DNA of 64,000 nucleotides from Parasphingopyxis algicola (lineage in GTDB: Bacteria > Pseudomonadota > Alphaproteobacteria > Sphingomonadales > Sphingomonadaceae). Shown piece by piece: positions 1 through 64,000 of the stretch. The position numbers and the translations under genes are program-made. The number at the start of each line of letters is the position of its first letter. Positions within the stretch are counted from its first letter, which is position 1. The notes beneath the pieces are model-generated. The model did not search any database. It saw nothing but the letters and a program-made list of their open reading frames with translations, and had not been told where the DNA came from. The stretch is from the NCBI RefSeq assembly GCF_013378075.1, contig NZ_CP051131.1, positions 3,360,501-3,424,500 on the forward strand, written 5' to 3'.

Positions 1-1196
1 ATCAGGATCGTCGTGCGAATAACCTCCGCATCGCGCAGTCCGTCCGGATCTCCTTCAAGCAATGGCAGGCTTTCGGCGAGCAGGGCTTCGGCCTCCGCGA
101 TCCGTCCTTCTTTCAGATGAATGACGCATTGGAGTAGCCTGAACCGCGGCTCTTCCGCCAATTCCAACGGTGCGGCGCGATCGACGAGTAGCTTGATGAC
201 ATCGAAGCCGCCGGTGACCCACAATTTCAATCCCTGCGCTCGCCGCAAATACTCGCTGCTCGCGCTTCCGCCGCCGGACTGGATGGCGAGCGATGCCGCC
301 TCGGGAATGCGTCCCGCCGCGTCGCAGGCCAGTGAGGCGTGTGCCATGATCGCTTGTCGATCGATCCGAGGCAGCATATCGAAGCGGCGCTGGAGGTGCT
401 GTTTTAGGAGCGGGTAGACATGCAGCTCGTCTTCCTTCCAGATGACTAACCCCTCCAATCTCATGGCAATGTCGGGAAGCAGCGTGCCAAGAACGTCATC
501 GGGGCTGACCGCATTGAGCATCTCACTGCTGCATCCGTCCAACAGGCTCGTCATCATCAACGCACGAACCCAGTCGGCTGGCAGATCCGAGAGCACCTCC
601 TGTTCAATATAGGCGCCGATGCCAGATTGAGCGATAAACTGGCCCCTTTTATCCAGCCGGTTGCGGGGCCGGGCTAGCCAGTCGGTCAGCGTTCGCACCG
701 CGGCAGGCCAGCCTTGTGCCCAGTGCGCAATTTTAATCGCCGCAGCACGCCCGACTGCGCCCTGGCACTGGCGGATTATCTGTTTCCGTTCGATGCGCAA
801 TTCGTCGACGCCGATCAGCTGGACCCCGCCTTCCATTCGTAGGCGCGCGATCGGCAGGTTGAACAGATCACGGGCTGCTATGACCGCGCTGCCGGAGCGG
901 CTTTCCAGTACGCGCGTTAGCAATCCCGGATCGGCGAAATCCGCTATGAACGCATGCGGTTCGTCAAGGAGCAAGATATGGTCCGACGGTGCCTTCGCCA
1001 TCAGGTCGAGCAATGTCACATGTCCTGCGAACTGGCTTGCCTTATAACAAACGCATGGCACTTTCGACAGCCGTGCGAAAGTCTCGAGCAGGCTGGTCTT
1101 GCCGTACCCGGCCGGAGCATGAACGATCGAACAGCGCGCACTGTGGAGGCTCGCGGCCAACTCCGTCTTGTCGAATTCTAGTCCACGCCAATCCAT
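1..1196 (-). CDS. MalT/LuxR-type ATP-dependent regulator, 3' end outside window
   Basis: The frame is open from an ATG at 1196 to the window edge (398 codons seen). The N-terminus carries a Walker A motif, HAPAGYGKTSLL at about residues 26-37, followed by a Walker B-like LLLLDEPH and then helical, repeat-like sequence typical of the large MalT-type LuxR regulators (STAND ATPases). The C-terminal LuxR helix-turn-helix expected in this family would lie beyond the window and is not seen. The chosen ATG begins MDWRGLEFDK; no strong ribosome binding site precedes it, so the start is provisional. It belongs to the same family as the complete regulator at 38800-41556 but lacks that protein's N-terminal extension. 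Target genes are unknown. Family assignment is good; function beyond that is inference. Confidence 0.8.
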   Translation of the reverse strand, partial: MDWRGLEFDKTELAASLHSARCSIVHAPAGYGKTSLLETFARLSKVPCVCYKASQFAGHVTLLDLMAKAPSDHILLLDEPHAFIADFADPGLLTRVLESRSGSAVIAARDLFNLPIARLRMEGGVQLIGVDELRIERKQIIRQCQGAVGRAAAIKIAHWAQGWPAAVRTLTDWLARPRNRLDKRGQFIAQSGIGAYIEQEVLSDLPADWVRALMMTSLLDGCSSEMLNAVSPDDVLGTLLPDIAMRLEGLVIWKEDELHVYPLLKQHLQRRFDMLPRIDRQAIMAHASLACDAAGRIPEAASLAIQSGGGSASSEYLRRAQGLKLWVTGGFDVIKLLVDRAAPLELAEEPRFRLLQCVIHLKEGRIAEAEALLAESLPLLEGDPDGLRDAEVIRTTIL

Positions 1197-1789
1197 TCGT
1201 TTTCGATGCTAGCGAATTTGCAACTGCAATGGCAAATTGGCGGTTGAGCCGTGATGTGTCCGCTGGCGAATATGGCGTGGAAGCGATTTCCCTTATGGCT
1301 GGACGTTCGTGTCCACTGACTTGAATGTCCGCTATGGCTCGGTAGCCGAACGGCGGATTTCTCACCTTGGAAGTCCAAAAACCGGACAGGCCGCTTCCGG
1401 CCGTAAGCGGACTTGTTCGGAAATGGCCGGAAGCGGTCACATCGTGAAGAAAAAGTTCGACGTGGTATTAAACATGGTATTCGACTGACAATTTCACGAA
1501 TAGTTTTTATACTTCAATGACTTGCTTGCCCATTGCGAATCCCGCCCTCGCCGCCATTTTCCTGTTCGCATACCTTCGTGGATGTGCGCTAAAGCCCTTA
1601 AAATCTGAAGTGTATTGGCGATGCGCGGTTCGCGCTCATCCATTGATGATCGCCCGCATCCGCGTCAAAATATGGAGACGGATTTGAGAAACAAGCGCCA
1701 TGGGTGAGTTTACGGCCACCAGGGTCAAATCGTTGAACGAACCCGGCCGCCACACTGATCGTGGATGCGGTGACAGCGCAAAGAGCCGT
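1197..1789. other. Intergenic region without a recognisable gene
   Basis: About 590 bases lie between the regulator start at 1196 and the antiporter stop at 1790. Short frames on both strands show no recognisable protein. The only structure noticed is an inverted repeat at 1391-1436. No FNR-type site was found here. Confidence 0.6.
1391..1436. repeat. 12-bp inverted repeat
   Basis: CCGCTTCCGGCC (1391-1402) and GGCCGGAAGCGG (1425-1436) are perfect reverse complements separated by 22 bases. A nested smaller pair (CCGCTT at 1391 and AAGCGG at 1405) shares the left arm. No T-tract follows on either strand, so it does not look like an intrinsic terminator. It lies between the antiporter stop and the regulator start. 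Confidence 0.5.
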
Positions 1790-2800
1790 CTAGAGCGCTG
1801 TCAAAAAAATTGCATAGACGTTTAGAATATAGACCAAAAACAGCGCGATGCTCGTCCAGCCGACGGTCCTGAACAGGCGGGTTTTCGGGCGGTAGAGCAG
1901 CCCGGCGATCACCACGCCGCACATGATTACGGCCGCCATCGCGGTGACGGCATGGCTGTTCGAAGCGTCGTCCAGCAGGATGCCCCTCGAATAGATGACA
2001 TCCTCGATGGCGAGAATGAGAATGTTGAACAGGTTGCTGCCGAGCAGATTGGCGATCGCCATGTTCACCGAGCCCAGCCGCAGTGCCGCGAGCGAAACCG
2101 ACAATTCGGGGAGCGAGGTCGCCGCGGCGATGAAGATCGTGCCCATGATGCTGCGATCGAGGAAGGTCTGGTCCGCGATCCTCGCGCCCACGACCGGGAG
2201 CCAGAGACCGCCTAGGACGATCGCCAGCGCCGCGATCGCGAACATCGCCTGGGCCTTGTTGAGCGATCCGGTCGGCGCTTTCTTCACGGCCTCGCCGGCG
2301 CGTTCCCGGATACGGGCCTCGTAATTGTGGATGGCGCGAGTGGCGATTATATAGACGATCACGATCACGAGCGACGTCGCGCCGATATGACCGAATGACA
2401 GGGTCAGCCCGAGGTCGCGCACCATGAGGGTGAGCCCGGCAATGCCGATCAGCATCGTGCCGAAACCCGCCGACAGGATGTGCGCCTGCCGCGCCTGCCG
2501 GTAGACCGATTCGCCGCGGACCACGAAATCGAGAACCACCAGCATCGCGAGGTTGAAGACGCAGCTCCCGAACACGGCGCCGACCGCGATGTCGGGCGCA
2601 GCCGCGGCGCTGACCGATGAAATCCCGGCCGCGAGCTCCGGCAGCGACGTCACCGACGCGAGCAATATGAGGCCGATCCAGTTGTCGGAGATATTGCGCC
2701 GCGCTGCGATGATTTCGGCGTTGCGGGTCAACCGCGGTGCGGCGAACAGGATCAGCAGGGCGGCGGCAAGGAACTGCGTCCAGAGGATCGCGAGGCTCAC
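1790..2800 (-). CDS. Calcium/sodium antiporter family membrane protein
   Basis: This 336-residue protein is a member of the Ca2+:cation antiporter (CaCA) superfamily, close in plan to bacterial YrbG/CaxA. It has the two homologous halves with signature alpha repeats: LLASVTSLPELAAGIS in the first half and AAATSLPELSVSLAAL in the second, the second followed by GSNLFNILILAIEDV. Roughly ten hydrophobic segments span the chain, with a charged loop near the middle (IRERAGEAVKKAPTGS). It would exchange Na+ or H+ for Ca2+ across the inner membrane. The start is a GTG at 2800 preceded by GGGAG. It diverges from the phosphoribosyltransferase at 2944, and an FNR-like site at 2872-2885 lies between them. 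Ion specificity is not determined by sequence alone. Confidence 0.85.
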   Translation of the reverse strand: MSLAILWTQFLAAALLILFAAPRLTRNAEIIAARRNISDNWIGLILLASVTSLPELAAGISSVSAAAAPDIAVGAVFGSCVFNLAMLVVLDFVVRGESVYRQARQAHILSAGFGTMLIGIAGLTLMVRDLGLTLSFGHIGATSLVIVIVYIIATRAIHNYEARIRERAGEAVKKAPTGSLNKAQAMFAIAALAIVLGGLWLPVVGARIADQTFLDRSIMGTIFIAAATSLPELSVSLAALRLGSVNMAIANLLGSNLFNILILAIEDVIYSRGILLDDASNSHAVTAMAAVIMCGVVIAGLLYRPKTRLFRTVGWTSIALFLVYILNVYAIFLTAL

Positions 2801-2871
2801 GGCGGTCGTCTCCCGATGGTCCCGCGCTGCGGCGGACGGTGCGAGCTTAGCCGTGCGGAAATGCGCGGGGC

Positions 2872-2885
2872 TTGATGCCCGTCAA
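2872..2885. promoter_or_regulatory. FNR/FixK-like site TTGATGCCCGTCAA
   Basis: The sequence matches TTGAY-N4-RTCAA. It sits in the divergent region between the antiporter (start 2800) and the phosphoribosyltransferase (start 2944), 58 bases upstream of the latter. It is one of several such sites in this island, which raises confidence. Binding is inferred. Confidence 0.65.
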
Positions 2886-2943
2886 TATCTCGACCGCGCG
2901 GCGGTCCGATACTGTCGGCGAACGCAGGATGAGAGGCGAAGCC

Positions 2944-3612
2944 ATGCGATTTTGGAAGCGCGCGCAGTTCAGCGACCGCCGGGATGCGGGGCGGCACCTG
3001 GCATTGCGCCTGATCGGCATGCGCGTGAAAAACCCGGTCGTTATCGGACTGTTCCGCGGCGGGATTCCGGTCGCCTACGAGGTTTCCCAACTGCTGGAGG
3101 CGCCGCTTTTCCCCGCCATCGTCCAGTCGATCGATGCACCGGCGGAGACCGGCCTTCCCCTGGGCGCGATCGTCCATGCCGACGCCCCTGAAATCGTCTG
3201 GAACGATGACGTCGTCCATGCCTATTGCGCGAGCCAGGCCTGCCTGGACGAGGCCCGCGAAAAGGCCGAGGCGAAACTCGAACGCCTCCGGGCGGCTTTC
3301 GGCGAGAGCGCGCTGCATTCGGTGGCCGGCCGGCACGTCATACTCGTCGACGACGGATCGGCGCCGGCCGCGACCATGCGGGCCGTCATGCAGGTCCTTC
3401 GCAAGCACCGGCCGAAGGACATCACCTTGGCGATCCCCGTGATAGTCGGGAACAGTCTCAGCGAGGTGGAAGGCCTTGCCGACGAGACCGTCTGCCTTCA
3501 CCGCACGGACGATCTCGAGTCCGTCGACGACGCCTATCGCGACTTCGGCGCCGTCAGCGATGCCGATCTGTGCAAAACGATCCGGCAGGCTCCCGGAGAG
3601 CGGGCGGCGTGA
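2944..3612 (+). CDS. Phosphoribosyltransferase-domain protein with altered PRPP loop
   Basis: This 222-residue protein has a type I phosphoribosyltransferase fold. FRGGIPVAYEVSQLL near the N-terminus matches the family's RGG-pVA motif, and HVILVDDGSAPAATMRA near residue 135 occupies the PRPP-binding position. The usual loop is DDGxxTGAT; here TGAT is replaced by PAAT, so PRPP binding may be weakened. The start at 2944 (MRFWKRAQ) has AGAGG eight bases upstream; a longer frame begins inside the FNR-like site and is unlikely. The stop is four bases before the PEP synthase start, so the two genes are probably co-transcribed. A second, intact paralogue is at 27607. Such proteins are common in hypoxia/stress islands but their substrate is unknown. 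Confidence 0.75.
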   Translation: MRFWKRAQFSDRRDAGRHLALRLIGMRVKNPVVIGLFRGGIPVAYEVSQLLEAPLFPAIVQSIDAPAETGLPLGAIVHADAPEIVWNDDVVHAYCASQACLDEAREKAEAKLERLRAAFGESALHSVAGRHVILVDDGSAPAATMRAVMQVLRKHRPKDITLAIPVIVGNSLSEVEGLADETVCLHRTDDLESVDDAYRDFGAVSDADLCKTIRQAPGERAA

Positions 3613-3616
3613 GCCG

Positions 3617-6001
3617 ATGACGGCCGCGCTGGTTCGGGCGTTCTCCGAGATCGGGTTGGCCGATATTGCGGAGGTCGGCGGCAAGAATGCGTCGCTGGGC
3701 GAGATGATCGGCGCATTGGGCGGCAAGGGCGTTTCCGTGCCCCAGGGGTTTGCCACGACCACCGATGCCTTTCGCCTGTTTATCGAGGAAAACGGCCTGG
3801 CACCGATGATCGCGGAAACGCTGGCCGAGCTCGGATCGCCGAGCGGATCGGAGCTCGAAAAGGCCGCGCGTACGATCCGGGAAGCGATCCTGGCCGCGCC
3901 AATGCCGGGTCCGGTCGCCGCGGCGATCCGGGAGGCCTATGCCGGTCTCGAAACGCAATATGGCCGCGGCGTATCGGTGGCCGTTCGCAGCAGTGCGACC
4001 GCCGAAGATCTGCCGCAGGCGTCCTTCGCCGGTCAGCATGACAGCTTTCTCAACATCAGCGGCGCGGACGATGTCGTGCAAGCGGTGCATCGCTGTCTCG
4101 CCTCGCTCTATACGGCGCGCGCGATATCCTATCGCGCCGATCACGGCCTCGCCGATCTGAAGATCGCCCTGTCGGCGGGCGTCCAGAAAATGGTCCGCGC
4201 CGACCGGGCCTCCTCGGGCGTCGTATTCACGCTCGATACCGAATCCGGCTTTCGCGACGTCGTGATGGTGACGGGCGTCTGGGGGCTCGGCGAGGCGATC
4301 GTCCAGGGGCTCGCCGAACCCGACGAATTTCACGTCCACAAGCCAACCTTGCGCGCGGGATACCGCTATGTGCTGCGCCGGCGGATCGGTGCCAAGGAGT
4401 GCCGGATGGTCTATGCGCGGCGGGCCGGAGGCGATCGCACCGAACTGCGCCGCACCACGCTCGCGCAACGCAGCAGTCCCTGTCTGAGCGATGCCGAGAT
4501 CGTGCAGCTCGCCGAACAGGCGCTGACCGTGGAGGCGCATTACAGCGCGGCCATGGCCGCCGATACGCCGATGGATATCGAATGGGCGAAGGACGGCCCC
4601 GACGGCGAACTCTTCATCATCCAGGCGCGACCCGAAACCGTCCATGCCCGTGCCCAACAGCGTCTTCGGCAGTACCGGCTGATCGGGACGGGCATACCGA
4701 TTGCCGAGGGGCAGGCGGTCGGCAATGCGGTGGCCGGCGGCATCGTGCGGCCGGTCGCGTCGACCGCCGATCTGGACAAGGTCGGCGACGGCGATGTGCT
4801 GGTCTCCAAGGCGACCTCGCCGGACTGGGAGCCGGTGCTCAAACGCGCCGCCGCGATCGTCACCGAAAGCGGTGGACGGACCTGCCATGCCGCGATCGTC
4901 GCGCGCGAGCTGGGTGTGCCGGCGATCGTCGGCGTGGCCGATGCGCTGGATATTCTTCAGGATGGCGACCGGGTCACGATATCCTGCGCGGAGGGGCTGA
5001 CCGGTCGCATCTATCCGGGCGACGTGCCGTTCGAGGTCGACGAGGTCGACCTTGCGGATCTTCCGGAGCCGCCGGTGAAGCTCATGGTCAATGTGGGCAA
5101 TCCCGATATCGCCTTCCAATCGGCCCGCCTGCCGGTCGATGGGGTCGGTCTGGCGCGCAGCGAATTCGTCATGGCCGAGGCGGTCCGCGTGCATCCGATG
5201 GCGCTGCTCCGGCCCGAAGGGATCAGCGCGAAACGGACGCGCCAGCGCATCGAAAAGCTCGTCGCGCCCCATGGCGGCGGTGAGGATTATTTCATCGACA
5301 GCTTTGCCGAGGGCGTCGGGACGATCGCCGCGGCCTTCTACCCCCGGCCGGTGATCGTGCGGACGTCGGATTTCAAGAGCAACGAATATGCGGCACTGCT
5401 CGGCGGCAAGGATTTCGAACCCGCCGAGGAAAATCCGATGATCGGGTTTCGCGGCGCGGCGCGCTATGCGCACCCGGACTATCGGGAGGCTTTCGCGCTC
5501 GAATGCCGGGCGCTGCGCCGTGTGCGCGAGGCGATGGGCCTCACCAACCTGATCGTGATGATTCCCTTTTGCCGGCGTATCGAAGAGGCGCGGCAGGTGC
5601 TCGACATCATGGCCGGTCACGGCCTGAAGCGCGGCGAGAATGGCCTGCAAATCTATATGATGACCGAGATCCCGAGCAACGTGATCCTCGTCGACGATTT
5701 CGCCCGCTATTTCGACGGCTTTTCGATCGGTTCGAACGACCTGACCCAGCTCACGCTCGGTATCGACCGCGATTCCGACCTCCTCGCCGAGGGTTTCGAC
5801 GAACGCGATCCCGCGGTCGAAAAACTGATCGCCGCGGCGATCGAGGGCGCGCACCGCAACGATCTGAGCTGCGGCATTTGCGGGCAGCGGCCGTCCGACG
5901 ACCCGGCCTTCGCCGCCTGGCTCGTCGACCAGGGTATCGACAGCATCAGCGTAACGCCGGACAGCGTGCTCGCCGTGCTGCGGCAGTTCGACAACCGATA
6001 G
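3617..6001 (+). CDS. ppsA: Phosphoenolpyruvate synthase
   Basis: This 794-residue protein converts pyruvate and ATP to phosphoenolpyruvate, AMP and phosphate, feeding gluconeogenesis. It has the expected three parts: an N-terminal nucleotide-binding domain (GGKNASLGEM near residue 18), a central swivelling domain with the phospho-histidine in GGRTCHAA (His424), and a C-terminal PEP/pyruvate barrel with the catalytic cysteine in GICGQRPSD (Cys755). The length matches E. coli PpsA. The ATG at 3617 begins MTAALVRAF, four bases after the upstream stop; a longer in-frame extension overlaps the previous gene and is rejected. It converges on the P-type ATPase with 54 bases between stops. Placement in an FNR-linked island suggests use under low oxygen. 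Confidence 0.93.
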   Translation: MTAALVRAFSEIGLADIAEVGGKNASLGEMIGALGGKGVSVPQGFATTTDAFRLFIEENGLAPMIAETLAELGSPSGSELEKAARTIREAILAAPMPGPVAAAIREAYAGLETQYGRGVSVAVRSSATAEDLPQASFAGQHDSFLNISGADDVVQAVHRCLASLYTARAISYRADHGLADLKIALSAGVQKMVRADRASSGVVFTLDTESGFRDVVMVTGVWGLGEAIVQGLAEPDEFHVHKPTLRAGYRYVLRRRIGAKECRMVYARRAGGDRTELRRTTLAQRSSPCLSDAEIVQLAEQALTVEAHYSAAMAADTPMDIEWAKDGPDGELFIIQARPETVHARAQQRLRQYRLIGTGIPIAEGQAVGNAVAGGIVRPVASTADLDKVGDGDVLVSKATSPDWEPVLKRAAAIVTESGGRTCHAAIVARELGVPAIVGVADALDILQDGDRVTISCAEGLTGRIYPGDVPFEVDEVDLADLPEPPVKLMVNVGNPDIAFQSARLPVDGVGLARSEFVMAEAVRVHPMALLRPEGISAKRTRQRIEKLVAPHGGGEDYFIDSFAEGVGTIAAAFYPRPVIVRTSDFKSNEYAALLGGKDFEPAEENPMIGFRGAARYAHPDYREAFALECRALRRVREAMGLTNLIVMIPFCRRIEEARQVLDIMAGHGLKRGENGLQIYMMTEIPSNVILVDDFARYFDGFSIGSNDLTQLTLGIDRDSDLLAEGFDERDPAVEKLIAAAIEGAHRNDLSCGICGQRPSDDPAFAAWLVDQGIDSISVTPDSVLAVLRQFDNR

Positions 6002-6055
6002 GCGGCACGGACGACCGTCAGCCGACGGTCTGGCACTTTGCTTCGGAGCGTCGAT

Positions 6056-8680
6056 TCAGCGCAGGTCGGGCTCGGATATCCAGTGTTTTCTCGCTGGAGC
6101 GAACCTGTTTCGCACGGCCTTGAGCAATTCGGACAGTGCGAGGCCGGACAGCGATACGAGGACGCAGATCGCCAGTTCTCCGGCCGACAGGGGCGCTGTG
6201 TAGAACAGCGCGTTGCCGAGCGCGGAATAGACGACGGCCAGATGCAGGACCACCGTCAGAATAATCGCGAAAATCAGAGCCGGATTGCCCAGCGGATTGA
6301 GCAGGAAGATCGACCGCCGGTCGGACCGGACGGCGACCGCCTGGCCGAGCTGGAGAAAGGTGAGCACCGTGAACACCATGGTCTGCCAATTTTCGTTGCC
6401 GGCATCGAGAGCGGCGATCTGTACCCCCACGGTCACGATCGCCATGAACGTGCCCATGATGGCGATATGCCGCCACATCGCGCCGTCGAACAGACCGCTG
6501 CTGGGCGGATGCGGATGCCGCTTCATGATGTCGGGTTCCGCCGGCTCGCCGGCCAGGGCGAGGCCCGGAACACCGTCTGTGACGAGATTGATCCAGAGGA
6601 TTTGCAGGGGCAGCAGCGGCAGCGGCAACCCGAGGACGAGCGCGATGAACAGCGTCAGCACCTCGGCGAGGTTGCACGCCAGCACATAGCGGACGAACTT
6701 GCGGATATTGTCGAAAATCCGCCGCCCTTCGCGCACCGCGGCGACGATCGACGCGAAATTGTCGTCGAGCAGGATCAGGTCCGCGGCCTCACGGGCGACG
6801 TCGGTGCCGATACGCCCCATCGCGACGCCGATATTGGCGCGCAGCAGGGCAGGGGCGTCGTTGACGCCGTCGCCCGTCATCGCGACGAACTGCCGGTGAT
6901 CCTGCAGGGCTTGGACGATCCGAATTTTTTGGGCGGGGTCGACGCGCGCGTAGATGTCCGTGCTGAGGACCCGGTCCATCAGTTCCGCGTCGTCCAGCGC
7001 GGCAAGTTCCGGTCCCGTGATTACGGTGGCCGTGTCGCCAACCAATCCGATCCTGCGGCCGATCGTCTCGGCGGTCTGGGGATGGTCGCCCGTTATCATG
7101 ACCGGCTTGATCCCCGCGGTTCGGCACGCCGCGATAGCCGGAGCTGCTTCGGGGCGTGGCGGATCCATCAGCCCGACCAGTCCCAGTAACTCGAAGCCAT
7201 CGCCGGGGTCGTCGCCGGCCGGCGGCGAGGCAGAAATCCGGCGTGCAAAGGCGAGGACGCGAAGGCCGGAGTGCGCCAGCGTTTCGGCCTTTCGCTGCGC
7301 TTCGGGAAAGGATGGAAGCAGGACTTCCGGCGCGCCCTTCATATAGGAGACATAGCCATCGGCCGTCCGGTGGACGGTCGTCATGCGCTTGCGTTCCGAG
7401 CTGAAGGCGAAGGTCTTGGTCCGCGGCTTGTCGCGTTCGAGATCGGCCCGTTCATATCCGGACTCGCCGGCGAATTTGGCCAGGGCGAACTCGGTCGGCT
7501 CGCCATGCTGATCGCCGGCGCCGGCGCCGCCGATATCGGTGCACAGCGCCATTGCTGTGAACAGCTCGGTGGGATCGTCGCTTTCGATTTCGGCGACCTC
7601 CATCCGGTTTTCGGTCAGCGTGCCGGTCTTGTCCGCGCAGATATAGGTGACGGAGCCGAGCGTCTCGACCGCCGCCAATCGCCTGATCAGCGCATTGTGC
7701 CGCGCCATCTTGCGCGCGCCGACGGCCAGCAGGACGGCGACGACCGCGGGCAGGGCTTCGGGTATAGAGGCGATGGCGACGCTCGCTGCGGTCAGCAGCA
7801 TCACGAGGGGCGGATGGCCCAGGATCAAACCGGTCGCGAACAGTATGGCGCAGATCGCAATGGCGGCGATCGCGATGCGACGGCTGATTCGCGCCAGCCT
7901 TTGCTGCAGCGGCGTCGGCGGCCGGCTCCGTCCGTGCAGGGTCGACGCGATCCGGCCGATCTCGCTGCGCGGTCCGGTCGCGACGACGATCCCCAGTGCC
8001 GATCCCCGCGTCGCCAAGGTCCCGCTGAACGCCATATTGGCCTGATCGCCCAGGGCCAGATGTTCGTCCGAAATCGCCGGCGCCGATTTCGCCTGGGTCA
8101 ACGATTCTCCGGTCAACGGTGCCTCGTCGACCTCCAGGTCTTCGACGGACGTCAGGCGCATATCGGCCGGTACGAGGCCGCCCGCCGATATGGCGACCAG
8201 GTCGCCCGTCACCAGGCGCGTGGCGTCAACGGTCTCGTTCCGCCCGCCCCGGATCACGATCGAATCATGCGGCACGAGGCCTTTCAAGGCCCGGATCGCG
8301 CGGGTCGCACGCGTTTCCTGGGTGAAACCGATTGCAGCATTGAGCATCAGTATCGCCGCGATCAGGGCGGCGTCGGTCGTTTCGCCGATCAGCGCGGCGA
8401 TACCCGCGGCACCGAGCAAGACGAGGATCATGACATCCTTGAACTGGGCGAGGAAACGATAGACCCATGACCGGCCTTTTGGTTCGGGCAGGACATTCGG
8501 CCCATCGCTCGCGAAGCGCGCGGCCGCCTGTTCGGCAGTAAGGCCGGCGACGAGATCGGTATCGAGAATCTCCGCTATCTTATGCGCTTCGAGCGCGGAC
8601 CAGCGGTCTGTCGATGCCGATCCGGCAGTGGGATCCTGCTTGTGATCGTGGCAGCCTTTGTTCGCGACGGTCGTGGGCAT
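6056..8680 (-). CDS. P-type cation-transporting ATPase (Ca2+-type, P2)
   Basis: The 874-residue protein has the full P-type ATPase layout: N-terminal cation ATPase domain, membrane pair, actuator loop with TGES (residues 190-193), membrane segment with PEALP (307-311), phosphorylation site DKTGTLT with Asp350, nucleotide domain, hinge motif TGDGVNDAP, and six C-terminal membrane helices. This is the P2/SERCA-like group, which also includes the mycobacterial CtpF. PEALP, where SERCA has PEGLP, leaves ion specificity open, with Ca2+ most likely. The N-terminus up to about residue 25 is His/Cys-containing (NKGCHDHK) and might bind metal, but that is speculative. It diverges from the universal stress gene, and an FNR-like site lies 35 bases upstream of its start. 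Confidence 0.9.
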   Translation of the reverse strand: MPTTVANKGCHDHKQDPTAGSASTDRWSALEAHKIAEILDTDLVAGLTAEQAAARFASDGPNVLPEPKGRSWVYRFLAQFKDVMILVLLGAAGIAALIGETTDAALIAAILMLNAAIGFTQETRATRAIRALKGLVPHDSIVIRGGRNETVDATRLVTGDLVAISAGGLVPADMRLTSVEDLEVDEAPLTGESLTQAKSAPAISDEHLALGDQANMAFSGTLATRGSALGIVVATGPRSEIGRIASTLHGRSRPPTPLQQRLARISRRIAIAAIAICAILFATGLILGHPPLVMLLTAASVAIASIPEALPAVVAVLLAVGARKMARHNALIRRLAAVETLGSVTYICADKTGTLTENRMEVAEIESDDPTELFTAMALCTDIGGAGAGDQHGEPTEFALAKFAGESGYERADLERDKPRTKTFAFSSERKRMTTVHRTADGYVSYMKGAPEVLLPSFPEAQRKAETLAHSGLRVLAFARRISASPPAGDDPGDGFELLGLVGLMDPPRPEAAPAIAACRTAGIKPVMITGDHPQTAETIGRRIGLVGDTATVITGPELAALDDAELMDRVLSTDIYARVDPAQKIRIVQALQDHRQFVAMTGDGVNDAPALLRANIGVAMGRIGTDVAREAADLILLDDNFASIVAAVREGRRIFDNIRKFVRYVLACNLAEVLTLFIALVLGLPLPLLPLQILWINLVTDGVPGLALAGEPAEPDIMKRHPHPPSSGLFDGAMWRHIAIMGTFMAIVTVGVQIAALDAGNENWQTMVFTVLTFLQLGQAVAVRSDRRSIFLLNPLGNPALIFAIILTVVLHLAVVYSALGNALFYTAPLSAGELAICVLVSLSGLALSELLKAVRNRFAPARKHWISEPDLR

Positions 8681-8714
8681 GTCCGTTCACGTATCAGCGC
8701 TGGCAACGTGGCCG

Positions 8715-8728
8715 TTGATATCCGTCAA
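8715..8728. promoter_or_regulatory. FNR/FixK-like site TTGATATCCGTCAA
   Basis: It matches TTGAY-N4-RTCAA and lies between the divergent ATPase (start 8680) and universal stress gene (start 8899). It is close to the ATPase start; a second feature of the same gap is a small hairpin AAGGG-GGAA-CCCTT at 8807-8820. Confidence 0.65.
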
Positions 8729-8898
8729 GCATCGGATATGCGACCGGCGGCAGCCGTTCCCGCGCTATCGAATATCGGCCACGGCCGACCGCTGCGATCG
8801 CCGGTTAAGGGGGAACCCTTATAGCCAGGGCGTCGTCTTTGCCCGATTAGGTAAGTTGCACAAAATACGACATTTCTGTGCTTTCCATGGAGGCGGAG

Positions 8899-9972
8899 AT
8901 GGCCATGACGCAGTCAAACGGAATGCCCGATCAACCCGCGCCGGCGCTGTTCTTTCGGGAGGGCTCGGCCGCCCCGCCCGTCGACCAGCCCGCCCGCCGG
9001 AGCGAATTGCAGTCCCGGATAATGGCGTGCATCGACGATGCGCCGACCAGTCCCGCCGTGGTCCGCCATGCGATCGCCGTGGCGCGCGGTCTCGGTCTCT
9101 CGGTAACCCTCGCGCGGGTGCTCGAAAAGGTCCAGCATCCCGGATCGCCAGCCGATCCCATCGAATGGCAGTTACGGCGCGCCCAGAGCCAGAACCAGTT
9201 GAACCATATCGTCGCGACCGAAGCCGGTGCCCCGGTCGATATGGACAGCCTGTTGCTGACCGGCTTTCCGGCCGAAGAACTCAGCCGCTGGGCTGAGGAT
9301 CACGACGTCGCGCTTCTCGCGCTTTCGACGAGTCGGGATCGCAAGCTGGCACCGTCGAGCCTGGGAAGGACGGCACAACAGCTGCTCGACAAGGCCTATG
9401 CGTCGCTGCTGCTGGTCCCTGCGGCGGATGCGGCCGTCGAAACCGTCGCTTATCGGAAGATCCTGGTGCCGCTTGACGGATCGAGCCGCGCGGAGAGCGT
9501 GTTGCCCATCGCCAAGCGGATCGCGCGCGAGCATGGCGCGGAGATCGTCCTTGCCCATGTCCTGCCGACGCTCGAGGTCATCGATGTCGAGCCGGCCGAG
9601 CAACAGGCCGCGGAGTTGCGCGCGATGCTGCGTACGCATCATGAGCGCCATGCCTATAATTACCTGGAAGGGTTGCGCGGCGCCCTGTTGAACGAGGGAT
9701 TGGCGGCGAGTGCGATCGTCGGCCCGGACGGGGACGCCCGCAGCCAGCTTCGGCGTCTCACCATCGAGCAGCGAATCGATCTGATCGTCCTATCGTCCCA
9801 CGGGCAGAGCGGGCTGGCCGATATACCTTGCGGCAGCGTCACCGAATATCTCGCGACGCACACCCCGGCGCCGATGCTGATCGTGCGGCCGAGCTTTGCC
9901 CATGGTTTCGCTTCGCCGATGCCGGAATCGCAATTCGGGCCGACGGTGCGGGACTTCAAAATCGCGCACTAG
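8899..9972 (+). CDS. Tandem universal stress protein (two UspA domains)
   Basis: The 357-residue protein contains two Usp domains. The first covers roughly residues 30-165 and is more divergent. The second begins with YRKILVPLDGSSRAE near residue 190 and ends with SHGQSGLADIPCGSVTEYL, the G-2x-G...GS nucleotide-binding signature, so this half probably binds ATP. Tandem Usp proteins act as stress or dormancy factors in the cytoplasm. The ATG at 8899 follows GGAGG with a 5-base spacer; a start at 8905 or a GTG at 8878 is also possible. The stop codon overlaps the next gene's GTG (TAGTG), which implies translational coupling to the glucan synthase. Confidence 0.9.
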   Translation: MAMTQSNGMPDQPAPALFFREGSAAPPVDQPARRSELQSRIMACIDDAPTSPAVVRHAIAVARGLGLSVTLARVLEKVQHPGSPADPIEWQLRRAQSQNQLNHIVATEAGAPVDMDSLLLTGFPAEELSRWAEDHDVALLALSTSRDRKLAPSSLGRTAQQLLDKAYASLLLVPAADAAVETVAYRKILVPLDGSSRAESVLPIAKRIAREHGAEIVLAHVLPTLEVIDVEPAEQQAAELRAMLRTHHERHAYNYLEGLRGALLNEGLAASAIVGPDGDARSQLRRLTIEQRIDLIVLSSHGQSGLADIPCGSVTEYLATHTPAPMLIVRPSFAHGFASPMPESQFGPTVRDFKIAH

Positions 9973-12900
9973 TGGCGGACGAATCTCCTGACCTGTCCTG
10001 GTCGCTCGTTTCGTCGGCCGAAACGCTCAGCGGAGATCACGCTCTAGCCGACAAACCGGCGACACCGATCCCAGCATGGGACGCGCTGAGCCAGACACAA
10101 GGCTGGCTGCACGATGTCCGGCTCGCCTGTGTCGATCCGCCGCCGGACGCGACCAAGGCGGCGGAATGGCTGCTCGACAACGACTATCAGATCCACCGCG
10201 CGCTGCGGCAGATCAAACAGGACCTGCCGCGCAGATTCTACGATCGGCTGCCCGCGCTGGCGGGCGAGGAGTTCGGCGGAACTCCGCGAGTTTTCTCGAT
10301 GGCGCACGATCTGCTGCGCGTTACCCGGCTCCAGATATCGCTGACCAGCGCTGTACGCTATGTGCGGGCCTATCAGCACGGCCAGCCGCTGCTGATCGCC
10401 GAACTCTGGGCCTTCCCGACGATGCTGCGGATCGCCTGTCTCGAGGTGCTGGTGTCAGCCTTTTCGCAGTTGATCGATAGCGGTCTTGGAAAACCGTTCG
10501 CACCCTCACAATGGGCGGAAGATCCGCATTCGCTCGACGCGACCGAACGGGTTGCCCGCGCCATCGCCAATCTGGGTGTCATCGCCGCGATCCCGTGGAA
10601 GGATTTCTTCGATCAGACGAGCCGGGTCGAGGAGATCCTGCGCGACGATCCGTCGGACCATTATCGCCGCATGGATTTCGAATCCCGCGACCAATACCGC
10701 CATGCGGTGGAGGAGCTGGCGCGCTACGGCACCGCCCGGGAGGTCGACGTCGCGGCGGAGGCCGTCCGCCAAGCCCGGTCGGTGCGACATGGGGGTAGCG
10801 CCGGGCATGTCGGCCACTGGCTGGTGGGGGACAGGCGGCGGCAACTTGAGGAGCGGCTGACCGTCCGGCTCCCGCCGGGCGATCGCGCGCGCCGCCACGT
10901 CCTCGCCCATCCCGGCGCTTATTATGCTTTCGTCCTGTCCATTTGCATCGCTGGAGCGCTGATATTGCCGGCGGCCTATCTGTATCTGGTGGGCGCCGAT
11001 CTCTTCGGATGGATCGCCGGGCTGGCCCTGGCCTCGGTGCCGTCGACGGTGCTGGCGGTGACGTTCGTCCATTGGGGCATCACGCAGCTGCTGCCGCCGC
11101 GCACTCTCTACAAGCTCGATTGCAGCGAGCGGTTGCCGCGCGACGCGCGCACGATCGTGGCGATCCCGGTGATCGTGCCGTCGCCGGACGAGGTGTCGCG
11201 GCTGGTCGAGCAGGCCGAGACGCACTGGCTCGCCAATGCCGATCCGCGGCTTCAGGTCGCGCTGCTGGCCGATCTCGCCGATGCCGAGCATGAGCGGATG
11301 CCCGGCGATGCCGAAATCGAATCGGCGCTCGAGCAGGAGATCCGGGCGCTCAACGACCGGCACGGCCGGAACGGCACGGGTCCCTTCCATCTGTTGGTCC
11401 GCCCCAGGCTGCATAATGCCGCGCAAGGCTGCTGGATGGCCTGGGAGCGCAAGCGCGGGAAGCTCGAGCAGTTCAACCGGCTGCTCGTCGACGGCGACTT
11501 CTCGCCTTTTTCGATCCATGCCGGGAGCCGGGCCGGGCTCGAAGCGATCCGCTTCGTCATCACCGTCGATGCCGATACGATGCTGCCGCCGGGATCGGTC
11601 GGCCGGTTGGTCGGCGCGCTCGCCCATCCGCTGAACACCGCGCGCATCGACGAGGAAACGGGCCGGGTCACGGCCGGCTATTCGATCGTCCAGCCGCGCG
11701 TCGAAATCTCGCCGCAGAGCGGGATGCGCTCGCTCTTCGCCCGTCTCTTCACCGGCGACACCGCGATCGACATCTACAGCCGGGCCGTTTCCGACGTGTA
11801 TCAGGATCTGTTCGGCGCGGGCATCTTCGTCGGCAAGGGCATCTACGACGTCCGCGCCTTCCACCGCAGCGTCGACGGCCGCGTGCCGGAAAACCGGATC
11901 CTCAGCCATGACCTGTTCGAGGGCGCGCATGGGCGCGTCGCGCTGGCGACCGATATCGTCCTCTATGAGGGATTCCCGGCCAGCTATCTCGAATATGCCG
12001 AGCGCCTGCACCGCTGGATACGCGGCGACTGGCAGCTGTTGGCATGGCTGTGGCGCTCGGTCCCGGCGGCGGACGGATCGCGCGTCAGAAACCCGCTCGC
12101 GGGGATCGACCGGTGGAAGATCATCGACAATCTGCGGCGCAGCCTCATCGCCCCGTCGCTGCTCGTACTGGCGCTGGCCGGCTGGATGATATTGCCCGGC
12201 CAACCCTGGTTCTGGACACTGCTGGTCGTTTTCGCGCCCGGCGGCCAGCTGGTCACCGATCTTGTCAGCGGCCTCGCGCGCGGGCGGCGGCGCGGGGCGG
12301 CGCGCGACATTCTATCGAGGCTGTCGGACCAGACCGGCCGCTGGCTGCTCGCAATCGTCTATCTCCCGCATGAGGCGTTGCTGTCGTTCCATGCCGTCGC
12401 CATCACGCTCTGGCGGCTGGTCATCACCCGCCGCCGGCTTCTCGAATGGACGACGGCGGCGCATGTCGCGGCGCAGCTTGCCGGCCAGGGCACACGGATC
12501 GCCATATGGCGGCGCATGTGGCTGGCGCCGGTGGTTGCGCTCGCCATGGGCGTGCTGTTGCTGCTCGTCCGCCCCACCGCGCTTCCGGCGGCCCTGCCGC
12601 TGCTCCTGCTCTGGATTGCGGCGCCGGAGATCACCGTCCGGATCGGCGCGGCGCGCACGTCCGAGTTCATGCCGCTCGATGCCGACGACCGCCTGTTCCT
12701 CAGGGCTCTCGCCCGCCGGACATGGTTCTACTTCGAGACTTTTGCGGGGCCGGAGGACAACTGGCTGCCGCCCGACAATTATCAGGGCGAACCGCATGAG
12801 GAGGTCGCCCATCGGACGTCGCCGACCAATATCGGCATGATGCTGCTGTCGACGGCGACGGCCTGGGATTTCGGCTATATCGGGCGCACCGAACTGGCGG

Positions 12901-15900
12901 CGCGCACGGACAACGCGCTGCAAAGCCTCGCCCGGCTCGAACGCTATCGCGGGCATCTGTTCAACTGGTACGACACGCAAAGCCTCAAGCCGCTCGAACC
13001 GCGCTATGTGTCGACAGTCGACAGCGGCAATCTCGCGGTCAGCCTGATCGCCTATGCCGAAACGCTGCGCGAGGCGGCCGAGAGCGAGATCCTCGAACCG
13101 CAGCAATGGTCGGGCCTGTCCGACGTGCTCGATCTCCTGGACGAAGCAGTGCGCGGCTTGCCCGACCGCGACACCCGTATCCGGTCCCGGCTCGCCGCGT
13201 TGCGCGGCCGGCTCGCCGCCCTGGAAACCGATCCCGACGCCCGGCTCGCCGGGCTGACGGCCATTTGCGACACCGATATCCCGGCGATCGAGTCGCTCAT
13301 ATCGCAGATCGTCGCACCGCCTGCTTCGGTTCCCGCGGAGGTGTTGCAGTCGATCTACGGCTGGATCGACCGCCTCCGCTATCAGCTGCGCTCCCTGTTG
13401 CGCGACCTGCGCGGCGGCCATCCGGACGGCACGCATCTGCGGCAGCTGGCCGATCAATGCGTGGCGCAAGCCTATGCGATGGATTTCGCGCCGCTCTACG
13501 ACGAGGAGCGGGGCCTCTTCCACATCGGCCACAATGTGAGTTCGGGGCGGCTCGACCAGAACCATTACGACCTTCTGGCCTCCGAGGCGCGGCTGGCCAG
13601 CTTCTTCGCGATCGCCAAGCGCGACGTGCCGCTCGAACACTGGTTCCATCTCGGCCGCCCGATCACCCGGGTGGACGGTTCGCTGGCGCTGATCTCTTGG
13701 AACGGATCGATGTTCGAATATCTGATGCCGCGCCTCGTCCTGCAAAGCGCCGTGGAAACGCTGCTCGGGGAGAGCGAGCGCACCGCAGTCGAGATCCAGC
13801 AGCGTTACGGCAGGTCCAGCAATGTGCCCTGGGGAATATCCGAGTCCGCCTATTCGGCGCGCGATCCGGATCACCGCTACCGGTACCAGGCGTTCGGCGC
13901 GCCCGGGCTGGGCCTGCGCCGGGGGCTGGCCCGGGACATGGTCGTCGCGCCCTATGCGTCGGCGCTTGCGCTTGCGGTGGCACCGGCCGACGCGGCGGCC
14001 AATCTGCGGGCCCTGTCCGAACTCGGCGCGGGTGGGCGGTTCGGCCTGTTCGAGGCGGTGGACTTCACAGCCGACCGGGCCGGGCGCGATGCCGCTTTCA
14101 CGCCGGTGATCGCCTATATGGCCCATCATCAGGGGATGATCCTGTGCGCGATCAACAATGCGCTTCGCCGGGATATCCTTGTCCGGAGGCTCAACCGGGA
14201 TCCGCGGATCAACCTGATATCGCTGCTGCTGAGCGAGCGCCTGCCCCGCGAGGAACCGTCCGAGATCGAGCGGCTCGAGGAACTGGAGCGCCCGATCGAG
14301 GGCGACGGCATGGTACAGGCTGTGGCGCCCTGGCGGCCCGCCCCGTCGCCGTTCCCGCAGACTCATCTTCTCGGCAACGGACGGCTTTCGAGCTGGATAT
14401 CGGATGGCGGCGGCGGGGGCCTTCGCTGGCGCAAGAATGCGATGACCCGGTTCGTGCCGGACGCCGCCCTGGATGCCGACGGCCTGTGGCTCTACATTTT
14501 GGACGCGGAGACGGGCGCACTCTGGTCCGCGACCCGGCAGCCGACCGGCGCGCGGCCGGACGAGTATGACGTTTTGTTCCATGCACACATGGCCGAATTC
14601 CACCGGCGCGACCATCAGATCGAAACCCGGCTCGAAGTTGCCGTGGCGGCCGGCGACGATCTGGAGATCCGCCGGGTCACGGTGACCAACGAGAGCGAGC
14701 GCCGGCGGACGCTGCGCCTGACAAGCTATGCCGAAGTCGTGCTTGCGCCACCGCTTGAGGACGAGCGGCATCCGGCCTTCAGCAAGCTGTTCGTGTGCAG
14801 CGAGCCCGTCCCGCATCTCGGCGGATTGCTGTTCACGCGGCGTGCGCGCGATCCGCGCGAAACGCCGCCGGTGCTGTTGCAATTCCTGGTCGACGCCGAA
14901 GGGCCGGTCGAAGACCTGCGCTACGAGACCGACCGGCGTGCCGTGATCGGGCGCAACCGGAGCGTGCGCGATCCGGCCGGCGCCCGTAGCGATCTGGCGA
15001 ACGGACAGGGCTGCACGCTGGATCCGGTCGCCGCACTGCAGATCGAGGTCGCGCTGCAACCCTATGAACGCCGCGAGCTCTGCTATGTCACGGTCGCCGC
15101 GGCGACGCGCGAGGCGGCGATCGAGATCGCCGAACGCTATACGACCCTCTCGTCGATCGACTGGGCGCTCGGCGATGCGGCGTCGGACATGCTGCGCGCG
15201 ATCGGGCGTTCGCTTCGCGAAGAAGGCGATCCGGCCGCCATGCAGATGCTGGGATCGTTGCTCGTCTATCCGCACCCGGCATTGCGCGCGGACCTGGCGG
15301 CGCAGGGCGCGAACCGCCTCGGGCAGCCGGGCCTGTGGGGCATGGCGCTGTCGGGCGACCTGCCGATCCTGCTACTACGGGTCCGGTCCGAAGGCCCGTT
15401 TCTGCTGGAGAGGCTCCTGGCTATGCACGAATTCTGGCGTCGGCAGGGCCTGGAGGTCGATCTGGTCGTCTTGCAGGTCGGCGGTTCGGGCTATGTCGAG
15501 CCGCTGCGCGACGAGATCATGGAGCTTTTGCGCGATCTTGGCGTCAGCGAGCTGCTGGGCCGGAACGGGGGTATTCATCTGCTTTTCGCCGATCAGATCG
15601 GCAGCGATCAGGTCCGGCTGCTCGAAGCCGTTGCCCGCGTCATTCTCGACGAGGCGGACGGCACGATCGAGGAACAGTTGCAGCGCGCGACCGAGATGGC
15701 GCCGGAGCTTCCGCGCTTCGTACCCTCGATGCCGCCCCAATCCTTCGAGCAAGCGCCTGTCGAACGCCGCGCCGATCTGCTGTTCGACAACGGCTTCGGC
15801 GGGTTTTCGCCGGACGGCCGGGAATATGTGATGCATCTCGAGCCGGGCGCGGCAACTCCGGCGCCCTGGACGAATATCCTTGCGAATGAAGATTTCGGCT

Positions 15901-18194
15901 GTCTCGTCACCGAATCCGGCGGCGGGTTTACCTGGGCGGTCAATAGCGGCGAGAACCGGCTGACGCCCTCGACTAATGATCCGGTTGCGGATCGGCCGGT
16001 GGAAACACTCTATCTGCGGGATGAGGAAACGGCTGCGGTCTGGACTGTCACTCCGTCGCCGAAGGGACCCGGCGAAGCCTGTGAGGCGCGGCACGGCGCC
16101 GGCTACAGCGAATGGTACACGGTCGCGCACGGGCTCGCACAGGAGATGCGGGTTCTGGTTCCGCCCGACGCGCCGGTGAAGATCGTCCGCCTGCGGGTCC
16201 GCAACCCCGGCGAGCGTCACCGCCGGCTGACCGCGACCTATTATGCCGAATGGCTGCTCGGTTCGCTGCCGAGTGTCGGCCGGGCGCATGTCGTCTGCGA
16301 TTATGACACGGCATCGCACACGCTTTTCGCCCGCAGTGCCTGGAATCCGGACTTTGCCGAGCGCGTGGCGTTCCTGACCGCCAGCGAACCGCCGCACGGC
16401 TTCACGACGGATCGCGGGGAATTTCTGGGGCGCGAAGGCGATCCCGCGCGCCCGGCTGCGCTCGATCGCTGGGGACTGAGCGGTACGATCACCGGCGGTG
16501 CCGCCAGCTGCGCCGCCTATCAGGTGCATGTCGATCTCGCGCCGGGCGAAGCGAAGGATGTCGTCTTTGTCATCGGCCAGGGTCGGGATCGGAAACAAGC
16601 GCAATCCCTGGCGAAAGAATGGGCCGCGATCGATGCGGCGGAACAGGCCCTCGCCGCGGTGCAGAACCGGTGGGACGGGCTTCTGGGCGCGGTGGAGGTG
16701 CGCACCCCCGATCCCGCCTTCGACCTCATCGTCAACCGCTGGCTACTCTATCAGAGCCTGTCGTCCCGGGTGCTGGCGCGCGCGGGTTTCTACCAGGCCA
16801 GCGGCGCGATCGGTTTCCGCGACCAGCTTCAGGACGTGCTCGCGCTGCTGTTCGCAGACCCGGACCGTGCCCGGGCGCATATCCTGTCGTGCGCCGAGCA
16901 TCAGTTCGAAGAGGGCGATGTGCTGCACTGGTGGCATCCGCCGTCGGGCCGCGGGGTCCGGACTCGCTGTTCGGACGACCTCCTATGGCTGCCCTATGCG
17001 GTCGGCACCTATGTGGCGGCCACCGGCGACCTGTCCATCCTCACCGAGGAAGCGCGGTTCCTCGACGCGCCGCCCTTGGCCGCCGAGGAACATGATCGCT
17101 ACGCGCGTTTCGACCGGACGATCGCGCGCCGGCCGCTGATCGACCATTGCGAGCGCGCGCTCGAGCAGGCGCTGACCCAGGGCGCCCACGGCCTTCCGCT
17201 CATCGGCGGCGGCGACTGGAACGACGGCATGGACCGGGTCGGCGATGGCGGCCATGGCGAAAGCGTCTGGCTGGCCTGGTTCGCCGCGGTGACGGCCGGG
17301 CATGTCGCCGATCTCAACCGCCGGCTCGGCCGCAATCACACGGTCGAACGCTGGCGCCGGCACGCGCGCGACCTGGTCGAACGTGCCGAGGCGGCGGGCT
17401 GGGACGGCGACTGGTACCGCCGCGCCTATGACGATGAGGGCCATCCGCTGGGTTCCGCGCAGAACAGCGAATGCCGGATCGATTCGATCTCGCAGTCCTG
17501 GGCCCTGTTCGCCGGCGCGGATGCGGCGCGCGTCGAGCGCGCGCTGCACGCCGCGCGCGACCAGCTCCTCGATGCCGAACATGGCGTGGCGCGACTGCTT
17601 TGGCCGCCGTTCGACAGGACGCTGCAGAATCCCGGCTATATCAAATCCTATCCGCCCGGCATCCGCGAAAATGGCGGACAATATTCGCACGCGGCCGCAT
17701 GGCTCGGCATTGCCTTTGCGCGATCGGGCGACGTCGACACGGCGCTTGCGATATTCCATATGCTGAACCCGGTCACCCGGGCTTCGACCCGCGATAAGGC
17801 CACCCGATATCTGGTCGAACCCTATGCCGTCGCGGCCGATATCGCATCGGGCGACGCGCATGGCGGGCGGGGCGGCTGGACCTGGTATACGGGCGCCGCC
17901 GCCTGGACCTGGCGGCTCGCGGTCGAGGAGATATTGGGGCTCGGCTTGCGCGACGGAAAATTGTGCATCGCTCCGAAAATCCCGGCGGCGTGGGACGGGT
18001 TTGAAGCGACGCTGCGCCGGCCCGAGGGATCGATATCGGTTCGCGTCGAACGCCGGGAGGGGCCGCAAGACAGGGCACCCGACCTCATCGTCGACGGCGA
18101 GCCGCGGCGCGGACGGCCCGTGGCCTTTCCCACCGACGGCTCCTGCCGGACCGTGACCGTCCTTCTCGGGGGCGGAAAGACGCCGGACGCTTGA
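9972..18194 (+). CDS. ndvB: Cyclic beta-1,2-glucan synthase-like protein (GT84-GH94)
   Basis: This very large protein (2740 residues) matches NdvB/Cgs in length and order. Two hydrophobic segments lie near residues 317-375, followed by a GT84 glycosyltransferase region with ITVDADTMLPPGS near residue 529 and HRWIRGDWQ near 679. More membrane segments follow near 724 and 850. Then come a glucoamylase-like domain (TSPTNIGMMLLST and GMILCAIN), carbohydrate-binding modules, and a C-terminal GH94 phosphorylase domain with GGGDWNDGMDRVG near 2414. NdvB initiates, elongates and cyclises periplasmic beta-1,2-glucan from UDP-glucose. The GTG start overlaps the universal stress stop by one base; upstream in-frame codons lie within that gene. 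The coupling to a stress gene is unusual. No export gene (ndvA) is nearby. Family assignment is strong; product linkage is inferred. Confidence 0.9.
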   Translation: MADESPDLSWSLVSSAETLSGDHALADKPATPIPAWDALSQTQGWLHDVRLACVDPPPDATKAAEWLLDNDYQIHRALRQIKQDLPRRFYDRLPALAGEEFGGTPRVFSMAHDLLRVTRLQISLTSAVRYVRAYQHGQPLLIAELWAFPTMLRIACLEVLVSAFSQLIDSGLGKPFAPSQWAEDPHSLDATERVARAIANLGVIAAIPWKDFFDQTSRVEEILRDDPSDHYRRMDFESRDQYRHAVEELARYGTAREVDVAAEAVRQARSVRHGGSAGHVGHWLVGDRRRQLEERLTVRLPPGDRARRHVLAHPGAYYAFVLSICIAGALILPAAYLYLVGADLFGWIAGLALASVPSTVLAVTFVHWGITQLLPPRTLYKLDCSERLPRDARTIVAIPVIVPSPDEVSRLVEQAETHWLANADPRLQVALLADLADAEHERMPGDAEIESALEQEIRALNDRHGRNGTGPFHLLVRPRLHNAAQGCWMAWERKRGKLEQFNRLLVDGDFSPFSIHAGSRAGLEAIRFVITVDADTMLPPGSVGRLVGALAHPLNTARIDEETGRVTAGYSIVQPRVEISPQSGMRSLFARLFTGDTAIDIYSRAVSDVYQDLFGAGIFVGKGIYDVRAFHRSVDGRVPENRILSHDLFEGAHGRVALATDIVLYEGFPASYLEYAERLHRWIRGDWQLLAWLWRSVPAADGSRVRNPLAGIDRWKIIDNLRRSLIAPSLLVLALAGWMILPGQPWFWTLLVVFAPGGQLVTDLVSGLARGRRRGAARDILSRLSDQTGRWLLAIVYLPHEALLSFHAVAITLWRLVITRRRLLEWTTAAHVAAQLAGQGTRIAIWRRMWLAPVVALAMGVLLLLVRPTALPAALPLLLLWIAAPEITVRIGAARTSEFMPLDADDRLFLRALARRTWFYFETFAGPEDNWLPPDNYQGEPHEEVAHRTSPTNIGMMLLSTATAWDFGYIGRTELAARTDNALQSLARLERYRGHLFNWYDTQSLKPLEPRYVSTVDSGNLAVSLIAYAETLREAAESEILEPQQWSGLSDVLDLLDEAVRGLPDRDTRIRSRLAALRGRLAALETDPDARLAGLTAICDTDIPAIESLISQIVAPPASVPAEVLQSIYGWIDRLRYQLRSLLRDLRGGHPDGTHLRQLADQCVAQAYAMDFAPLYDEERGLFHIGHNVSSGRLDQNHYDLLASEARLASFFAIAKRDVPLEHWFHLGRPITRVDGSLALISWNGSMFEYLMPRLVLQSAVETLLGESERTAVEIQQRYGRSSNVPWGISESAYSARDPDHRYRYQAFGAPGLGLRRGLARDMVVAPYASALALAVAPADAAANLRALSELGAGGRFGLFEAVDFTADRAGRDAAFTPVIAYMAHHQGMILCAINNALRRDILVRRLNRDPRINLISLLLSERLPREEPSEIERLEELERPIEGDGMVQAVAPWRPAPSPFPQTHLLGNGRLSSWISDGGGGGLRWRKNAMTRFVPDAALDADGLWLYILDAETGALWSATRQPTGARPDEYDVLFHAHMAEFHRRDHQIETRLEVAVAAGDDLEIRRVTVTNESERRRTLRLTSYAEVVLAPPLEDERHPAFSKLFVCSEPVPHLGGLLFTRRARDPRETPPVLLQFLVDAEGPVEDLRYETDRRAVIGRNRSVRDPAGARSDLANGQGCTLDPVAALQIEVALQPYERRELCYVTVAAATREAAIEIAERYTTLSSIDWALGDAASDMLRAIGRSLREEGDPAAMQMLGSLLVYPHPALRADLAAQGANRLGQPGLWGMALSGDLPILLLRVRSEGPFLLERLLAMHEFWRRQGLEVDLVVLQVGGSGYVEPLRDEIMELLRDLGVSELLGRNGGIHLLFADQIGSDQVRLLEAVARVILDEADGTIEEQLQRATEMAPELPRFVPSMPPQSFEQAPVERRADLLFDNGFGGFSPDGREYVMHLEPGAATPAPWTNILANEDFGCLVTESGGGFTWAVNSGENRLTPSTNDPVADRPVETLYLRDEETAAVWTVTPSPKGPGEACEARHGAGYSEWYTVAHGLAQEMRVLVPPDAPVKIVRLRVRNPGERHRRLTATYYAEWLLGSLPSVGRAHVVCDYDTASHTLFARSAWNPDFAERVAFLTASEPPHGFTTDRGEFLGREGDPARPAALDRWGLSGTITGGAASCAAYQVHVDLAPGEAKDVVFVIGQGRDRKQAQSLAKEWAAIDAAEQALAAVQNRWDGLLGAVEVRTPDPAFDLIVNRWLLYQSLSSRVLARAGFYQASGAIGFRDQLQDVLALLFADPDRARAHILSCAEHQFEEGDVLHWWHPPSGRGVRTRCSDDLLWLPYAVGTYVAATGDLSILTEEARFLDAPPLAAEEHDRYARFDRTIARRPLIDHCERALEQALTQGAHGLPLIGGGDWNDGMDRVGDGGHGESVWLAWFAAVTAGHVADLNRRLGRNHTVERWRRHARDLVERAEAAGWDGDWYRRAYDDEGHPLGSAQNSECRIDSISQSWALFAGADAARVERALHAARDQLLDAEHGVARLLWPPFDRTLQNPGYIKSYPPGIRENGGQYSHAAAWLGIAFARSGDVDTALAIFHMLNPVTRASTRDKATRYLVEPYAVAADIASGDAHGGRGGWTWYTGAAAWTWRLAVEEILGLGLRDGKLCIAPKIPAAWDGFEATLRRPEGSISVRVERREGPQDRAPDLIVDGEPRRGRPVAFPTDGSCRTVTVLLGGGKTPDA

Positions 18195-18204
18195 CGGGCA
18201 TCAA
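18191..18204. promoter_or_regulatory. FNR/FixK-like site TTGACGGGCATCAA
   Basis: It matches TTGAY-N4-RTCAA, overlaps the stop codon of the glucan synthase gene and lies 57 bases upstream of the PPOX-family start at 18262. Confidence 0.65.
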
Positions 18205-18261
18205 TGTCGCCGCCGCGCTTCCGGTTTCTACTGCGCGGGAAGCGTTCCAACGGAGGCGACA

Positions 18262-18708
18262 ATGGACGAGAAATTGCGCGAGCAGATCGGTTCGATCATC
18301 GGTGACGTCCCCGATCTGACGATCGCGACGGTCCGGCCCGACGGTTTTCCGCAGGCGACGACGGTCAGCTATGCCAATGACGGGCTGACCATCTATTTCA
18401 TGACGGCGGCCGACGGGCAGAAAGCCCTAAATATCGCGCGTAACGACAAGGTTTCGCTGGCGATCGATCGTCCCTACCGGAACTGGGACGAGATCGAGAG
18501 CCTGTCGATGGGCGCGCGCGCGACGATCGTCAGCGATCCGGAAGAGTTCGAGAAAGCGGGCCAATTGCTTATGGCGAAATTCCCGCAGGCCGAGGAGCAT
18601 GCGCCGCCCGAGGAGATCGAGCTGGCGATTGTCCGCATCGAGCCTGCCGTCATTTCGCTGATCGATTACCGCAAGGGCTTCGGTCACACCGAGCGTGTCG
18701 AGGTCTGA
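18262..18708 (+). CDS. Pyridoxamine 5'-phosphate oxidase-fold flavoprotein
   Basis: This 148-residue protein has the split-barrel fold of the PPOX family: LTIATVRPDGFPQATTVSY near the N-terminus, IYFMTAADGQKALNIARN (strand and phosphate-contact region) and VSLAIDRP. Such small family members bind FMN, F420 or haem; which one is not resolved here. ATG 18262 follows a good GGAGG with a 6-base spacer. The gene has its own FNR-like site. Its last 25 bases overlap the 3' end of the convergent formate dehydrogenase gene. Confidence 0.8.
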   Translation: MDEKLREQIGSIIGDVPDLTIATVRPDGFPQATTVSYANDGLTIYFMTAADGQKALNIARNDKVSLAIDRPYRNWDEIESLSMGARATIVSDPEEFEKAGQLLMAKFPQAEEHAPPEEIELAIVRIEPAVISLIDYRKGFGHTERVEV

Positions 18709-21365
18709 TCGCCACGGCGGACCCGGACGGCGGTGCGCTTGTATTCGGGTGCGCCGACCATGCGGTCCCGGACCGGGCCGGTAACGGCGTTCACGTGCCG
18801 CGCCGGATCGTGGAACGTCGCGAACAGGCGGCCGTCCCGCAGGCCGGTGTCGATCCTCGCCGGAAGCTCGGCTGCGCCGTAGCGGCTCTCGACCGTTACG
18901 ATATCGCCGTTCGATATGCCTATCTCGCGCGCGTCCGACGGCGAGATATCGAGCCTGTCGGTCGGGCGCAGCTGCCTCTGCCGGGTGCGTCCGGTCATCG
19001 TGCCGATATTGAACTGGTGGAGCGCCCGCCCGGTCGTCAGTAGCAGCGGATAGTCGGTATCGGTCTGTTCGGGCGACGGCCGGAAGTGCAGGGGGCGCAA
19101 CGCGGCCTTCTTGCCGTGCCCGAAGACCTTTTCGTGCAGGATCGCCGTGCCGGGATGGTCTTCGTCGGGGCAGGGCCATTGCAGCCCCTGCCGATCGAGC
19201 CGCGCATAGTCGATCCCGGCAGCCGCGGACCATAGCGCGCGGATCTCGTCCCATATCGCCTCGGGCGAATCATAGTCGAAATCGGCCGCATGACCCATCC
19301 GCGCGGCGAGCGAGCAGAGGATCTGCCAGTCGGTCCGGGCCGCGCCCGGCGGTTCGACAATCGTGCGCACGCGCTGGATACGCCGTTCGGCATTCATGAA
19401 CGTGCCGTCCTTTTCGAACGCCGAGGCCGCGGGCAGGAGGATATGGCCGAAACGCCGGGCGGTCTCGGTCATGAACAGGTCGACGACGATTACCGTGTCG
19501 AGCCGGGCGAGCGCGCGGGCGACGGCGTATTCGTTGGCCAGCGTCGCGGCGATATCATAGCCGATCACGACGAGCCCCTTCAGCGTGCCGGCTTCGGCCG
19601 CGTCGATCATCTCCATCAGATGCAGGCCCGGCTTGGCCGGCAGCTTTTGGCCCCATGCCGCCTCGAACGCGCCGCGCGCATCCTTGAGCCGCTGCGCCCC
19701 GGCAAGGATGCCGGGATCGCATCCCATATGCGCGGTTCCCTGAACATTGTTCTGCCCGCGCAGGGGGTTCACCCCCGCGCCGGGCTTCCCGATATTGCCG
19801 GTGATCAGCGCCAGGTTGCAGAGACCCATCACGCCTTCGGTGCCCTGGACATGCTCGGTCACCCCGAGCCCATGGGCGCAATAGGACGGCGTTTCGGTCG
19901 CGTAGAGCCGCGCCGCGGCGCGGATATCGTCGGCCGGCAGCTCGCAAATCTCCGCCGCGCGTTCGGGCGTCCATTCCGCGACATGCGCGGCGAACTCCGC
20001 AAAGCCGGTGATCCGCGTCCGGGCGCACTCGCGGTCGTGCAGCTCCTCTTCGAGTATCACATGGGCGATCGCGTTCTGGAGCGGGATGTCCGTCCCGGGC
20101 TTGAGCGGCAGATGGATCGTGGCGATCTCCGCCAGTCCCGCGCGGCGCGGATCGACGACGATGAGCTTCGCCTTTCCGCGCAAGACCTGTTGCCGGATGC
20201 GCGCGCCGATCACCGGATGGCATTCGAGCGGATTGGCCCCGGCGACCAGGATGGTCGCGGCCTGCTCGATATCGTCGAAACTGTTGGTCGCCGCGCCCGC
20301 GCCGAGCATCGCCTTCATCGCCGCAGCCGTCGGCGTGTGACAGACCCGCGCGCAGCAATCGACATTGTGGGTGCCGACCACCAGCCGCGCGAATTTCTGC
20401 GCCAGATAGCTGTCCTCGTTCGTCGAGCGCGAGGAGGCGAGAATGCCGATAGTGTCGGGGCCATGATCGGCGATGATCGCCTGCAACCGGGCCGCACAGG
20501 CGTCGAGTGCTTCGTCCCAGCTTGCCGCGCGCCAGCCGCCAGGTCCCGATATCATGGGCTGCGTGAGCCGGTCGGGACTGTGCACGAAATCGAACCCGTA
20601 TCGCCCCTTGGCGCAGGCATGGCCCTTGTTCACCGGTGCATCCATTGCGGGGCGCGACGCCACGATCCGCCCGGCCGCCGACCCGATCTCCAGTTCGCAT
20701 CCGACGCCGCAATAGGCGCAGGTCGTGCGCGTCCACGTCTCGGCGATCCCGGCATCGGTATCGACGAGCGCCGCGGTCGGGCAGCTGTCGACGCAGGCGC
20801 CGCAGGCGACGCACCCGCCTTCGGCGAGAAGAATGCCGCGTTTGGGCACGATATGGCTCTGATCGCCCCGGTCGATCTCGTGCCAGACGAAATCGCCCTG
20901 CACTTCTTCGCAGATGCGCACGCAGCGCAGGCAATCGACGCACTGTTCCATGTCGACGCGGATCTGCGGAATCGAGACGTCGTATCGCTCGGCATCGGCC
21001 GGTTTCCCGGCGGGCGCAACACCGTAGCGCCGCATCAGCCGGTGCAGATATTTGTCGGGATAGGCTGTGAAATCCTCGGGCGCGATCCGCTCCGCATACC
21101 AGCCGAGCATGGTCGCTCGATATTCCTCGAGATCGGTGGTGGCCGTGGCGACCCACATGCCGTCCTCGACCGGGGTTTCGCACGCGGTGACGAGCTCGCC
21201 GCGGCCCTGGATCTCGACGAGACACAGGCGGCAGGATCCGATCGCGTCGCAGCGCGCATCGCTGCACAGGGCGGGCAGGGCGATGCCGGCCTCCCGCGCG
21301 GCTTCGAGCAGGCTCTTGCCTGCCACCGCGGTGACGGTCTCGCCATCGATCTTCAGCGTCGGCAC
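18684..21365 (-). CDS. Formate dehydrogenase alpha subunit, molybdopterin, Cys-type
   Basis: This 893-residue molybdopterin oxidoreductase has the layout of NAD-type formate dehydrogenase alpha subunits. A 2Fe-2S domain (CSDARCDAIGSCRLC, with a later Cys) comes first, followed by a His/Cys-type region and two 4Fe-4S clusters (CVDCLRCVRICEEV and CVACGACVDSCPTAAL). Then come the catalytic Fe-S site CAYCGVGCELE and the molybdopterin domains. VDCCARVCHTPTAA carries Cys where E. coli FdhF has selenocysteine. Formate would be oxidised to CO2. No diaphorase (beta/gamma) subunits and no FdhD are adjacent, so its electron acceptor is unclear. GTG 21365 is preceded by GGGAGA with a 5-base spacer; an ATG at 21392 is the alternative. 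It diverges from the site-2 protease. Confidence 0.88.
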   Translation of the reverse strand: MPTLKIDGETVTAVAGKSLLEAAREAGIALPALCSDARCDAIGSCRLCLVEIQGRGELVTACETPVEDGMWVATATTDLEEYRATMLGWYAERIAPEDFTAYPDKYLHRLMRRYGVAPAGKPADAERYDVSIPQIRVDMEQCVDCLRCVRICEEVQGDFVWHEIDRGDQSHIVPKRGILLAEGGCVACGACVDSCPTAALVDTDAGIAETWTRTTCAYCGVGCELEIGSAAGRIVASRPAMDAPVNKGHACAKGRYGFDFVHSPDRLTQPMISGPGGWRAASWDEALDACAARLQAIIADHGPDTIGILASSRSTNEDSYLAQKFARLVVGTHNVDCCARVCHTPTAAAMKAMLGAGAATNSFDDIEQAATILVAGANPLECHPVIGARIRQQVLRGKAKLIVVDPRRAGLAEIATIHLPLKPGTDIPLQNAIAHVILEEELHDRECARTRITGFAEFAAHVAEWTPERAAEICELPADDIRAAARLYATETPSYCAHGLGVTEHVQGTEGVMGLCNLALITGNIGKPGAGVNPLRGQNNVQGTAHMGCDPGILAGAQRLKDARGAFEAAWGQKLPAKPGLHLMEMIDAAEAGTLKGLVVIGYDIAATLANEYAVARALARLDTVIVVDLFMTETARRFGHILLPAASAFEKDGTFMNAERRIQRVRTIVEPPGAARTDWQILCSLAARMGHAADFDYDSPEAIWDEIRALWSAAAGIDYARLDRQGLQWPCPDEDHPGTAILHEKVFGHGKKAALRPLHFRPSPEQTDTDYPLLLTTGRALHQFNIGTMTGRTRQRQLRPTDRLDISPSDAREIGISNGDIVTVESRYGAAELPARIDTGLRDGRLFATFHDPARHVNAVTGPVRDRMVGAPEYKRTAVRVRRGDQTSTRSV

Positions 21366-21414
21366 ATCGCTCTCCCGATGACGGATCACCATGCCGGATG
21401 GCGGCCGAACCCAC

Positions 21415-21428
21415 TTGATCGCCCTCAA
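21415..21428. promoter_or_regulatory. FNR/FixK-like site TTGATCGCCCTCAA
   Basis: It has the TTGA-N6-TCAA core with one departure (C for R) from TTGAY-N4-RTCAA. It lies midway between the divergent starts of formate dehydrogenase (21365) and the site-2 protease (21463). Confidence 0.5.
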
Positions 21429-21462
21429 CCGGATAGCACCGGCGCTGGAATATCCTGATCCG

Positions 21463-22563
21463 ATGAGAGGATCGCTCACCGTCGCCACGATTTTCGGTAC
21501 CAAGGTCCGGGTCCATTTCACCTTTGCGCTGCTGCTGATCTGGGTCGGCGCGATCCAATTCGGCCAGGGCGGCTGGGCCGGAGCCTTTGCCGGCATCGCG
21601 TTCATTCTCGCCCTGTTCGCCTGCGTCGTCGCGCATGAATTCGGCCATATCCTGACCGCACGGCGCTACGGTATCGTCACCCGCGACATGATCCTGCTGC
21701 CGATCGGCGGGCTGGCGCGGCTCGAACATATTCCCCGTATTCCACAGCAGGAGCTGCTGGTCGCGCTGGCCGGGCCGATGGTCAATCTGGCGATCGCGGC
21801 CGTCCTCCTTATCCTGGTCGGCGGCTTTCCGGAATCCGGCTGGCAGTCGCTGATCGATCCGGAGGCCGGGTTCCTCGACCGCCTGGCGCTGGCGAACCTG
21901 CTGATCGCGATGTTCAACATGCTGCCGGCCTTTCCGATGGATGGCGGGCGCGTGCTGCGGGCGCTGCTCGCCTTCCGGATCGATCATGGGCAGGCGACGC
22001 GGATCGCCGCGAATATCGGCCAGGGCATCGCCTTCGCCTTCGGGCTTCTCGGATTGCTCGGCGGTAATCCGCTCCTCATATTCATCGCGCTGTTCGTCTA
22101 TCTCGGCGCTGGGGCGGAGGCGATGATGGGGCGCCTGCAGCATGCCGTCGAAGGCTATCTTGCGGGGAACGCCGCCATAACCAGTCTCGAGCGGCTGACG
22201 CCCGACCAGCGCATCGCAGAGGCTGCGGACATGCTGATCCGGACCACCCAGAAGGAGCTGCCGGTCGTCGACGGGACGGGGCGGTTCCGGGGCCTCGTGA
22301 CCGCCGACGGGCTGGTCAAGGGGCTGCGCGAACATGGGAGCGAGGGCGCCATCGACGATATCATGCAGACCGATATCGCGACGATCGCGGCCGATGCGCC
22401 GCTCGCCGATTGTCTCGCCCGGATGCAGGATGGCGGCAAGCCGGCGGTCGCGGTGACCGGCCGGGACGGCAGCTTGACCGGGCTGGTGACGATGGAAAAC
22501 CTGTCCGAATTCATGCTGCTGCGCTCCGCGGCGTCCGGTTCGCAGCGCGCTATCGGCGCCTAG
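21463..22563 (+). CDS. Site-2 protease (M50) with C-terminal CBS domains
   Basis: The 366-residue membrane protein has the zinc metalloprotease motif AHEFGH in the first third and the second metal ligand in NMLPAFPMDGGRVLRALL, with several hydrophobic segments between. The C-terminal third holds a CBS pair (GNAAITSLERLTPDQRI onward, then TDIATIAADAPLADC). This plan is that of the SpoIVFB/Rip3-like M50B proteases, which cleave membrane substrates and may sense adenine nucleotides through the CBS pair. The ATG at 21463 begins MRGSLTVATIFG; an in-frame ATG at 21391 is less likely because it lies upstream of the FNR-like site. Mycobacterium tuberculosis Rv2625c has the same architecture and is in the DosR regulon. 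Substrate unknown. Confidence 0.88.
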   Translation: MRGSLTVATIFGTKVRVHFTFALLLIWVGAIQFGQGGWAGAFAGIAFILALFACVVAHEFGHILTARRYGIVTRDMILLPIGGLARLEHIPRIPQQELLVALAGPMVNLAIAAVLLILVGGFPESGWQSLIDPEAGFLDRLALANLLIAMFNMLPAFPMDGGRVLRALLAFRIDHGQATRIAANIGQGIAFAFGLLGLLGGNPLLIFIALFVYLGAGAEAMMGRLQHAVEGYLAGNAAITSLERLTPDQRIAEAADMLIRTTQKELPVVDGTGRFRGLVTADGLVKGLREHGSEGAIDDIMQTDIATIAADAPLADCLARMQDGGKPAVAVTGRDGSLTGLVTMENLSEFMLLRSAASGSQRAIGA

Positions 22564-24125
22564 GCGGCGAGACCGGTATCAGCGGGGGCGGCTGCGGTCC
22601 TGGTCTGGCAGATTATCGAGAGCGCGTCGGATGCGATCCGGGTGCTGCGGTCCGGGTCGTCCGAAACGACGAAGAATGTCGCCCGATGCTCGTCGGGGCC
22701 GACGGGTTCGAGAAAGACGAGACCGTTTTCCCTACGGCCGGCGATGAACAGATGCGGTGCGACCCGGTCCAGGATTTTGTCGAACGGCATGGCCGCGTCG
22801 GCGGGCAGCTTCCGCTGGACGACGAGCAGATTGTCCCCGGCTGGATCGCGCCCGAGCCTGCGGGATACTGTCATCGGGATGGAGACCCCGCCCCACCGGC
22901 CGTTGCTCTCGATCCACTGGATGTCGGCCGTTTCGAGGCTCTTGCCGACGAGCAGCGCATCGAGGCTCAGGCGGCCGATATAGCCCAGGCATTGCAGATA
23001 ACAGGCGATCGTCATGGCTTCCTCGAGAAAGCGGGCCTCGACATCGGCCGGCAGCCGGATCGCGGAGGCGCCGATGAACGCCCGGCGTTCGGTGGAGAGG
23101 AACTGCCCGAAAACCCCTTCGATGACCGGCAGGCCGTGCCGCGGTTCGGGTATCCAAATCTGCGCCGAGGGGCTCGCCAACGCACCGCCTTCCCAGACGC
23201 CGGCGAGCAGCGGAAAACCGCCGCGCCAACCGAGCGCGCGGAGATTGTCGATCAACCGCGCTCGCAGTTCGGCTATCGGCAATCCCCTGATTTCCGCGCT
23301 GTGCAGCACCAGATTGCCCATCGATCCGGCGCTCGACGGCAGTTTGACGATAAGCCGGTCATGCTCGCCGGCGAGTTTCAGAAGATAGGCGGACGCCGCC
23401 GCCGGGCCGGACACCGGGAAGGTGAGGGGAAGCGCGTCGCGGCCGAGCAGCTTGCGGACCTGCGCCGCGAACCAGAGCTTATCGTTCACCCGGCGGGTCA
23501 GCTGCGGCAGCGACCCGGTCACGCGCACGACCGTGCCCGACCGGCGCGCGATCTCTGCTGCCAGCAGCCAGCTGTGCCCGGCCGCGAGAAAGGGGCAGAT
23601 GTTGAGCCCGCCATCCGCCCGCGCCGCTTCGGCCAGCCGATCGAGCGCCTCGGGGTTGCGCAGACCGGCGGCGGCCAGTGCGACGGGGCCCTTCGCCAGA
23701 TCGCGCTCGACTTCGAGGACGGCCGGATTTTCCAGCCCGACCATGTCGTGAAGATAGCGCTCGAAAGCGGGAACGCGCGGGCGCGACAGCAGGACGAAAT
23801 CGTCCGGCCGCGCCAGGGCGAAGGAGCGATATTCGAATATCGAGGCGCGCGACGGTTCGACGAGCTGGATCGCTGAATGGTCCTCGAGGAAAACCGTCGG
23901 CGCTTCGACATAACCGGGATGGACGTCCGGGCCGAATACCGCCGGTTCGTTGAGGTTGGGTTCGCTTTTGAGCTGGCGGACGGCGAGCGCCGATATCCGG
24001 TCGATTTCCGTATCGGGCAGGTGCACGTCCGCCATGCAGCGTACCGGCCAGGGCGCGATCGCCGATCCGGCGTTCGCGGGTGGCGGCGCGCTATTTGGCG
24101 CTAGGGGCGTGTTCTCTGCTAGCAT
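22560..24125 (-). CDS. ATP-grasp-like protein of unknown function
   Basis: The 521-residue protein is not fully recognised. LIVKLPSSAGSMGNLV (a Lys-Gly-rich nucleotide-loop-like segment) and IQWIESNGRWGG near the C-terminal half resemble the ATP-binding lysine/loop and the metal-binding E-x-N-x-R-W-G-G of ATP-grasp ligases. The N-terminal half (DDFVLLSRPRVPAFERYL) may be a pre-ATP-grasp domain as in PGM1-type peptide ligases. That assignment is tentative. ATG 24125 follows TGGAG; this start lies inside the 3' end of the hemerythrin gene (35-base overlap), so the two are likely translationally coupled. Its stop overlaps that of the convergent site-2 protease by four bases. A ligase that adds an amino acid or peptide is possible; no substrate is evident. 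Confidence 0.5.
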   Translation of the reverse strand: MLAENTPLAPNSAPPPANAGSAIAPWPVRCMADVHLPDTEIDRISALAVRQLKSEPNLNEPAVFGPDVHPGYVEAPTVFLEDHSAIQLVEPSRASIFEYRSFALARPDDFVLLSRPRVPAFERYLHDMVGLENPAVLEVERDLAKGPVALAAAGLRNPEALDRLAEAARADGGLNICPFLAAGHSWLLAAEIARRSGTVVRVTGSLPQLTRRVNDKLWFAAQVRKLLGRDALPLTFPVSGPAAASAYLLKLAGEHDRLIVKLPSSAGSMGNLVLHSAEIRGLPIAELRARLIDNLRALGWRGGFPLLAGVWEGGALASPSAQIWIPEPRHGLPVIEGVFGQFLSTERRAFIGASAIRLPADVEARFLEEAMTIACYLQCLGYIGRLSLDALLVGKSLETADIQWIESNGRWGGVSIPMTVSRRLGRDPAGDNLLVVQRKLPADAAMPFDKILDRVAPHLFIAGRRENGLVFLEPVGPDEHRATFFVVSDDPDRSTRIASDALSIICQTRTAAAPADTGLAA

Positions 24126-24600
24126 AGCTGCTCCAGCTCGGCGCTCGCTGCCGCCAGCGCTCCAGGTCCGCGAGCAGCACGTCCATCGCGGCCTCGTCCA
24201 GCCCGCCGAGCGCGCCGAACAGCTGGCCGCATTCGGAAACATGATGTTCCATCCGCTCGATCCCGGCGATCAGGGCCTCGAGATCGGCGGCCGGAACCGC
24301 AGCATCCGGATCGAGCGCTGCGATGCGCTCCAATATGTCCGCGCCCTCGGCATGTTCGGCATACATCGCCTCGACTTCCTCATCGGAGAGAAAGTCCGTC
24401 AGTGCCGGATAGAAATTCTCTTCCTCGAACGCGATATGCGCGCCGACCGCGCTATCGAGATCGGCGGTCGCGGACCTCGCCCCCGCGGTGTCGCCGGCCA
24501 CGAGCCGCGTCCGGATATCGTGCAGTCCGCGGCCCAGCACCGCGTGATCCGCGCGGAATGCATCAAACAGATCGTGATTGATCGGCGTCATGACCGGCAT
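24091..24600 (-). CDS. Hemerythrin HHE cation-binding domain protein
   Basis: This 169-residue, acidic and Glu/His-rich protein has the four-helix hemerythrin-like pattern: FRADHAVLGRGL, AHIAFEEENFYPAL, YAEHAEGADIL and RMEHHVSECGQLF supply the His, Glu and Asp ligands of a di-iron centre. Such proteins bind O2 or NO or act in iron-sulphur repair. The ATG at 24600 begins MPVMTPINHD, with GGGAAG close upstream. The gene diverges from the glutamine amidotransferase, and an FNR-like site (TTGACGCGGATCAT) lies 41 bases upstream of its start. It is coupled to the ATP-grasp-like gene downstream. Confidence 0.85.
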   Translation of the reverse strand: MPVMTPINHDLFDAFRADHAVLGRGLHDIRTRLVAGDTAGARSATADLDSAVGAHIAFEEENFYPALTDFLSDEEVEAMYAEHAEGADILERIAALDPDAAVPAADLEALIAGIERMEHHVSECGQLFGALGGLDEAAMDVLLADLERWRQRAPSWSSYASREHAPSAK

Positions 24601-24641
24601 CTTCCCATCGGTGCAGGATAGCGCGCCCGTCCGAGGACGAA

Positions 24642-24655
24642 TTGACGCGGATCAT
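24642..24655. promoter_or_regulatory. FNR/FixK-like site TTGACGCGGATCAT
   Basis: It differs from TTGAY-N4-RTCAA only in the last base. Centred about 48 bases before the hemerythrin start, it is well placed for that gene but only three bases from the amidotransferase ATG on the other strand. Confidence 0.45.
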
Positions 24656-24658
24656 CTT

Positions 24659-25546
24659 ATGTGCCGCCTGTACGGATTTCTTGCCACCGAGCCGACCAAG
24701 GTCGAGTGCACGCTCGTCTATGCCCAGAACGCCCTGATCGCGCAAAGCCGGGAGGACCTGTCCGGGCTGGACCATGCCCATGGCTGGGGCGTCGCGATGT
24801 ACGACGGCGCACAGCCCGATGTGCAGCGCCAGGCCTGGGCGGCCTATCATGGCGAGCATTTCGCCCGTGCCGCGGCACGCACCTATTCCGAGCTCGTCGT
24901 CGCCCATGTCCGGCGCGCCACGGTCGGCGAACCGTCGATCGAGAATACCCATCCCTTTTCGGCTGGCCCATGGGTCTTCGCGCATAACGGGACGGTGCCC
25001 GGTTTCGCCAAGGTCCGGCCGCTGATGCGCGAGCGCATGAGCGAAAAGCAATGGGCGCGGATCAGGGGCGATACCGACAGCGAGCATATCTTCCGCTATT
25101 TCCTCAGCCTGTGCGAGAGCGGCGAGATCGATCCTGAGGCCGGCCTGATCCATGCGATCTGGCGGCTGGTCGACGACGTCACAGCGATGAGCGCGCAAGC
25201 GGCGCCCGGCAAGCGCATCGGTCTCAACATCATGCTGACCGACGGCCGGCGGCTCGCCGGCTCCCGCATGAACCGGAGCCTGTTCTTCGTCCATCGGGAC
25301 GGCGTGCACGATTGCGAAATTTGCGGCTTCCCGCACATCCGGCACGATCCCGATTGCGACTATCGGGCGGTCGTCGTCGCGTCGGAGCCACTGACCCACG
25401 AACATTGGATCGAGGTGCCCAACAATTCGATCTGGGAGGCGGACGCGTCGGGCGGCATGGATATCTATCTCCGGGACCCGCGCGAAGGCGCCGCCGCCGG
25501 ATCGCCCGACAGCATCTCCGCTCCATCGGCTCCCGCGCCGGCTTGA
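24659..25546 (+). CDS. Class II glutamine amidotransferase (YafJ-like)
   Basis: The 295-residue protein starts MCRLYGFLA, so Cys2 becomes the N-terminal nucleophile after methionine removal, as in Ntn-type amidotransferases. Typical segments follow: HAHGWGVAMYD, VAHVRRATVGEP and NTHPFSAGPWVFAHNG, and TDSEHIFRYF. It is a stand-alone glutaminase domain of the YafJ type, with no synthase domain fused or adjacent. Longer upstream frames are rejected because they would bury the nucleophile. There is no obvious ribosome binding site, since the FNR-like site ends three bases before the ATG, so translation may be leaderless. The acceptor of the ammonia is unknown. Confidence 0.85.
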   Translation: MCRLYGFLATEPTKVECTLVYAQNALIAQSREDLSGLDHAHGWGVAMYDGAQPDVQRQAWAAYHGEHFARAAARTYSELVVAHVRRATVGEPSIENTHPFSAGPWVFAHNGTVPGFAKVRPLMRERMSEKQWARIRGDTDSEHIFRYFLSLCESGEIDPEAGLIHAIWRLVDDVTAMSAQAAPGKRIGLNIMLTDGRRLAGSRMNRSLFFVHRDGVHDCEICGFPHIRHDPDCDYRAVVVASEPLTHEHWIEVPNNSIWEADASGGMDIYLRDPREGAAAGSPDSISAPSAPAPA

Positions 25547-25556
25547 GACCGATCAA
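25543..25556. promoter_or_regulatory. FNR/FixK-like site TTGAGACCGATCAA
   Basis: It matches TTGA-N6-TCAA with one departure (G for Y), overlaps the amidotransferase stop codon and lies 44 bases upstream of the erythromycin-esterase-family start at 25601. Confidence 0.55.
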
Positions 25557-25600
25557 GTCGGCGTCCGCGAAGCGGGCCATGATGGCGTTCGAGAGAGATC

Positions 25601-26941
25601 ATGCGAACCGTCGATCTGCACCCGCGAAACGCACGGGACGGGCTGCCCGCCCTGATCGAGGTTTTGCGCCGTCATGCCGAGCCGCTGCCCTCGCCGTCGC
25701 GGGCCGACGCGTTCGGAGCCTTTTTCGATCGGTTCGCCGACGCGCGGGTAGTGCTGCTCGGCGAGTCGACGCACGGCACTTCCGAATTCTACCGCGCCCG
25801 TTCGGCGATCACGCGCCGCCTGATCGAGGAGCACGGCTTTTCCATCGTCGCGGTGGAAGCCGATTGGCCCGATGCCGCGCGGATCGACGGCTATGTGCGG
25901 CATCACGACCGGAGACCGCGACGCGGCGACGCCTTTGTCCGCTTCCCGACCTGGATGTGGCGCAATTTCGAGGTTCTCGAATTCGCCGACTGGCTGCGCG
26001 GCCATAACGAGAGCTTGCCCCAATCGCGGCGCGCGTCCTTTCGCGGGCTCGACGTCTATAGCCTGTCGGAATCGATCCATGCCGTTCTCGCGCATCTCGG
26101 GACGATCGACCCGATTATCGCCGATCGCGCCCGCGCCCGCTACGGCTGCCTGACGCCCTGGATGGACGAGCCGACGCATTACGGTCGCGCGGTCGTTCAT
26201 GCCGGTCTCGAGAGCTGCGAAAAGCGGGTGGTCGAGCAGCTGCGCGAAATGCTTGCGTTCCGGCTCGACGACATGCGCGACAGCGAGGAGTGGTTCGACG
26301 CGGTCCAGAACGCCCGGATCGTGCGCGCGGCCGAACGCTATTACTGCGCCATGTATCGCGGCGCGGCGGAAAGCTGGAACCTGCGGGACCGCCACATGTT
26401 CGATACGCTGCAGGCGCTGCTCGCCCATCACGGGCCGGACGCCAAGGCGGTGATCTGGGCGCACAACTCCCATATCGGCAATGCCGCGGCGACGGCGATG
26501 GGATGGCGCGGCGAGTTCAACATCGGCGAGCTGTCCAAGCTCGCCTATGGCGACGAGGCGGTGCTGATCGGTTTCGGCACCGATACGGGCACGGTGGCGG
26601 CGGCCAGCGCCTGGGGCGCGGATATGCAGATCAAGACGCTGAAGCCGGTCCGTCCCGACAGCTATGAATATGCGTTCCGCAAGACCGGGATCGAGCGCTT
26701 TCTGACCGACTGGCGCGATCCCAACCGGCGCGAACTCGCCGAGGCGCTGCGAAGCGCGCGTCTCGAACGCGCGGTGGGTGTGATCTACCGGCCGGAAAGC
26801 GAGTATGCGAGCCACTATTTCGAGGCCGTCCTCGCCGAGCAGTTCGATGCCTATGTCTGGTTCGAAAGGACGCAGGCGGTATCGCCGCTTGGCCATGAAC
26901 GGCCGCGCGGCGCACCCGAAACCTATCCGTTCGGGCTGTGA
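25601..26941 (+). CDS. Erythromycin esterase family protein
   Basis: The 446-residue protein shows the family's GESTHGTSEFYRAR near residue 50, IVAVEADWPDAARID, and VIWAHNSHIGNA near residue 285, which carry the His/Glu set used by EreA/EreB-type hydrolases. Most chromosomal members do not confer macrolide resistance; the family also forms the C-terminal half of M. tuberculosis Rv2030c, whose N-terminal half is a phosphoribosyltransferase. The ATG at 25601 follows GAGAGAG. Its stop overlaps the next gene's GTG (GTGA), giving a coupled three-gene unit of esterase, dienelactone-hydrolase-like protein and phosphoribosyltransferase. The true substrate is unknown. Confidence 0.88.
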   Translation: MRTVDLHPRNARDGLPALIEVLRRHAEPLPSPSRADAFGAFFDRFADARVVLLGESTHGTSEFYRARSAITRRLIEEHGFSIVAVEADWPDAARIDGYVRHHDRRPRRGDAFVRFPTWMWRNFEVLEFADWLRGHNESLPQSRRASFRGLDVYSLSESIHAVLAHLGTIDPIIADRARARYGCLTPWMDEPTHYGRAVVHAGLESCEKRVVEQLREMLAFRLDDMRDSEEWFDAVQNARIVRAAERYYCAMYRGAAESWNLRDRHMFDTLQALLAHHGPDAKAVIWAHNSHIGNAAATAMGWRGEFNIGELSKLAYGDEAVLIGFGTDTGTVAAASAWGADMQIKTLKPVRPDSYEYAFRKTGIERFLTDWRDPNRRELAEALRSARLERAVGVIYRPESEYASHYFEAVLAEQFDAYVWFERTQAVSPLGHERPRGAPETYPFGL

Positions 26942-27597
26942 CGACGATGGCGGAGGATATGTTGGATCCCGTCCCCGTGGAGGTCGGCCCCAACCGGCTC
27001 AACGCGCTTCTCGGCGTACCGGAAGAGCCCGTCGGTCTCGTGATATTCGCGCATGGCAGCGGTAGCGGCCGGCTCAGCCCGCGCAACAACCATGTTGCGG
27101 CGGCGCTGCGGCGGATGGGGCTCGCGACGCTGCTGCTCGATCTGCTGACGCGCGCCGAGGAACGGGACCGCGCCAATGTGTTCGATATTCAGCTGCTCGC
27201 GACCCGGCTCGTCGAAGCGACGGACTGGGCGGGCGCGGCGGCGCGGATCGACGCGCTGCCGATCGGCTATTTCGGTTCGAGCACCGGTGCCGGCGCCGCT
27301 TTGGCCGCTGCGGCGCATCTGGGGGACCGGATCGGCGCGGTCGTATCGCGCGGCGGACGTCCCGATCTGGCGGGACCGGCGCTGGCCGAGGTCCGGGCGC
27401 CTACGCTGCTTATCGTCGGGAGCCTGGACGGGCCGGTCATCGATATGAACAATGCGGCCGCGCGGCATCTCCAGTGCGTGAAGGAAATCACCATCGTCGA
27501 AGGCGCCGGTCACCTGTTCGAGGAGCCCGGCACGCTCGATGAGGTGATCCGACATGCGGGGCGCTGGTTCCTGACCCACCTGTCGGCCGAGAAGTGA
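26938..27597 (+). CDS. Dienelactone-hydrolase-like alpha/beta hydrolase
   Basis: The 219-residue alpha/beta hydrolase has VIFAHGSGSGR (oxyanion region), GYFGSSTGAGAAL (nucleophile elbow, Ser in GSSTG) and GAGHLFEEPG (catalytic His). The GSSTGAG elbow resembles the hydrolase half of M. tuberculosis Rv0571c, in which the same hydrolase is fused to a phosphoribosyltransferase. Here the two are separate, adjacent genes. The GTG at 26938 overlaps the upstream stop by four bases; ATG 26947 is an alternative. Substrate unknown. Confidence 0.85.
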   Translation: MTTMAEDMLDPVPVEVGPNRLNALLGVPEEPVGLVIFAHGSGSGRLSPRNNHVAAALRRMGLATLLLDLLTRAEERDRANVFDIQLLATRLVEATDWAGAAARIDALPIGYFGSSTGAGAALAAAAHLGDRIGAVVSRGGRPDLAGPALAEVRAPTLLIVGSLDGPVIDMNNAAARHLQCVKEITIVEGAGHLFEEPGTLDEVIRHAGRWFLTHLSAEK

Positions 27598-27606
27598 GAG
27601 GAAGCC

Positions 27607-28299
27607 ATGATGCACCGTTCCGCCATTCGCCTGCGTAACCGGTCGGAAGCCGGCAAGGCGCTGGCCGGCAAGCTCGCACACCTTGCCGGACTGCATCCGC
27701 TCGTGCTGGCGCTGCCCCGCGGCGGGGTGCCGGTCGGATACGAGATCGCAGAGGCGCTCGATGCGCCGCTCGAGCCGCTGTTCGTGAAGAAGATCGGCGC
27801 GCCCGGCTATGAGGAGCTCGCCATCGGGGCGGTCGCCGATGGCGACAATCCGCAGCTGATCCTGAACGAGGACATCCTGCCGCAGATCGCGCCGAGTTCG
27901 GACTATCTGCAATCGGAGATGCGGCGCAAGCTGGCCGAGATCGAAACGCGGCGCCGTGCCTATATCGGCGATCGGGAGCCGATCAATGTCGGCGGGCGGA
28001 CGGTCATCCTCGTCGACGACGGGATCGCCACAGGTGCCACGGTGAAGGCGGCGCTCAAGGCATTGCGGCGCGCAATGCCCGCCCGGCTCGTTCTCGCGGT
28101 TCCCGTCCTGCCCGCGGACGCGGTTTCGGAGTTCCGGCCGGAATGCGACGAGCTGGTCTATCTGTCAGCCCCGCGGGCCTTCCGCGCGGTCGGCGCGCAT
28201 TACGACGATTTCTCGCAGGTCGACGATTCCGAAGTGATCGCGCTGCTCGCCCGCCGGCAGGATGCGATGGCCGGGATCGGACGCAAGCCGTCCCGCTAG
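27607..28299 (+). CDS. Phosphoribosyltransferase family protein
   Basis: The 230-residue protein has LPRGGVPVGYEIAEAL and an intact PRPP-binding motif TVILVDDGIATGATVKA near residue 135. It is the paralogue of the 2944 gene, which lacks TGAT. GAGAGG lies just upstream of the ATG. It ends the coupled esterase-hydrolase-phosphoribosyltransferase unit. Function in purine or pyrimidine salvage is not demonstrated for this subfamily. Confidence 0.88.
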   Translation: MMHRSAIRLRNRSEAGKALAGKLAHLAGLHPLVLALPRGGVPVGYEIAEALDAPLEPLFVKKIGAPGYEELAIGAVADGDNPQLILNEDILPQIAPSSDYLQSEMRRKLAEIETRRRAYIGDREPINVGGRTVILVDDGIATGATVKAALKALRRAMPARLVLAVPVLPADAVSEFRPECDELVYLSAPRAFRAVGAHYDDFSQVDDSEVIALLARRQDAMAGIGRKPSR

Positions 28300-28438
28300 G
28301 AGCGGGGCCAGGCATCAGCGTGGAAAACCGCCGTCGAGATAGGAGTGGCGGCCTTCGGCATTCGCGAACATTTCCGAAGGCATACCTTCACGCAGGATTG
28401 CTCCTTCACGGATGACATGCCGCAAAAGCCCTCAACCA

Positions 28439-28449
28439 AAAGATAGGTG
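28439..28449 (+). promoter_or_regulatory. Catabolic-cluster element AAAGATAGGTG (TonB receptor)
   Basis: An exact copy of the recurring element, ending 57 bases before the TonB-dependent receptor start codon. Its spacing is shared by four other units of the cluster. It may be an activator site or part of an unusual promoter. Confidence 0.6.
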
Positions 28450-28506
28450 AATGACAAACCCCCGATCTCCATTGACGAAAAAAAATAATATGGGAGGAGT
28501 ATCGGG

Positions 28507-30720
28507 ATGCACTATAATTATAATCGCCGTACGGCGTTCGGGGTTCGCAATACACTGATTTCATCGGCATCGCTCGCGGTCATGTTGGCGGCCTCGCCCG
28601 CCCATGCGCAGCAAACGGGCCAAGCCGACCAGGCGGCAGATGCCGAGCCTGCAGGATCGGCGCCGGAGTCGGTTGGCCTCGGCGTGATCGTCGTTACCGC
28701 CGAAAAGAGCGAGGAAAGCCTCCAGGATGTCGCGGCCGCCGTAACGGCGTTTTCAGGCGATGCGCTGGTCCAGGCCGGTGCGACCGATCTTTATGCGGTC
28801 CAGGATCTGGTGCCCGGCGCGCGGTTTCAGCCCGAGGGGAACACCGTTCAGGTCTTTCTGCGCGGCGTCGGTTCGAATCTCGACTTCGCCAATATCGAAC
28901 AATCCGTGTCGTTCAATTTCAACGGCATGTACGTACCGCGCGAGGGCACGAGCGCGCCGCTCTATGACGTCCAGACGATCCAGGTGCTGCCCGGGCCGCA
29001 GGGTACGCTTTACGGGCGCAGCGCCATCGGCGGCGTGATCAACGTCGAATTCAATCGGCCGGAATTCGACGATAGCGTGAGCGGCGTCCTCGAGGTCGGC
29101 AATTACGATCTGATCCACGGCACCTTGGTCGGCAATATCCAGGCGTCGGACAGCTTCGCGATCCGTGCGGCCGTCGATTACACCTATCACGAAGGCTATA
29201 TGGAAACGGGATCGGACTCGAAGGACACGCTCTCGGCGCGGCTGGGGCTGCTCTACGAGCCGACGAACGATTTTTCGCTCTATCTCTGGGGCTATACGGT
29301 CCAGAAATATGGTGCCCCGCCGAACCTCGTAAACTATGGCGGCACGATCAACGGTCCCAACCCGTTCGTCGTGACGCTGGACGAAGGCGCCTTTCTGCGG
29401 GATCGCCCATGGGACGATCTCCGGCCCGGCTTTCTCGCTCCGACCGCAATCGTCGGTCAGCCCCAGAGGTCCATGCAGGACTATAACAACTGGGCGTTCG
29501 GGGCCGAGCTCGATGTTGCCCTGAGCGACAATGTGTCGCTAACTTTCATCCCGTCCTATTTCTATCTCGACAATGAGATCCAGACCTATTGGGTAGGCGT
29601 GATCCCGAGCTACAAGCTCGACAAGTACGAACAGATTACCGGCGAGGTGCGGCTCAACGGCACGAGCGACCGGTTCGAATGGCTCGCCGGCATCTACGGC
29701 TACCGTGTTCAGGGCCGGGGGGAAGGGCGCGTGTTCGAAGGCACGCCGCTCCAGTTCAACTCGAGCAACATCCCTTTCACCCAGCTACAGGGAGCGGCGA
29801 TTTTCGGCCAGGCGACCTATTCGATCACCGACGAACTCCGGTTCACGCTGGGCGGCCGCTACGGCATCGACGATCGCGAGGCGGACGGCATATCGCTGGA
29901 AGACCAGGTGACGCCCTATCGCTTCGAGAATGATTACAGCAATTTCGATTTCAAGATCGGCGTCGAATATGACGTGACGCCCGATATCATGCTCTATGCC
30001 ACCTATCAGACCGGGTATCAGCCGGGTACCTACAACGAAACGACGCCGCTCACGACGCGGACCGGCAACGGCACGAACGAGATCGATACGGCGACGCTCA
30101 GCGCCATCAGCGGCGGCTTCAAGGCCCGCTTCTTCAACGATACGCTGCAGATCAACAACGAGGTCTTCTTCTACCGGTATAACGACCTCTTCCTGCAGGC
30201 ATTCGATGTCAGCCAGGCGTTCAACCCGATCTTCAATGCCGGGCGCGTGACCATTCCCGGCAACCAGCTGGACGTGCTGTTCAGGCCGACGAACGAGGAT
30301 CTGATTTCGCTTTCGGTCAGCTATATCCGGCCGCGGATCAGGGATTTCCTGCCCAATGACGACAGCGTTGTGGGCTTCAGCCCGCCCTATGCGGCCGACT
30401 GGACGATCAATGCGGGGGTCTCGCACGATTTCCTGCTGCCGGACGGCTATATCCGGGCGCATGGCGACCTGCGCTATGAGAGCGAATATTTCGCCGATTT
30501 CGTCCATACGCCCGGCGTCCGCCAGCCCGGCTATATCAAGGTCAATGCGAGCCTCACCTATTATGATGACGATGGCCGGTTCAGCGTCGGAATCTGGGGC
30601 CAGAACCTGACCAATGAAGCCACGATCGCGGCGGCCGCGGCAGCCGGCATTCCCGGTCCGGCGACGGCCTATCTCTCGCCGCCGCGGACCTATGGCATCC
30701 GCGCCACGTTCGATTTCTAG
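28507..30720 (+). CDS. TonB-dependent outer-membrane receptor
   Basis: The 737-residue protein begins with a signal peptide ending ASPAHA (cleavage after about residue 34). It carries a TonB-box-like VIVVTAEK near residues 59-66, then a plug domain (VLPGPQGTLYGRSAIGGVINV) and a beta-barrel ending in an aromatic residue (RATFDF). It would import a substrate into the periplasm using TonB energy. The ATG at 28507 follows GGGAGGAG. The recurring AAAGATAGGTG element upstream and the adjacent SDR and meta-cleavage genes suggest an aromatic or other catabolic substrate rather than a siderophore. The ligand itself cannot be read from sequence. Confidence 0.92.
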   Translation: MHYNYNRRTAFGVRNTLISSASLAVMLAASPAHAQQTGQADQAADAEPAGSAPESVGLGVIVVTAEKSEESLQDVAAAVTAFSGDALVQAGATDLYAVQDLVPGARFQPEGNTVQVFLRGVGSNLDFANIEQSVSFNFNGMYVPREGTSAPLYDVQTIQVLPGPQGTLYGRSAIGGVINVEFNRPEFDDSVSGVLEVGNYDLIHGTLVGNIQASDSFAIRAAVDYTYHEGYMETGSDSKDTLSARLGLLYEPTNDFSLYLWGYTVQKYGAPPNLVNYGGTINGPNPFVVTLDEGAFLRDRPWDDLRPGFLAPTAIVGQPQRSMQDYNNWAFGAELDVALSDNVSLTFIPSYFYLDNEIQTYWVGVIPSYKLDKYEQITGEVRLNGTSDRFEWLAGIYGYRVQGRGEGRVFEGTPLQFNSSNIPFTQLQGAAIFGQATYSITDELRFTLGGRYGIDDREADGISLEDQVTPYRFENDYSNFDFKIGVEYDVTPDIMLYATYQTGYQPGTYNETTPLTTRTGNGTNEIDTATLSAISGGFKARFFNDTLQINNEVFFYRYNDLFLQAFDVSQAFNPIFNAGRVTIPGNQLDVLFRPTNEDLISLSVSYIRPRIRDFLPNDDSVVGFSPPYAADWTINAGVSHDFLLPDGYIRAHGDLRYESEYFADFVHTPGVRQPGYIKVNASLTYYDDDGRFSVGIWGQNLTNEATIAAAAAAGIPGPATAYLSPPRTYGIRATFDF

Positions 30721-30732
30721 GGGAGCGGCGCG

Positions 30733-31500
30733 ATGGACTTGACCAAGAGGTTCGCCGGCAAGACCTGTATCGTCACGGGCTCGGGCGGCAGCATCGGCCG
30801 CGCCACGGCGCTGCGGCTCGCGGCCGAAGGCGCGAATATTGTCGGCTGCGATGTCGTGGCCGAGGGCGCCGCCGAAACCGTACGGCTCGTCGAGGAGGCC
30901 GGCGGCGCGATACTCTCGGTGCATCCCGCGGACCTGACCGAAAAGGCGCAATGCGAGCGGGTCGTCGGCGAAGCCTTAGACCGGTTTGGCGGCGTCGACG
31001 TGCTCTTCAACAATGGCGCGATGGCCTATTTCGCCTGGATCGACGAAATGGACGACGAAACCTGGACGAAAACAATCCACGAAGAGCTCGATATCGTCTT
31101 CCTCATGACGCGCGCGGCCTGGCCGGAGCTCGTCAAGAGCGAGGGCGCGATCGTCAATGTCGCCTCGCTGTCCGCCTGGGCGGGTATCGAACTGCTGCCC
31201 GCGCTGGCCCACACGGCGGCAAAGGGCGGCGTCCTCTCGATGACGCGGCAGCTGGCGATGGAGGGCCGCAAACACGGCATCCGCGCGAACTCGGTCTCGC
31301 CGGGCACGATCCTGACGAACCAGACCCAGTTCATCAAGGACGACCCGGAATGGTCGCGCATCCAGCTCGGCCGCGCGATGATGAACCGCATGGGCGAGCC
31401 GGAAGAAGTGGCCGGCGCGGTCGCCTTCCTCGCGAGCGAGGATGCCTCCTATGTCACGGGCGCCGACCTGCGCGTCGACGGCGGCGTTCTGGCGTGGTGA
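30733..31500 (+). CDS. SDR-family protein with Tyr-to-His change in active site
   Basis: The 255-residue protein has an intact nucleotide-binding motif TGSGGSIG near residue 16, the FNNGAM segment, and VASLSAW for the catalytic Ser. At the position of YxxxK it reads HTAAK, so the proton-donating Tyr is His160 while Lys164 is kept. The C-terminal end is DGGVLAW. It may bind NAD(P) but reduced or altered catalysis is expected. It follows the receptor by 12 bases and is probably co-transcribed. Ordinary carbonyl/alcohol oxidoreduction is the default reading, with the change noted. Confidence 0.8.
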   Translation: MDLTKRFAGKTCIVTGSGGSIGRATALRLAAEGANIVGCDVVAEGAAETVRLVEEAGGAILSVHPADLTEKAQCERVVGEALDRFGGVDVLFNNGAMAYFAWIDEMDDETWTKTIHEELDIVFLMTRAAWPELVKSEGAIVNVASLSAWAGIELLPALAHTAAKGGVLSMTRQLAMEGRKHGIRANSVSPGTILTNQTQFIKDDPEWSRIQLGRAMMNRMGEPEEVAGAVAFLASEDASYVTGADLRVDGGVLAW

Positions 31501-31624
31501 ACTGACAGGCGAATTTTTCGCGAGCAGCCTTTTGTTTGACCGGTCACCGAAGCGGGATGTCCCGCCGCAGCCTCGTTTTGCATACACGGTGCGATCCGCG
31601 ATCGGGCAAGGCCGTTATTCGCCA

Positions 31625-31635
31625 AAGGATAGGTG
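31625..31635 (+). promoter_or_regulatory. Catabolic-cluster element, variant AAGGATAGGTG
   Basis: One mismatch from AAAGATAGGTG, ending 54 bases before the luciferase-like monooxygenase start at 31690. Confidence 0.55.
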
Positions 31636-31689
31636 GCCGGACGCGCTCTTCCGACCAGTCTGAAATCTTAAAAGGACCGGGAGAGAATC

Positions 31690-32919
31690 ATGGACGTAGC
31701 ATTTTTCATACCGCCGACCGTCGGATCGAAAGAGGATCTCATGGAAGGTCTCGCTGGACGGCGCACCGATCTCTACCAGCAAATGCTCGGCCATCTCGTC
31801 GAAATCGCGCAATATATGGACGAGTTCGGCTATTACGGGATGGGCTTTACCGAGCATCATCTCTCGGTCGAGGGCATGACGCTTTCGAACAGCCCGCAGA
31901 TGCTCGGCCTCTATCTCGCCAATCATACCAAATATAATCATTACGGCGCGCTCGGCCATGTGCTGCCGGTCCATGATCCGCTGCGCGTCGCCGCCGAAAT
32001 CGCGATGCTCGACCAGATGACCCAGGGGCGCGCCTTTGCCGGCTTCGCCCGCGGCGTGCAGACGCGCTGGATCAATTCGATGGCGCAGCACCGCTACAGC
32101 CTGGCGGACAATATCACCGATCCCGAACAATATAACGAGGATCGCCGCAAGCTGTACTACGAGAATCTCGAAATTATCCTCAAAGCCTGGGACAATGACA
32201 CCTTCTCCCACAAGGGCGATTTCTGGACGCTTCCCGCGCCAAAGACGGACTGGCCGGGGCAGCAGATGAGCCGGGACATGGGCGGTCGGAGCCTCGACAA
32301 GGACGGCAATCTGGTCGAGATCGGCGTCGCGCCGGCGATGTACAACCGCAAGCGCCCGACGATGTTCGAACCCTTCTCGGTCAGCCACGGCTCGATCGAG
32401 ACGGCGGCCGCTAACGGTTTGGTCCCGATCGGTATCATGTGCGATCCCGAAATCGTCGCCGAGCAGGTCGAGGCCGCGCAGCGCGGCTGGGCCAAGGCCG
32501 GCGTCGACACCAAGCCGGGCGAACGGCTCGGCTTCGCGCGCTACATGATCGTCGGCGAAACCGACGAAGAGGCGATGGAATTCGCCGAACTCGCAATGTT
32601 CGAATGGACCTATTTTTTCGCGCAGTTCGGGTTCAACGCCGTGCTCGCCGGCAAGGACGAGGATTGGCAGGACATTCCGTCCACCATTCCCGAATTCATC
32701 AAACGCGGCATTCTGTTCTGCGGCAGCCCCGATACGGTGAACCGGCAGCTGGAAGCGGCGCTGAAGGTCATGCCGATCGATTATCTCTGGCTGTTCACGC
32801 CCAACGAGCTGCTGCCACAGCCCAAGATGATGAAGCATCTCGAGCTCATGACGCGCAAGGTGCTGCCCAACTTCACCGACAAGATCGGGCCCAATGTTCA
32901 CCGCCAGGAAGCCGCCTGA
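31690..32919 (+). CDS. LLM-class flavin-dependent oxidoreductase (luciferase-like monooxygenase)
   Basis: The 409-residue protein has the bacterial luciferase-like (LLM) barrel: GMGFTEHHLSVEGM, the repeated HYGALGHVLPVHDPLRVAAE, and MLDQMTQGRAFAGFARGVQTR. Members use reduced FMN and O2 for hydroxylation or Baeyer-Villiger reactions. Its FMNH2 would come from the flavin reductase at 42272. The C-terminal region (GSPDTVNRQLEAALKVM) is typical of LLM enzymes. The ATG follows GGGAGAG. It leads an operon with hydrolase, ring-cleavage dioxygenase and FAD oxidase, which suggests it makes the catechol or an earlier intermediate. Substrate not identifiable. Confidence 0.85.
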   Translation: MDVAFFIPPTVGSKEDLMEGLAGRRTDLYQQMLGHLVEIAQYMDEFGYYGMGFTEHHLSVEGMTLSNSPQMLGLYLANHTKYNHYGALGHVLPVHDPLRVAAEIAMLDQMTQGRAFAGFARGVQTRWINSMAQHRYSLADNITDPEQYNEDRRKLYYENLEIILKAWDNDTFSHKGDFWTLPAPKTDWPGQQMSRDMGGRSLDKDGNLVEIGVAPAMYNRKRPTMFEPFSVSHGSIETAAANGLVPIGIMCDPEIVAEQVEAAQRGWAKAGVDTKPGERLGFARYMIVGETDEEAMEFAELAMFEWTYFFAQFGFNAVLAGKDEDWQDIPSTIPEFIKRGILFCGSPDTVNRQLEAALKVMPIDYLWLFTPNELLPQPKMMKHLELMTRKVLPNFTDKIGPNVHRQEAA

Positions 32920-32940
32920 GGCGGGTCACGGGAGACGCAC

Positions 32941-33816
32941 ATGACCTATCAGAGCCTGTGGACCGATGTTCATCGCTCGAGCTTCGAACAGGGATTCGTC
33001 GACGCGAATGGCGTCCGCACCCGCTATATTCGCGCCGGCGATCCGGACGGGCCCGCGCTGATATTCCTGCACGGCACGGGCGGCCATGCCGAGGCCTTTC
33101 TGCGCAACCTCGATGCCCATGCCGCGCATTTCAACACCTATCTGATCGACTATCTCGGCCATGGCTGGACCGAAAAACCCGAGATCGATTACGAGATGCC
33201 GCAATATTGCCAGCATCTCGCCGATACGATGGATGCGCTGGGCATCGAACACGCGTCGATCTGCGGCGAATCGATGGGCGGCTGGATCGCGGCCTGGTTC
33301 GCGATCCACTATCCCGATCGCGTCGACCGGCTGATCCTCAACACGATGGGCGGCGCGACGATGAACCCGGAGGTCATGAAGACGGTCTACGACAAGACGC
33401 TGGCGGCAGTCGAAAGTCCCGCAACGCATACCAAGCCGCGGCTCGAATGGCTGATGGCCGATCCGTCGGTCGTCACCGACGACCTCGTCGCCTGCCGCGA
33501 GCGGATCTATTCCCAGCCCGGGATGAAGGAGGCGATCAAGCGGATATTGTGCCTGCAGGTCGAGGAGCCGCGCCGCCGCAACCTGATGACCGAGGACAAC
33601 ATGTCCCGGATCAAGGCGCCGACCCTGGTCGTCTGGACGAGCAAGGATCCGACGGCCTCGACCGATGTCGGCAAGATGATCGCCGGCTGGATCCCCGGCG
33701 CCCAATTCACCGTCATGGAAAATTGCGGACATTGGCCGCAATATGAGAAACCGGACGAGTATAACGCGATCTGCCTGGATTTCCTCCTCGAGGACCGGGA
33801 AAAGGCGGCCGCCTGA
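32941..33816 (+). CDS. Meta-cleavage product hydrolase-like alpha/beta hydrolase
   Basis: The 291-residue protein has FLHGTGGHAEAF (oxyanion loop), GESMGGWIA (nucleophile Ser in GESMG) and ENCGHWPQYEKP (catalytic His). This matches MhpC/BphD/TodF-type hydrolases that split the C-C bond of ring-cleavage products. It precedes the ring-cleavage dioxygenase, whose ATG overlaps the stop (TGATG), as expected of a meta-cleavage operon. It would release 2-hydroxypenta-2,4-dienoate plus an acid, the former used by MhpD. Exact acid released is unknown. Confidence 0.85.
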   Translation: MTYQSLWTDVHRSSFEQGFVDANGVRTRYIRAGDPDGPALIFLHGTGGHAEAFLRNLDAHAAHFNTYLIDYLGHGWTEKPEIDYEMPQYCQHLADTMDALGIEHASICGESMGGWIAAWFAIHYPDRVDRLILNTMGGATMNPEVMKTVYDKTLAAVESPATHTKPRLEWLMADPSVVTDDLVACRERIYSQPGMKEAIKRILCLQVEEPRRRNLMTEDNMSRIKAPTLVVWTSKDPTASTDVGKMIAGWIPGAQFTVMENCGHWPQYEKPDEYNAICLDFLLEDREKAAA

Positions 33817-34766
33817 TGCCCGCTCTGCTCGCCGCCACGTCGCACAGTCCGCTGACCAATGTCGAAGGCCAGGCGCCGGAAGATGTCAGCGCCGAATTTC
33901 GCCAGTCGCTCGATGACCTGCGCGAAAAGGTCGCCGCCTTCGATCCGGAACTGGTCATCCAGTTCGGCAACGATCACAATAGCGGCTTCTCGCTGGGACT
34001 GATGCCGCCTTTTCTTATCGGGTTGCGGGCTACCGGGCTCGGCGACTTCGGAACGTCGACCGGACCGCTCCTCATCGACGAGGCGGCCGGCCGGCTGATG
34101 GCCGCGTCGCTGCACGAGGCGGGTATCGATATCGCGACCGGCTATGATGTCGTCTTCGACCATGGCATCGTCTGGGCGCTGGACAAGCTGTTCGGCGGGA
34201 TAGACCGGGTCCCGGTCGTGCCGATCTTCATCAATTGCGGCGGCGATCTGAGACCGCCCTTCCACCGCGCCCATGCGCTGGGCACGGCAGTCGGCGAAAT
34301 TGCCAAGGCCAGCTTCGGCGACACACGCATATTGTTTATCGCATCGGGCGGGCTGTCCCACGATCCCCCGCTGCCGATATTCGAATCCGCGCCGCCCGAC
34401 GTGCAGGAAAAGATGATCGCGGGCACCGAATGGGACGAAGAGAGCCTGAGGCAGCGCACCTTGAGGGTCGCGCAGGCCGGCAAGGATCACGCCGCCGGCG
34501 GAGACGACCTGCTGCCGCTCAACCCCGAATGGGACAATCAGATCATCGCCAAGCTGGAAGCGGGCGATCTCGAATGGCTTGCGCAGATGGACGATGCGGA
34601 GGTCATCCGGCTCGGCGGACGCGGCGGGAGCGAGGTGCGCAACTGGCTGGCGGGCTTTGCCGCGCTGAAGGCCTATGGGGGCGACTATACGGCTTCGAAA
34701 CACTATTATAATGCCGTGAAGGAATGGATCGCCGGTTTCACCATGATGCACGCCAGGGCCGCCTGA
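33816..34766 (+). CDS. mhpB: LigB-type extradiol dioxygenase, MhpB-like
   Basis: The 316-residue protein resembles 2,3-dihydroxyphenylpropionate 1,2-dioxygenase (MhpB) and its class III extradiol relatives. Iron ligands and catalytic His lie in ATSHSP (His10), FGNDHNSGFSLG, and VVFDHGIVWALD; IASGGLSHDPP is the family's later His segment. It opens a catechol ring next to the hydroxyl pair. The ATG overlaps the upstream stop by one base. MhpB is used in E. coli for 3-phenylpropionate; the side chain accepted here is unknown, so the symbol marks family, not proven substrate. Confidence 0.85.
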   Translation: MPALLAATSHSPLTNVEGQAPEDVSAEFRQSLDDLREKVAAFDPELVIQFGNDHNSGFSLGLMPPFLIGLRATGLGDFGTSTGPLLIDEAAGRLMAASLHEAGIDIATGYDVVFDHGIVWALDKLFGGIDRVPVVPIFINCGGDLRPPFHRAHALGTAVGEIAKASFGDTRILFIASGGLSHDPPLPIFESAPPDVQEKMIAGTEWDEESLRQRTLRVAQAGKDHAAGGDDLLPLNPEWDNQIIAKLEAGDLEWLAQMDDAEVIRLGGRGGSEVRNWLAGFAALKAYGGDYTASKHYYNAVKEWIAGFTMMHARAA

Positions 34767-34782
34767 TCCGGGCGAACACCCG

Positions 34783-35889
34783 ATGACGGAAACGGTCGAC
34801 TGCATTGTCATCGGCGCCGGCGTGGTCGGCCTGGCCTGTGCCGCGGCGCTGGCAAAGGCGGGGCGAGAGGTTCTCGTCCTCGAAGCCGCGGAGGCGATCG
34901 GCACGCAGACGAGCAGCCGCAACTCCGAGGTCATTCACGCAGGCATCTATTATTCCGCAGGATCGCTGAAAGCGGAGCTGTGCCGCACCGGCAAGGAGAT
35001 GCTCTACGCTTATGCCGCCGACCGCGGCATTGCGCACAAACGCTCGGGCAAGATCATCGTTGCCAGCGCCGATGCCCAGCTGGCGAGGCTCGAAGAGATC
35101 AAGCGGGCCGCCGCCGCCAACCACGTTACCGATCTCCGGGACCTTGATGCCGCCGGACTCACCGCGCTCGAACCGGCGCTCGTCGGAGTCGGCGGTCTGT
35201 TCTCGCCATCGACGGGCATTATCGACAGTCACGGCCTGATGCTCGCGCTCGAAGGCGATCTCACGAATGCCGGCGGCATGGTCGTGCTGCATACGCCCGT
35301 CCGGTCGGGCGAGGCGATGGACAGCGGCATCGCGCTCACCACGGGCGGGGATAGGCCCATGCGGCTTATCGCGGAAACGGTAGTCAATTGCGCGGGCCTA
35401 TCGGCTCCCTCGGTTGCGCGCTCGATCGCCGGTATACCGTCTGACGCGATCCCCGCGGCTTATCATGCGATCGGCCATTACTATCGGCTGAGCGGACCCG
35501 CGCCGTGCACCCATCTCGTCTACCCGGTGCCCGAACCGGGCGGCCTCGGCATTCATCTGACGCTCGATTTGGGCGGCCAGGCGAAGTTCGGACCGGACGT
35601 GCGCTGGATCGACGAGATCGACTACCGGTTCGACGACAGTCGGTTCGCCGAATTCCTGGCGGCGATCAGGCGCTATCTGCCCGATATCGATGCTGACAGG
35701 CTGGATCCCGATTATACCGGAATCCGGCCGAAGATCGTCGGCCCCGGCGAACCCGCCGCCGATTTCCGGATCGACGGCCCGGAGCGGCATGGCGTGCAGG
35801 GTCTGGTCAATCTGTACGGGATCGAGTCGCCCGGCCTCACCGCCGCACTGGCGATCGGCGACTATGTGAGCGCGATGCTCAGGCGTTGA
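34783..35889 (+). CDS. FAD-dependent oxidoreductase (DAO/LhgO family)
   Basis: The 368-residue protein starts with the FAD-binding GxGxxG motif (CIVIGAGVVGLACAAAL). It continues with SSRNSEVIHAGIYY, a segment typical of L-2-hydroxyglutarate-oxidase-like members of the DAO family, and ends with YGIESPGLTAALAIGDYV. It would oxidise a hydroxy acid or amine using FAD, passing electrons to quinone or O2. It is last in the 31690 operon, 16 bases after the dioxygenase. Its 3' end overlaps the convergent SMP-30 gene by 11 bases. Confidence 0.8.
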   Translation: MTETVDCIVIGAGVVGLACAAALAKAGREVLVLEAAEAIGTQTSSRNSEVIHAGIYYSAGSLKAELCRTGKEMLYAYAADRGIAHKRSGKIIVASADAQLARLEEIKRAAAANHVTDLRDLDAAGLTALEPALVGVGGLFSPSTGIIDSHGLMLALEGDLTNAGGMVVLHTPVRSGEAMDSGIALTTGGDRPMRLIAETVVNCAGLSAPSVARSIAGIPSDAIPAAYHAIGHYYRLSGPAPCTHLVYPVPEPGGLGIHLTLDLGGQAKFGPDVRWIDEIDYRFDDSRFAEFLAAIRRYLPDIDADRLDPDYTGIRPKIVGPGEPAADFRIDGPERHGVQGLVNLYGIESPGLTAALAIGDYVSAMLRR

Positions 35890-36796
35890 ACGGCAGTTTC
35901 AACCCCCGCCGCGGCCAGTCCATCTTGATCAGCCGGCCGGTCAGCGACAGCGTGATATAGGCGGTCTTCATGTCGGGTCCGCCAAAGGCGATGTTCGTGA
36001 CCGCCGGATCGGGAAGCGCGACGAAATCGATCAGCGCGCCATCGGGCGAAAGTACCGTGATGCCGCCCCGGGAAAGGGTCGCGACGCAGATATTGCCATT
36101 CGCCTCGATCGCGAGGGAATCGTATAGGTCGTAGCCGGGCGCGCCATATAATATGGGCTCCGGGTTGAGCAGGCCTTCGGGCACGATCGCCTGGCCGGGC
36201 TCGGGCAGCGCGAATTTCTTGATCCGCCCGGCCATGGTCTCGGCCATGTAGAGGGTCTTCTCGTCGGGCGACAGGCCGATGCCGTTGGCATGGCTGCACG
36301 GATAGACCTGTTCGGAAATGAAGCTCCCGTCGGTCTTCGCATAATAGACCGCGCCGATATCCTCAGACCGCGCATAGCGCTTGCCGTTATCGGTAAACCA
36401 AAAGCCGCCCTGGCTGTCGAAGACGATATCGTTCGGGCCCTTGATCGGCTCGCCGCCGCATTCGGTATAGAGGGTCTCGACCGATCCCGATTGCAGATCG
36501 ACCTTCTGGATGCTGCCGCCCGTATAACTCTCCGGTGTCAGTCCGGGCACGAGACCGCCGTCGATCTCGTGCCATTCGAAGCCGCCATTGTTGCAGACAT
36601 AGACGCAGCCATCGGGCCCGATCGCCGCGCCATTCGGCCCGCCGCCCAGCTCCGCAACGATTTCGGCCCGTCCCTCCGGATACACCCTGGTCAGGGTTTC
36701 GCGCGCGATCTCGACTACCAGGATCGACCCGTCGGCAAGCACGATCGGGCCCTCGGGGAATTGCAGGTCGCCGGTCAGGGTGTCGAAACTGGGCAT
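35879..36796 (-). CDS. SMP-30/gluconolactonase-family protein
   Basis: The 305-residue protein is a six-bladed SMP-30/lactonase beta-propeller. FPEGPIVLADGSILVVEI carries the first metal-binding Glu, GPNGAAIGPDGCVYVCNNG and KGPNDIVFDSQGGFWFTDNG a second site with Asn, and HANGIGLSPDEKTLYMAETM another. It would hydrolyse a lactone, perhaps one formed by a Baeyer-Villiger-type monooxygenase in the cluster. ATG 36796 follows GGAGAG. A longer upstream frame overlaps the next promoter and is rejected. Confidence 0.85.
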   Translation of the reverse strand: MPSFDTLTGDLQFPEGPIVLADGSILVVEIARETLTRVYPEGRAEIVAELGGGPNGAAIGPDGCVYVCNNGGFEWHEIDGGLVPGLTPESYTGGSIQKVDLQSGSVETLYTECGGEPIKGPNDIVFDSQGGFWFTDNGKRYARSEDIGAVYYAKTDGSFISEQVYPCSHANGIGLSPDEKTLYMAETMAGRIKKFALPEPGQAIVPEGLLNPEPILYGAPGYDLYDSLAIEANGNICVATLSRGGITVLSPDGALIDFVALPDPAVTNIAFGGPDMKTAYITLSLTGRLIKMDWPRRGLKLPFNA

Positions 36797-36864
36797 GGGG
36801 TTCTCTCCAATCCGTTTGTCGCTCACCAGACCAATACCGGGCGCACACGGCCGGGCACCTGCTA

Positions 36865-36875
36865 AAGTATAGGTG
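36865..36875 (+). promoter_or_regulatory. Catabolic-cluster element, variant AAGTATAGGTG
   Basis: Two mismatches from AAAGATAGGTG; the ATAGGTG core is kept. It ends 54 bases before the SDR start at 36930, the same distance as at 31635. It lies in the divergent region with the SMP-30 gene. Confidence 0.45.
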
Positions 36876-36929
36876 CAATATCGTCGCGGCGATGGTCGGG
36901 TGGCCGCTGGAGACGAAAAGGGGACGGGA

Positions 36930-37691
36930 ATGTCGAAGGACCTGGACGGCAAAGTCATCGTGATCACCGGCGCCGGAGGCGGCATCGGCGAAGCCGCCGC
37001 CGAAATATGCGCCGCGCAGGGCGCGAGGCTGGTTCTGGCCGGCCGGACGCTGGACAAGGTCGAAACCGTGGCGGACCGTATCGCGCGTTCGGGCGCGGAG
37101 TGTATCGCCTTGCAGGCCGATGTGGCGCGGGGAGACGATGTCCGGAAACTGACCGAGACTGCGGTCGGCGAGTTCGGCCGGCTCGACGGCGCGTTCAACA
37201 ATGCGGGCATCGACGGGGCGCTCGCCCCGGCCGCCGATTATCCGGAAGACGAGTTCGATACCGTGATCGCCGTGAATCTCAAAGGCGTATGGCAATGCAT
37301 GCGGTTCCAGATTCCGGCCATGCTCGAAAGCGGTGGCGGGTCGATCGTCAACAACGCCTCGGCGCTCGGCGAAGTCGGGCAGTTCGCGATGGCCGCCTAT
37401 TGCGCGTCGAAGGCCGGCGTACTCGGTCTGACCAAAGCGGCCGCGCTCGATTACGGCGCGCAAGGGGTTCGCGTGAACGCGATCTCGCCCGGGGTGATCG
37501 AAACGCCGATGATGACATCGCAGATGGACGCGATGCCCGAGCTGCGCGAGATACTGCTGGCACGCCACCCGATCGGACGGCTGGGCGAGCCGGTGGAAAT
37601 CGCCGGGGCCGTGGCCTGGATGCTGTCCGACGCGTCGTCCTTCCTGCTGGGCTCCAACGTCGCGGTCGATGGCGGCTATGCGGCCATCTGA
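36930..37691 (+). CDS. SDR-family NAD(P)-dependent oxidoreductase
   Basis: The 253-residue protein has VIVITGAGGGIGEAA (nucleotide-binding motif), FNNAGIDGAL, NNASALGEVG for the catalytic Ser and AAYCASKAG for the Tyr/Lys pair (YxxxK intact). The C-terminus DGGYAA is typical of classical SDRs. It probably oxidises an alcohol or reduces a carbonyl. ATG 36930 follows GGGACGGGA. The Old Yellow Enzyme gene begins 12 bases after its stop, so both are likely one transcript. Confidence 0.88.
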   Translation: MSKDLDGKVIVITGAGGGIGEAAAEICAAQGARLVLAGRTLDKVETVADRIARSGAECIALQADVARGDDVRKLTETAVGEFGRLDGAFNNAGIDGALAPAADYPEDEFDTVIAVNLKGVWQCMRFQIPAMLESGGGSIVNNASALGEVGQFAMAAYCASKAGVLGLTKAAALDYGAQGVRVNAISPGVIETPMMTSQMDAMPELREILLARHPIGRLGEPVEIAGAVAWMLSDASSFLLGSNVAVDGGYAAI

Positions 37692-37703
37692 GCGAGAACC
37701 GGC

Positions 37704-38795
37704 ATGAACCGATCACCGCTCTTTACCCCGTGCCGCGTCGGCGATGTCGCATTGCCGAACCGGATCGTCATGGCGCCGATGACCCGGCTCCGCGCGCCGG
37801 GCGCCATGCCCAACGCGCTAATGGCCGACTATTACAGCCAGCGCGCGAGCGCGGGCCTGATCATAACCGAATGCACGATGGTGTCCGACACGAGCGCCGC
37901 CTATATGTTCGCGCCCGGCATCTATTCCGACGCGTTCATCGCGCCCTGGCGGGCGGTGACCGATACCGTGCACGAGGCCGGCGGGCGGATCTTCCTCCAG
38001 CTTTGGCATTCGGGGCGCGTGGCCCATGTGTCACTGATGCCGGGCGGCGAAAAACCCTATGCGCCGAGCGCCATTCGCGGCGAAGGCGAACTCCATACGC
38101 CGGAGGGCAAGAAGCGCGTGTCGACGCCGCGCGAGATGACCGTTCCGCATATCACCGGACTGACCAAGGCGTTCGGCAAGGCGGCGGAGCGCGCTCGGCA
38201 AGCGGGGTTCGACGGGATCGAGATTCATGGTGCCTTCGGCTATCTGGTGGACCAGTTTCTGCAGGATGGCAGCAACCAGCGGTCCGATCATTATGGCGGT
38301 TCGTTCGAGAACCGGATCCGGTTCCTGCTCGGCGTCGTGTCCGCAGTTCAGCAGGCGTTCGGCAACGATGTCGGGCTCAAGCTTTCGCCCAGCAACCGCT
38401 ATCACGGGATGAGCGACAGCGACCCGGAAGGGCTTTTCGGTTTCCTGTTGTCGGAACTGGGCGATCACGACCTCGCCTATCTGCATATGATGGAACCGCT
38501 GCCCTTCGACCATGAACAGGGCCATGCGATCGCGGACGTCAAAGCCTTTGCGGCGCGCCACTATGACGGCACGATCATCGCCAATGGCGGCTTCGATGCG
38601 GCAACCGCCGCGCGGGCGATCGCCGATGGCGAGGCCGATCTCGTATCCTTTGCCCAGCTGTTCATCGCCAATCCCGATCTGCCGCGCCGCTTTCGCGAAG
38701 ATCTCGCGCTTGCCGCCCCCGATTTCGCCAAAGTCTACGGCGCCCCGGGGATGGAGTTGAGCGAGGGCTATATCGACTATCCGGCAGCCGACTGA
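37704..38795 (+). CDS. Old Yellow Enzyme-family alkene reductase
   Basis: The 363-residue protein matches NADH:flavin oxidoreductase/Old Yellow Enzyme. PNRIVMAPMTRLRA near the N-terminus, QLWHSGRV near residue 93, and EIHGAFGYLVDQFLQDG with SDHYGGS carry the FMN and substrate-binding residues. It would use FMN to reduce an activated C=C bond. GAGAACCGGC precedes the ATG. Its stop faces the regulator's stop with four bases between. Confidence 0.9.
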   Translation: MNRSPLFTPCRVGDVALPNRIVMAPMTRLRAPGAMPNALMADYYSQRASAGLIITECTMVSDTSAAYMFAPGIYSDAFIAPWRAVTDTVHEAGGRIFLQLWHSGRVAHVSLMPGGEKPYAPSAIRGEGELHTPEGKKRVSTPREMTVPHITGLTKAFGKAAERARQAGFDGIEIHGAFGYLVDQFLQDGSNQRSDHYGGSFENRIRFLLGVVSAVQQAFGNDVGLKLSPSNRYHGMSDSDPEGLFGFLLSELGDHDLAYLHMMEPLPFDHEQGHAIADVKAFAARHYDGTIIANGGFDAATAARAIADGEADLVSFAQLFIANPDLPRRFREDLALAAPDFAKVYGAPGMELSEGYIDYPAAD

Positions 38796-38799
38796 GGTT

Positions 38800-41556
38800 T
38801 CAGGCGATCAGCCCCAATTGCCGCGCCTTGAACACGGCTTCGGACCGGCGGTTGACGCCCATCTTGCCGTAGATCTGCTGGAGATACCATTTGACCGTGC
38901 CGAGCGTGAGGCCGAGATCTTCGGCGATCTCCTTGTTCATCATGCCGGTCGAGATCATCAGCAGGATTTCGGATTCGCGATTGTTAAGCGCTTCGAACTG
39001 TCCGCCGGTTTCCTCCAGATCCTTTTTGGCGGCGGGCGTTGTCGCCCGATCGGAGCCCATCGCGGTCAAAATGGTCTGGTGATGGTCGGCGAGGTCGAAA
39101 TGCTGATCGAAGGTCATGTCTTCGAGCACGGAAAGGACCGCCGGATTGGCGTCGACGAACGACCGGATGAAGCCGCCAGATCCGCCCAGTTGCATGGCCG
39201 TGCGCAGCGAGCGGTGTGCGGCTTTCGCTTCGCCCATGACGATCTGGGCATGGGCCAGCGCCAGCGCCATTTTGAGCGCATAGCGAACGCATTGATGCGC
39301 CTCGAGGAACTGCAGCCAGCGGGCCAGAAGGCTCTCCGCGCCGCTCAGGTCGTTCTCGATGATCGCCACATGCGCCGCCGCATAGGCCGTGGCGGCATCG
39401 ACCGACGTCATGTTGCGGCGTGGTTTCAGCTCTTCGAGATCGGAGGAGATATTGTTGAGCATTCCGATCCGGCGCACGGACGCGGTATCACCGGCGCTGG
39501 TGAATATCCGGATGCGATCGGCGAGGAGAAAGGCCTTCAAACGGTCGAATTGGCGCGCGCCCGCGATCTCCTCGCCTTCTTCGAGTACGCGCAGGGCCAG
39601 ATCGGTGCCCGATAGCGACGCGATCCGCGCTTTGGTCTGGAAACCGGCCACGAGCTGGTCGACCAACCCTGTACGCATCGCCAATGGCAGAAACTCGTCG
39701 ATCAACGCGGTCGCGGATTCCAGATCGTTGCGCTCATATTTGAGGTCGGCAAGATAGAGGGCGGGCATGGCGGTCGTCGGATTGATCCGCCCGACAAGAT
39801 TGGACGCGGTTTCGAAAGCGCTTTCGAAGATGGATTGCGCGCGGGCAAGATCGCCCATCTGGGTGTGCGTGGCGCCGATGATGCAATCATGCCAGACGGT
39901 TGCCCATCTGTTGTTTTCCGCCTCGAAAGTCTCGCGGGCGGATTTCGAAGCGGCGACATTGGAAAAATCGAACAGCTCGCGCTGGGCGTAGATCAGCGTC
40001 GTGCGGGCCACCGCATCCTCGAACGGCGTGCAGCCGCCCTCCATATCCTGCCATTGCCGCGCAAGCTTCGCGACTTTCGGCATCCGGTCCTGCAACAGCA
40101 GGAGCTGCATTTCCCGGTGGATCAGCTTGCGTTCGAGACGCGCGATATCGATGTTCCGGGCCTTCCAGGCCTTAAGCCGATCGGTATCCAGCATCGTCGC
40201 CCGGACGTCGTCGAGCACGCGTTTCGCCTCGCTGAACTGCCAGGTGAGCGTGGCCGCATAGACACGATCGAGCTGCAGCGCCGGATAGTCCTGCAGCATC
40301 TCGGCCGGGATCATCCGCGCATAGCGGAGCAATGTCGCGCCCCGGCCAGTATGCGCGATCTCCTCGGCGGTCCTGGCCAGCAATTCGACCAGATCGTCAA
40401 GCGATTCCGATGCGTTGGCGTGGAACAGGGCCCGTTCGATCCCGCCCTTGCTTTCCAGCCAATCGGCCGCCTTGAGGTGGAGCGCGCTTTTCTTGCGCGG
40501 GGAAAAGGTGTGCAGCCCCTCGGTGAACGCCTCGACGAACAGGGCATGATAGCGATACCAGCCGGGCTCCTCCAAAGGCAGAATGAAGAACTGCTTTTCT
40601 TCCAGCTGGGCGATCAGCTCGGCACTATCGCGTTTACCGCGAATATGATCGGCGAACTCGGCCGAAAACTCGCCGAGCAGGGCGGTATCGCCGACGAATT
40701 CGCCCAGCGCTTCGGGCAGGCTGGCGATGATTTCCTCGCGCAGATAGGCCTTCAGGGTCGGTTCCCTGCCCGAAAGGAGGTGGCCGAGCGGCATGTCCGG
40801 CTTCGCGGCGAGCGCCATCGTGGCGAGCCGGATTCCGGTGGCCCATCCCTCGGTACGCGCGACAATGGTTTCGATCGCTTCGGGCCCGGGATCGTCGGGT
40901 AAAATGGTGGCGATCGCTTCGCGGGCCTCTTCGGGCGCGAATTCCAGGTCGGTGGTTCGGATATCGAGCACCTGGCCGAGCGCGCGCAGCTTGCCCATGC
41001 TGAATTCGAGTTGCTGGCGGCTGTTGATAGCGATGTGGAGATATCCGCAGCCGCTATTGACCAGAAAACCCACCAGGGCGTTGGTTTCGTCCGATGCCGC
41101 GACATGCATATCGTCGATCACCAGCAGCACGGGTTGTTGCAGACCCTCCAGCGCGTTGACGATCGTGACGCCGACGGATTCTATATCGATATCGAAGCCC
41201 GATTTCGCGATTCCGGAGAAAGCCTCTTCAAGCTCCGGCGAGGCGAGCGAGAGCGCGCGAAACAGATGCCGAGAAAACCGGTATACGTCCTGGTCGGCCT
41301 CGTCGCAGGTCAGCCAGGCGGCGGCCCGGCCCTCATCCTTGGCGTGCGCATACCATTGCGCCAGCAACGTCGTCTTCCCGAAACCCGCCGGCGCCACGAC
41401 GTTTACGCAGGCGACCTCCCAGACGAGCTCGCGTTTCTCCGAGAGCCGATTGCGTTCGATGGTCTTGCTGTTGCCGGATTTGGGAGGAGCAAGCTTGGTC
41501 GAGAGCACGACATCCCTGCCTTCGCCGGCCTTGGTTGGAGATAAGGGCGAATTCAT
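38800..41556 (-). CDS. MalT/LuxR-type transcriptional regulator
   Basis: The 918-residue protein has a STAND-type ATPase at the N-terminus (Walker A APAGFGKTT at residues 55-63; LLVIDDMH as Walker B), a long repeat-containing middle region, and a C-terminal LuxR helix-turn-helix (LNNRESEILLMISTGMMNKEIAEDLG to KARQLGLIA). It matches MalT-type activators that respond to a small molecule plus ATP. Located in the middle of the catabolic cluster, it is the best candidate to control the AAAGATAGGTG promoters, though this is inference. It probably continues the operon of the RibB-like gene, 53 bases upstream. No strong ribosome binding site is seen at the ATG. Confidence 0.9.
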   Translation of the reverse strand: MNSPLSPTKAGEGRDVVLSTKLAPPKSGNSKTIERNRLSEKRELVWEVACVNVVAPAGFGKTTLLAQWYAHAKDEGRAAAWLTCDEADQDVYRFSRHLFRALSLASPELEEAFSGIAKSGFDIDIESVGVTIVNALEGLQQPVLLVIDDMHVAASDETNALVGFLVNSGCGYLHIAINSRQQLEFSMGKLRALGQVLDIRTTDLEFAPEEAREAIATILPDDPGPEAIETIVARTEGWATGIRLATMALAAKPDMPLGHLLSGREPTLKAYLREEIIASLPEALGEFVGDTALLGEFSAEFADHIRGKRDSAELIAQLEEKQFFILPLEEPGWYRYHALFVEAFTEGLHTFSPRKKSALHLKAADWLESKGGIERALFHANASESLDDLVELLARTAEEIAHTGRGATLLRYARMIPAEMLQDYPALQLDRVYAATLTWQFSEAKRVLDDVRATMLDTDRLKAWKARNIDIARLERKLIHREMQLLLLQDRMPKVAKLARQWQDMEGGCTPFEDAVARTTLIYAQRELFDFSNVAASKSARETFEAENNRWATVWHDCIIGATHTQMGDLARAQSIFESAFETASNLVGRINPTTAMPALYLADLKYERNDLESATALIDEFLPLAMRTGLVDQLVAGFQTKARIASLSGTDLALRVLEEGEEIAGARQFDRLKAFLLADRIRIFTSAGDTASVRRIGMLNNISSDLEELKPRRNMTSVDAATAYAAAHVAIIENDLSGAESLLARWLQFLEAHQCVRYALKMALALAHAQIVMGEAKAAHRSLRTAMQLGGSGGFIRSFVDANPAVLSVLEDMTFDQHFDLADHHQTILTAMGSDRATTPAAKKDLEETGGQFEALNNRESEILLMISTGMMNKEIAEDLGLTLGTVKWYLQQIYGKMGVNRRSEAVFKARQLGLIA

Positions 41557-41609
41557 GGCGGACCGATCATAGCCTCAGGCTATCGGAAGCGGCAGACCCA
41601 ATCTATCCA

Positions 41610-42275
41610 CTAGGCGAACTGTCCCATTGCGAGACCATCGCTGTCGATTTGCAGCTCGGGCCTGGTGCCGATGCCTTCCAGATAGCGGATATCGATCGCC
41701 GCATCGCCGCGCCGGACGAGCGCCGGAACGAACAGGCGCTTGGCCAGTGCGATGCACTCCTCCGAACTCGCGGTTTCGCCTTCCTCGTCCAGAATATCGC
41801 ACCATGCGATGGCCTCGGACCCCGCATAGCGATGCGCATAATCGAAGGCGAAGGTCGAAAGGTTCGGGTTTCCCGAAATCGTCTCGGGCACGATGGCCGG
41901 CATGATGTGCCCCGGTGTGACGATATCCTCGGTGTCGCAGTGCGGATCGCCGAGCGTGCGGATCGTCAGCGCGCGTTCGGCCGCCGAGATACCGGTTTCG
42001 GTGCACGCCGCCGCTTCGACGCTGGTGACGTACATCGGCATATGATCGCGCTCGACCGCATGTTTGAGCGGCTGCAGCCCGAGCGCATAGGCGCGGCTGG
42101 CCGAAAGGGCGGCGCTGACGACGCCCCGGCCCATGGTCGCCATGACATTGATGCTGTTCGCATCGGAATTCAGCGCCGATTCGAAAAATATGCCGCGGCC
42201 GCGGCCGGCAAGCGTATCGGGATCGACGAGGATCGAGAGGGAAATGCCCCGTTCGCGATAATGTTGCCTGATCAT
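41610..42275 (-). CDS. RibB-fold protein lacking catalytic acidic residues
   Basis: The 221-residue protein resembles 3,4-dihydroxy-2-butanone 4-phosphate synthase (RibB) in its middle: MYVTSVEAAACTETGISAAERALTIR followed by VTPGHIMPA matches the RibB stretch TTGISAADR...RPGHVFPL. The N-terminal acidic loop (DDEDRENEGD in E. coli) is replaced by VDPDTLAGRG, and the GGHTEA segment is not found, so RibB activity is unlikely. The ATG overlaps the flavin reductase stop (ATGA), implying coupled translation. A flavin-binding or other repurposed role is possible. Not a conventional riboflavin gene; function unknown. Confidence 0.6.
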   Translation of the reverse strand: MIRQHYRERGISLSILVDPDTLAGRGRGIFFESALNSDANSINVMATMGRGVVSAALSASRAYALGLQPLKHAVERDHMPMYVTSVEAAACTETGISAAERALTIRTLGDPHCDTEDIVTPGHIMPAIVPETISGNPNLSTFAFDYAHRYAGSEAIAWCDILDEEGETASSEECIALAKRLFVPALVRRGDAAIDIRYLEGIGTRPELQIDSDGLAMGQFA

Positions 42276-42802
42276 GCCGCCATCAGCCTGGCGAGAGGAG
42301 GCAGGGTTTCGGCGCTGCAATATTCGCCCGCCTTGTAGAGCAGGGGGCGGCAATTTTCCCGGGTGCGGACCGCGACCACATTCGCCGCGAACACGCGGTG
42401 CGTGCCGACATCCATCGTCGAAATGGTCCGGCAGGCGATATTGGCGACGGCCGATTGCAAAATCGGGTTGCCGTTCAATTTGCTCCAGCTGCCCGACTGG
42501 AAGCGCAGCGGCGTCAATTTGGTCGACCCGAACATCGTCGCGATATCGCCATCCTCTTCCGAAAGCACGTTGATGGCGAACGATCCGGCGCGCTCGATAG
42601 TATCGAAGATCGAGGCCGATTTGTTCACGCAGATCAGCATCGAATGCGGATCGAAACTCAGCGAGCAGACTGCGGTCGCCGTCATGCCGGCGGGCATGCC
42701 CCGATGTTGCGTCGTTATGAGATGCACCGAGGATGCGACGTTGCGCTGGGCGATGCGATAGGCGTCGGCAAAACCCGGCTGTTCTGGTTCCGCTACGGTC
42801 AT
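42272..42802 (-). CDS. Flavin reductase (HpaC-like domain)
   Basis: The 176-residue protein has the flavin reductase split-barrel: GMPAGMTATAVCSLSFDP, SMLICVNKSASIFDTI and GSFAINVLSEED, with TMDVGTHRVFAANV later. It would supply reduced FMN or FAD to the luciferase-like monooxygenase at 31690. ATG 42802 follows GGGAGTAGAG; a longer frame overlaps the promoter region and is rejected. The recurring element lies 62 bases upstream. It leads the operon with the RibB-fold protein. Confidence 0.88.
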   Translation of the reverse strand: MTVAEPEQPGFADAYRIAQRNVASSVHLITTQHRGMPAGMTATAVCSLSFDPHSMLICVNKSASIFDTIERAGSFAINVLSEEDGDIATMFGSTKLTPLRFQSGSWSKLNGNPILQSAVANIACRTISTMDVGTHRVFAANVVAVRTRENCRPLLYKAGEYCSAETLPPLARLMAA

Positions 42803-42864
42803 GGCTCTACTCCCTCTCCTGCTTTTTTCTATTCTGTTATCCTGCAGGGGCCCGGGGGAACCGC

Positions 42865-42875
42865 CACCTATCTTT
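42865..42875 (-). promoter_or_regulatory. Catabolic-cluster element AAAGATAGGTG (flavin reductase)
   Basis: On the minus strand the sequence is an exact copy of AAAGATAGGTG, ending 62 bases before the flavin reductase start at 42802. Confidence 0.6.
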
Positions 42876-42907
42876 CGGTGAACGAAACGGATCGGCGGCA
42901 CCGTCCA

Positions 42908-42918
42908 TAAGGTAGGTG
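42908..42918 (+). promoter_or_regulatory. Weak copy of the element, TAAGGTAGGTG
   Basis: Two mismatches from AAAGATAGGTG, 33 bases before the MhpD-like start at 42952 (18 bases before the alternative ATG at 42937). Spacing differs from the other copies, so it is the least certain member. Confidence 0.35.
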
Positions 42919-42951
42919 CGCTGCTGGTCTTCCCTGATGCAGGCGTTCGGC

Positions 42952-43743
42952 ATGGAACAATTCGATGCCGATATCCGCGACCGCCTGTCGCAGGAACTCC
43001 ATGAGGCGCTGCGTTCGCGATCGGTCGTGGCGCCGCTGATCGGGCGTTTCGACGGCATCACGATCGAAGACGCCTATGCCGTTTCGCTCGGCATATTGCG
43101 CCGCCGCGAGGCCGAGGGCGAGCAGGTGGTGGGCAAGAAGATCGGCGTCACGTCCAAGGCGGTGCAGGACATGCTGGGCGTGCACCAGCCCGATTTCGGG
43201 TTTCTCACCGACCGGATGCAGTGCGGCGAAACGATCGATTTCGACGCGGCCGGCCTGATCCAGCCACGGGCCGAAGCCGAGATCGCGTTCATCCTGAGAG
43301 AGGGTCTTGCTGGCCCGGGTGTCACCGAGGCCGATGTGCTGGCCGCGACGGAGAGCATCGCCCCCTGTTTCGAGATCGTCGACAGCCGGATCGAGAATTG
43401 GAAGATTTCGATCGTCGACACGGTGGCCGACAACGCATCCTGCGGCGTTTTCGTGCTCGGCGAGGCCCGTGCCGATCCGCGCGATCATGACCTGCCCGCG
43501 CTGAAGGTGACGGTGACCAAGAACGGCGCGCGCCTGTCCGAGGGACTGGGTTCGGCGGTGCAGGGATCCCCGGCCGCGGCCGTCGCCTGGCTGGCCAATA
43601 CGCTTGGCGGCTTCGGCGTCACGCTCGACGCTGGCGATATCGTTCTTTCGGGCAGCCTCGTGCCGCTGGAACCCGCCCAAAAGGGCGATGTTTTCGAGAT
43701 GATGCTCGAAGGCGTGGGCGGCTGCCGCGCGGAATTCGTTTGA
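42952..43743 (+). CDS. mhpD: 2-keto-4-pentenoate hydratase
   Basis: The 263-residue protein belongs to the MhpD/fumarylacetoacetase-fold family. [33 protein letters not shown] and ELG-type segments ([18 protein letters not shown]) carry the metal-binding acids. It adds water to 2-hydroxypenta-2,4-dienoate to give 4-hydroxy-2-oxovalerate for MhpE. ATG 42952 follows AGGCG; ATG 42937 is possible. MhpD, MhpF and MhpE form one plus-strand operon with short gaps. The final acyl-pyruvate steps join central metabolism. Confidence 0.9.
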
Positions 43744-43754
43744 GAGGAAATGTG

Positions 43755-44693
43755 ATGGACAAGATAAAGGCCGCGATTATCGGTTCGGGCAATATCGGCA
43801 CCGATCTGATGATCAAGATCATGCGGACGTCCGATGTTCTCGAAATGGCGGCGCTTGTCGGGATCGATCCGGAATCGGACGGGCTGGCACGGGCGCGCAA
43901 GCTCGGCGTCGCGGCGACGCATGACGGCATAGAAGGGCTGCAGGCGCTCGATGTCTGGCCCGATATCGAGGTGGTGTTCGACGCGACATCGGCCGGCGCC
44001 CATCGCCGCCATCACGACATCGTCACCGGCGCCGGCAAGGCGATGATCGATCTCACCCCGGCGGCGATCGGCCCCTATGTGATCCCCGTGGTCAATGGCG
44101 AGGACCATCTCGACAGGGACAATGTGAACATGGTGACCTGTGGCGGCCAGGCGACGATCCCGATCGTCGCGGCCGTCAGCCGGGTCGCCGAAGTGCCCTA
44201 TGCCGAGATCGTGGCATCGGTATCGTCGCGCTCGGCCGGGCCCGGCACGCGCGCCAATATCGACGAGTTCACCGAAACGACGGCCAAGGGCGTCGAGGTC
44301 GTGGGCGGCGCGGCCAAGGGAAAGGCCATCATCATTCTCAACCCCGCCGAACCGCCGATGATCATGCGCGATACGGTGATGACGCTGAGCCAGGGCGCGG
44401 ACGAAGCCGAGATCGAGGCATCGGTCGAACAGATGGTCGCCGATGTGCAGAAATATGTGCCCGGCTATCGGCTCAAGCAGAAGGTGCAGTTCGAACGGTT
44501 CGGGTCCAACAATCCGGTCCGCATTCCGGGTCTTGGCGAGTTCGAGGGGATCAAGACGAGCGTGTTCCTCGAGGTGGAAGGCGCGGCGCATTATCTCCCC
44601 GCCTATGCCGGCAATCTCGACATCATGACCTCGGCGGGGCTCGCCACCGCGGAGAAGATCGTCGCGAAACGCCATATGCCGGAGGCCGCGTGA
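43755..44693 (+). CDS. mhpF: Acetaldehyde dehydrogenase (acylating)
   Basis: The 312-residue protein has the N-terminal [10 protein letters not shown] nucleotide motif and [13 protein letters not shown] carrying the catalytic Cys. [14 protein letters not shown] near the C-terminus is characteristic of MhpF/DmpF, which turns acetaldehyde, CoA and NAD+ into acetyl-CoA. It normally works in a channelling complex with MhpE. GAGAGGAAATGTG precedes the ATG. The stop overlaps the next gene's ATG (TGATG). Confidence 0.93.
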
Positions 44694-45721
44694 TGCGTTT
44701 CGATCCCACCCAGACCAAGCTCTACATCCAGGACGTCACGCTGCGCGACGGGATGCACGCGATACGCCACCAATACGGGATCGACCATGTACAGAAGATC
44801 GCCAGGGCGCTCGACGAGGCGAAGGTCGACGCGATCGAGATCGCGCATGGCGACGGGCTGAACGGATCGAGCTTCAATTACGGCTTCGGCGCGCACACGG
44901 ACTGGGAGTGGATCGCCGCCGTAGCCGAGGTTGTCGAGCATGCGAAGCTGACGACCCTGCTGCTTCCGGGCATCGGCACCGTCGAGGAACTCAAGCGGGC
45001 CTATGACCTGGGCGTCCGCTCGGTCCGGATTGCGACGCACTGCACCGAGGCCGATGTCTCGAAACAGCATATCGAAATGGCCCGCAACCTGGATATGGAT
45101 ACGGTCGGGTTCCTCATGATGAGCCATATGATCGAGCCCGACCAGCTGGCCGAGCAGGCGCGGCTGATGGAGAGCTATGGCGCGCAATGCGTCTATGTCA
45201 CCGATAGCGGCGGCGCGCTCGACATGGCCGGCTACCGGGCGCGGCTCGACGCCTATGACCGGGTACTGAAGCCGGAAACCGACCGCGGCGTCCATGCCCA
45301 TCACAATCTGTCGCTCGGGGTCGCCAACTCCATCGTCGCCGTCGAGCAGGGCGCGATCCGCGTCGACGCTTCGCTGGCCGGGATGGGCGCGGGCGCCGGC
45401 AACGCGCCGCTCGAAGTGTTCATCGCCGCGGCCGACCGCAAGGGCTGGCGCCATGGCTGCGATCTCTACAGGCTGATGGATGCCGCCGAGGAACTGGTCC
45501 GGCCGTTGCAGGACCGGCCGGTGCGCGTCGACCGGGAAACGCTCTCGCTCGGCTATGCCGGCGTCTATTCCAGCTTCCTGCGGCATGCCGAAAAGGCCGC
45601 GCAGGATTACGGTCTCGATACCCGCGAAATCCTCGTCGAACTCGGTAACCGCAAAATGGTCGGCGGGCAGGAGGACATGATCGTCGATGTCGCATTGGAT
45701 CTGGTCGCGCAAAAAGCGTGA
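44693..45721 (+). CDS. mhpE: 4-hydroxy-2-oxovalerate aldolase
   Basis: The 342-residue protein has the DRE-TIM barrel: [19 protein letters not shown] (the RDGMHA motif), [13 protein letters not shown], and [15 protein letters not shown] with metal-binding His pair. It splits 4-hydroxy-2-oxovalerate to pyruvate and acetaldehyde, which MhpF converts on. The GTG at 44690 is an alternative start. It faces the halohydrin-dehalogenase-like gene with 30 bases between stops. Confidence 0.93.
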
Positions 45722-45751
45722 CTGTTGCGGCCGCCGATACCGAAGGGCTGG

Positions 45752-46429
45752 CTATTGGACCCAGCCGCCCGAGAACGGAATGGCCTGACCGGCGATGAAA
45801 TCGGCGTGTTCGGATGCCAGAAACGCGGCCAGCGCGATATCCTCGCGCGCTTCGGCCAGCCGCCCCACCGGAACATGTTCGGCCAGAAAGGCCTTGAACG
45901 CGTCGCTTTCCACCCGTTCGGCCGGGAAATATTTCTCGTTCTCGACAAAATTCTGCGCGATCAGATTGATCTGCACATTGCGGCTCGCGACTTCCGCACC
46001 GACCGATCGCACATAGCCGACCTGCGCGGACCGGGCGGCGCAATAGGCCGGCATCAGCGCGCGGGCCCGCAGTCCCGTCGCGCTGCCGAAGACGACAATC
46101 TTGCCGGATCGGCGGGCGAGCATCGACGGCAGCGCCGCCTGGACGAGCCAATGCAGGGGGTGGACGAGGAGGTCGAAACATTGACGCCAGCCATCCTCCG
46201 GCAGGTCGAGGACCGAGGTGCCGAGATGCGTATCCGCGGCGAGATTGACGAGGAGAATGTCGATTTTACCGGCGGCGGCCAGCGCTGCGCGGCAGTCTTC
46301 TTTCGTCAGCAGCGGGTCGGTGCTCGCGACGATATCGGCGCCGAGCCCGTCGAAAATCCCGGTCGCCGCCGGGCCCATGAAATCATCGGCACTGGTGACG
46401 AAAATGCGCTTGCCGTCGAACCGGGTCAT
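45752..46429 (-). CDS. Putative halohydrin dehalogenase (SDR-derived)
   Basis: This 225-residue SDR-fold protein does not carry TGxxxGxG; instead it reads T12-S-A-D-D-F17-M-G19, an exact T-X4-F-X-G, the nucleophile-pocket motif of halohydrin dehalogenases. Its catalytic residues are S116, Y129 and R133, an exact S-X12-Y-X3-R, with Arg in place of the SDR Lys. AQNFVENEKYFPAE also resembles the halide-binding region of that family (HheC has NYLHSEDSPYFYP). Such enzymes open or close epoxides by exchanging halide, cyanide or azide without NAD(P). Its ATG overlaps the upstream esterase stop by four bases. Natural roles of these enzymes are mostly unknown; an epoxide step in this cluster is possible. 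Activity is inferred. Confidence 0.85.
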   Translation of the reverse strand: MTRFDGKRIFVTSADDFMGPAATGIFDGLGADIVASTDPLLTKEDCRAALAAAGKIDILLVNLAADTHLGTSVLDLPEDGWRQCFDLLVHPLHWLVQAALPSMLARRSGKIVVFGSATGLRARALMPAYCAARSAQVGYVRSVGAEVASRNVQINLIAQNFVENEKYFPAERVESDAFKAFLAEHVPVGRLAEAREDIALAAFLASEHADFIAGQAIPFSGGWVQ

Positions 46430-47346
46430 GCCGCCGGCGCGCGCGCAAAACTGTCGCGCAGCCAGCCGGCGACATGCGTCACGCAGCGATTGCCCTCCGG
46501 CATCGCGCCGCCGAACGAGAAGAAGCCGTGGAGCTGACCCTCATAGACGAAATAGGAGGTGTCCACGCCGGCGGCGCGCAGCCGGTGCGCATAGGCGCGC
46601 GCCTCATCGATCAGGCAATCGGTATCGGTGGCGATGATCAGCGCCGGCGGCAGGCCGTCGAGATCGGGTTCGCGCAGGGGCGATGCCCGCGGGTCGAGCA
46701 CGGCATCGCCGAAATGCAGCTCGATCGTCGCCACCAGCGCGTCATGCGTCGTGAAATTGGCGCGGTCGAACCGGCTCGGCGCGGCCGAGGCCATGTCGAG
46801 CATCGGATAGATCAGCACCTGCGCGACCGGCAGCTTCACGCCCTGCCGCTTGGCGTCCTGCGCAACCGCGGCGGCGAGATAGCCGCCCGCACTGTCGCCG
46901 CTGACCGCGATGCGCGATCCATCGCCGTCGATCTGACCAGAATCCTCGACCAGCGACCGGTACACCGTAAAACAATCGTCGAGCGGGGCAGGAAAGGGAT
47001 GTTCGGGCGCCTGGCGATACCGCGGCACGACGACGACGCTCTGCGCCTGGTTGGCCAGCATCCGGCTTGTCGGATCGAAATCTTCGGGCGTCAGCATAAC
47101 GCCCCCGCCGCCATGGCAGAACAGGGTAACGGGAAGCGGAGCCTCGTCCGCGTCCGGCCAATAGACGAGGCAATCGACGCCGCCGATTTGCCGGGCTTCG
47201 GCGCGTGCAACGGGCGGCGGTTCGGGCGAAAGGCTTTGCCATAACTCGCTGAAGCCTGCGCGCTGGGCGGCGAGATCATCGGGCGGCGGTCCGGCCGCCG
47301 CAAGCTGCTCGAGAAAATCCTGCGCGAGCGGATCGACGAAGGCCAT
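46426..47346 (-). CDS. HSL-family alpha/beta hydrolase (esterase)
   Basis: The 306-residue protein has FCHGGGGVMLTPEDF (HGGG oxyanion motif), VSGDSAGGYLAAAV (GDSAG nucleophile elbow) and EGQLHGFFSF (catalytic His), the hallmarks of the hormone-sensitive-lipase family (family IV). It would cleave an ester or lactone. It leads a two-gene unit with the halohydrin-dehalogenase-like gene. An exact copy of the recurring element lies 56 bases upstream. Confidence 0.88.
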   Translation of the reverse strand: MAFVDPLAQDFLEQLAAAGPPPDDLAAQRAGFSELWQSLSPEPPPVARAEARQIGGVDCLVYWPDADEAPLPVTLFCHGGGGVMLTPEDFDPTSRMLANQAQSVVVVPRYRQAPEHPFPAPLDDCFTVYRSLVEDSGQIDGDGSRIAVSGDSAGGYLAAAVAQDAKRQGVKLPVAQVLIYPMLDMASAAPSRFDRANFTTHDALVATIELHFGDAVLDPRASPLREPDLDGLPPALIIATDTDCLIDEARAYAHRLRAAGVDTSYFVYEGQLHGFFSFGGAMPEGNRCVTHVAGWLRDSFARAPAA

Positions 47347-47402
47347 GATGCACCTCTTGGTTTCCTGCCAACCAAGCAGTTCCCACGCCTCTCACGACAG
47401 AC

Positions 47403-47413
47403 CACCTATCTTT
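47403..47413 (-). promoter_or_regulatory. Catabolic-cluster element AAAGATAGGTG (esterase)
   Basis: An exact minus-strand copy of AAAGATAGGTG ends 56 bases before the esterase start at 47346, matching the spacing at the receptor and monooxygenase genes. Confidence 0.6.
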
Positions 47414-47972
47414 CGACGGTAAATCTTCACTGTGATGCCGGTCTGGGCCGGATTTCAGAGTGATCAGGTCTGGCAGCCCGGCGAACCGGGCGAAGCCGTT
47501 GCGGTCGTCGCCAAAAATCCCGTTCGTCGCGAACAGGATGGGTCGGGCGGCCGCGTTCGCCGCGAGAGCCGCCGGCATCACGGCACCGGCTGCATCTTGC
47601 GTTCGAAACAGATCGTCATGTCGCTGCTCGCGATAGGTACAGATCTTCGATGAAGTGCGCATGGGGCGCATCGACTTCCTGGAGCAGTTCGCCCGTTTGG
47701 GAGGCCGCCACCCAATGCGCCGATCGACCAGAAGAGCGGCGTCATCAACCCGCCGGCGAAGAGCCGGAGCGAGGGTCGGCAGTCGGGAATTCCGCAAACA
47801 GATTTCCCGGTTTGCGTTTTTCGATAGGTTCAAGCTAGGTTTGGCGGTCGAGAAAATCATTCGACCGCGGTTCGTTGGGTCCGATCTTGCCAGCTCGACG
47901 CCGCAACCGAAGGCTCGGCGCAACGGCATCGTCTCGAAAGGATCTCATATCAGCACAGGAACCGGCGCCGAC
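47414..47972. other. Upstream region of propionyl-CoA synthase, no recognised gene
   Basis: About 560 bases between the esterase promoter element and the start at 47973. Short frames on both strands were examined; the 217-residue minus-strand frame (47276-47929) reads through the esterase start and is not recognised. GATAGGT cores occur at 47633-47639 and 47823-47829, weak relatives of the AAAGATAGGTG element, 333 and 143 bases before the start. Confidence 0.5.
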
Positions 47973-50900
47973 ATGCAGATTGACAGCCTCTCTTCGTGGC
48001 AGGCGATGCGCAGTTCGTGCCGCGAGGACCCCGGCGCCTTTCACGGCGAGATCGCAAAACGGCGCATCTGCTGGTTCCTTCCAGACGAAGGAGAGAACGG
48101 CGCTTGGGTCAATTGGGACGAGCAGGGCGATCGCTGGACAGGCTGGAATGCCGCAACGGCCGAGCCGGTAACACCCGACCTGCCGGCGGATTTCGAACCC
48201 TGGGATCGGGCGTTCAACGGCGACGATCCGCCCAACTGGCGCTGGTTCGAAGGCGGGCTGACGAGCGCGGCGTTCAACGAGGTCGATCGCCATGTGCTCG
48301 CCGGCCATGGCGAGGAGGCGGCGCTGATCTTCGAGGGCGATCGCTGGAACATGGCCGAGGATGGCGGGCGCGGCGGCCCGGTCGACAGCTATCCGGTGTC
48401 GCGCAAGAAACTGCTGCTCGAAAGCGCCAAATGCGCGCTCGCGCTCAAGGCGTTGGGCTTGCAGCCCGGCGATCGCATCGCGCTCAATATGCCGAGCATT
48501 GCCGAGCAGATCTACTGGACCGAGGGCGCGAAGCGGCTGGGCATCGTCTATACGCCGGTGTTCGGCGGCTTTAGCGACAAGACGCTGTCCGACCGGATCG
48601 CCGATGCCGGCGCGCGCGTCGTGATCACCGCGGACGGCAGCTATCGCAATGCGCAGATGGCGCCGTTCAAACCGATGTACACCGATCCGGCGCTCGACAA
48701 TTTCGTCGCCGTGCCGGTAGCGATGGAACTGCTCGATGCGGCGCTTGCAGACGGAGATCTCGGTGTCGAGGCAGGGCGGGCGGACGTTATCCGCGCGACG
48801 GTGGCCGAACTGCTCGAAGGCGAGGTTACGGTCGAACGATCGGACGTGATGCGCGGTGTCGGCAAGGCGCTGGCCGAGATGGGGCAGGGCGGCGGCATCG
48901 ATGCGCGCCAATCCGCGCAGCTCCGGATCGCCGTGGCGAGCGCGCTGGTCGATTCGCCGCCGCGCGTCGAGGCGGTGATCGTCGTCCGTCATACCGCGCA
49001 GCCCGATCTGATCTGGAACGACGACCGCGATCGCTGGAGTCACGAGCTGACCGATACGGCGGGCGAGGAACTGCTCGCCGCCGCGCGCGACGCCGGGTTC
49101 GATGTTTCCGATGAAGACGCGCTGCTCGCGCTGCCCGACGCCGATCTCGTCCGCGCAGTCTGGGCCTCGTCGCCGGTGCTGGCGGTCGATGCCGAATATC
49201 CGAACTTCATCATCTACACTTCCGGTTCAACCGGGAAACCCAAGGGCGTCGTCCATGTCCATGGCGGCTATTGCGCGGGCGTCGCGGCGACGATGCCCGC
49301 CGCCTTCGGCGCCGAACCCGGCGACACGATGTACGTCGTCGCGGATCCCGGCTGGATTACCGGCCAAAGCTATCTGATCGCCGCGTCGCTGCTCTGCCGG
49401 GTGACGACGATCGTTACCGAAGGCTCGCCGGTGTTCCCGCATGCAGGCCGCTTCGCCTCGATCATCGAGCGCTACGATGTCGATATCTTCAAGGCCGGCG
49501 TCACCTTCCTGAAGTCCGTGATGCAGAATCCGGAAAACCTGAAGGATATCGAGCGCTACGACCTCTCCTCGCTCAAGGTCGCGACCTTCTGCGCCGAGCC
49601 GGTTTCACCGGCCGTGCAGGCCTTTGCGATGGAGCATGTCGCCGAGCGCTATATCAACAGCTATTGGGCGACCGAGCATGGCGGCATCGTCTGGACGCAT
49701 TTTCACGGCAATGACGATTTCCCGCTCCGTGCCGACGCGCATACCTATCCGCTGCCCTGGATATTGGGCGATGTCTGGATCGAGGATACCGACGGACGGG
49801 GCGATTCGGATGCCGTCCCACTGCCGCGTAACGACGAGGATGGCGGCGTCGCCTGGCGGCGCGCCGATATCGGCGAGAAGGGCGAGATCATCATCCGCCT
49901 GCCCTATCCCTATCTGGCGCGGACGATCTGGGGCGATGCCGAGGGCTTCACCGTCGAAACCGATGGCCGGACGGCGCGGGTCGCACCAACCTGGCGCGGC
50001 AATGCGGACCGCTATGCCGATACCTATTGGAAGCGCTGGCGCGGCGCCTGGGCCTATACCCAGGGCGATTTCGCGATGCGGCACGAGGACGGTTCCTATT
50101 CGCTCCACGGCCGCTCGGACGATGTCATCAACGTATCCGGCCACCGGATCGGCACCGAGGAGATCGAAGGCGCGATCCTGCGCGACAAGGCGCTCGATCC
50201 CAATTCGCCGGTCGGCAACGTCCTCGTGATCGGCGCGCCGCATCGCGAAAAGGGCGCGACGCCGGTGGCTTTCGTCACGCCGGCAGCGGGCCAGCGGCTG
50301 ACGCAGGAGGATCGCAACCGGCTGGCCGGGCTCGTCCGCACCGAAAAGGGCGCGGTTGCCGTCCCGTCCGACTTTATAGAGCTTGCCGAATTTCCGGAAA
50401 CGCGCAGCGGCAAATATATGCGTCGCATGGTCCGCGCGGTGGTCGAGGGCGAGGATGTCGGCGATGTATCGACGCTGCGCAATCCCGAAAGCCTCGACGA
50501 TCTCGCCCGCGCCGTCGACGCCTGGAAGCGCAAGCAGCAGCTCGCCGACGAACAGCAGCTGTTCGAGCGCTACCGCTTCTTTCTGATCCAGTATAACCGC
50601 GTTGCGCCGGGCAAACGCGTGGCGACGGTCACGGTCACCAACCCCCCGGTCAACGCGCTCAACGAACGCGCGCTCGACGAACTCGGCATCATTGTCGACC
50701 ATCTGGCGCGCAAGGACGATGTCGTCGCGGTCGTGTTTACCGGCGCGGGCAGCCAGAGCTTCGTCGCCGGTGCCGATATCCGGCAGATGCTCGAAGAGGT
50801 GAACAGCGTCGCCGAGGCCAAGGCCCTGCCGGACAATGCGCAGCTCGCCTTCGGCAAGATCGAGACCATGGGTAAGCCGTGCATCGCGGCGATCCAGGGC

Positions 50901-53459
50901 GTGGCGCTGGGCGGCGGCATGGAGTTCGCGCTCGCCTGCCATTACCGGATCGCCGATCCCAAGGCGCGGTTCGGCCAGCCCGAGATCAACCTGCGGCTGC
51001 TCCCCGGCTATGGCGGTACGCAAAGATTGCCGCGCCTGCTTGCGGCGAAGCGCGGCGAGACCGGGCTGCGCGATGCGCTCGACCTCATTCTCGGCGGCCG
51101 GGCGATCGACGCGGACCAGGCGCTGGCGATCGGTGCCGTCGATGCGCTGGCGGCGGGCTCCGACGATGCGCTGTCCCGCGCCCATGCGATGGTCCGCGAA
51201 TATGTGATGTCGCCGACTGACAGCCTGCTCGGCCAGGCCTTTGCAGAGCGCGAGAGGGTCACCGAAAACTGGTCGGAGGCGGCCGATATCGATCTCGATG
51301 CCGTGCTCGAAGACGATTTTCTCCAGCGCGTCCTGGGCCAGCTCGCATGGGCGGGGCGCGACAAGGCGGGCGAACGCGCGCTCGATGCGATTCGGACCGG
51401 CTGGCAAGAGGGTATGGCCGCCGGGCTGGACCGCGAAGCGCAGCGCTTCGCCGAGGCGATCATCGATCCCGAAGGCGGCAAGACCGGCATCCAGCAATTC
51501 ATGGACAAGCAGAGTCCGCCGCTGCCCGTGCGCCGCAGCGGCGTCTGGATCGACGAGGAGCACGAACCGCGCAAGGCGGCGATGATCGGACGCGGCGATC
51601 TGCTGCCGGTCGGCGCGCCTTTCTATCCGGGCGTCACGCCGATCCCCGATCACCAGCTCGCTTTCGGCATTGCCCGCGATCCCGATACCGGCGCGCCGCG
51701 TTTCGGCCCGCCGGCCACGCATGAGCGCGAACTGATCGTGCCCGTGCCGCGCCCCGAAGCCAACGAGGCGCTCGTCTATCTCCTGTCCTCGGAGGTCAAT
51801 TTCAACGATATCTGGGCGCTGACCGGCATTCCGGTCTCGCCGTTCGATGCGCATGACGAGGATGTGCAGACCACCGGATCGGGCGGGCTTGCCTTGATCG
51901 CCGCGCTGGGCAGCGAGCTCAAGGCCGAGGGCCGGCTCAAGGTCGGCGATCTCGTGAACATCTATTCGGGCACCAACGATCTGCTGTCGCCGGAGGTTGG
52001 CAACGACCCGATGTATGCGGGCTTTTCGATCCAGGGGTACGAAACGAAAACCGGCAGCCATGCGCAGTTTCTGACCGTGCAGGGGCCGCAGCTTCACCGC
52101 GTGCCGGGCGATCTGACGCTCGAACAGGCGGGCGCCTATACGCTCAATCTCGGCACGATCACGCGCTGCCTGTTCACGACGCTCGATATCAAGCCGGGGC
52201 GGACGATCTTCGTCGAAGGCGCGGCGACCGGCACGGGTCTCGATGCGTTGAAGTCCAGCGTGCGGACGGGGCTGGCAGCGGTCGGCATGGTGTCGAGCGC
52301 GGACCGCGCCGAATTCGTCCGTGGCCAGGGCGCGGTCGGCGCGATCAACCGCAAGGCGCCCGAGATCGCCGACTGTTTCACCCCGATCCCCGACGATCCT
52401 GACGCGGCGCGCCAATGGGAGGCCGAGGGCGAGGCGCTGCTCGACAGCTATCGCGACATGACCGGCGGCAAGCTTGCCGATTATGTCGTCAGCCATGCCG
52501 GCGAACGCGCCTTTCCGCGCAGTTTCCAGCTACTCGAAGAGAACGGTACGCTGGCCTTTTACGGCGCGTCCTCGGGCTATCATTTCAGCTTCATGGGCAA
52601 GCCGGGCGAAGCGCGGCCCGAGGAGATGCTGCAACGGGCCAATCTGCGCGGCGGCGAGTCCGTTCTTCTCTATTACGGTCCGAACAGCCGCGATCTCGCC
52701 GACGAGACCGGCCTCGAGATGATCGAAGCCGCGCGGCTGTTCAAAGCCCGGATCGTGATCGTTTCGACGACCGACGGGCAGCGCGAGTTCCTCCAGTCGC
52801 TGGGGCTCGAGGAATCGATCGAGGGCGTGGTCAGCCTCGAAACGCTCAAACGCCGGGACGGCGCGAACTTCCACTGGCCCGATACGCTGCCGCGCCTCCC
52901 CGATGCCAAGCAGGATATCGAGAATTTCAAGATCGGCGTGCGCGATTACCAGCAGAAGACGATGAAGCCGTTCGGCACCGCGATCGGCAAGCTGTTGCGT
53001 TCGCCCGGCAATCCGCGCGGCGTGCCCGATATCGTGTTCGAGCGCGCGGGCCAGGACACGCTCGGGGTCTCGACCTCGCTCGTCAAACCGTTCGGCGGCC
53101 GCGTCGTCTATGCCGAGGAGATGGCCGGGCGGCGCTATACCTTCTACGCGCCGCAGGTCTGGACGCGTCAGCGCCGCATCTTCATGCCGGGCGCCAACAT
53201 CTTCGGCACGCACCTGTGCAACGCGCATGAGGTGACTTTCATGAACAATATGGTATCAGCGGGATTGCTCGATGTGACCGAGCCACTCGTTGTCCCCTGG
53301 GAAGGCCTTCCCGACGCGCATCAGTCGATGTGGGACAATAAACATTCCGGCGCGACCTATGTCGTGAACCACGCGCTGCCCGCCATGGGCCTGCGCAGCC
53401 GAGACGAATTGTTCGAATATTGGGCGGCGGCCGAGGCCGAACCGCCCCAACAAGAATAA
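47973..53459 (+). CDS. pcs: Trifunctional propionyl-CoA synthase
   Basis: The 1828-residue fusion has three parts in order. First is an AMP-forming acyl-CoA synthetase, with YTSGSTGKPKGVVHVHGGY near residue 415. Next is an enoyl-CoA hydratase, with SFVAGADIRQML and QGVALGGGMEFALACHY near 930-990. Last is a zinc-type dehydrogenase resembling crotonyl-CoA carboxylase/reductase, from about residue 1250, with FVEGAATGTGLDAL. This is the plan and length of propionyl-CoA synthase: 3-hydroxypropionate is activated, dehydrated to acryloyl-CoA and reduced with NADPH to propionyl-CoA inside one reaction chamber. ATG 47973 begins MQIDSLSSWQ, with AGGA at somewhat long spacing. Malonyl-CoA reductase follows 42 bases after its stop. 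Together they connect malonyl-CoA to propionyl-CoA. Confidence 0.92.
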   Translation: MQIDSLSSWQAMRSSCREDPGAFHGEIAKRRICWFLPDEGENGAWVNWDEQGDRWTGWNAATAEPVTPDLPADFEPWDRAFNGDDPPNWRWFEGGLTSAAFNEVDRHVLAGHGEEAALIFEGDRWNMAEDGGRGGPVDSYPVSRKKLLLESAKCALALKALGLQPGDRIALNMPSIAEQIYWTEGAKRLGIVYTPVFGGFSDKTLSDRIADAGARVVITADGSYRNAQMAPFKPMYTDPALDNFVAVPVAMELLDAALADGDLGVEAGRADVIRATVAELLEGEVTVERSDVMRGVGKALAEMGQGGGIDARQSAQLRIAVASALVDSPPRVEAVIVVRHTAQPDLIWNDDRDRWSHELTDTAGEELLAAARDAGFDVSDEDALLALPDADLVRAVWASSPVLAVDAEYPNFIIYTSGSTGKPKGVVHVHGGYCAGVAATMPAAFGAEPGDTMYVVADPGWITGQSYLIAASLLCRVTTIVTEGSPVFPHAGRFASIIERYDVDIFKAGVTFLKSVMQNPENLKDIERYDLSSLKVATFCAEPVSPAVQAFAMEHVAERYINSYWATEHGGIVWTHFHGNDDFPLRADAHTYPLPWILGDVWIEDTDGRGDSDAVPLPRNDEDGGVAWRRADIGEKGEIIIRLPYPYLARTIWGDAEGFTVETDGRTARVAPTWRGNADRYADTYWKRWRGAWAYTQGDFAMRHEDGSYSLHGRSDDVINVSGHRIGTEEIEGAILRDKALDPNSPVGNVLVIGAPHREKGATPVAFVTPAAGQRLTQEDRNRLAGLVRTEKGAVAVPSDFIELAEFPETRSGKYMRRMVRAVVEGEDVGDVSTLRNPESLDDLARAVDAWKRKQQLADEQQLFERYRFFLIQYNRVAPGKRVATVTVTNPPVNALNERALDELGIIVDHLARKDDVVAVVFTGAGSQSFVAGADIRQMLEEVNSVAEAKALPDNAQLAFGKIETMGKPCIAAIQGVALGGGMEFALACHYRIADPKARFGQPEINLRLLPGYGGTQRLPRLLAAKRGETGLRDALDLILGGRAIDADQALAIGAVDALAAGSDDALSRAHAMVREYVMSPTDSLLGQAFAERERVTENWSEAADIDLDAVLEDDFLQRVLGQLAWAGRDKAGERALDAIRTGWQEGMAAGLDREAQRFAEAIIDPEGGKTGIQQFMDKQSPPLPVRRSGVWIDEEHEPRKAAMIGRGDLLPVGAPFYPGVTPIPDHQLAFGIARDPDTGAPRFGPPATHERELIVPVPRPEANEALVYLLSSEVNFNDIWALTGIPVSPFDAHDEDVQTTGSGGLALIAALGSELKAEGRLKVGDLVNIYSGTNDLLSPEVGNDPMYAGFSIQGYETKTGSHAQFLTVQGPQLHRVPGDLTLEQAGAYTLNLGTITRCLFTTLDIKPGRTIFVEGAATGTGLDALKSSVRTGLAAVGMVSSADRAEFVRGQGAVGAINRKAPEIADCFTPIPDDPDAARQWEAEGEALLDSYRDMTGGKLADYVVSHAGERAFPRSFQLLEENGTLAFYGASSGYHFSFMGKPGEARPEEMLQRANLRGGESVLLYYGPNSRDLADETGLEMIEAARLFKARIVIVSTTDGQREFLQSLGLEESIEGVVSLETLKRRDGANFHWPDTLPRLPDAKQDIENFKIGVRDYQQKTMKPFGTAIGKLLRSPGNPRGVPDIVFERAGQDTLGVSTSLVKPFGGRVVYAEEMAGRRYTFYAPQVWTRQRRIFMPGANIFGTHLCNAHEVTFMNNMVSAGLLDVTEPLVVPWEGLPDAHQSMWDNKHSGATYVVNHALPAMGLRSRDELFEYWAAAEAEPPQQE

Positions 53460-53501
53460 CGACGCCCGCAAGCGGCGCGCTATGTCGGAGACAAGAAGGC
53501 T

Positions 53502-56500
53502 ATGGCCGAAAAGAAGAAGAAAACCGCTACGGCAGGGGCTGCGGCGGCCAAGGGAGTAGATGGTCGTCTTGCGGGCAAGGTGGCGCTGATCACCGGCGCG
53601 GCCGGCAATCTCGGCGGCGAGATTGCCCGCGCCTATGCGCGCGAAGGCGCGACCGTGGTCATGACCGGGCGGACCAGGGACCGGATCGAGGCGGCGCGCG
53701 AAGCGGTGATCGCGGATACGGGCGTGGCGGCGGACAAGATCGATACGGCCATTCTCGACGGCGGCGATCCGGATTCGATCCGCGCAGCGATGGGAGAGAT
53801 CGAGAAGACGCACAGCCGGATCAATATCCTTGTCAACAATGCCGGATCGGCGGGTCCGAAACAGCTGCTCGAAAATGTGCCGCTGACCGCCGAAGAAATG
53901 GAGCAATGCGGGGATGCTGAAACGGTCGCCGATGCGATGCGCAACATTTTCGGCGTCACCTGGAACCTGACCCGGATTGCGGCGCCGCTGATCCCGGCCG
54001 GCGGTTCGGTCATCAACATTTCGACGATCTTCTCGCACACGCGCTATTATGGCCGCACGGCCTATGTCGTCCCCAAGGCCGCGCTCAACGCGCTGTCGCG
54101 GCGGCTGGCGGAAGAATGCGGGCCGCGCGGCATCCGCGTGAACACGGTTTTTCCCGGTCCCATCGAAAGCGACCGCATCCGGACCGTCTTTGCGGCGATG
54201 GACGAGCTGCAGGGGGACGAAGAGGGCGCGACGGCCGATCATTTCCAGGGCCGGATGTCGCTCAGCCGGTCGATCGGCGGCACGGAACCCAGGAAAACGC
54301 TGCCGCTGCCCGTCGATATCGCCGGTGCCTGCACCTTCCTCGCGAGCGAGGAATCGGCGGGGATGAACGGCAACGAGATCGACGTCACCCACGGCATGCG
54401 CGCGCGCAAGGATTCGCGGTCCACCTATCTCAATCGCCCCTCGATGCGCTCGCTGGACGGGGCCGGGCTCGCCGTGCTGATCGTTGCGGGCGAGGATTGG
54501 GAAGATGCACTGGAGATGGCGCGCATCCAGATCGCCTGCGGCGCCAAGGTGCTGCTCGGTCTGCCGCGCGCCGCCGATGTCGCCCAGGCCACGGCGCGGG
54601 TAATGGCGCACCCGGCCGGCGATGGGCTGACGATCGTCCGGCTCCGGCGCGCCGAAGCAACCGGGATGGAAGAGGTGCTGGCCGGTTACAGCGCCGAGCA
54701 TGGGCCGATCACCAGCGCCATCGTCCTGCCGCTGAAACCTGCGGGCTATTTCTCCGATCCGCTGCTCGAGGCCGATGACGAGACGGTCGATAGCTTCATG
54801 GACAACGAACTGGTCGGCGCCGTGGCGCTCGGCCGGACGCTGAGCCGCTACTGGAAGCTCCATCCCGACCTGCTCCAGGATCCCCGGTTCGTCTTCATGA
54901 CCAACAAGAGCGACGGCGGGGGCGATATCTACAGCAAGATCTACGGCGCAGGGATCGCCCAGCTGATCACCATCTGGCGCGACGAATCGCGGGTCGAACG
55001 CGAGCATGGCCGGATCGAACGGGCCGCCTGGGGCAATCTGATCGTTCGCCACACCAATGCCGAGGACGAAAACCTCCGGTTCTCCGGCGGCCATGCGACG
55101 CGTATCGTGTTCAAGGAACAGAAGATCGCGGAGACCAGGCTCTATCTGCCGGCAAATATCGGCGAGGAAGCGGGCGCGAGCAGCGCCATGGTCGGTTTCG
55201 CCGAAAACATCACCGGGCTGCATCTCGGGAAAGTTGCCTTCATCACCGGGGGATCGGCCGGGATCGGCGGCCAGGTTGCCCGATTGCTCGCGCTGGCCGG
55301 GGCCAGGGTGATGATGGTCGCGCGGCGCCGCGACCAGCTGGAGGCAGCGCGCGATCGTATCGTCGGCGAACTTCAGGATGTCGGCTTTTCGGGCGTCGAC
55401 CGGCGCGTGAAGTTCATCGCCGATGTCGATGTCAGCGATTTCGAATCGCTGCGCGCAGCGTTCGACGAGACGATGGAGACGTTCGGGCGCGTCGATTACC
55501 TCATCAACAATGCCGGTGTGGCCGGCGCGGAAGATATGGTCGTCGACATGGCGCTCGACGACTGGCGCTTCACGCTCGATGCCAACCTCGTCTCCAACTA
55601 TCTGCTCATGCACCATGCCGTGCCGTTCATGCGCGCGCAGCGCAGCGGCTATATCCTCAACGTTTCATCCTATTTCGGCGGCGAGAAATACCTCGCGGTC
55701 GCCTATCCCAACCGGGCCGATTATGCCGTGTCCAAGGCCGGTCAACGCGCCATGGTCGAGAGTTTCTCGCGCTTCCTCGGCCCGGAGATCCAGTGCAACG
55801 CCATCGCCCCCGGGCCGGTCGCCGGCGATCGGCTGGCCGGCACCGGCGGCAAGCCCGGCCTGTTCAAGCGCCGCGCGCGCCTGATCCTCGAAAACAAGCG
55901 GCTCAACGCGATCTACGCGGCGGTCATCCGGGCCGTGCGCGAAGGCGCCGATGTCGATCATGTGCTCGGCCGGCTGATGCGCAACGACATCGCCTATCTG
56001 TCGCACGACAAAGAAACGCCCGAAGCGCTGCGCAAGCTCGTACTCGATTGCGCGCGCGACGGCGACGGCACATGCAGCTGGGACCGGTTCCTGATGACGC
56101 CGGAACTGGCCGCGCGCCTGCTGAGGCGAGTCAATACCGGCGGCTATTTGCTCGACCTCCCGCAATGGGCCGACCGCGCTGATAATGGCGAGGACTGGCT
56201 CGCAATCGGCCCGCCGGAAGAGATTCCATTTCTGCCGCAACAGCGCATCGAGGAGGATGCCGAGAAAATCGGCAAGGGCGTGACATCCCAACTCCATCTC
56301 GGCGCAATGCCGACCGAAGCCGATGTCGCGCAGGCGACCGTCTTCTATCTCGCCGATCGCGCGGTCAGCGGCGAGACGTTCATGCCCTCGGGTGGCCTGG
56401 CGGTCGAACGCTCGACCGTGGAACGCGAGATGTTCGGCAGTCCCAAGGCGGAGCGTCTGGACGCCATGAAGGGCAAGACGGTCTGGATCGTCTGCCAGCA

Positions 56501-57182
56501 TCTGACCGACTATATCGCGGCAACGGTGCGGCGCCTGATCGGCGACCTCGGAGTGGCGAATGTGGTCCTGCTGACGCAAAGCAAGACCGGCGGCCAGGCG
56601 ATCATCAACAAGCTGGGCGATTGCCCGGCCGACGATGTGCATACGATCGTTGCCGGCGAGGATATCGAACCGGCCATGGATGAAGCATTGCAAAAATGGG
56701 GACGTCCGGCGACCGTCGTGTCGATGCCCTATGAAGGTCTGCCGGACCGACTGTTCGAGAGCAGCGAACCGCTGTCACCGGAGGATTTTCGGCATGTGGT
56801 CGAGCAGAATCTCACCCATCATTTCCGGGTCTCGCGCAAGGCGTCGCTCTATGACGGATGCCAACTGGTCCTGGTTTCGCCCGATGTGCCCTTCGGCAAG
56901 AAAGGACCTGCTTTCGCGCTCGCCAACTTCATCAAGACGACGCTCCACGCGTTCACCGCCACACTCGCGGTCGAGAATGAACGGCTGGTTCACGACGTCG
57001 CCACGAACCAGATCAATCTCACGCGGCGCGTCCGGTCCGAAGAACCGCGTAACGAGGAAGAACATCAGGAAGAACTGGCGCGCTTCGCCCGGGCGATCCT
57101 CCTGGTCGGCGCGCCCCTGCCGGATGCGGAGGATTCGCGCTACCGCTCGAGAATCTATCGCGGTACGTCGATGACGGTATGA
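53502..57182 (+). CDS. mcr: Bifunctional malonyl-CoA reductase (3-hydroxypropionate-forming)
   Basis: The 1226-residue protein contains two SDR halves. The first has TGAAGNLGGEIARA near residue 32 and TAYVVPKAALNAL with its catalytic Tyr/Lys near 186; the second has TGGSAGIGGQVARL near 581 and ADYAVSKAG near 741. Length and layout match Chloroflexus aurantiacus Mcr, where the C-terminal half reduces malonyl-CoA to malonate semialdehyde and the N-terminal half reduces this to 3-hydroxypropionate, both with NADPH. The N-terminus is Lys-rich (MAEKKKKTATA). ATG 53502 follows GAAGG. With propionyl-CoA synthase upstream, it forms the reductive arm of the 3-hydroxypropionate pathway. Confidence 0.92.
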   Translation: MAEKKKKTATAGAAAAKGVDGRLAGKVALITGAAGNLGGEIARAYAREGATVVMTGRTRDRIEAAREAVIADTGVAADKIDTAILDGGDPDSIRAAMGEIEKTHSRINILVNNAGSAGPKQLLENVPLTAEEMEQCGDAETVADAMRNIFGVTWNLTRIAAPLIPAGGSVINISTIFSHTRYYGRTAYVVPKAALNALSRRLAEECGPRGIRVNTVFPGPIESDRIRTVFAAMDELQGDEEGATADHFQGRMSLSRSIGGTEPRKTLPLPVDIAGACTFLASEESAGMNGNEIDVTHGMRARKDSRSTYLNRPSMRSLDGAGLAVLIVAGEDWEDALEMARIQIACGAKVLLGLPRAADVAQATARVMAHPAGDGLTIVRLRRAEATGMEEVLAGYSAEHGPITSAIVLPLKPAGYFSDPLLEADDETVDSFMDNELVGAVALGRTLSRYWKLHPDLLQDPRFVFMTNKSDGGGDIYSKIYGAGIAQLITIWRDESRVEREHGRIERAAWGNLIVRHTNAEDENLRFSGGHATRIVFKEQKIAETRLYLPANIGEEAGASSAMVGFAENITGLHLGKVAFITGGSAGIGGQVARLLALAGARVMMVARRRDQLEAARDRIVGELQDVGFSGVDRRVKFIADVDVSDFESLRAAFDETMETFGRVDYLINNAGVAGAEDMVVDMALDDWRFTLDANLVSNYLLMHHAVPFMRAQRSGYILNVSSYFGGEKYLAVAYPNRADYAVSKAGQRAMVESFSRFLGPEIQCNAIAPGPVAGDRLAGTGGKPGLFKRRARLILENKRLNAIYAAVIRAVREGADVDHVLGRLMRNDIAYLSHDKETPEALRKLVLDCARDGDGTCSWDRFLMTPELAARLLRRVNTGGYLLDLPQWADRADNGEDWLAIGPPEEIPFLPQQRIEEDAEKIGKGVTSQLHLGAMPTEADVAQATVFYLADRAVSGETFMPSGGLAVERSTVEREMFGSPKAERLDAMKGKTVWIVCQHLTDYIAATVRRLIGDLGVANVVLLTQSKTGGQAIINKLGDCPADDVHTIVAGEDIEPAMDEALQKWGRPATVVSMPYEGLPDRLFESSEPLSPEDFRHVVEQNLTHHFRVSRKASLYDGCQLVLVSPDVPFGKKGPAFALANFIKTTLHAFTATLAVENERLVHDVATNQINLTRRVRSEEPRNEEEHQEELARFARAILLVGAPLPDAEDSRYRSRIYRGTSMTV

Positions 57183-57263
57183 TCGCCGAATGAGGCTGCG
57201 GAACCAGGCCTCGGCATCTCCATTTTCTGCGTGATGCGAAATTGTCCGGACGAGCCGGGCGGC

Positions 57264-57291
57264 TTGACTCGGGCCCTGTTTTCGCCAGAAT
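57264..57291 (+). promoter_or_regulatory. Putative imuA promoter (-35/-10)
   Basis: TTGACT (57264-57269) and CAGAAT (57286-57291) are separated by 16 bases, 5/6 and 4/6 matches to a housekeeping-type promoter. The LexA box starts two bases after it, so LexA would cover the transcription start. Confidence 0.45.
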
Positions 57292-57292
57292 A

Positions 57293-57307
57293 GAACAAAA
57301 CAAGAAC
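57293..57307 (+). promoter_or_regulatory. LexA box GAAC-N7-GAAC
   Basis: GAAC at 57293-57296 and 57304-57307 with exactly seven bases between them match the alphaproteobacterial SOS operator (direct repeat GTTC/GAAC-N7). It ends four bases before the imuA ATG. Confidence 0.85.
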
Positions 57308-57311
57308 AGTT

Positions 57312-58163
57312 ATGCGCGAGTCGGCTCAAATCCTCTCCGCGCTTCGGGCGCGCCTGGCGGACCATGGGGCCGGCGGTGGGCAGGAAGGCGCGTCCGGTAT
57401 CATGGCCTTGGGTCATGCGCCGCTCGACGCCTATCTCGATGGAGGTTTGCGGCGTGGACAGCTGCACGAAATATTCGCGGAAGACGCCGAGGATGGCGGC
57501 GCGGCGGCCGGTTTCGCCGCGATGCTCGGTATCCTCGCGCAAAACGGGGAAGGGGGCGGGGGAAAGCCCCTGCTCTGGCTGCGGACCGAAGAGGCGCAGT
57601 GGCGCGGCGGGCGGTTCCATGCCGCTGGCCTGGCCGAGCTGGGCGGCGACCCGGCCGCGCTCATCCTCGCCACCGTTCCCGACACGCTGGCCCTGCTCCG
57701 CGCCGTCGCAGATGCGCTGCGCTGTGCCGGGCTTGGCGCGGTAGTCGCCGAATGCTGGGGAAATCCGCATCTGCTGGACCTGATGGCGAGCCGCCGGCTG
57801 ACCCTCGCGGCCGAGCGGTCGGGCGTCACGGCGCTGATGCTGCGCCCGGGCGGCGCCCCGGCGCCGAGCACTGCCGATACGCGCTGGTCGGTGCGCGCCG
57901 CGCCGTCCCGTCCGCTTCCCGCCAATGCCCCCGGAACCCCGGCCTTCGACCTGACCCTGCTGCGCCGCCGCGCCGGACCCGCCGGGCAAAGCTGGCGACT
58001 GGAATGGGATCGTGACCGGCGACGCTTCATCGAACCGGACTCTGGAGCAATCCGGGAACCGGCCGGGCAGGCGGACCGGCAGCCGGCGCTTCCTGGCCCT
58101 CTGGTTTCCCTACCTGCCGGCCGACAGGTTGCGGATTTGCGGCGCCTTGCCGCCGGCGCCTGA
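57312..58163 (+). CDS. imuA: ImuA SOS mutagenesis protein (RecA-like)
   Basis: The 283-residue protein matches ImuA: APLDAYLDGGLRRGQLHEIFAED is the family's degenerate P-loop segment near residue 40, followed by LLWLRTEEAQWRGGRFHAAGLAELG and LTLAAERSGVTALML. ImuA works with ImuB and DnaE2 in error-prone repair of DNA damage. No strong ribosome binding site is present; the leader would be about 14 bases if the promoter upstream is right. Its 3' end overlaps imuB by 152 bases. Confidence 0.85.
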   Translation: MRESAQILSALRARLADHGAGGGQEGASGIMALGHAPLDAYLDGGLRRGQLHEIFAEDAEDGGAAAGFAAMLGILAQNGEGGGGKPLLWLRTEEAQWRGGRFHAAGLAELGGDPAALILATVPDTLALLRAVADALRCAGLGAVVAECWGNPHLLDLMASRRLTLAAERSGVTALMLRPGGAPAPSTADTRWSVRAAPSRPLPANAPGTPAFDLTLLRRRAGPAGQSWRLEWDRDRRRFIEPDSGAIREPAGQADRQPALPGPLVSLPAGRQVADLRRLAAGA

Positions 58164-59646
58164 GGGGCCGTTCGCTTCCGTCGAAAAGGTGAAGGGGGCG
58201 ATGCGCCTCATGGCGGTCAATCCGGTCGCCGAAGCGCTGGGCCTCGCGCCCGAACTCGCGCCCGACCTCGCCTTGGCCGATGCGCGGGCGCGGGTGCCCG
58301 ACCTCGCCGTGCACGATCACGATCCGCCGGCCGATGCGAACTGGCTCGACCGGCTGGCCCGGGACTGTGTGCGCTATACGCCGATGGTGGCGGCCGATCC
58401 GCCCGCCGGGCTGCTGCTCGATATCACGGGCTGCGCGCATCTGTTCGGCGGCGAGGAGGCGCTGGCAAGGACGGTGACGGCGCGGTTCGAAAAGTTGGGC
58501 ATGACCGTCCGTCCCGCGCGCGGATCGACCGCCCGGGCCGCCCATGCGCTGGCCCGGCACGGCGGGGGGGAAGGCATAGATGAGGGGGCCGCGATCCGGC
58601 GCTTGCCGGTCGCCGCGCTGGAGCTCGATCCCGAAAGCGATCTCGGATTGCGCCGCGCGGGCCTCAAGACGGTCGGCGCGGTGGCGGACCGGCCGCGCGC
58701 AGCGATCGCGGCGCGGTTCGGGGCGGCGGCGGTGCTGGCGCTGGAGCGGCTGCTGGGAGAGGCGGACAGCCCGCTCGATCCCGAGTACCGCCAGCCGCCC
58801 ATCCGGGTCGTGCGCCGTTTCGCCGAACCCGTGGCGAACAGCGAGTATGCGCTGGCCGTGCTGGCGGAATTGCTTGCCGAGGCCATCACAGAGCTGGCCA
58901 AGCGCGATCGCGGCGGGCGGCGCTTCGCGGCGCTGTTTCACCGGACCGACGGCCGCACCCGGACGCTCCGTGTCGAAACCGGCCTGCCGACGCGCGATCT
59001 TGCGGCGATCCGGCGGCTTTTCGACGAGCGGATCGAAACGCTGACCGATCCGCTCGATCCGGGTTTCGGCTTTGATTGCGTCGAGCTGGCGGTGCCCGTG
59101 ACCGAACCGCTCGCGCCGAGCCAGCCGGGCCTGGAAGGCGGGACGGGGAAAGGCCGGGAAGCGCAGGACGGAGCGGTCGCCGAACTGCTCGACCGGCTGA
59201 GTACGCGGTTCGGGCGTGACCGGCTGCACCGTTTCCACCCCGGCTATACGCATATTCCCGAACAGGGGCAGATCGCTATGCCCGCCGTCGAAGCCGCTGT
59301 GCCCATGGCCTGGCCCGCACCCGAACCCGGCGAGCCGCCCGCGCGGCCCCTGCAGCTGTTCGACCCGCCCGAGCCGATCAGCGTGATCGCCGAGGTGCCG
59401 GACGGGCCGCCCTATCGCTTCCGCTGGCGGCGCAAGCTGCGCGAGGTGACGCGCTACGAGGGCCCCGAGCGCATCGCCTCGGAATGGTGGCACGGCAGCC
59501 GCGATCCTCTGGGTCGCACCCGGCTGACGCGCGACTATTACCGGATCGAGGATGTAGCGGGGCGGCGCTACTGGATATTCCGCCACGGCCTGTTCGGGCG
59601 GGAGAAGGCCGATCCGCGCTGGTATCTGCACGGGCTGTTCGCATGA
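58012..59646 (+). CDS. imuB: ImuB, catalytically inactive Y-family polymerase homologue
   Basis: The 544-residue protein starts from a GTG at 58012 and reads RFLALWFPYLPADRLRI near residue 26, the ImuB N-terminal segment that replaces the catalytic acidic motif of DinB-type polymerases. PPAGLLLDITGCAHLFGGEEAL near residue 132 and the C-terminal RWRRKLREVTRYEGPERIASEWW are typical. ImuB links DnaE2 to the beta clamp and itself lacks activity. No other in-frame start precedes RFLALW, so the 152-base overlap with imuA appears real. dnaE2 follows after 355 bases containing palindromic repeats. Confidence 0.85.
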   Translation: MTGDASSNRTLEQSGNRPGRRTGSRRFLALWFPYLPADRLRICGALPPAPEGPFASVEKVKGAMRLMAVNPVAEALGLAPELAPDLALADARARVPDLAVHDHDPPADANWLDRLARDCVRYTPMVAADPPAGLLLDITGCAHLFGGEEALARTVTARFEKLGMTVRPARGSTARAAHALARHGGGEGIDEGAAIRRLPVAALELDPESDLGLRRAGLKTVGAVADRPRAAIAARFGAAAVLALERLLGEADSPLDPEYRQPPIRVVRRFAEPVANSEYALAVLAELLAEAITELAKRDRGGRRFAALFHRTDGRTRTLRVETGLPTRDLAAIRRLFDERIETLTDPLDPGFGFDCVELAVPVTEPLAPSQPGLEGGTGKGREAQDGAVAELLDRLSTRFGRDRLHRFHPGYTHIPEQGQIAMPAVEAAVPMAWPAPEPGEPPARPLQLFDPPEPISVIAEVPDGPPYRFRWRRKLREVTRYEGPERIASEWWHGSRDPLGRTRLTRDYYRIEDVAGRRYWIFRHGLFGREKADPRWYLHGLFA

Positions 59647-59676
59647 GGAGGTCACGATCGGGACTGCCCCTTAAAT

Positions 59677-59838
59677 CCCTCTCCCCCTTCAAGGGGGTGT
59701 GTCGGCCTAACTGCAGGATTGGAATGCCCCCGGCATTTCAAAGATCGTGCCGGGGGCACGATCGACCTGTAGTTCGACCGACACAGATACGGAGCGTTAG
59801 CGAAGCTAGTGAGCTTACGCGCAGTTGGAGAGGGGGTG
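59677..59838. repeat. Nested palindromic repeat block between imuB and dnaE2
   Basis: Inner arms TGCCCCCGGCA (59725-59735) and TGCCGGGGGCA (59748-59758) are perfect reverse complements with a 12-base loop. Around them, 59698-59717 and 59766-59785 are complementary at 17 of 20 positions, making an 88-base MITE-like element. Outside this lie CCCTCTCCCCC (59677-59687) and GGAGAGGGGG (59827-59836), partly complementary. The block is non-coding and probably a mobile or REP-like repeat. Confidence 0.65.
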
Positions 59839-59927
59839 GCGCTTGCACAGCAAGCGCGCGCAGCAAAGCTGCGCTCCCCCCTCACCCAGCTCCGTCTAAA
59901 TTCGCTACGCTCATTAAGCCTACACAT

Positions 59928-59959
59928 CCCTCTCCCCCCGCATCAGCGGGGGGAGAGGG
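59928..59959. repeat. 14-bp perfect hairpin upstream of dnaE2
   Basis: CCCTCTCCCCCCGC (59928-59941) and GCGGGGGGAGAGGG (59946-59959) flank a 4-base loop. No T-run follows, so it is not a standard terminator. It ends 42 bases before the dnaE2 GTG and may affect its expression or be part of the neighbouring repeat block. Confidence 0.7.
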
Positions 59960-60001
59960 GAATAAGGGCCGGTCCGCCCCCTATGTCCCCGAGGCCATCT
60001 C

Positions 60002-63000
60002 GTGACCGGCTTCGCCGAGCTCGCCGCCGCGACCAACTATTCCTTCCTGCGCGGAGCCTCGCATCCGGGCGAGATGGTCGGGCAGGCGATCGCGCTGGGC
60101 ATGGCCGGCATCGGCATTGCCGACCGCAATACGGTGGCCGGCGTCGTCCGCGCGCATGTCGCGTTGCGAAACGCGCTGGAGGATCTGCCCGAGAATGAGC
60201 GCGCCGCCTTTCCGTTCCGGCTCGTCGTCGGGGCGCGGCTCGTTTTCGTCGACGGGACACCCGACATCATCGCCTATCCTGCGACGCGCCATGGCTGGGG
60301 GCGGCTTACCCGGCTGCTGACGGTCGGCAACCGGCGGGCGGAGAAAGGCGATTGCCTGCTCCAGCTCAAAGATTTGCTCGACCATTGCGAGGATCTGTTG
60401 CTGATCGCGATGGCCAAGGAAGGAGAGAGAGGCGAAGAAGACGAGATCGCGCTGCGCTGCCTGGCCGACACGGCGCCGGGCGCGCTCTGGATCGGCGCCA
60501 CCATGCCGCGCAGCGGGCGCGATCATCGGAAACTGGAGAAGCTGGCGGCCTTCGCCGCGCGCCTCGATCTGCCGATGCTCGCGACCAACGATGCGCTCTA
60601 CGCGACGCCGCAGCATCGGCAGCTGCATGATGTCCTCACCTGTATCCGCGAGGGCACGACCATTGCCCATGCTGGAAAATTGCTCGCCGCCAATGCCGAG
60701 CGGCATCTGAAACCGCCCGACGAGATGGCGCGGCTGTTCCGCGACTATCCGGAGGCGATAACGGCGACCACCGATCTGCTGTCCCGCATCACCTTCACCC
60801 TGGACGACCTGCGCTACGAATATCCGCACGAGCCGGTGCCCGAAGGCTGGGCCCCGCAGGACTGGCTCGAACATATCGTCCTCGAGGCGGCGCATGCGCG
60901 CTATGGCGACACCATCCCGCCCGAGGCGCAACAGCTGATCGACGAGGAATTCTCGCTGATCCGCGACCAGGAATACGCCTATTATTTCCTCACCGTGCAC
61001 GATGTGGTGAAATTCGCGCGCGCGCAGGATCCGCCGATCCTCTGTCAGGGGCGGGGGTCGGCCGCCAATTCTATGGTCTGCTTCCTGCTCGGCATCACCT
61101 CGGTCGATCCGGTCCGCTACAATCTGCTCTTTTCCCGCTTCGTATCGCGCGAGCGCAAGGAACCGCCCGATATCGATGTCGATTTCGAGCATGAGCGGCG
61201 CGAGGAGGTGATGCAGTATATCTATCGCCGCTATGGCCGCGAGCGGGCGGGGATCGCCGCGACCGTCATCCATTACCGGCCGAGAAGCGCGGTCCGCGAG
61301 GTCGGCAAGGCGCTGGGCCTGTCGGAGGACGTGACCAGCCAGCTCGTAAGCACGGTCTGGGGCAGCTATTCGCGCGAGATGCAGGCGGAACGGATCGCGG
61401 AGACCGGCTTCAGCCTCGACAATCCGGAGATCGCGCGATTGAAGGCGCTGGTCGACCAGGTCCTCGAATTTCCGCGCCATCTCTCCCAGCATGTCGGCGG
61501 CTATGTGCTGACCGAGGGGCGGCTCGACGAGCTGGTGCCGATCCACAATGGCGCGATGGAGGACCGCACCTTCATCGAATGGGACAAGGACGATATCGAC
61601 GCGCTCGGCCTGATGAAGGTCGATATCCTCGCGCTCGGCATGCTGACCTGCATCCGGAAAAGCTTCGATCTGATGCGGCTGCACGGGCTCGGCGACTATG
61701 AGCTCGATACGATCCAGCACGAGGACCCGGCGGTCTACGACATGCTCTGCGAGGGCGACAGTATCGGCGTCTTCCAGGTCGAGAGCCGGGCGCAGATCAA
61801 CATGCTGCCGCGGCTGAAACCGCGCATATTCTACGATCTCGTCATCCAGGTCGCGATCGTCCGGCCCGGGCCGATCGAGGGCGATATGGTCCATCCCTAT
61901 CTGCGGCGCAGGGCCGGGGTGGAGAAGGTCCATTTTCCCTCGCCCAAACCGCCCCTCGATCCGGACGAGCTGAAGGGCGTGCTCGGCAAGACCAAGGGCG
62001 TGCCGCTGTTCCAGGAACAGGCGATGAAGCTCGCCATCGTCGCCGCCGATTTCTCGCCCGAGGACGCCAATCGCCTGCGCCGCGCCATGGCGACCTTCCG
62101 CAATGTCGGGACGATCGACCAGTTCGAGAAGAAGATGATCGAGGGGATGGCGGCGCGCGGCTATGAACGCGATTTCGCCGAGCGCTGTTTCCGGCAGATC
62201 GAAGGGTTCGGCAGCTATGGCTTTCCCGAGAGCCACGCGCTCTCCTTCGCCCGGCTGGTCTACGTCTCGAGCTGGATCAAATGCCATCATCCGGCGGTCT
62301 TCACCTGCGCGCTCCTGAATTCGCAGCCGATGGGCTTTTACGCGCCGGCCCAGCTCGTCCGCGATCTGCGCGAGCATGGCGGCGCGGTGCGCGCGGTCGA
62401 TATCAATGCCAGCAACTGGGACAACAGCCTTGAATCGACGGGGGAGGGCACGCTCGCGCTGCGCCTCGGTTTGCGCCAGATCGACGGGTTTCGCGAAGAA
62501 TGGGCGGAGCGGGTCGAGGCAGCGCGCGGGCAACGGCTATTCGCCGGGATCGAGGACCTTGCCCGCCGCGCGAACCTGCCGCGCCGCGCGCTGCGTCTGC
62601 TCGCCGATGCCGATGCCTGTCGCTCGATCGGCAAGGACCGTCGCGACGCCTTGTGGGAGGTCCGCCGCATGCCAGGTGGCGAGCTTCCGCTTTTCGCCTA
62701 TGCCGATATGCGCGAACTTCGGGAAGAACCCGATCCGAAACTCCCCGCCATGCAACCCGCCGAACATGTCGTCGCCGATTACCAGACGCTTCGGCTTTCA
62801 TTGAAAGCACATCCGATGACGTTCCTCCGCCCGCTGTTCGATCGCGAGAAGGTGTTGAGCTGCGCGGCCGTCAACGCGGCGAAGGACGGGGCCAGGGTCA
62901 GGGCGGCCGGCGTCGTCCTGATCCGTCAGCGGCCGGGCAAGGGGAACGCTATCTTCATCACGATCGAGGACGAGACCGGCATCGTCAACGCTTTGCTCTG

Positions 63001-63289
63001 GGCCCGGCATATGGAGCGGTTGCGCCGCCCGGTCATGGCCTCGCGGCTGATGGTGATTCACGGCGAGGTCCAGCGCAGCGCGGAAGGCGTCGTCCATCTG
63101 ATGGCGACGCATATCGTCGACCGGACGGACGCGCTCGACCGGCTCTCGGATGCGCATGTCGCCGAGCCGGAACTGTCTCCCGCCGACGAGGGCGCCCATC
63201 CCCAACTGCCGCGCGGGTCCGGTGCATCGCGCAATCGGGGCCATCCGCGTAACGTGCGGATCCTTCCTAAATCGCGGGATTTTCATTGA
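60002..63289 (+). CDS. dnaE2: Error-prone DNA polymerase III alpha subunit
   Basis: The 1095-residue protein starts with a PHP domain ([21 protein letters not shown]), followed by the C-family polymerase core: [41 protein letters not shown] (catalytic acids) and [18 protein letters not shown], then a C-terminal OB region ([16 protein letters not shown]). It matches DnaE2, which does translesion synthesis with ImuB. GTG 60002 begins [13 protein letters not shown]; the ribosome binding site is weak. It is third in the SOS mutasome. The intergenic repeats make co-transcription with imuAB uncertain. Confidence 0.95.
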   Translation: [1095 protein letters not shown]

Positions 63290-63332
63290 TTTTTTCTATA
63301 TCGGGCAAAGAATTGCCGCCCCGCCTCCATTC

Positions 63333-63346
63333 TTGATCCCGATCAA
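63333..63346. promoter_or_regulatory. FNR box TTGATCCCGATCAA
   Basis: Perfect TTGAT-N4-ATCAA located 56 bases before ccoN. FNR/FixK control of cbb3 oxidase is standard in alphaproteobacteria, so this supports the assignment of similar sites elsewhere in the window. Confidence 0.85.
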
Positions 63347-63402
63347 AGAGTCGGTGGCCTTTCGCCCTAAGAGCAAGGCACGCTTTGCAAAGGGAAGGGC
63401 GC

Positions 63403-64000
63403 ATGGAAACTCTGACAATGAAGGTCGGCGGTTGGTTGATCGTCGCGTTTTTGGCATTTGTGGCGGCCGCCGCCGCGGCGGATTCGGGCTTTGCGATTCA
63501 TATGTGGATCGTGGTCGCCGCCGCGCTGATCGCGGCATTCGCAACCGCGAACAGGGCAGATTTCGCAGCGCTCGCGCGTGGCGCCGCGCCGACACCCGAT
63601 CAGAGCCGCTATGACGACGATCCGGTCCGCTGGGGCGTCATCGCGACCGTGTTCTGGGGCATGGCCGGGTTCCTGGCGGGGCTCTACATCGCCCTGCAGC
63701 TCGCCTTCCCGGTGCTCAACCTCAACTTCGAATATACGACGTTCGGCCGGCTCCGGCCGCTCCATACGTCCGCCGTCATTTTCGCCTTCGGAGGCAATGC
63801 GCTGATCGCGACGAGTTTCTACATCGTCCAGCGTACGTGCCGGGCGAGGCTTGCCTTCCCTGGCCTCGCCCGCTTCGTTTTCTGGGGCTACCAGCTGTTC
63901 ATCGTGTTGGCGGCCACCGGCTATCTGCTCGGCATCACCCAGTCCAAGGAATATGCCGAGCCCGAATGGTATGTCGATCTGTGGCTTACGATCGTCTGGG
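63403..64000 (+). CDS. ccoN: Cytochrome cbb3 oxidase subunit I, 3' end outside window
   Basis: The frame is open to the edge (199 codons seen). After two N-terminal hydrophobic segments ([16 protein letters not shown] and [15 protein letters not shown]) it reads [26 protein letters not shown] and [32 protein letters not shown], which carries a haem-ligand His in [11 protein letters not shown] and matches the CcoN start. It is the catalytic subunit of a high-affinity terminal oxidase for low O2. ATG 63403 follows AGGGAAGGG; 63418 is an alternative. The perfect FNR box upstream fits. Confidence 0.93.

Follow-up and report, generated by a model that had tools for sequence, protein, structure and literature searches.

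A predicted halohydrin dehalogenase gene that overlaps an esterase gene at the end of an aromatic-degradation cluster in Parasphingopyxis algicola

The stretch of DNA analyzed here (the window; 64,000 nucleotides) comes from the 3.67-Mb, single-contig genome of Parasphingopyxis algicola. It contains genes for a ring-cleavage pathway, several flavin-dependent enzymes, a regulator and two short-chain dehydrogenases/reductases (SDRs), followed by a short gene that had been read, from its sequence only, as coding for a halohydrin dehalogenase (HHDH) (Table 1). The HHDH open reading frame (ORF) occupies exactly the interval given by that reading, which had named no strand; it starts with ATG and has no internal stops; the plus strand of the same interval holds only a shadow frame. 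The uncommon aromatic cluster itself spans positions 30733 to 45721.

Table 1. Features of the HHDH gene and its neighborhood, in window coordinates (G331, a genome of the same family but another genus)
Feature	Position	Strand	Remark
Luciferase-like flavin monooxygenase	31690..32919	+	
HsaD/MhpC-type meta-cleavage-product hydrolase	32941..33816	+	under family cut-offs
LigB/MhpB-type extradiol ring-cleavage dioxygenase	33816..34766	+	
L-2-hydroxyglutarate-oxidase-like (L2HG-oxidase-like) flavoprotein	34783..35889	+	under that family's cut-off
SMP-30/gluconolactonase-like protein	35879..36817	-	68% identical in G331
Ordinary SDR	36873..37691	+	
Old yellow enzyme (N-ethylmaleimide-reductase-like; ene-reductase)	37704..38795	+	
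MalT/LuxR-type regulator	38800..41556	-	
DHBP-synthase-like (RibB-like) protein	41610..42353	-	
Flavin reductase	42272..42901	-	
2-Oxopent-4-enoate hydratase-like (DmpE-like)	42916..43743	+	358 bits versus cut-off of 408.8
Acetaldehyde dehydrogenase, acetylating (DmpF)	43740..44693	+	
4-Hydroxy-2-oxovalerate aldolase (DmpG)	44690..45721	+	convergent with HHDH gene
HHDH family protein, 225 aa	45752..46429	-	predicted from motifs, solved relatives, tree and alignment
NFVENEKYFP loop, residues 160 to 169	45923..45952	-	at position of SDR Pro-Gly segment; mostly conserved in clade
Motif 2, S116-x12-Y129-x3-R133	46031..46084	-	predicted catalytic triad
Motif 1, T12-x4-F17-x-G19 (TSADDFMG)	46373..46396	-	nucleophile-pocket motif at position of SDR glycine-rich turn
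Hormone-sensitive-lipase-type esterase (Abhydrolase_3)	46426..47346	-	HGGG and GDSAG

Read rightwards, the region ends with the genes for DmpE, DmpF and DmpG on the plus strand, those for the HHDH and the esterase on the minus strand, and those for a propionyl-CoA-synthase-like and a malonyl-CoA-reductase-like protein, again on the plus strand. The stop of the esterase gene, which lies upstream, overlaps the HHDH start on the same strand by 4 bp (46426 to 46429; ATGA), and 30 bp separate the stops of the HHDH gene and the convergent dmpEFG genes. A simple scan of positions 45600 to 48100 found no sigma-70-type promoter site, and the promoter/terminator scan did not rise above shuffled sequences. 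The gene layout makes cotranscription of the HHDH gene plausible with the esterase gene only.

The pair to the right (47973 to 57182, plus strand) consists of a protein of 1,828 aa from its likely start at 47973, with acyl-CoA ligase, enoyl-CoA hydratase and crotonyl-CoA-reductase-like regions, followed by a double SDR of 1,226 aa; the names propionyl-CoA synthase and malonyl-CoA reductase are those of enzymes in the 3-hydroxypropionate bicycle. The malonyl-CoA-reductase-like protein had strong relatives in 17 of 199 genomes of the family (source counted); the three other genus members listed had none. In all four of those 17 genomes that were examined, the two genes were adjacent, at 70 to 77% identity.

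Two sequence fingerprints have been published for HHDHs, T-x4-F/Y-x-G and S-x12-Y-x3-R (PMC4989007, PMC11976700). The sequence-only reading had claimed both for the window protein, and both proved to be exact and in register, sharing alignment columns with the motifs of HheB, HheD2 (7b73) and HheC. When 92 HHDH rows (the window protein, four solved enzymes and 87 loci) were aligned with the two window SDRs, S116, Y129 and R133 were invariant in 92/92 HHDH rows. Since the motifs fall in the same columns as those of HheB, HheD2 and HheC, and since the triad is invariant, their occurrence in the window protein is not a matter of chance. Thr12 was present in 91 of the 92 rows, the exception being a protein of Novosphingobium resinovorum pSA2 that has Ser there, and position 17 was occupied by Tyr in 63 rows and by Phe in 29. 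Ser13 was unique to the window protein; Gln was the most common residue at that position (78 rows). In a first pass over the fetched DNA, in which motif 1 was sought within the first 60 residues only, both motifs were found in 75 of 82 HHDH-like ORFs versus 0 of 78 SDR-like ORFs, and once N-terminal extensions had been trimmed, both were present in 91 of the 92 HHDH rows. Two of the 78 SDR-like control ORFs had motif 1 without motif 2.

Where the two window SDRs have Gly in column 13, Ser or Gly in column 17 and Lys in column 133, the window HHDH has Ser, Phe and Arg and thereby departs from the classical SDR pattern (T-G/A-x3-G/A-x-G and Y-x3-K). Features of the SDR cofactor site are missing from the sequence, Ser13 and Phe17 standing where the turn has small residues, and in the catalytic motif Lys has given way to Arg133. 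A loose match to the SDR pattern at residue 23 (TGIFDGLG) is out of register. Further along, A158-Q159-N160 aligned with the S-P-G of the window SDRs and led into the NFVEN segment, which was largely conserved among the HHDH rows (N160 in 84/92, V162 in 88/92, E163 in 86/92 and Y167 in 90/92). NFVENxxYFP had been proposed as the substitute for the SDR cofactor motif. The stretch is indeed present, at residues 160 to 169, but what it replaces is the later Pro-Gly segment, the glycine-rich cofactor motif being replaced at residues 12 to 19; the proposal is therefore right in part only.

When solved structures were searched with phmmer, the window protein matched HheB (4zd6; 1.6e-60, 207.8 bits; variant 5b12), 8xxb (8.2e-56) and 7b73 (3e-51, 177.5 bits), whereas the top ordinary SDRs were FabG enzymes, from 2e-24 (89.8 bits); the closest solved HHDHs thus outscored the best ordinary SDR by 88 to 118 bits. 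Structure 7b73 is HheD2 (PMC9629495) and 5o30 is HheG (PMC11976700); a literature search on the code 8xxb found no paper. HheG, with 71.9 bits, fell within the score range of SDRs, as did 6a41 (87.1 bits), whose deposited name is "dehalogenase", so that similarity scores separate the B and D types from SDRs but not the G type. It is very improbable that the protein is simply an NAD(P)-dependent SDR of the ordinary kind and HHDH-like by motif only: Pfam and NCBIfam label it as an SDR and nothing else, but the glycine-rich turn, the Pro-Gly segment and the catalytic Lys are all altered, most SDR models and chains begin to align with it no earlier than residue 24 (a few extend back to residue 5 to 10), and the 25 NCBIfam scores listed, of 170, are every one far below their cut-offs.

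The maximum-likelihood tree comprised 94 rows (90 different). Rows were obtained from 87 of the 88 loci offered; the missing one is L078, whose matched stretch is interrupted by a stop and which is likewise absent from alignment A2 (40 loci plus the window protein). The window HHDH was separated from the two SDR outgroups with support of 100/97 and grouped with HheB in a clade of 21 rows (86/91), where its end branch was long (1.46) and no starred set surrounded it. It was joined to L079 at 81/25, in a tree whose bootstrap had not converged and which carried a long-branch warning. HheD2, the sole enzyme in the tree recognized as D type, formed a starred branch of its own with 8xxb (100/99) that excluded the window HHDH. 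HheC lay outside a 91-row group, and the extreme length of its branch leaves its position with little meaning. The tree, which included four solved enzymes, separated the window protein from SDRs in line with the sequence-only reading and placed it in the HheB clade; with an unconverged bootstrap and long branches, it did not fix the subtype.

HheB of Corynebacterium sp. N-1074 (44.8% identity; 45% over 221 residues) shares with the window HHDH both motifs, the length class (227 aa) and the register of the loop, but it has Tyr at the aromatic position of motif 1 where the window HHDH has Phe17, and the common clade has a support of only 86/91. HheD2 and 8xxb (43.2% and 46.2% identity, respectively) have Phe in motif 1 and an NFV(D/E)NxxYFP loop like that of the window HHDH, although they branch separately from it. 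HheC of Agrobacterium radiobacter AD1 (1pwx) has the same motif and triad columns, but its identity is 25.5% over 184 residues and it carries a C-terminal extension that the window HHDH does not have.

The motifs, the closest solved relatives and the alignment all agree with the family membership that had been claimed. These results suggest, with a probability of roughly 0.85, that the gene product is a halohydrin dehalogenase that works without a cofactor and belongs to the B/D-type part of the family; this estimate covers both class and chemistry. The protein is probably a divergent B/D-type member of the known family. Enzymes of this family are homotetramers that dehalogenate vicinal halohydrins reversibly and have a nucleophile pocket instead of a dinucleotide site. 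HHDHs act through a Ser-Tyr-Arg triad and use no nicotinamide cofactor (PMC4989007). By analogy with the mechanism of HheC and HheB, Arg133 would lower the pKa of Tyr129, and a vicinal halohydrin would be held at its oxygen by Ser116 and give up its hydroxyl proton to Tyr129. The substrate oxygen would then displace the halide into a pocket formed by residues 12 to 19 and the 158-to-169 loop, which would yield an epoxide and halide, and small anions could drive the reaction backwards.

The distribution of the gene was sporadic within the order. A search of 396 genomes of the order at a threshold of 1e-35 gave matches in 10 (weakest, 3.7e-51), namely the source genome, one other of its family and eight of a single genus in another family. 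Within the genus, the gene was detected in 1 of 10 genomes, the source itself, and was absent from the nine others searched; completeness is 90% or more, with contamination no higher than 5%, in 7 of the 10. In another search, of nine genomes without a strict limit, nothing fell between the source's own match and ordinary SDRs (best, 2.7e-22). The family sample likewise had the gene in 1 of 367 genomes, again the source; the second family genome with a match in the order search (G333) was evidently outside this sample, and the order, genus and family samples overlap. A collection of named genomes yielded 225 confirmed HHDH loci in a scan that was keyed on two peptide patterns and may miss relatives lacking those peptides. 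The best 80 of these were 48 to 56% identical to the window protein and, by record title, came mostly from Gamma- and Alphaproteobacteria, many of them metagenome assembled. This scattered distribution suggests that the HHDH gene was gained by transfer. GC content and third-position GC content of the gene were like those of its neighbors, so a recent gain is indicated by the distribution alone.

The closest counterpart of the surrounding cluster was found in G331, a genome of the same family but another genus, which has 14 cluster genes in common with the window at 47 to 82% identity (dmpEFG, mhpB, hsaD and the genes for the monooxygenase, flavin reductase, RibB-like protein, regulator, ene-reductase, SDR, lactonase-like protein, L2HG-oxidase-like protein and esterase). 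G331 also has a relative of the first window SDR, at 51% identity. In G331 the esterase gene, whose product is 67 to 68% identical to that of the window, lies inside the cluster, between mhpB and the L2HG-oxidase-like gene, whereas in the window it stands at the cluster end, paired with the HHDH gene. Because this homologue sits inside the same aromatic cluster, the window esterase is, as judged by sequence and gene order, an aromatic-pathway gene. G331 lacks an HHDH: the best match there (4.5e-21) is at the level of ordinary SDRs. The position of the esterase gene in G331 is the strongest evidence that links the HHDH to the pathway, and it comes from one genome. The link to the esterase and the aromatic pathway that had been claimed is borne out in part, by the 4-bp same-strand overlap and by the homologue in the G331 cluster, but G331 itself does without an HHDH and just one genome showed the coupling. 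Rather than a standard ring-cleavage step, the HHDH appears to be something that this lineage added to the aromatic cluster.

The cluster was rarely encountered elsewhere. Matches to dmpE at 1e-60 occurred in 29 of 199 genomes (source counted), and of the dmpE regions examined in other genera (G331, G059, G498, G407, G450, G486 and G425), only that of G331 contained this aromatic cluster. A search for the monooxygenase at 1e-120 in 296 genomes of the order returned the source's own match only, G331 evidently being outside that sample. Among plasmid records, there were no esterase matches at 1e-50 and three records with monooxygenase matches, at 37% identity. Relatives of the esterase at 46 to 50% identity in three other genomes had no further window gene nearby. 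Part of the gene list would fit a coumarin or phenylpropionate pathway by analogy with hcdABC (PMC6222606). This reading was not adopted, since the monooxygenase belongs to the luciferase family and its closest solved relative, 3,6-diketocamphane 1,6-monooxygenase, matches at 4e-11 only.

How the HHDH fits into this setting was assessed against the neighbors of other HHDH genes. Eighteen other window genes were sought at 1e-20 around 88 HHDH loci (83 distinct places), and 15 of them, including the genes for the esterase, dmpEFG, mhpB, hsaD and the monooxygenase, were found near none. The second SDR, the first SDR and the ene-reductase were matched in 17, 13 and 2 of the 88 loci, at 26 to 39% identity among the matches listed, as expected of generic families. 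With phmmer at 1e-8 and 90 loci (84 distinct places), esterase relatives were again found at none and HsaD-like hydrolases at three, all 6.6 to 7.1 kb away and on the opposite strand; more than 5 kb was available on both sides in 61 of the 90 loci, so these absences are incomplete. Coregulation with ring cleavage, which had also been claimed, finds no support, given the convergent orientation of the HHDH and dmpEFG genes, the promoter scan and the lack of such neighbors at any other HHDH locus examined.

The neighbors that did recur around other HHDH genes varied by locus and, named from their first residues only, included glyoxalase-like, RND-efflux-like, TauD-like, branched-chain-ABC-like and malate-synthase-like groups. 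The glyoxalase-like and RND-type-efflux-like groups (e.g., at L028 and L056) were on the HHDH strand in 20 to 23 of the 88 loci each, at a median distance of 2 to 4.5 kb. The HHDH-like protein of N. resinovorum pSA2, which like the source is a sphingomonad, is 48% identical to the window HHDH but has Ser for Thr12 and is encoded in a different cluster. There (L107, 13796 to 15669), the gene, annotated as an SDR, lies 11 bp behind an epoxide hydrolase gene, in the company of genes for a PQQ dehydrogenase and mandelate-racemase-like proteins.

A strong contender, which we rate at a little under even odds, is that a true HHDH has merely accidental neighbors: the gene would have landed, on its acquisition, between the aromatic cluster and the genes of the propionyl-CoA-synthase-like pair, and its product would act on an unrelated halohydrin or epoxide, in detoxification. 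The lack of ring-cleavage and esterase genes at the other HHDH loci, the convergence with dmpEFG and the similarly sporadic occurrence of the adjoining propionyl-CoA-synthase-like pair all fit this explanation, as does the haloalcohol detoxification function presumed in print (PMC11536340). It accounts less well for the esterase, which is no stranger to the cluster, because the closest relative found is inside the aromatic cluster of G331. Another explanation, a dedicated pathway step acting on an epoxide or halohydrin derived from an aromatic or phenylpropanoid substrate that may be halogenated, could draw on the 4-bp overlap with a pathway esterase gene and on the make-up of the cluster (ene-reductase, lactonase-like protein, flavin monooxygenase plus flavin reductase, ring cleavage and dmpEFG). 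It seems unlikely, however, given that G331 carries the same cluster without an HHDH, that the context is absent from the other HHDH loci examined and that an epoxide-forming step is not evident in the cluster.

For the predicted B/D-type HHDH we tentatively propose a cellular role, at odds distinctly below even, in which the enzyme was gained by the lineage and became coupled to the pathway esterase, its epoxide product being hydrolyzed afterwards. The esterase might free or trim the substrate in the cell, and hydrolysis of the epoxide might fall to an EHN-type epoxide hydrolase, one of which was found in the source genome, outside the window and about 1.1 Mb from the HHDH gene. The stronger proposal, that the HHDH is a working step after the esterase in phenylpropanoid- or coumarin-like aromatic catabolism, acting on a natural halohydrin or epoxide, is doubtful and would be a long shot. 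If true, it would give the HHDH family a physiological substrate beyond haloalcohol detoxification.

A 2016 review allowed that HHDHs may have further physiological functions (PMC4989007), and according to a 2025 paper the epoxides and haloalcohols tested are probably not the natural substrates of HheC (PMC11976700). Against this background, the overlap with a pathway esterase gene offers a single specific clue to a natural substrate, and one that can be tested. As a family member the window HHDH is ordinary, and its interest lies mainly in this one lead from context, which comes from one genome, is not to be over-read and does not amount to evidence on the natural substrate of the family. A divergent HHDH about 45% identical to HheB would also be a useful addition to a biocatalysis panel.

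Two other ORFs of the window, both on the plus strand, were characterized in passing. That at 9828 to 18194 (2,788 residues) has GH94 and glucoamylase-type domains and is presumably of the cyclic beta-glucan synthase kind. That at 25601 to 26941 codes for a protein of the erythromycin esterase family (Pfam, 3.1e-128); because its scores fall well short of the cut-offs for EreA and EreB, it is probably not a resistance gene, and it lies two ORFs before a phosphoribosyltransferase-like ORF.
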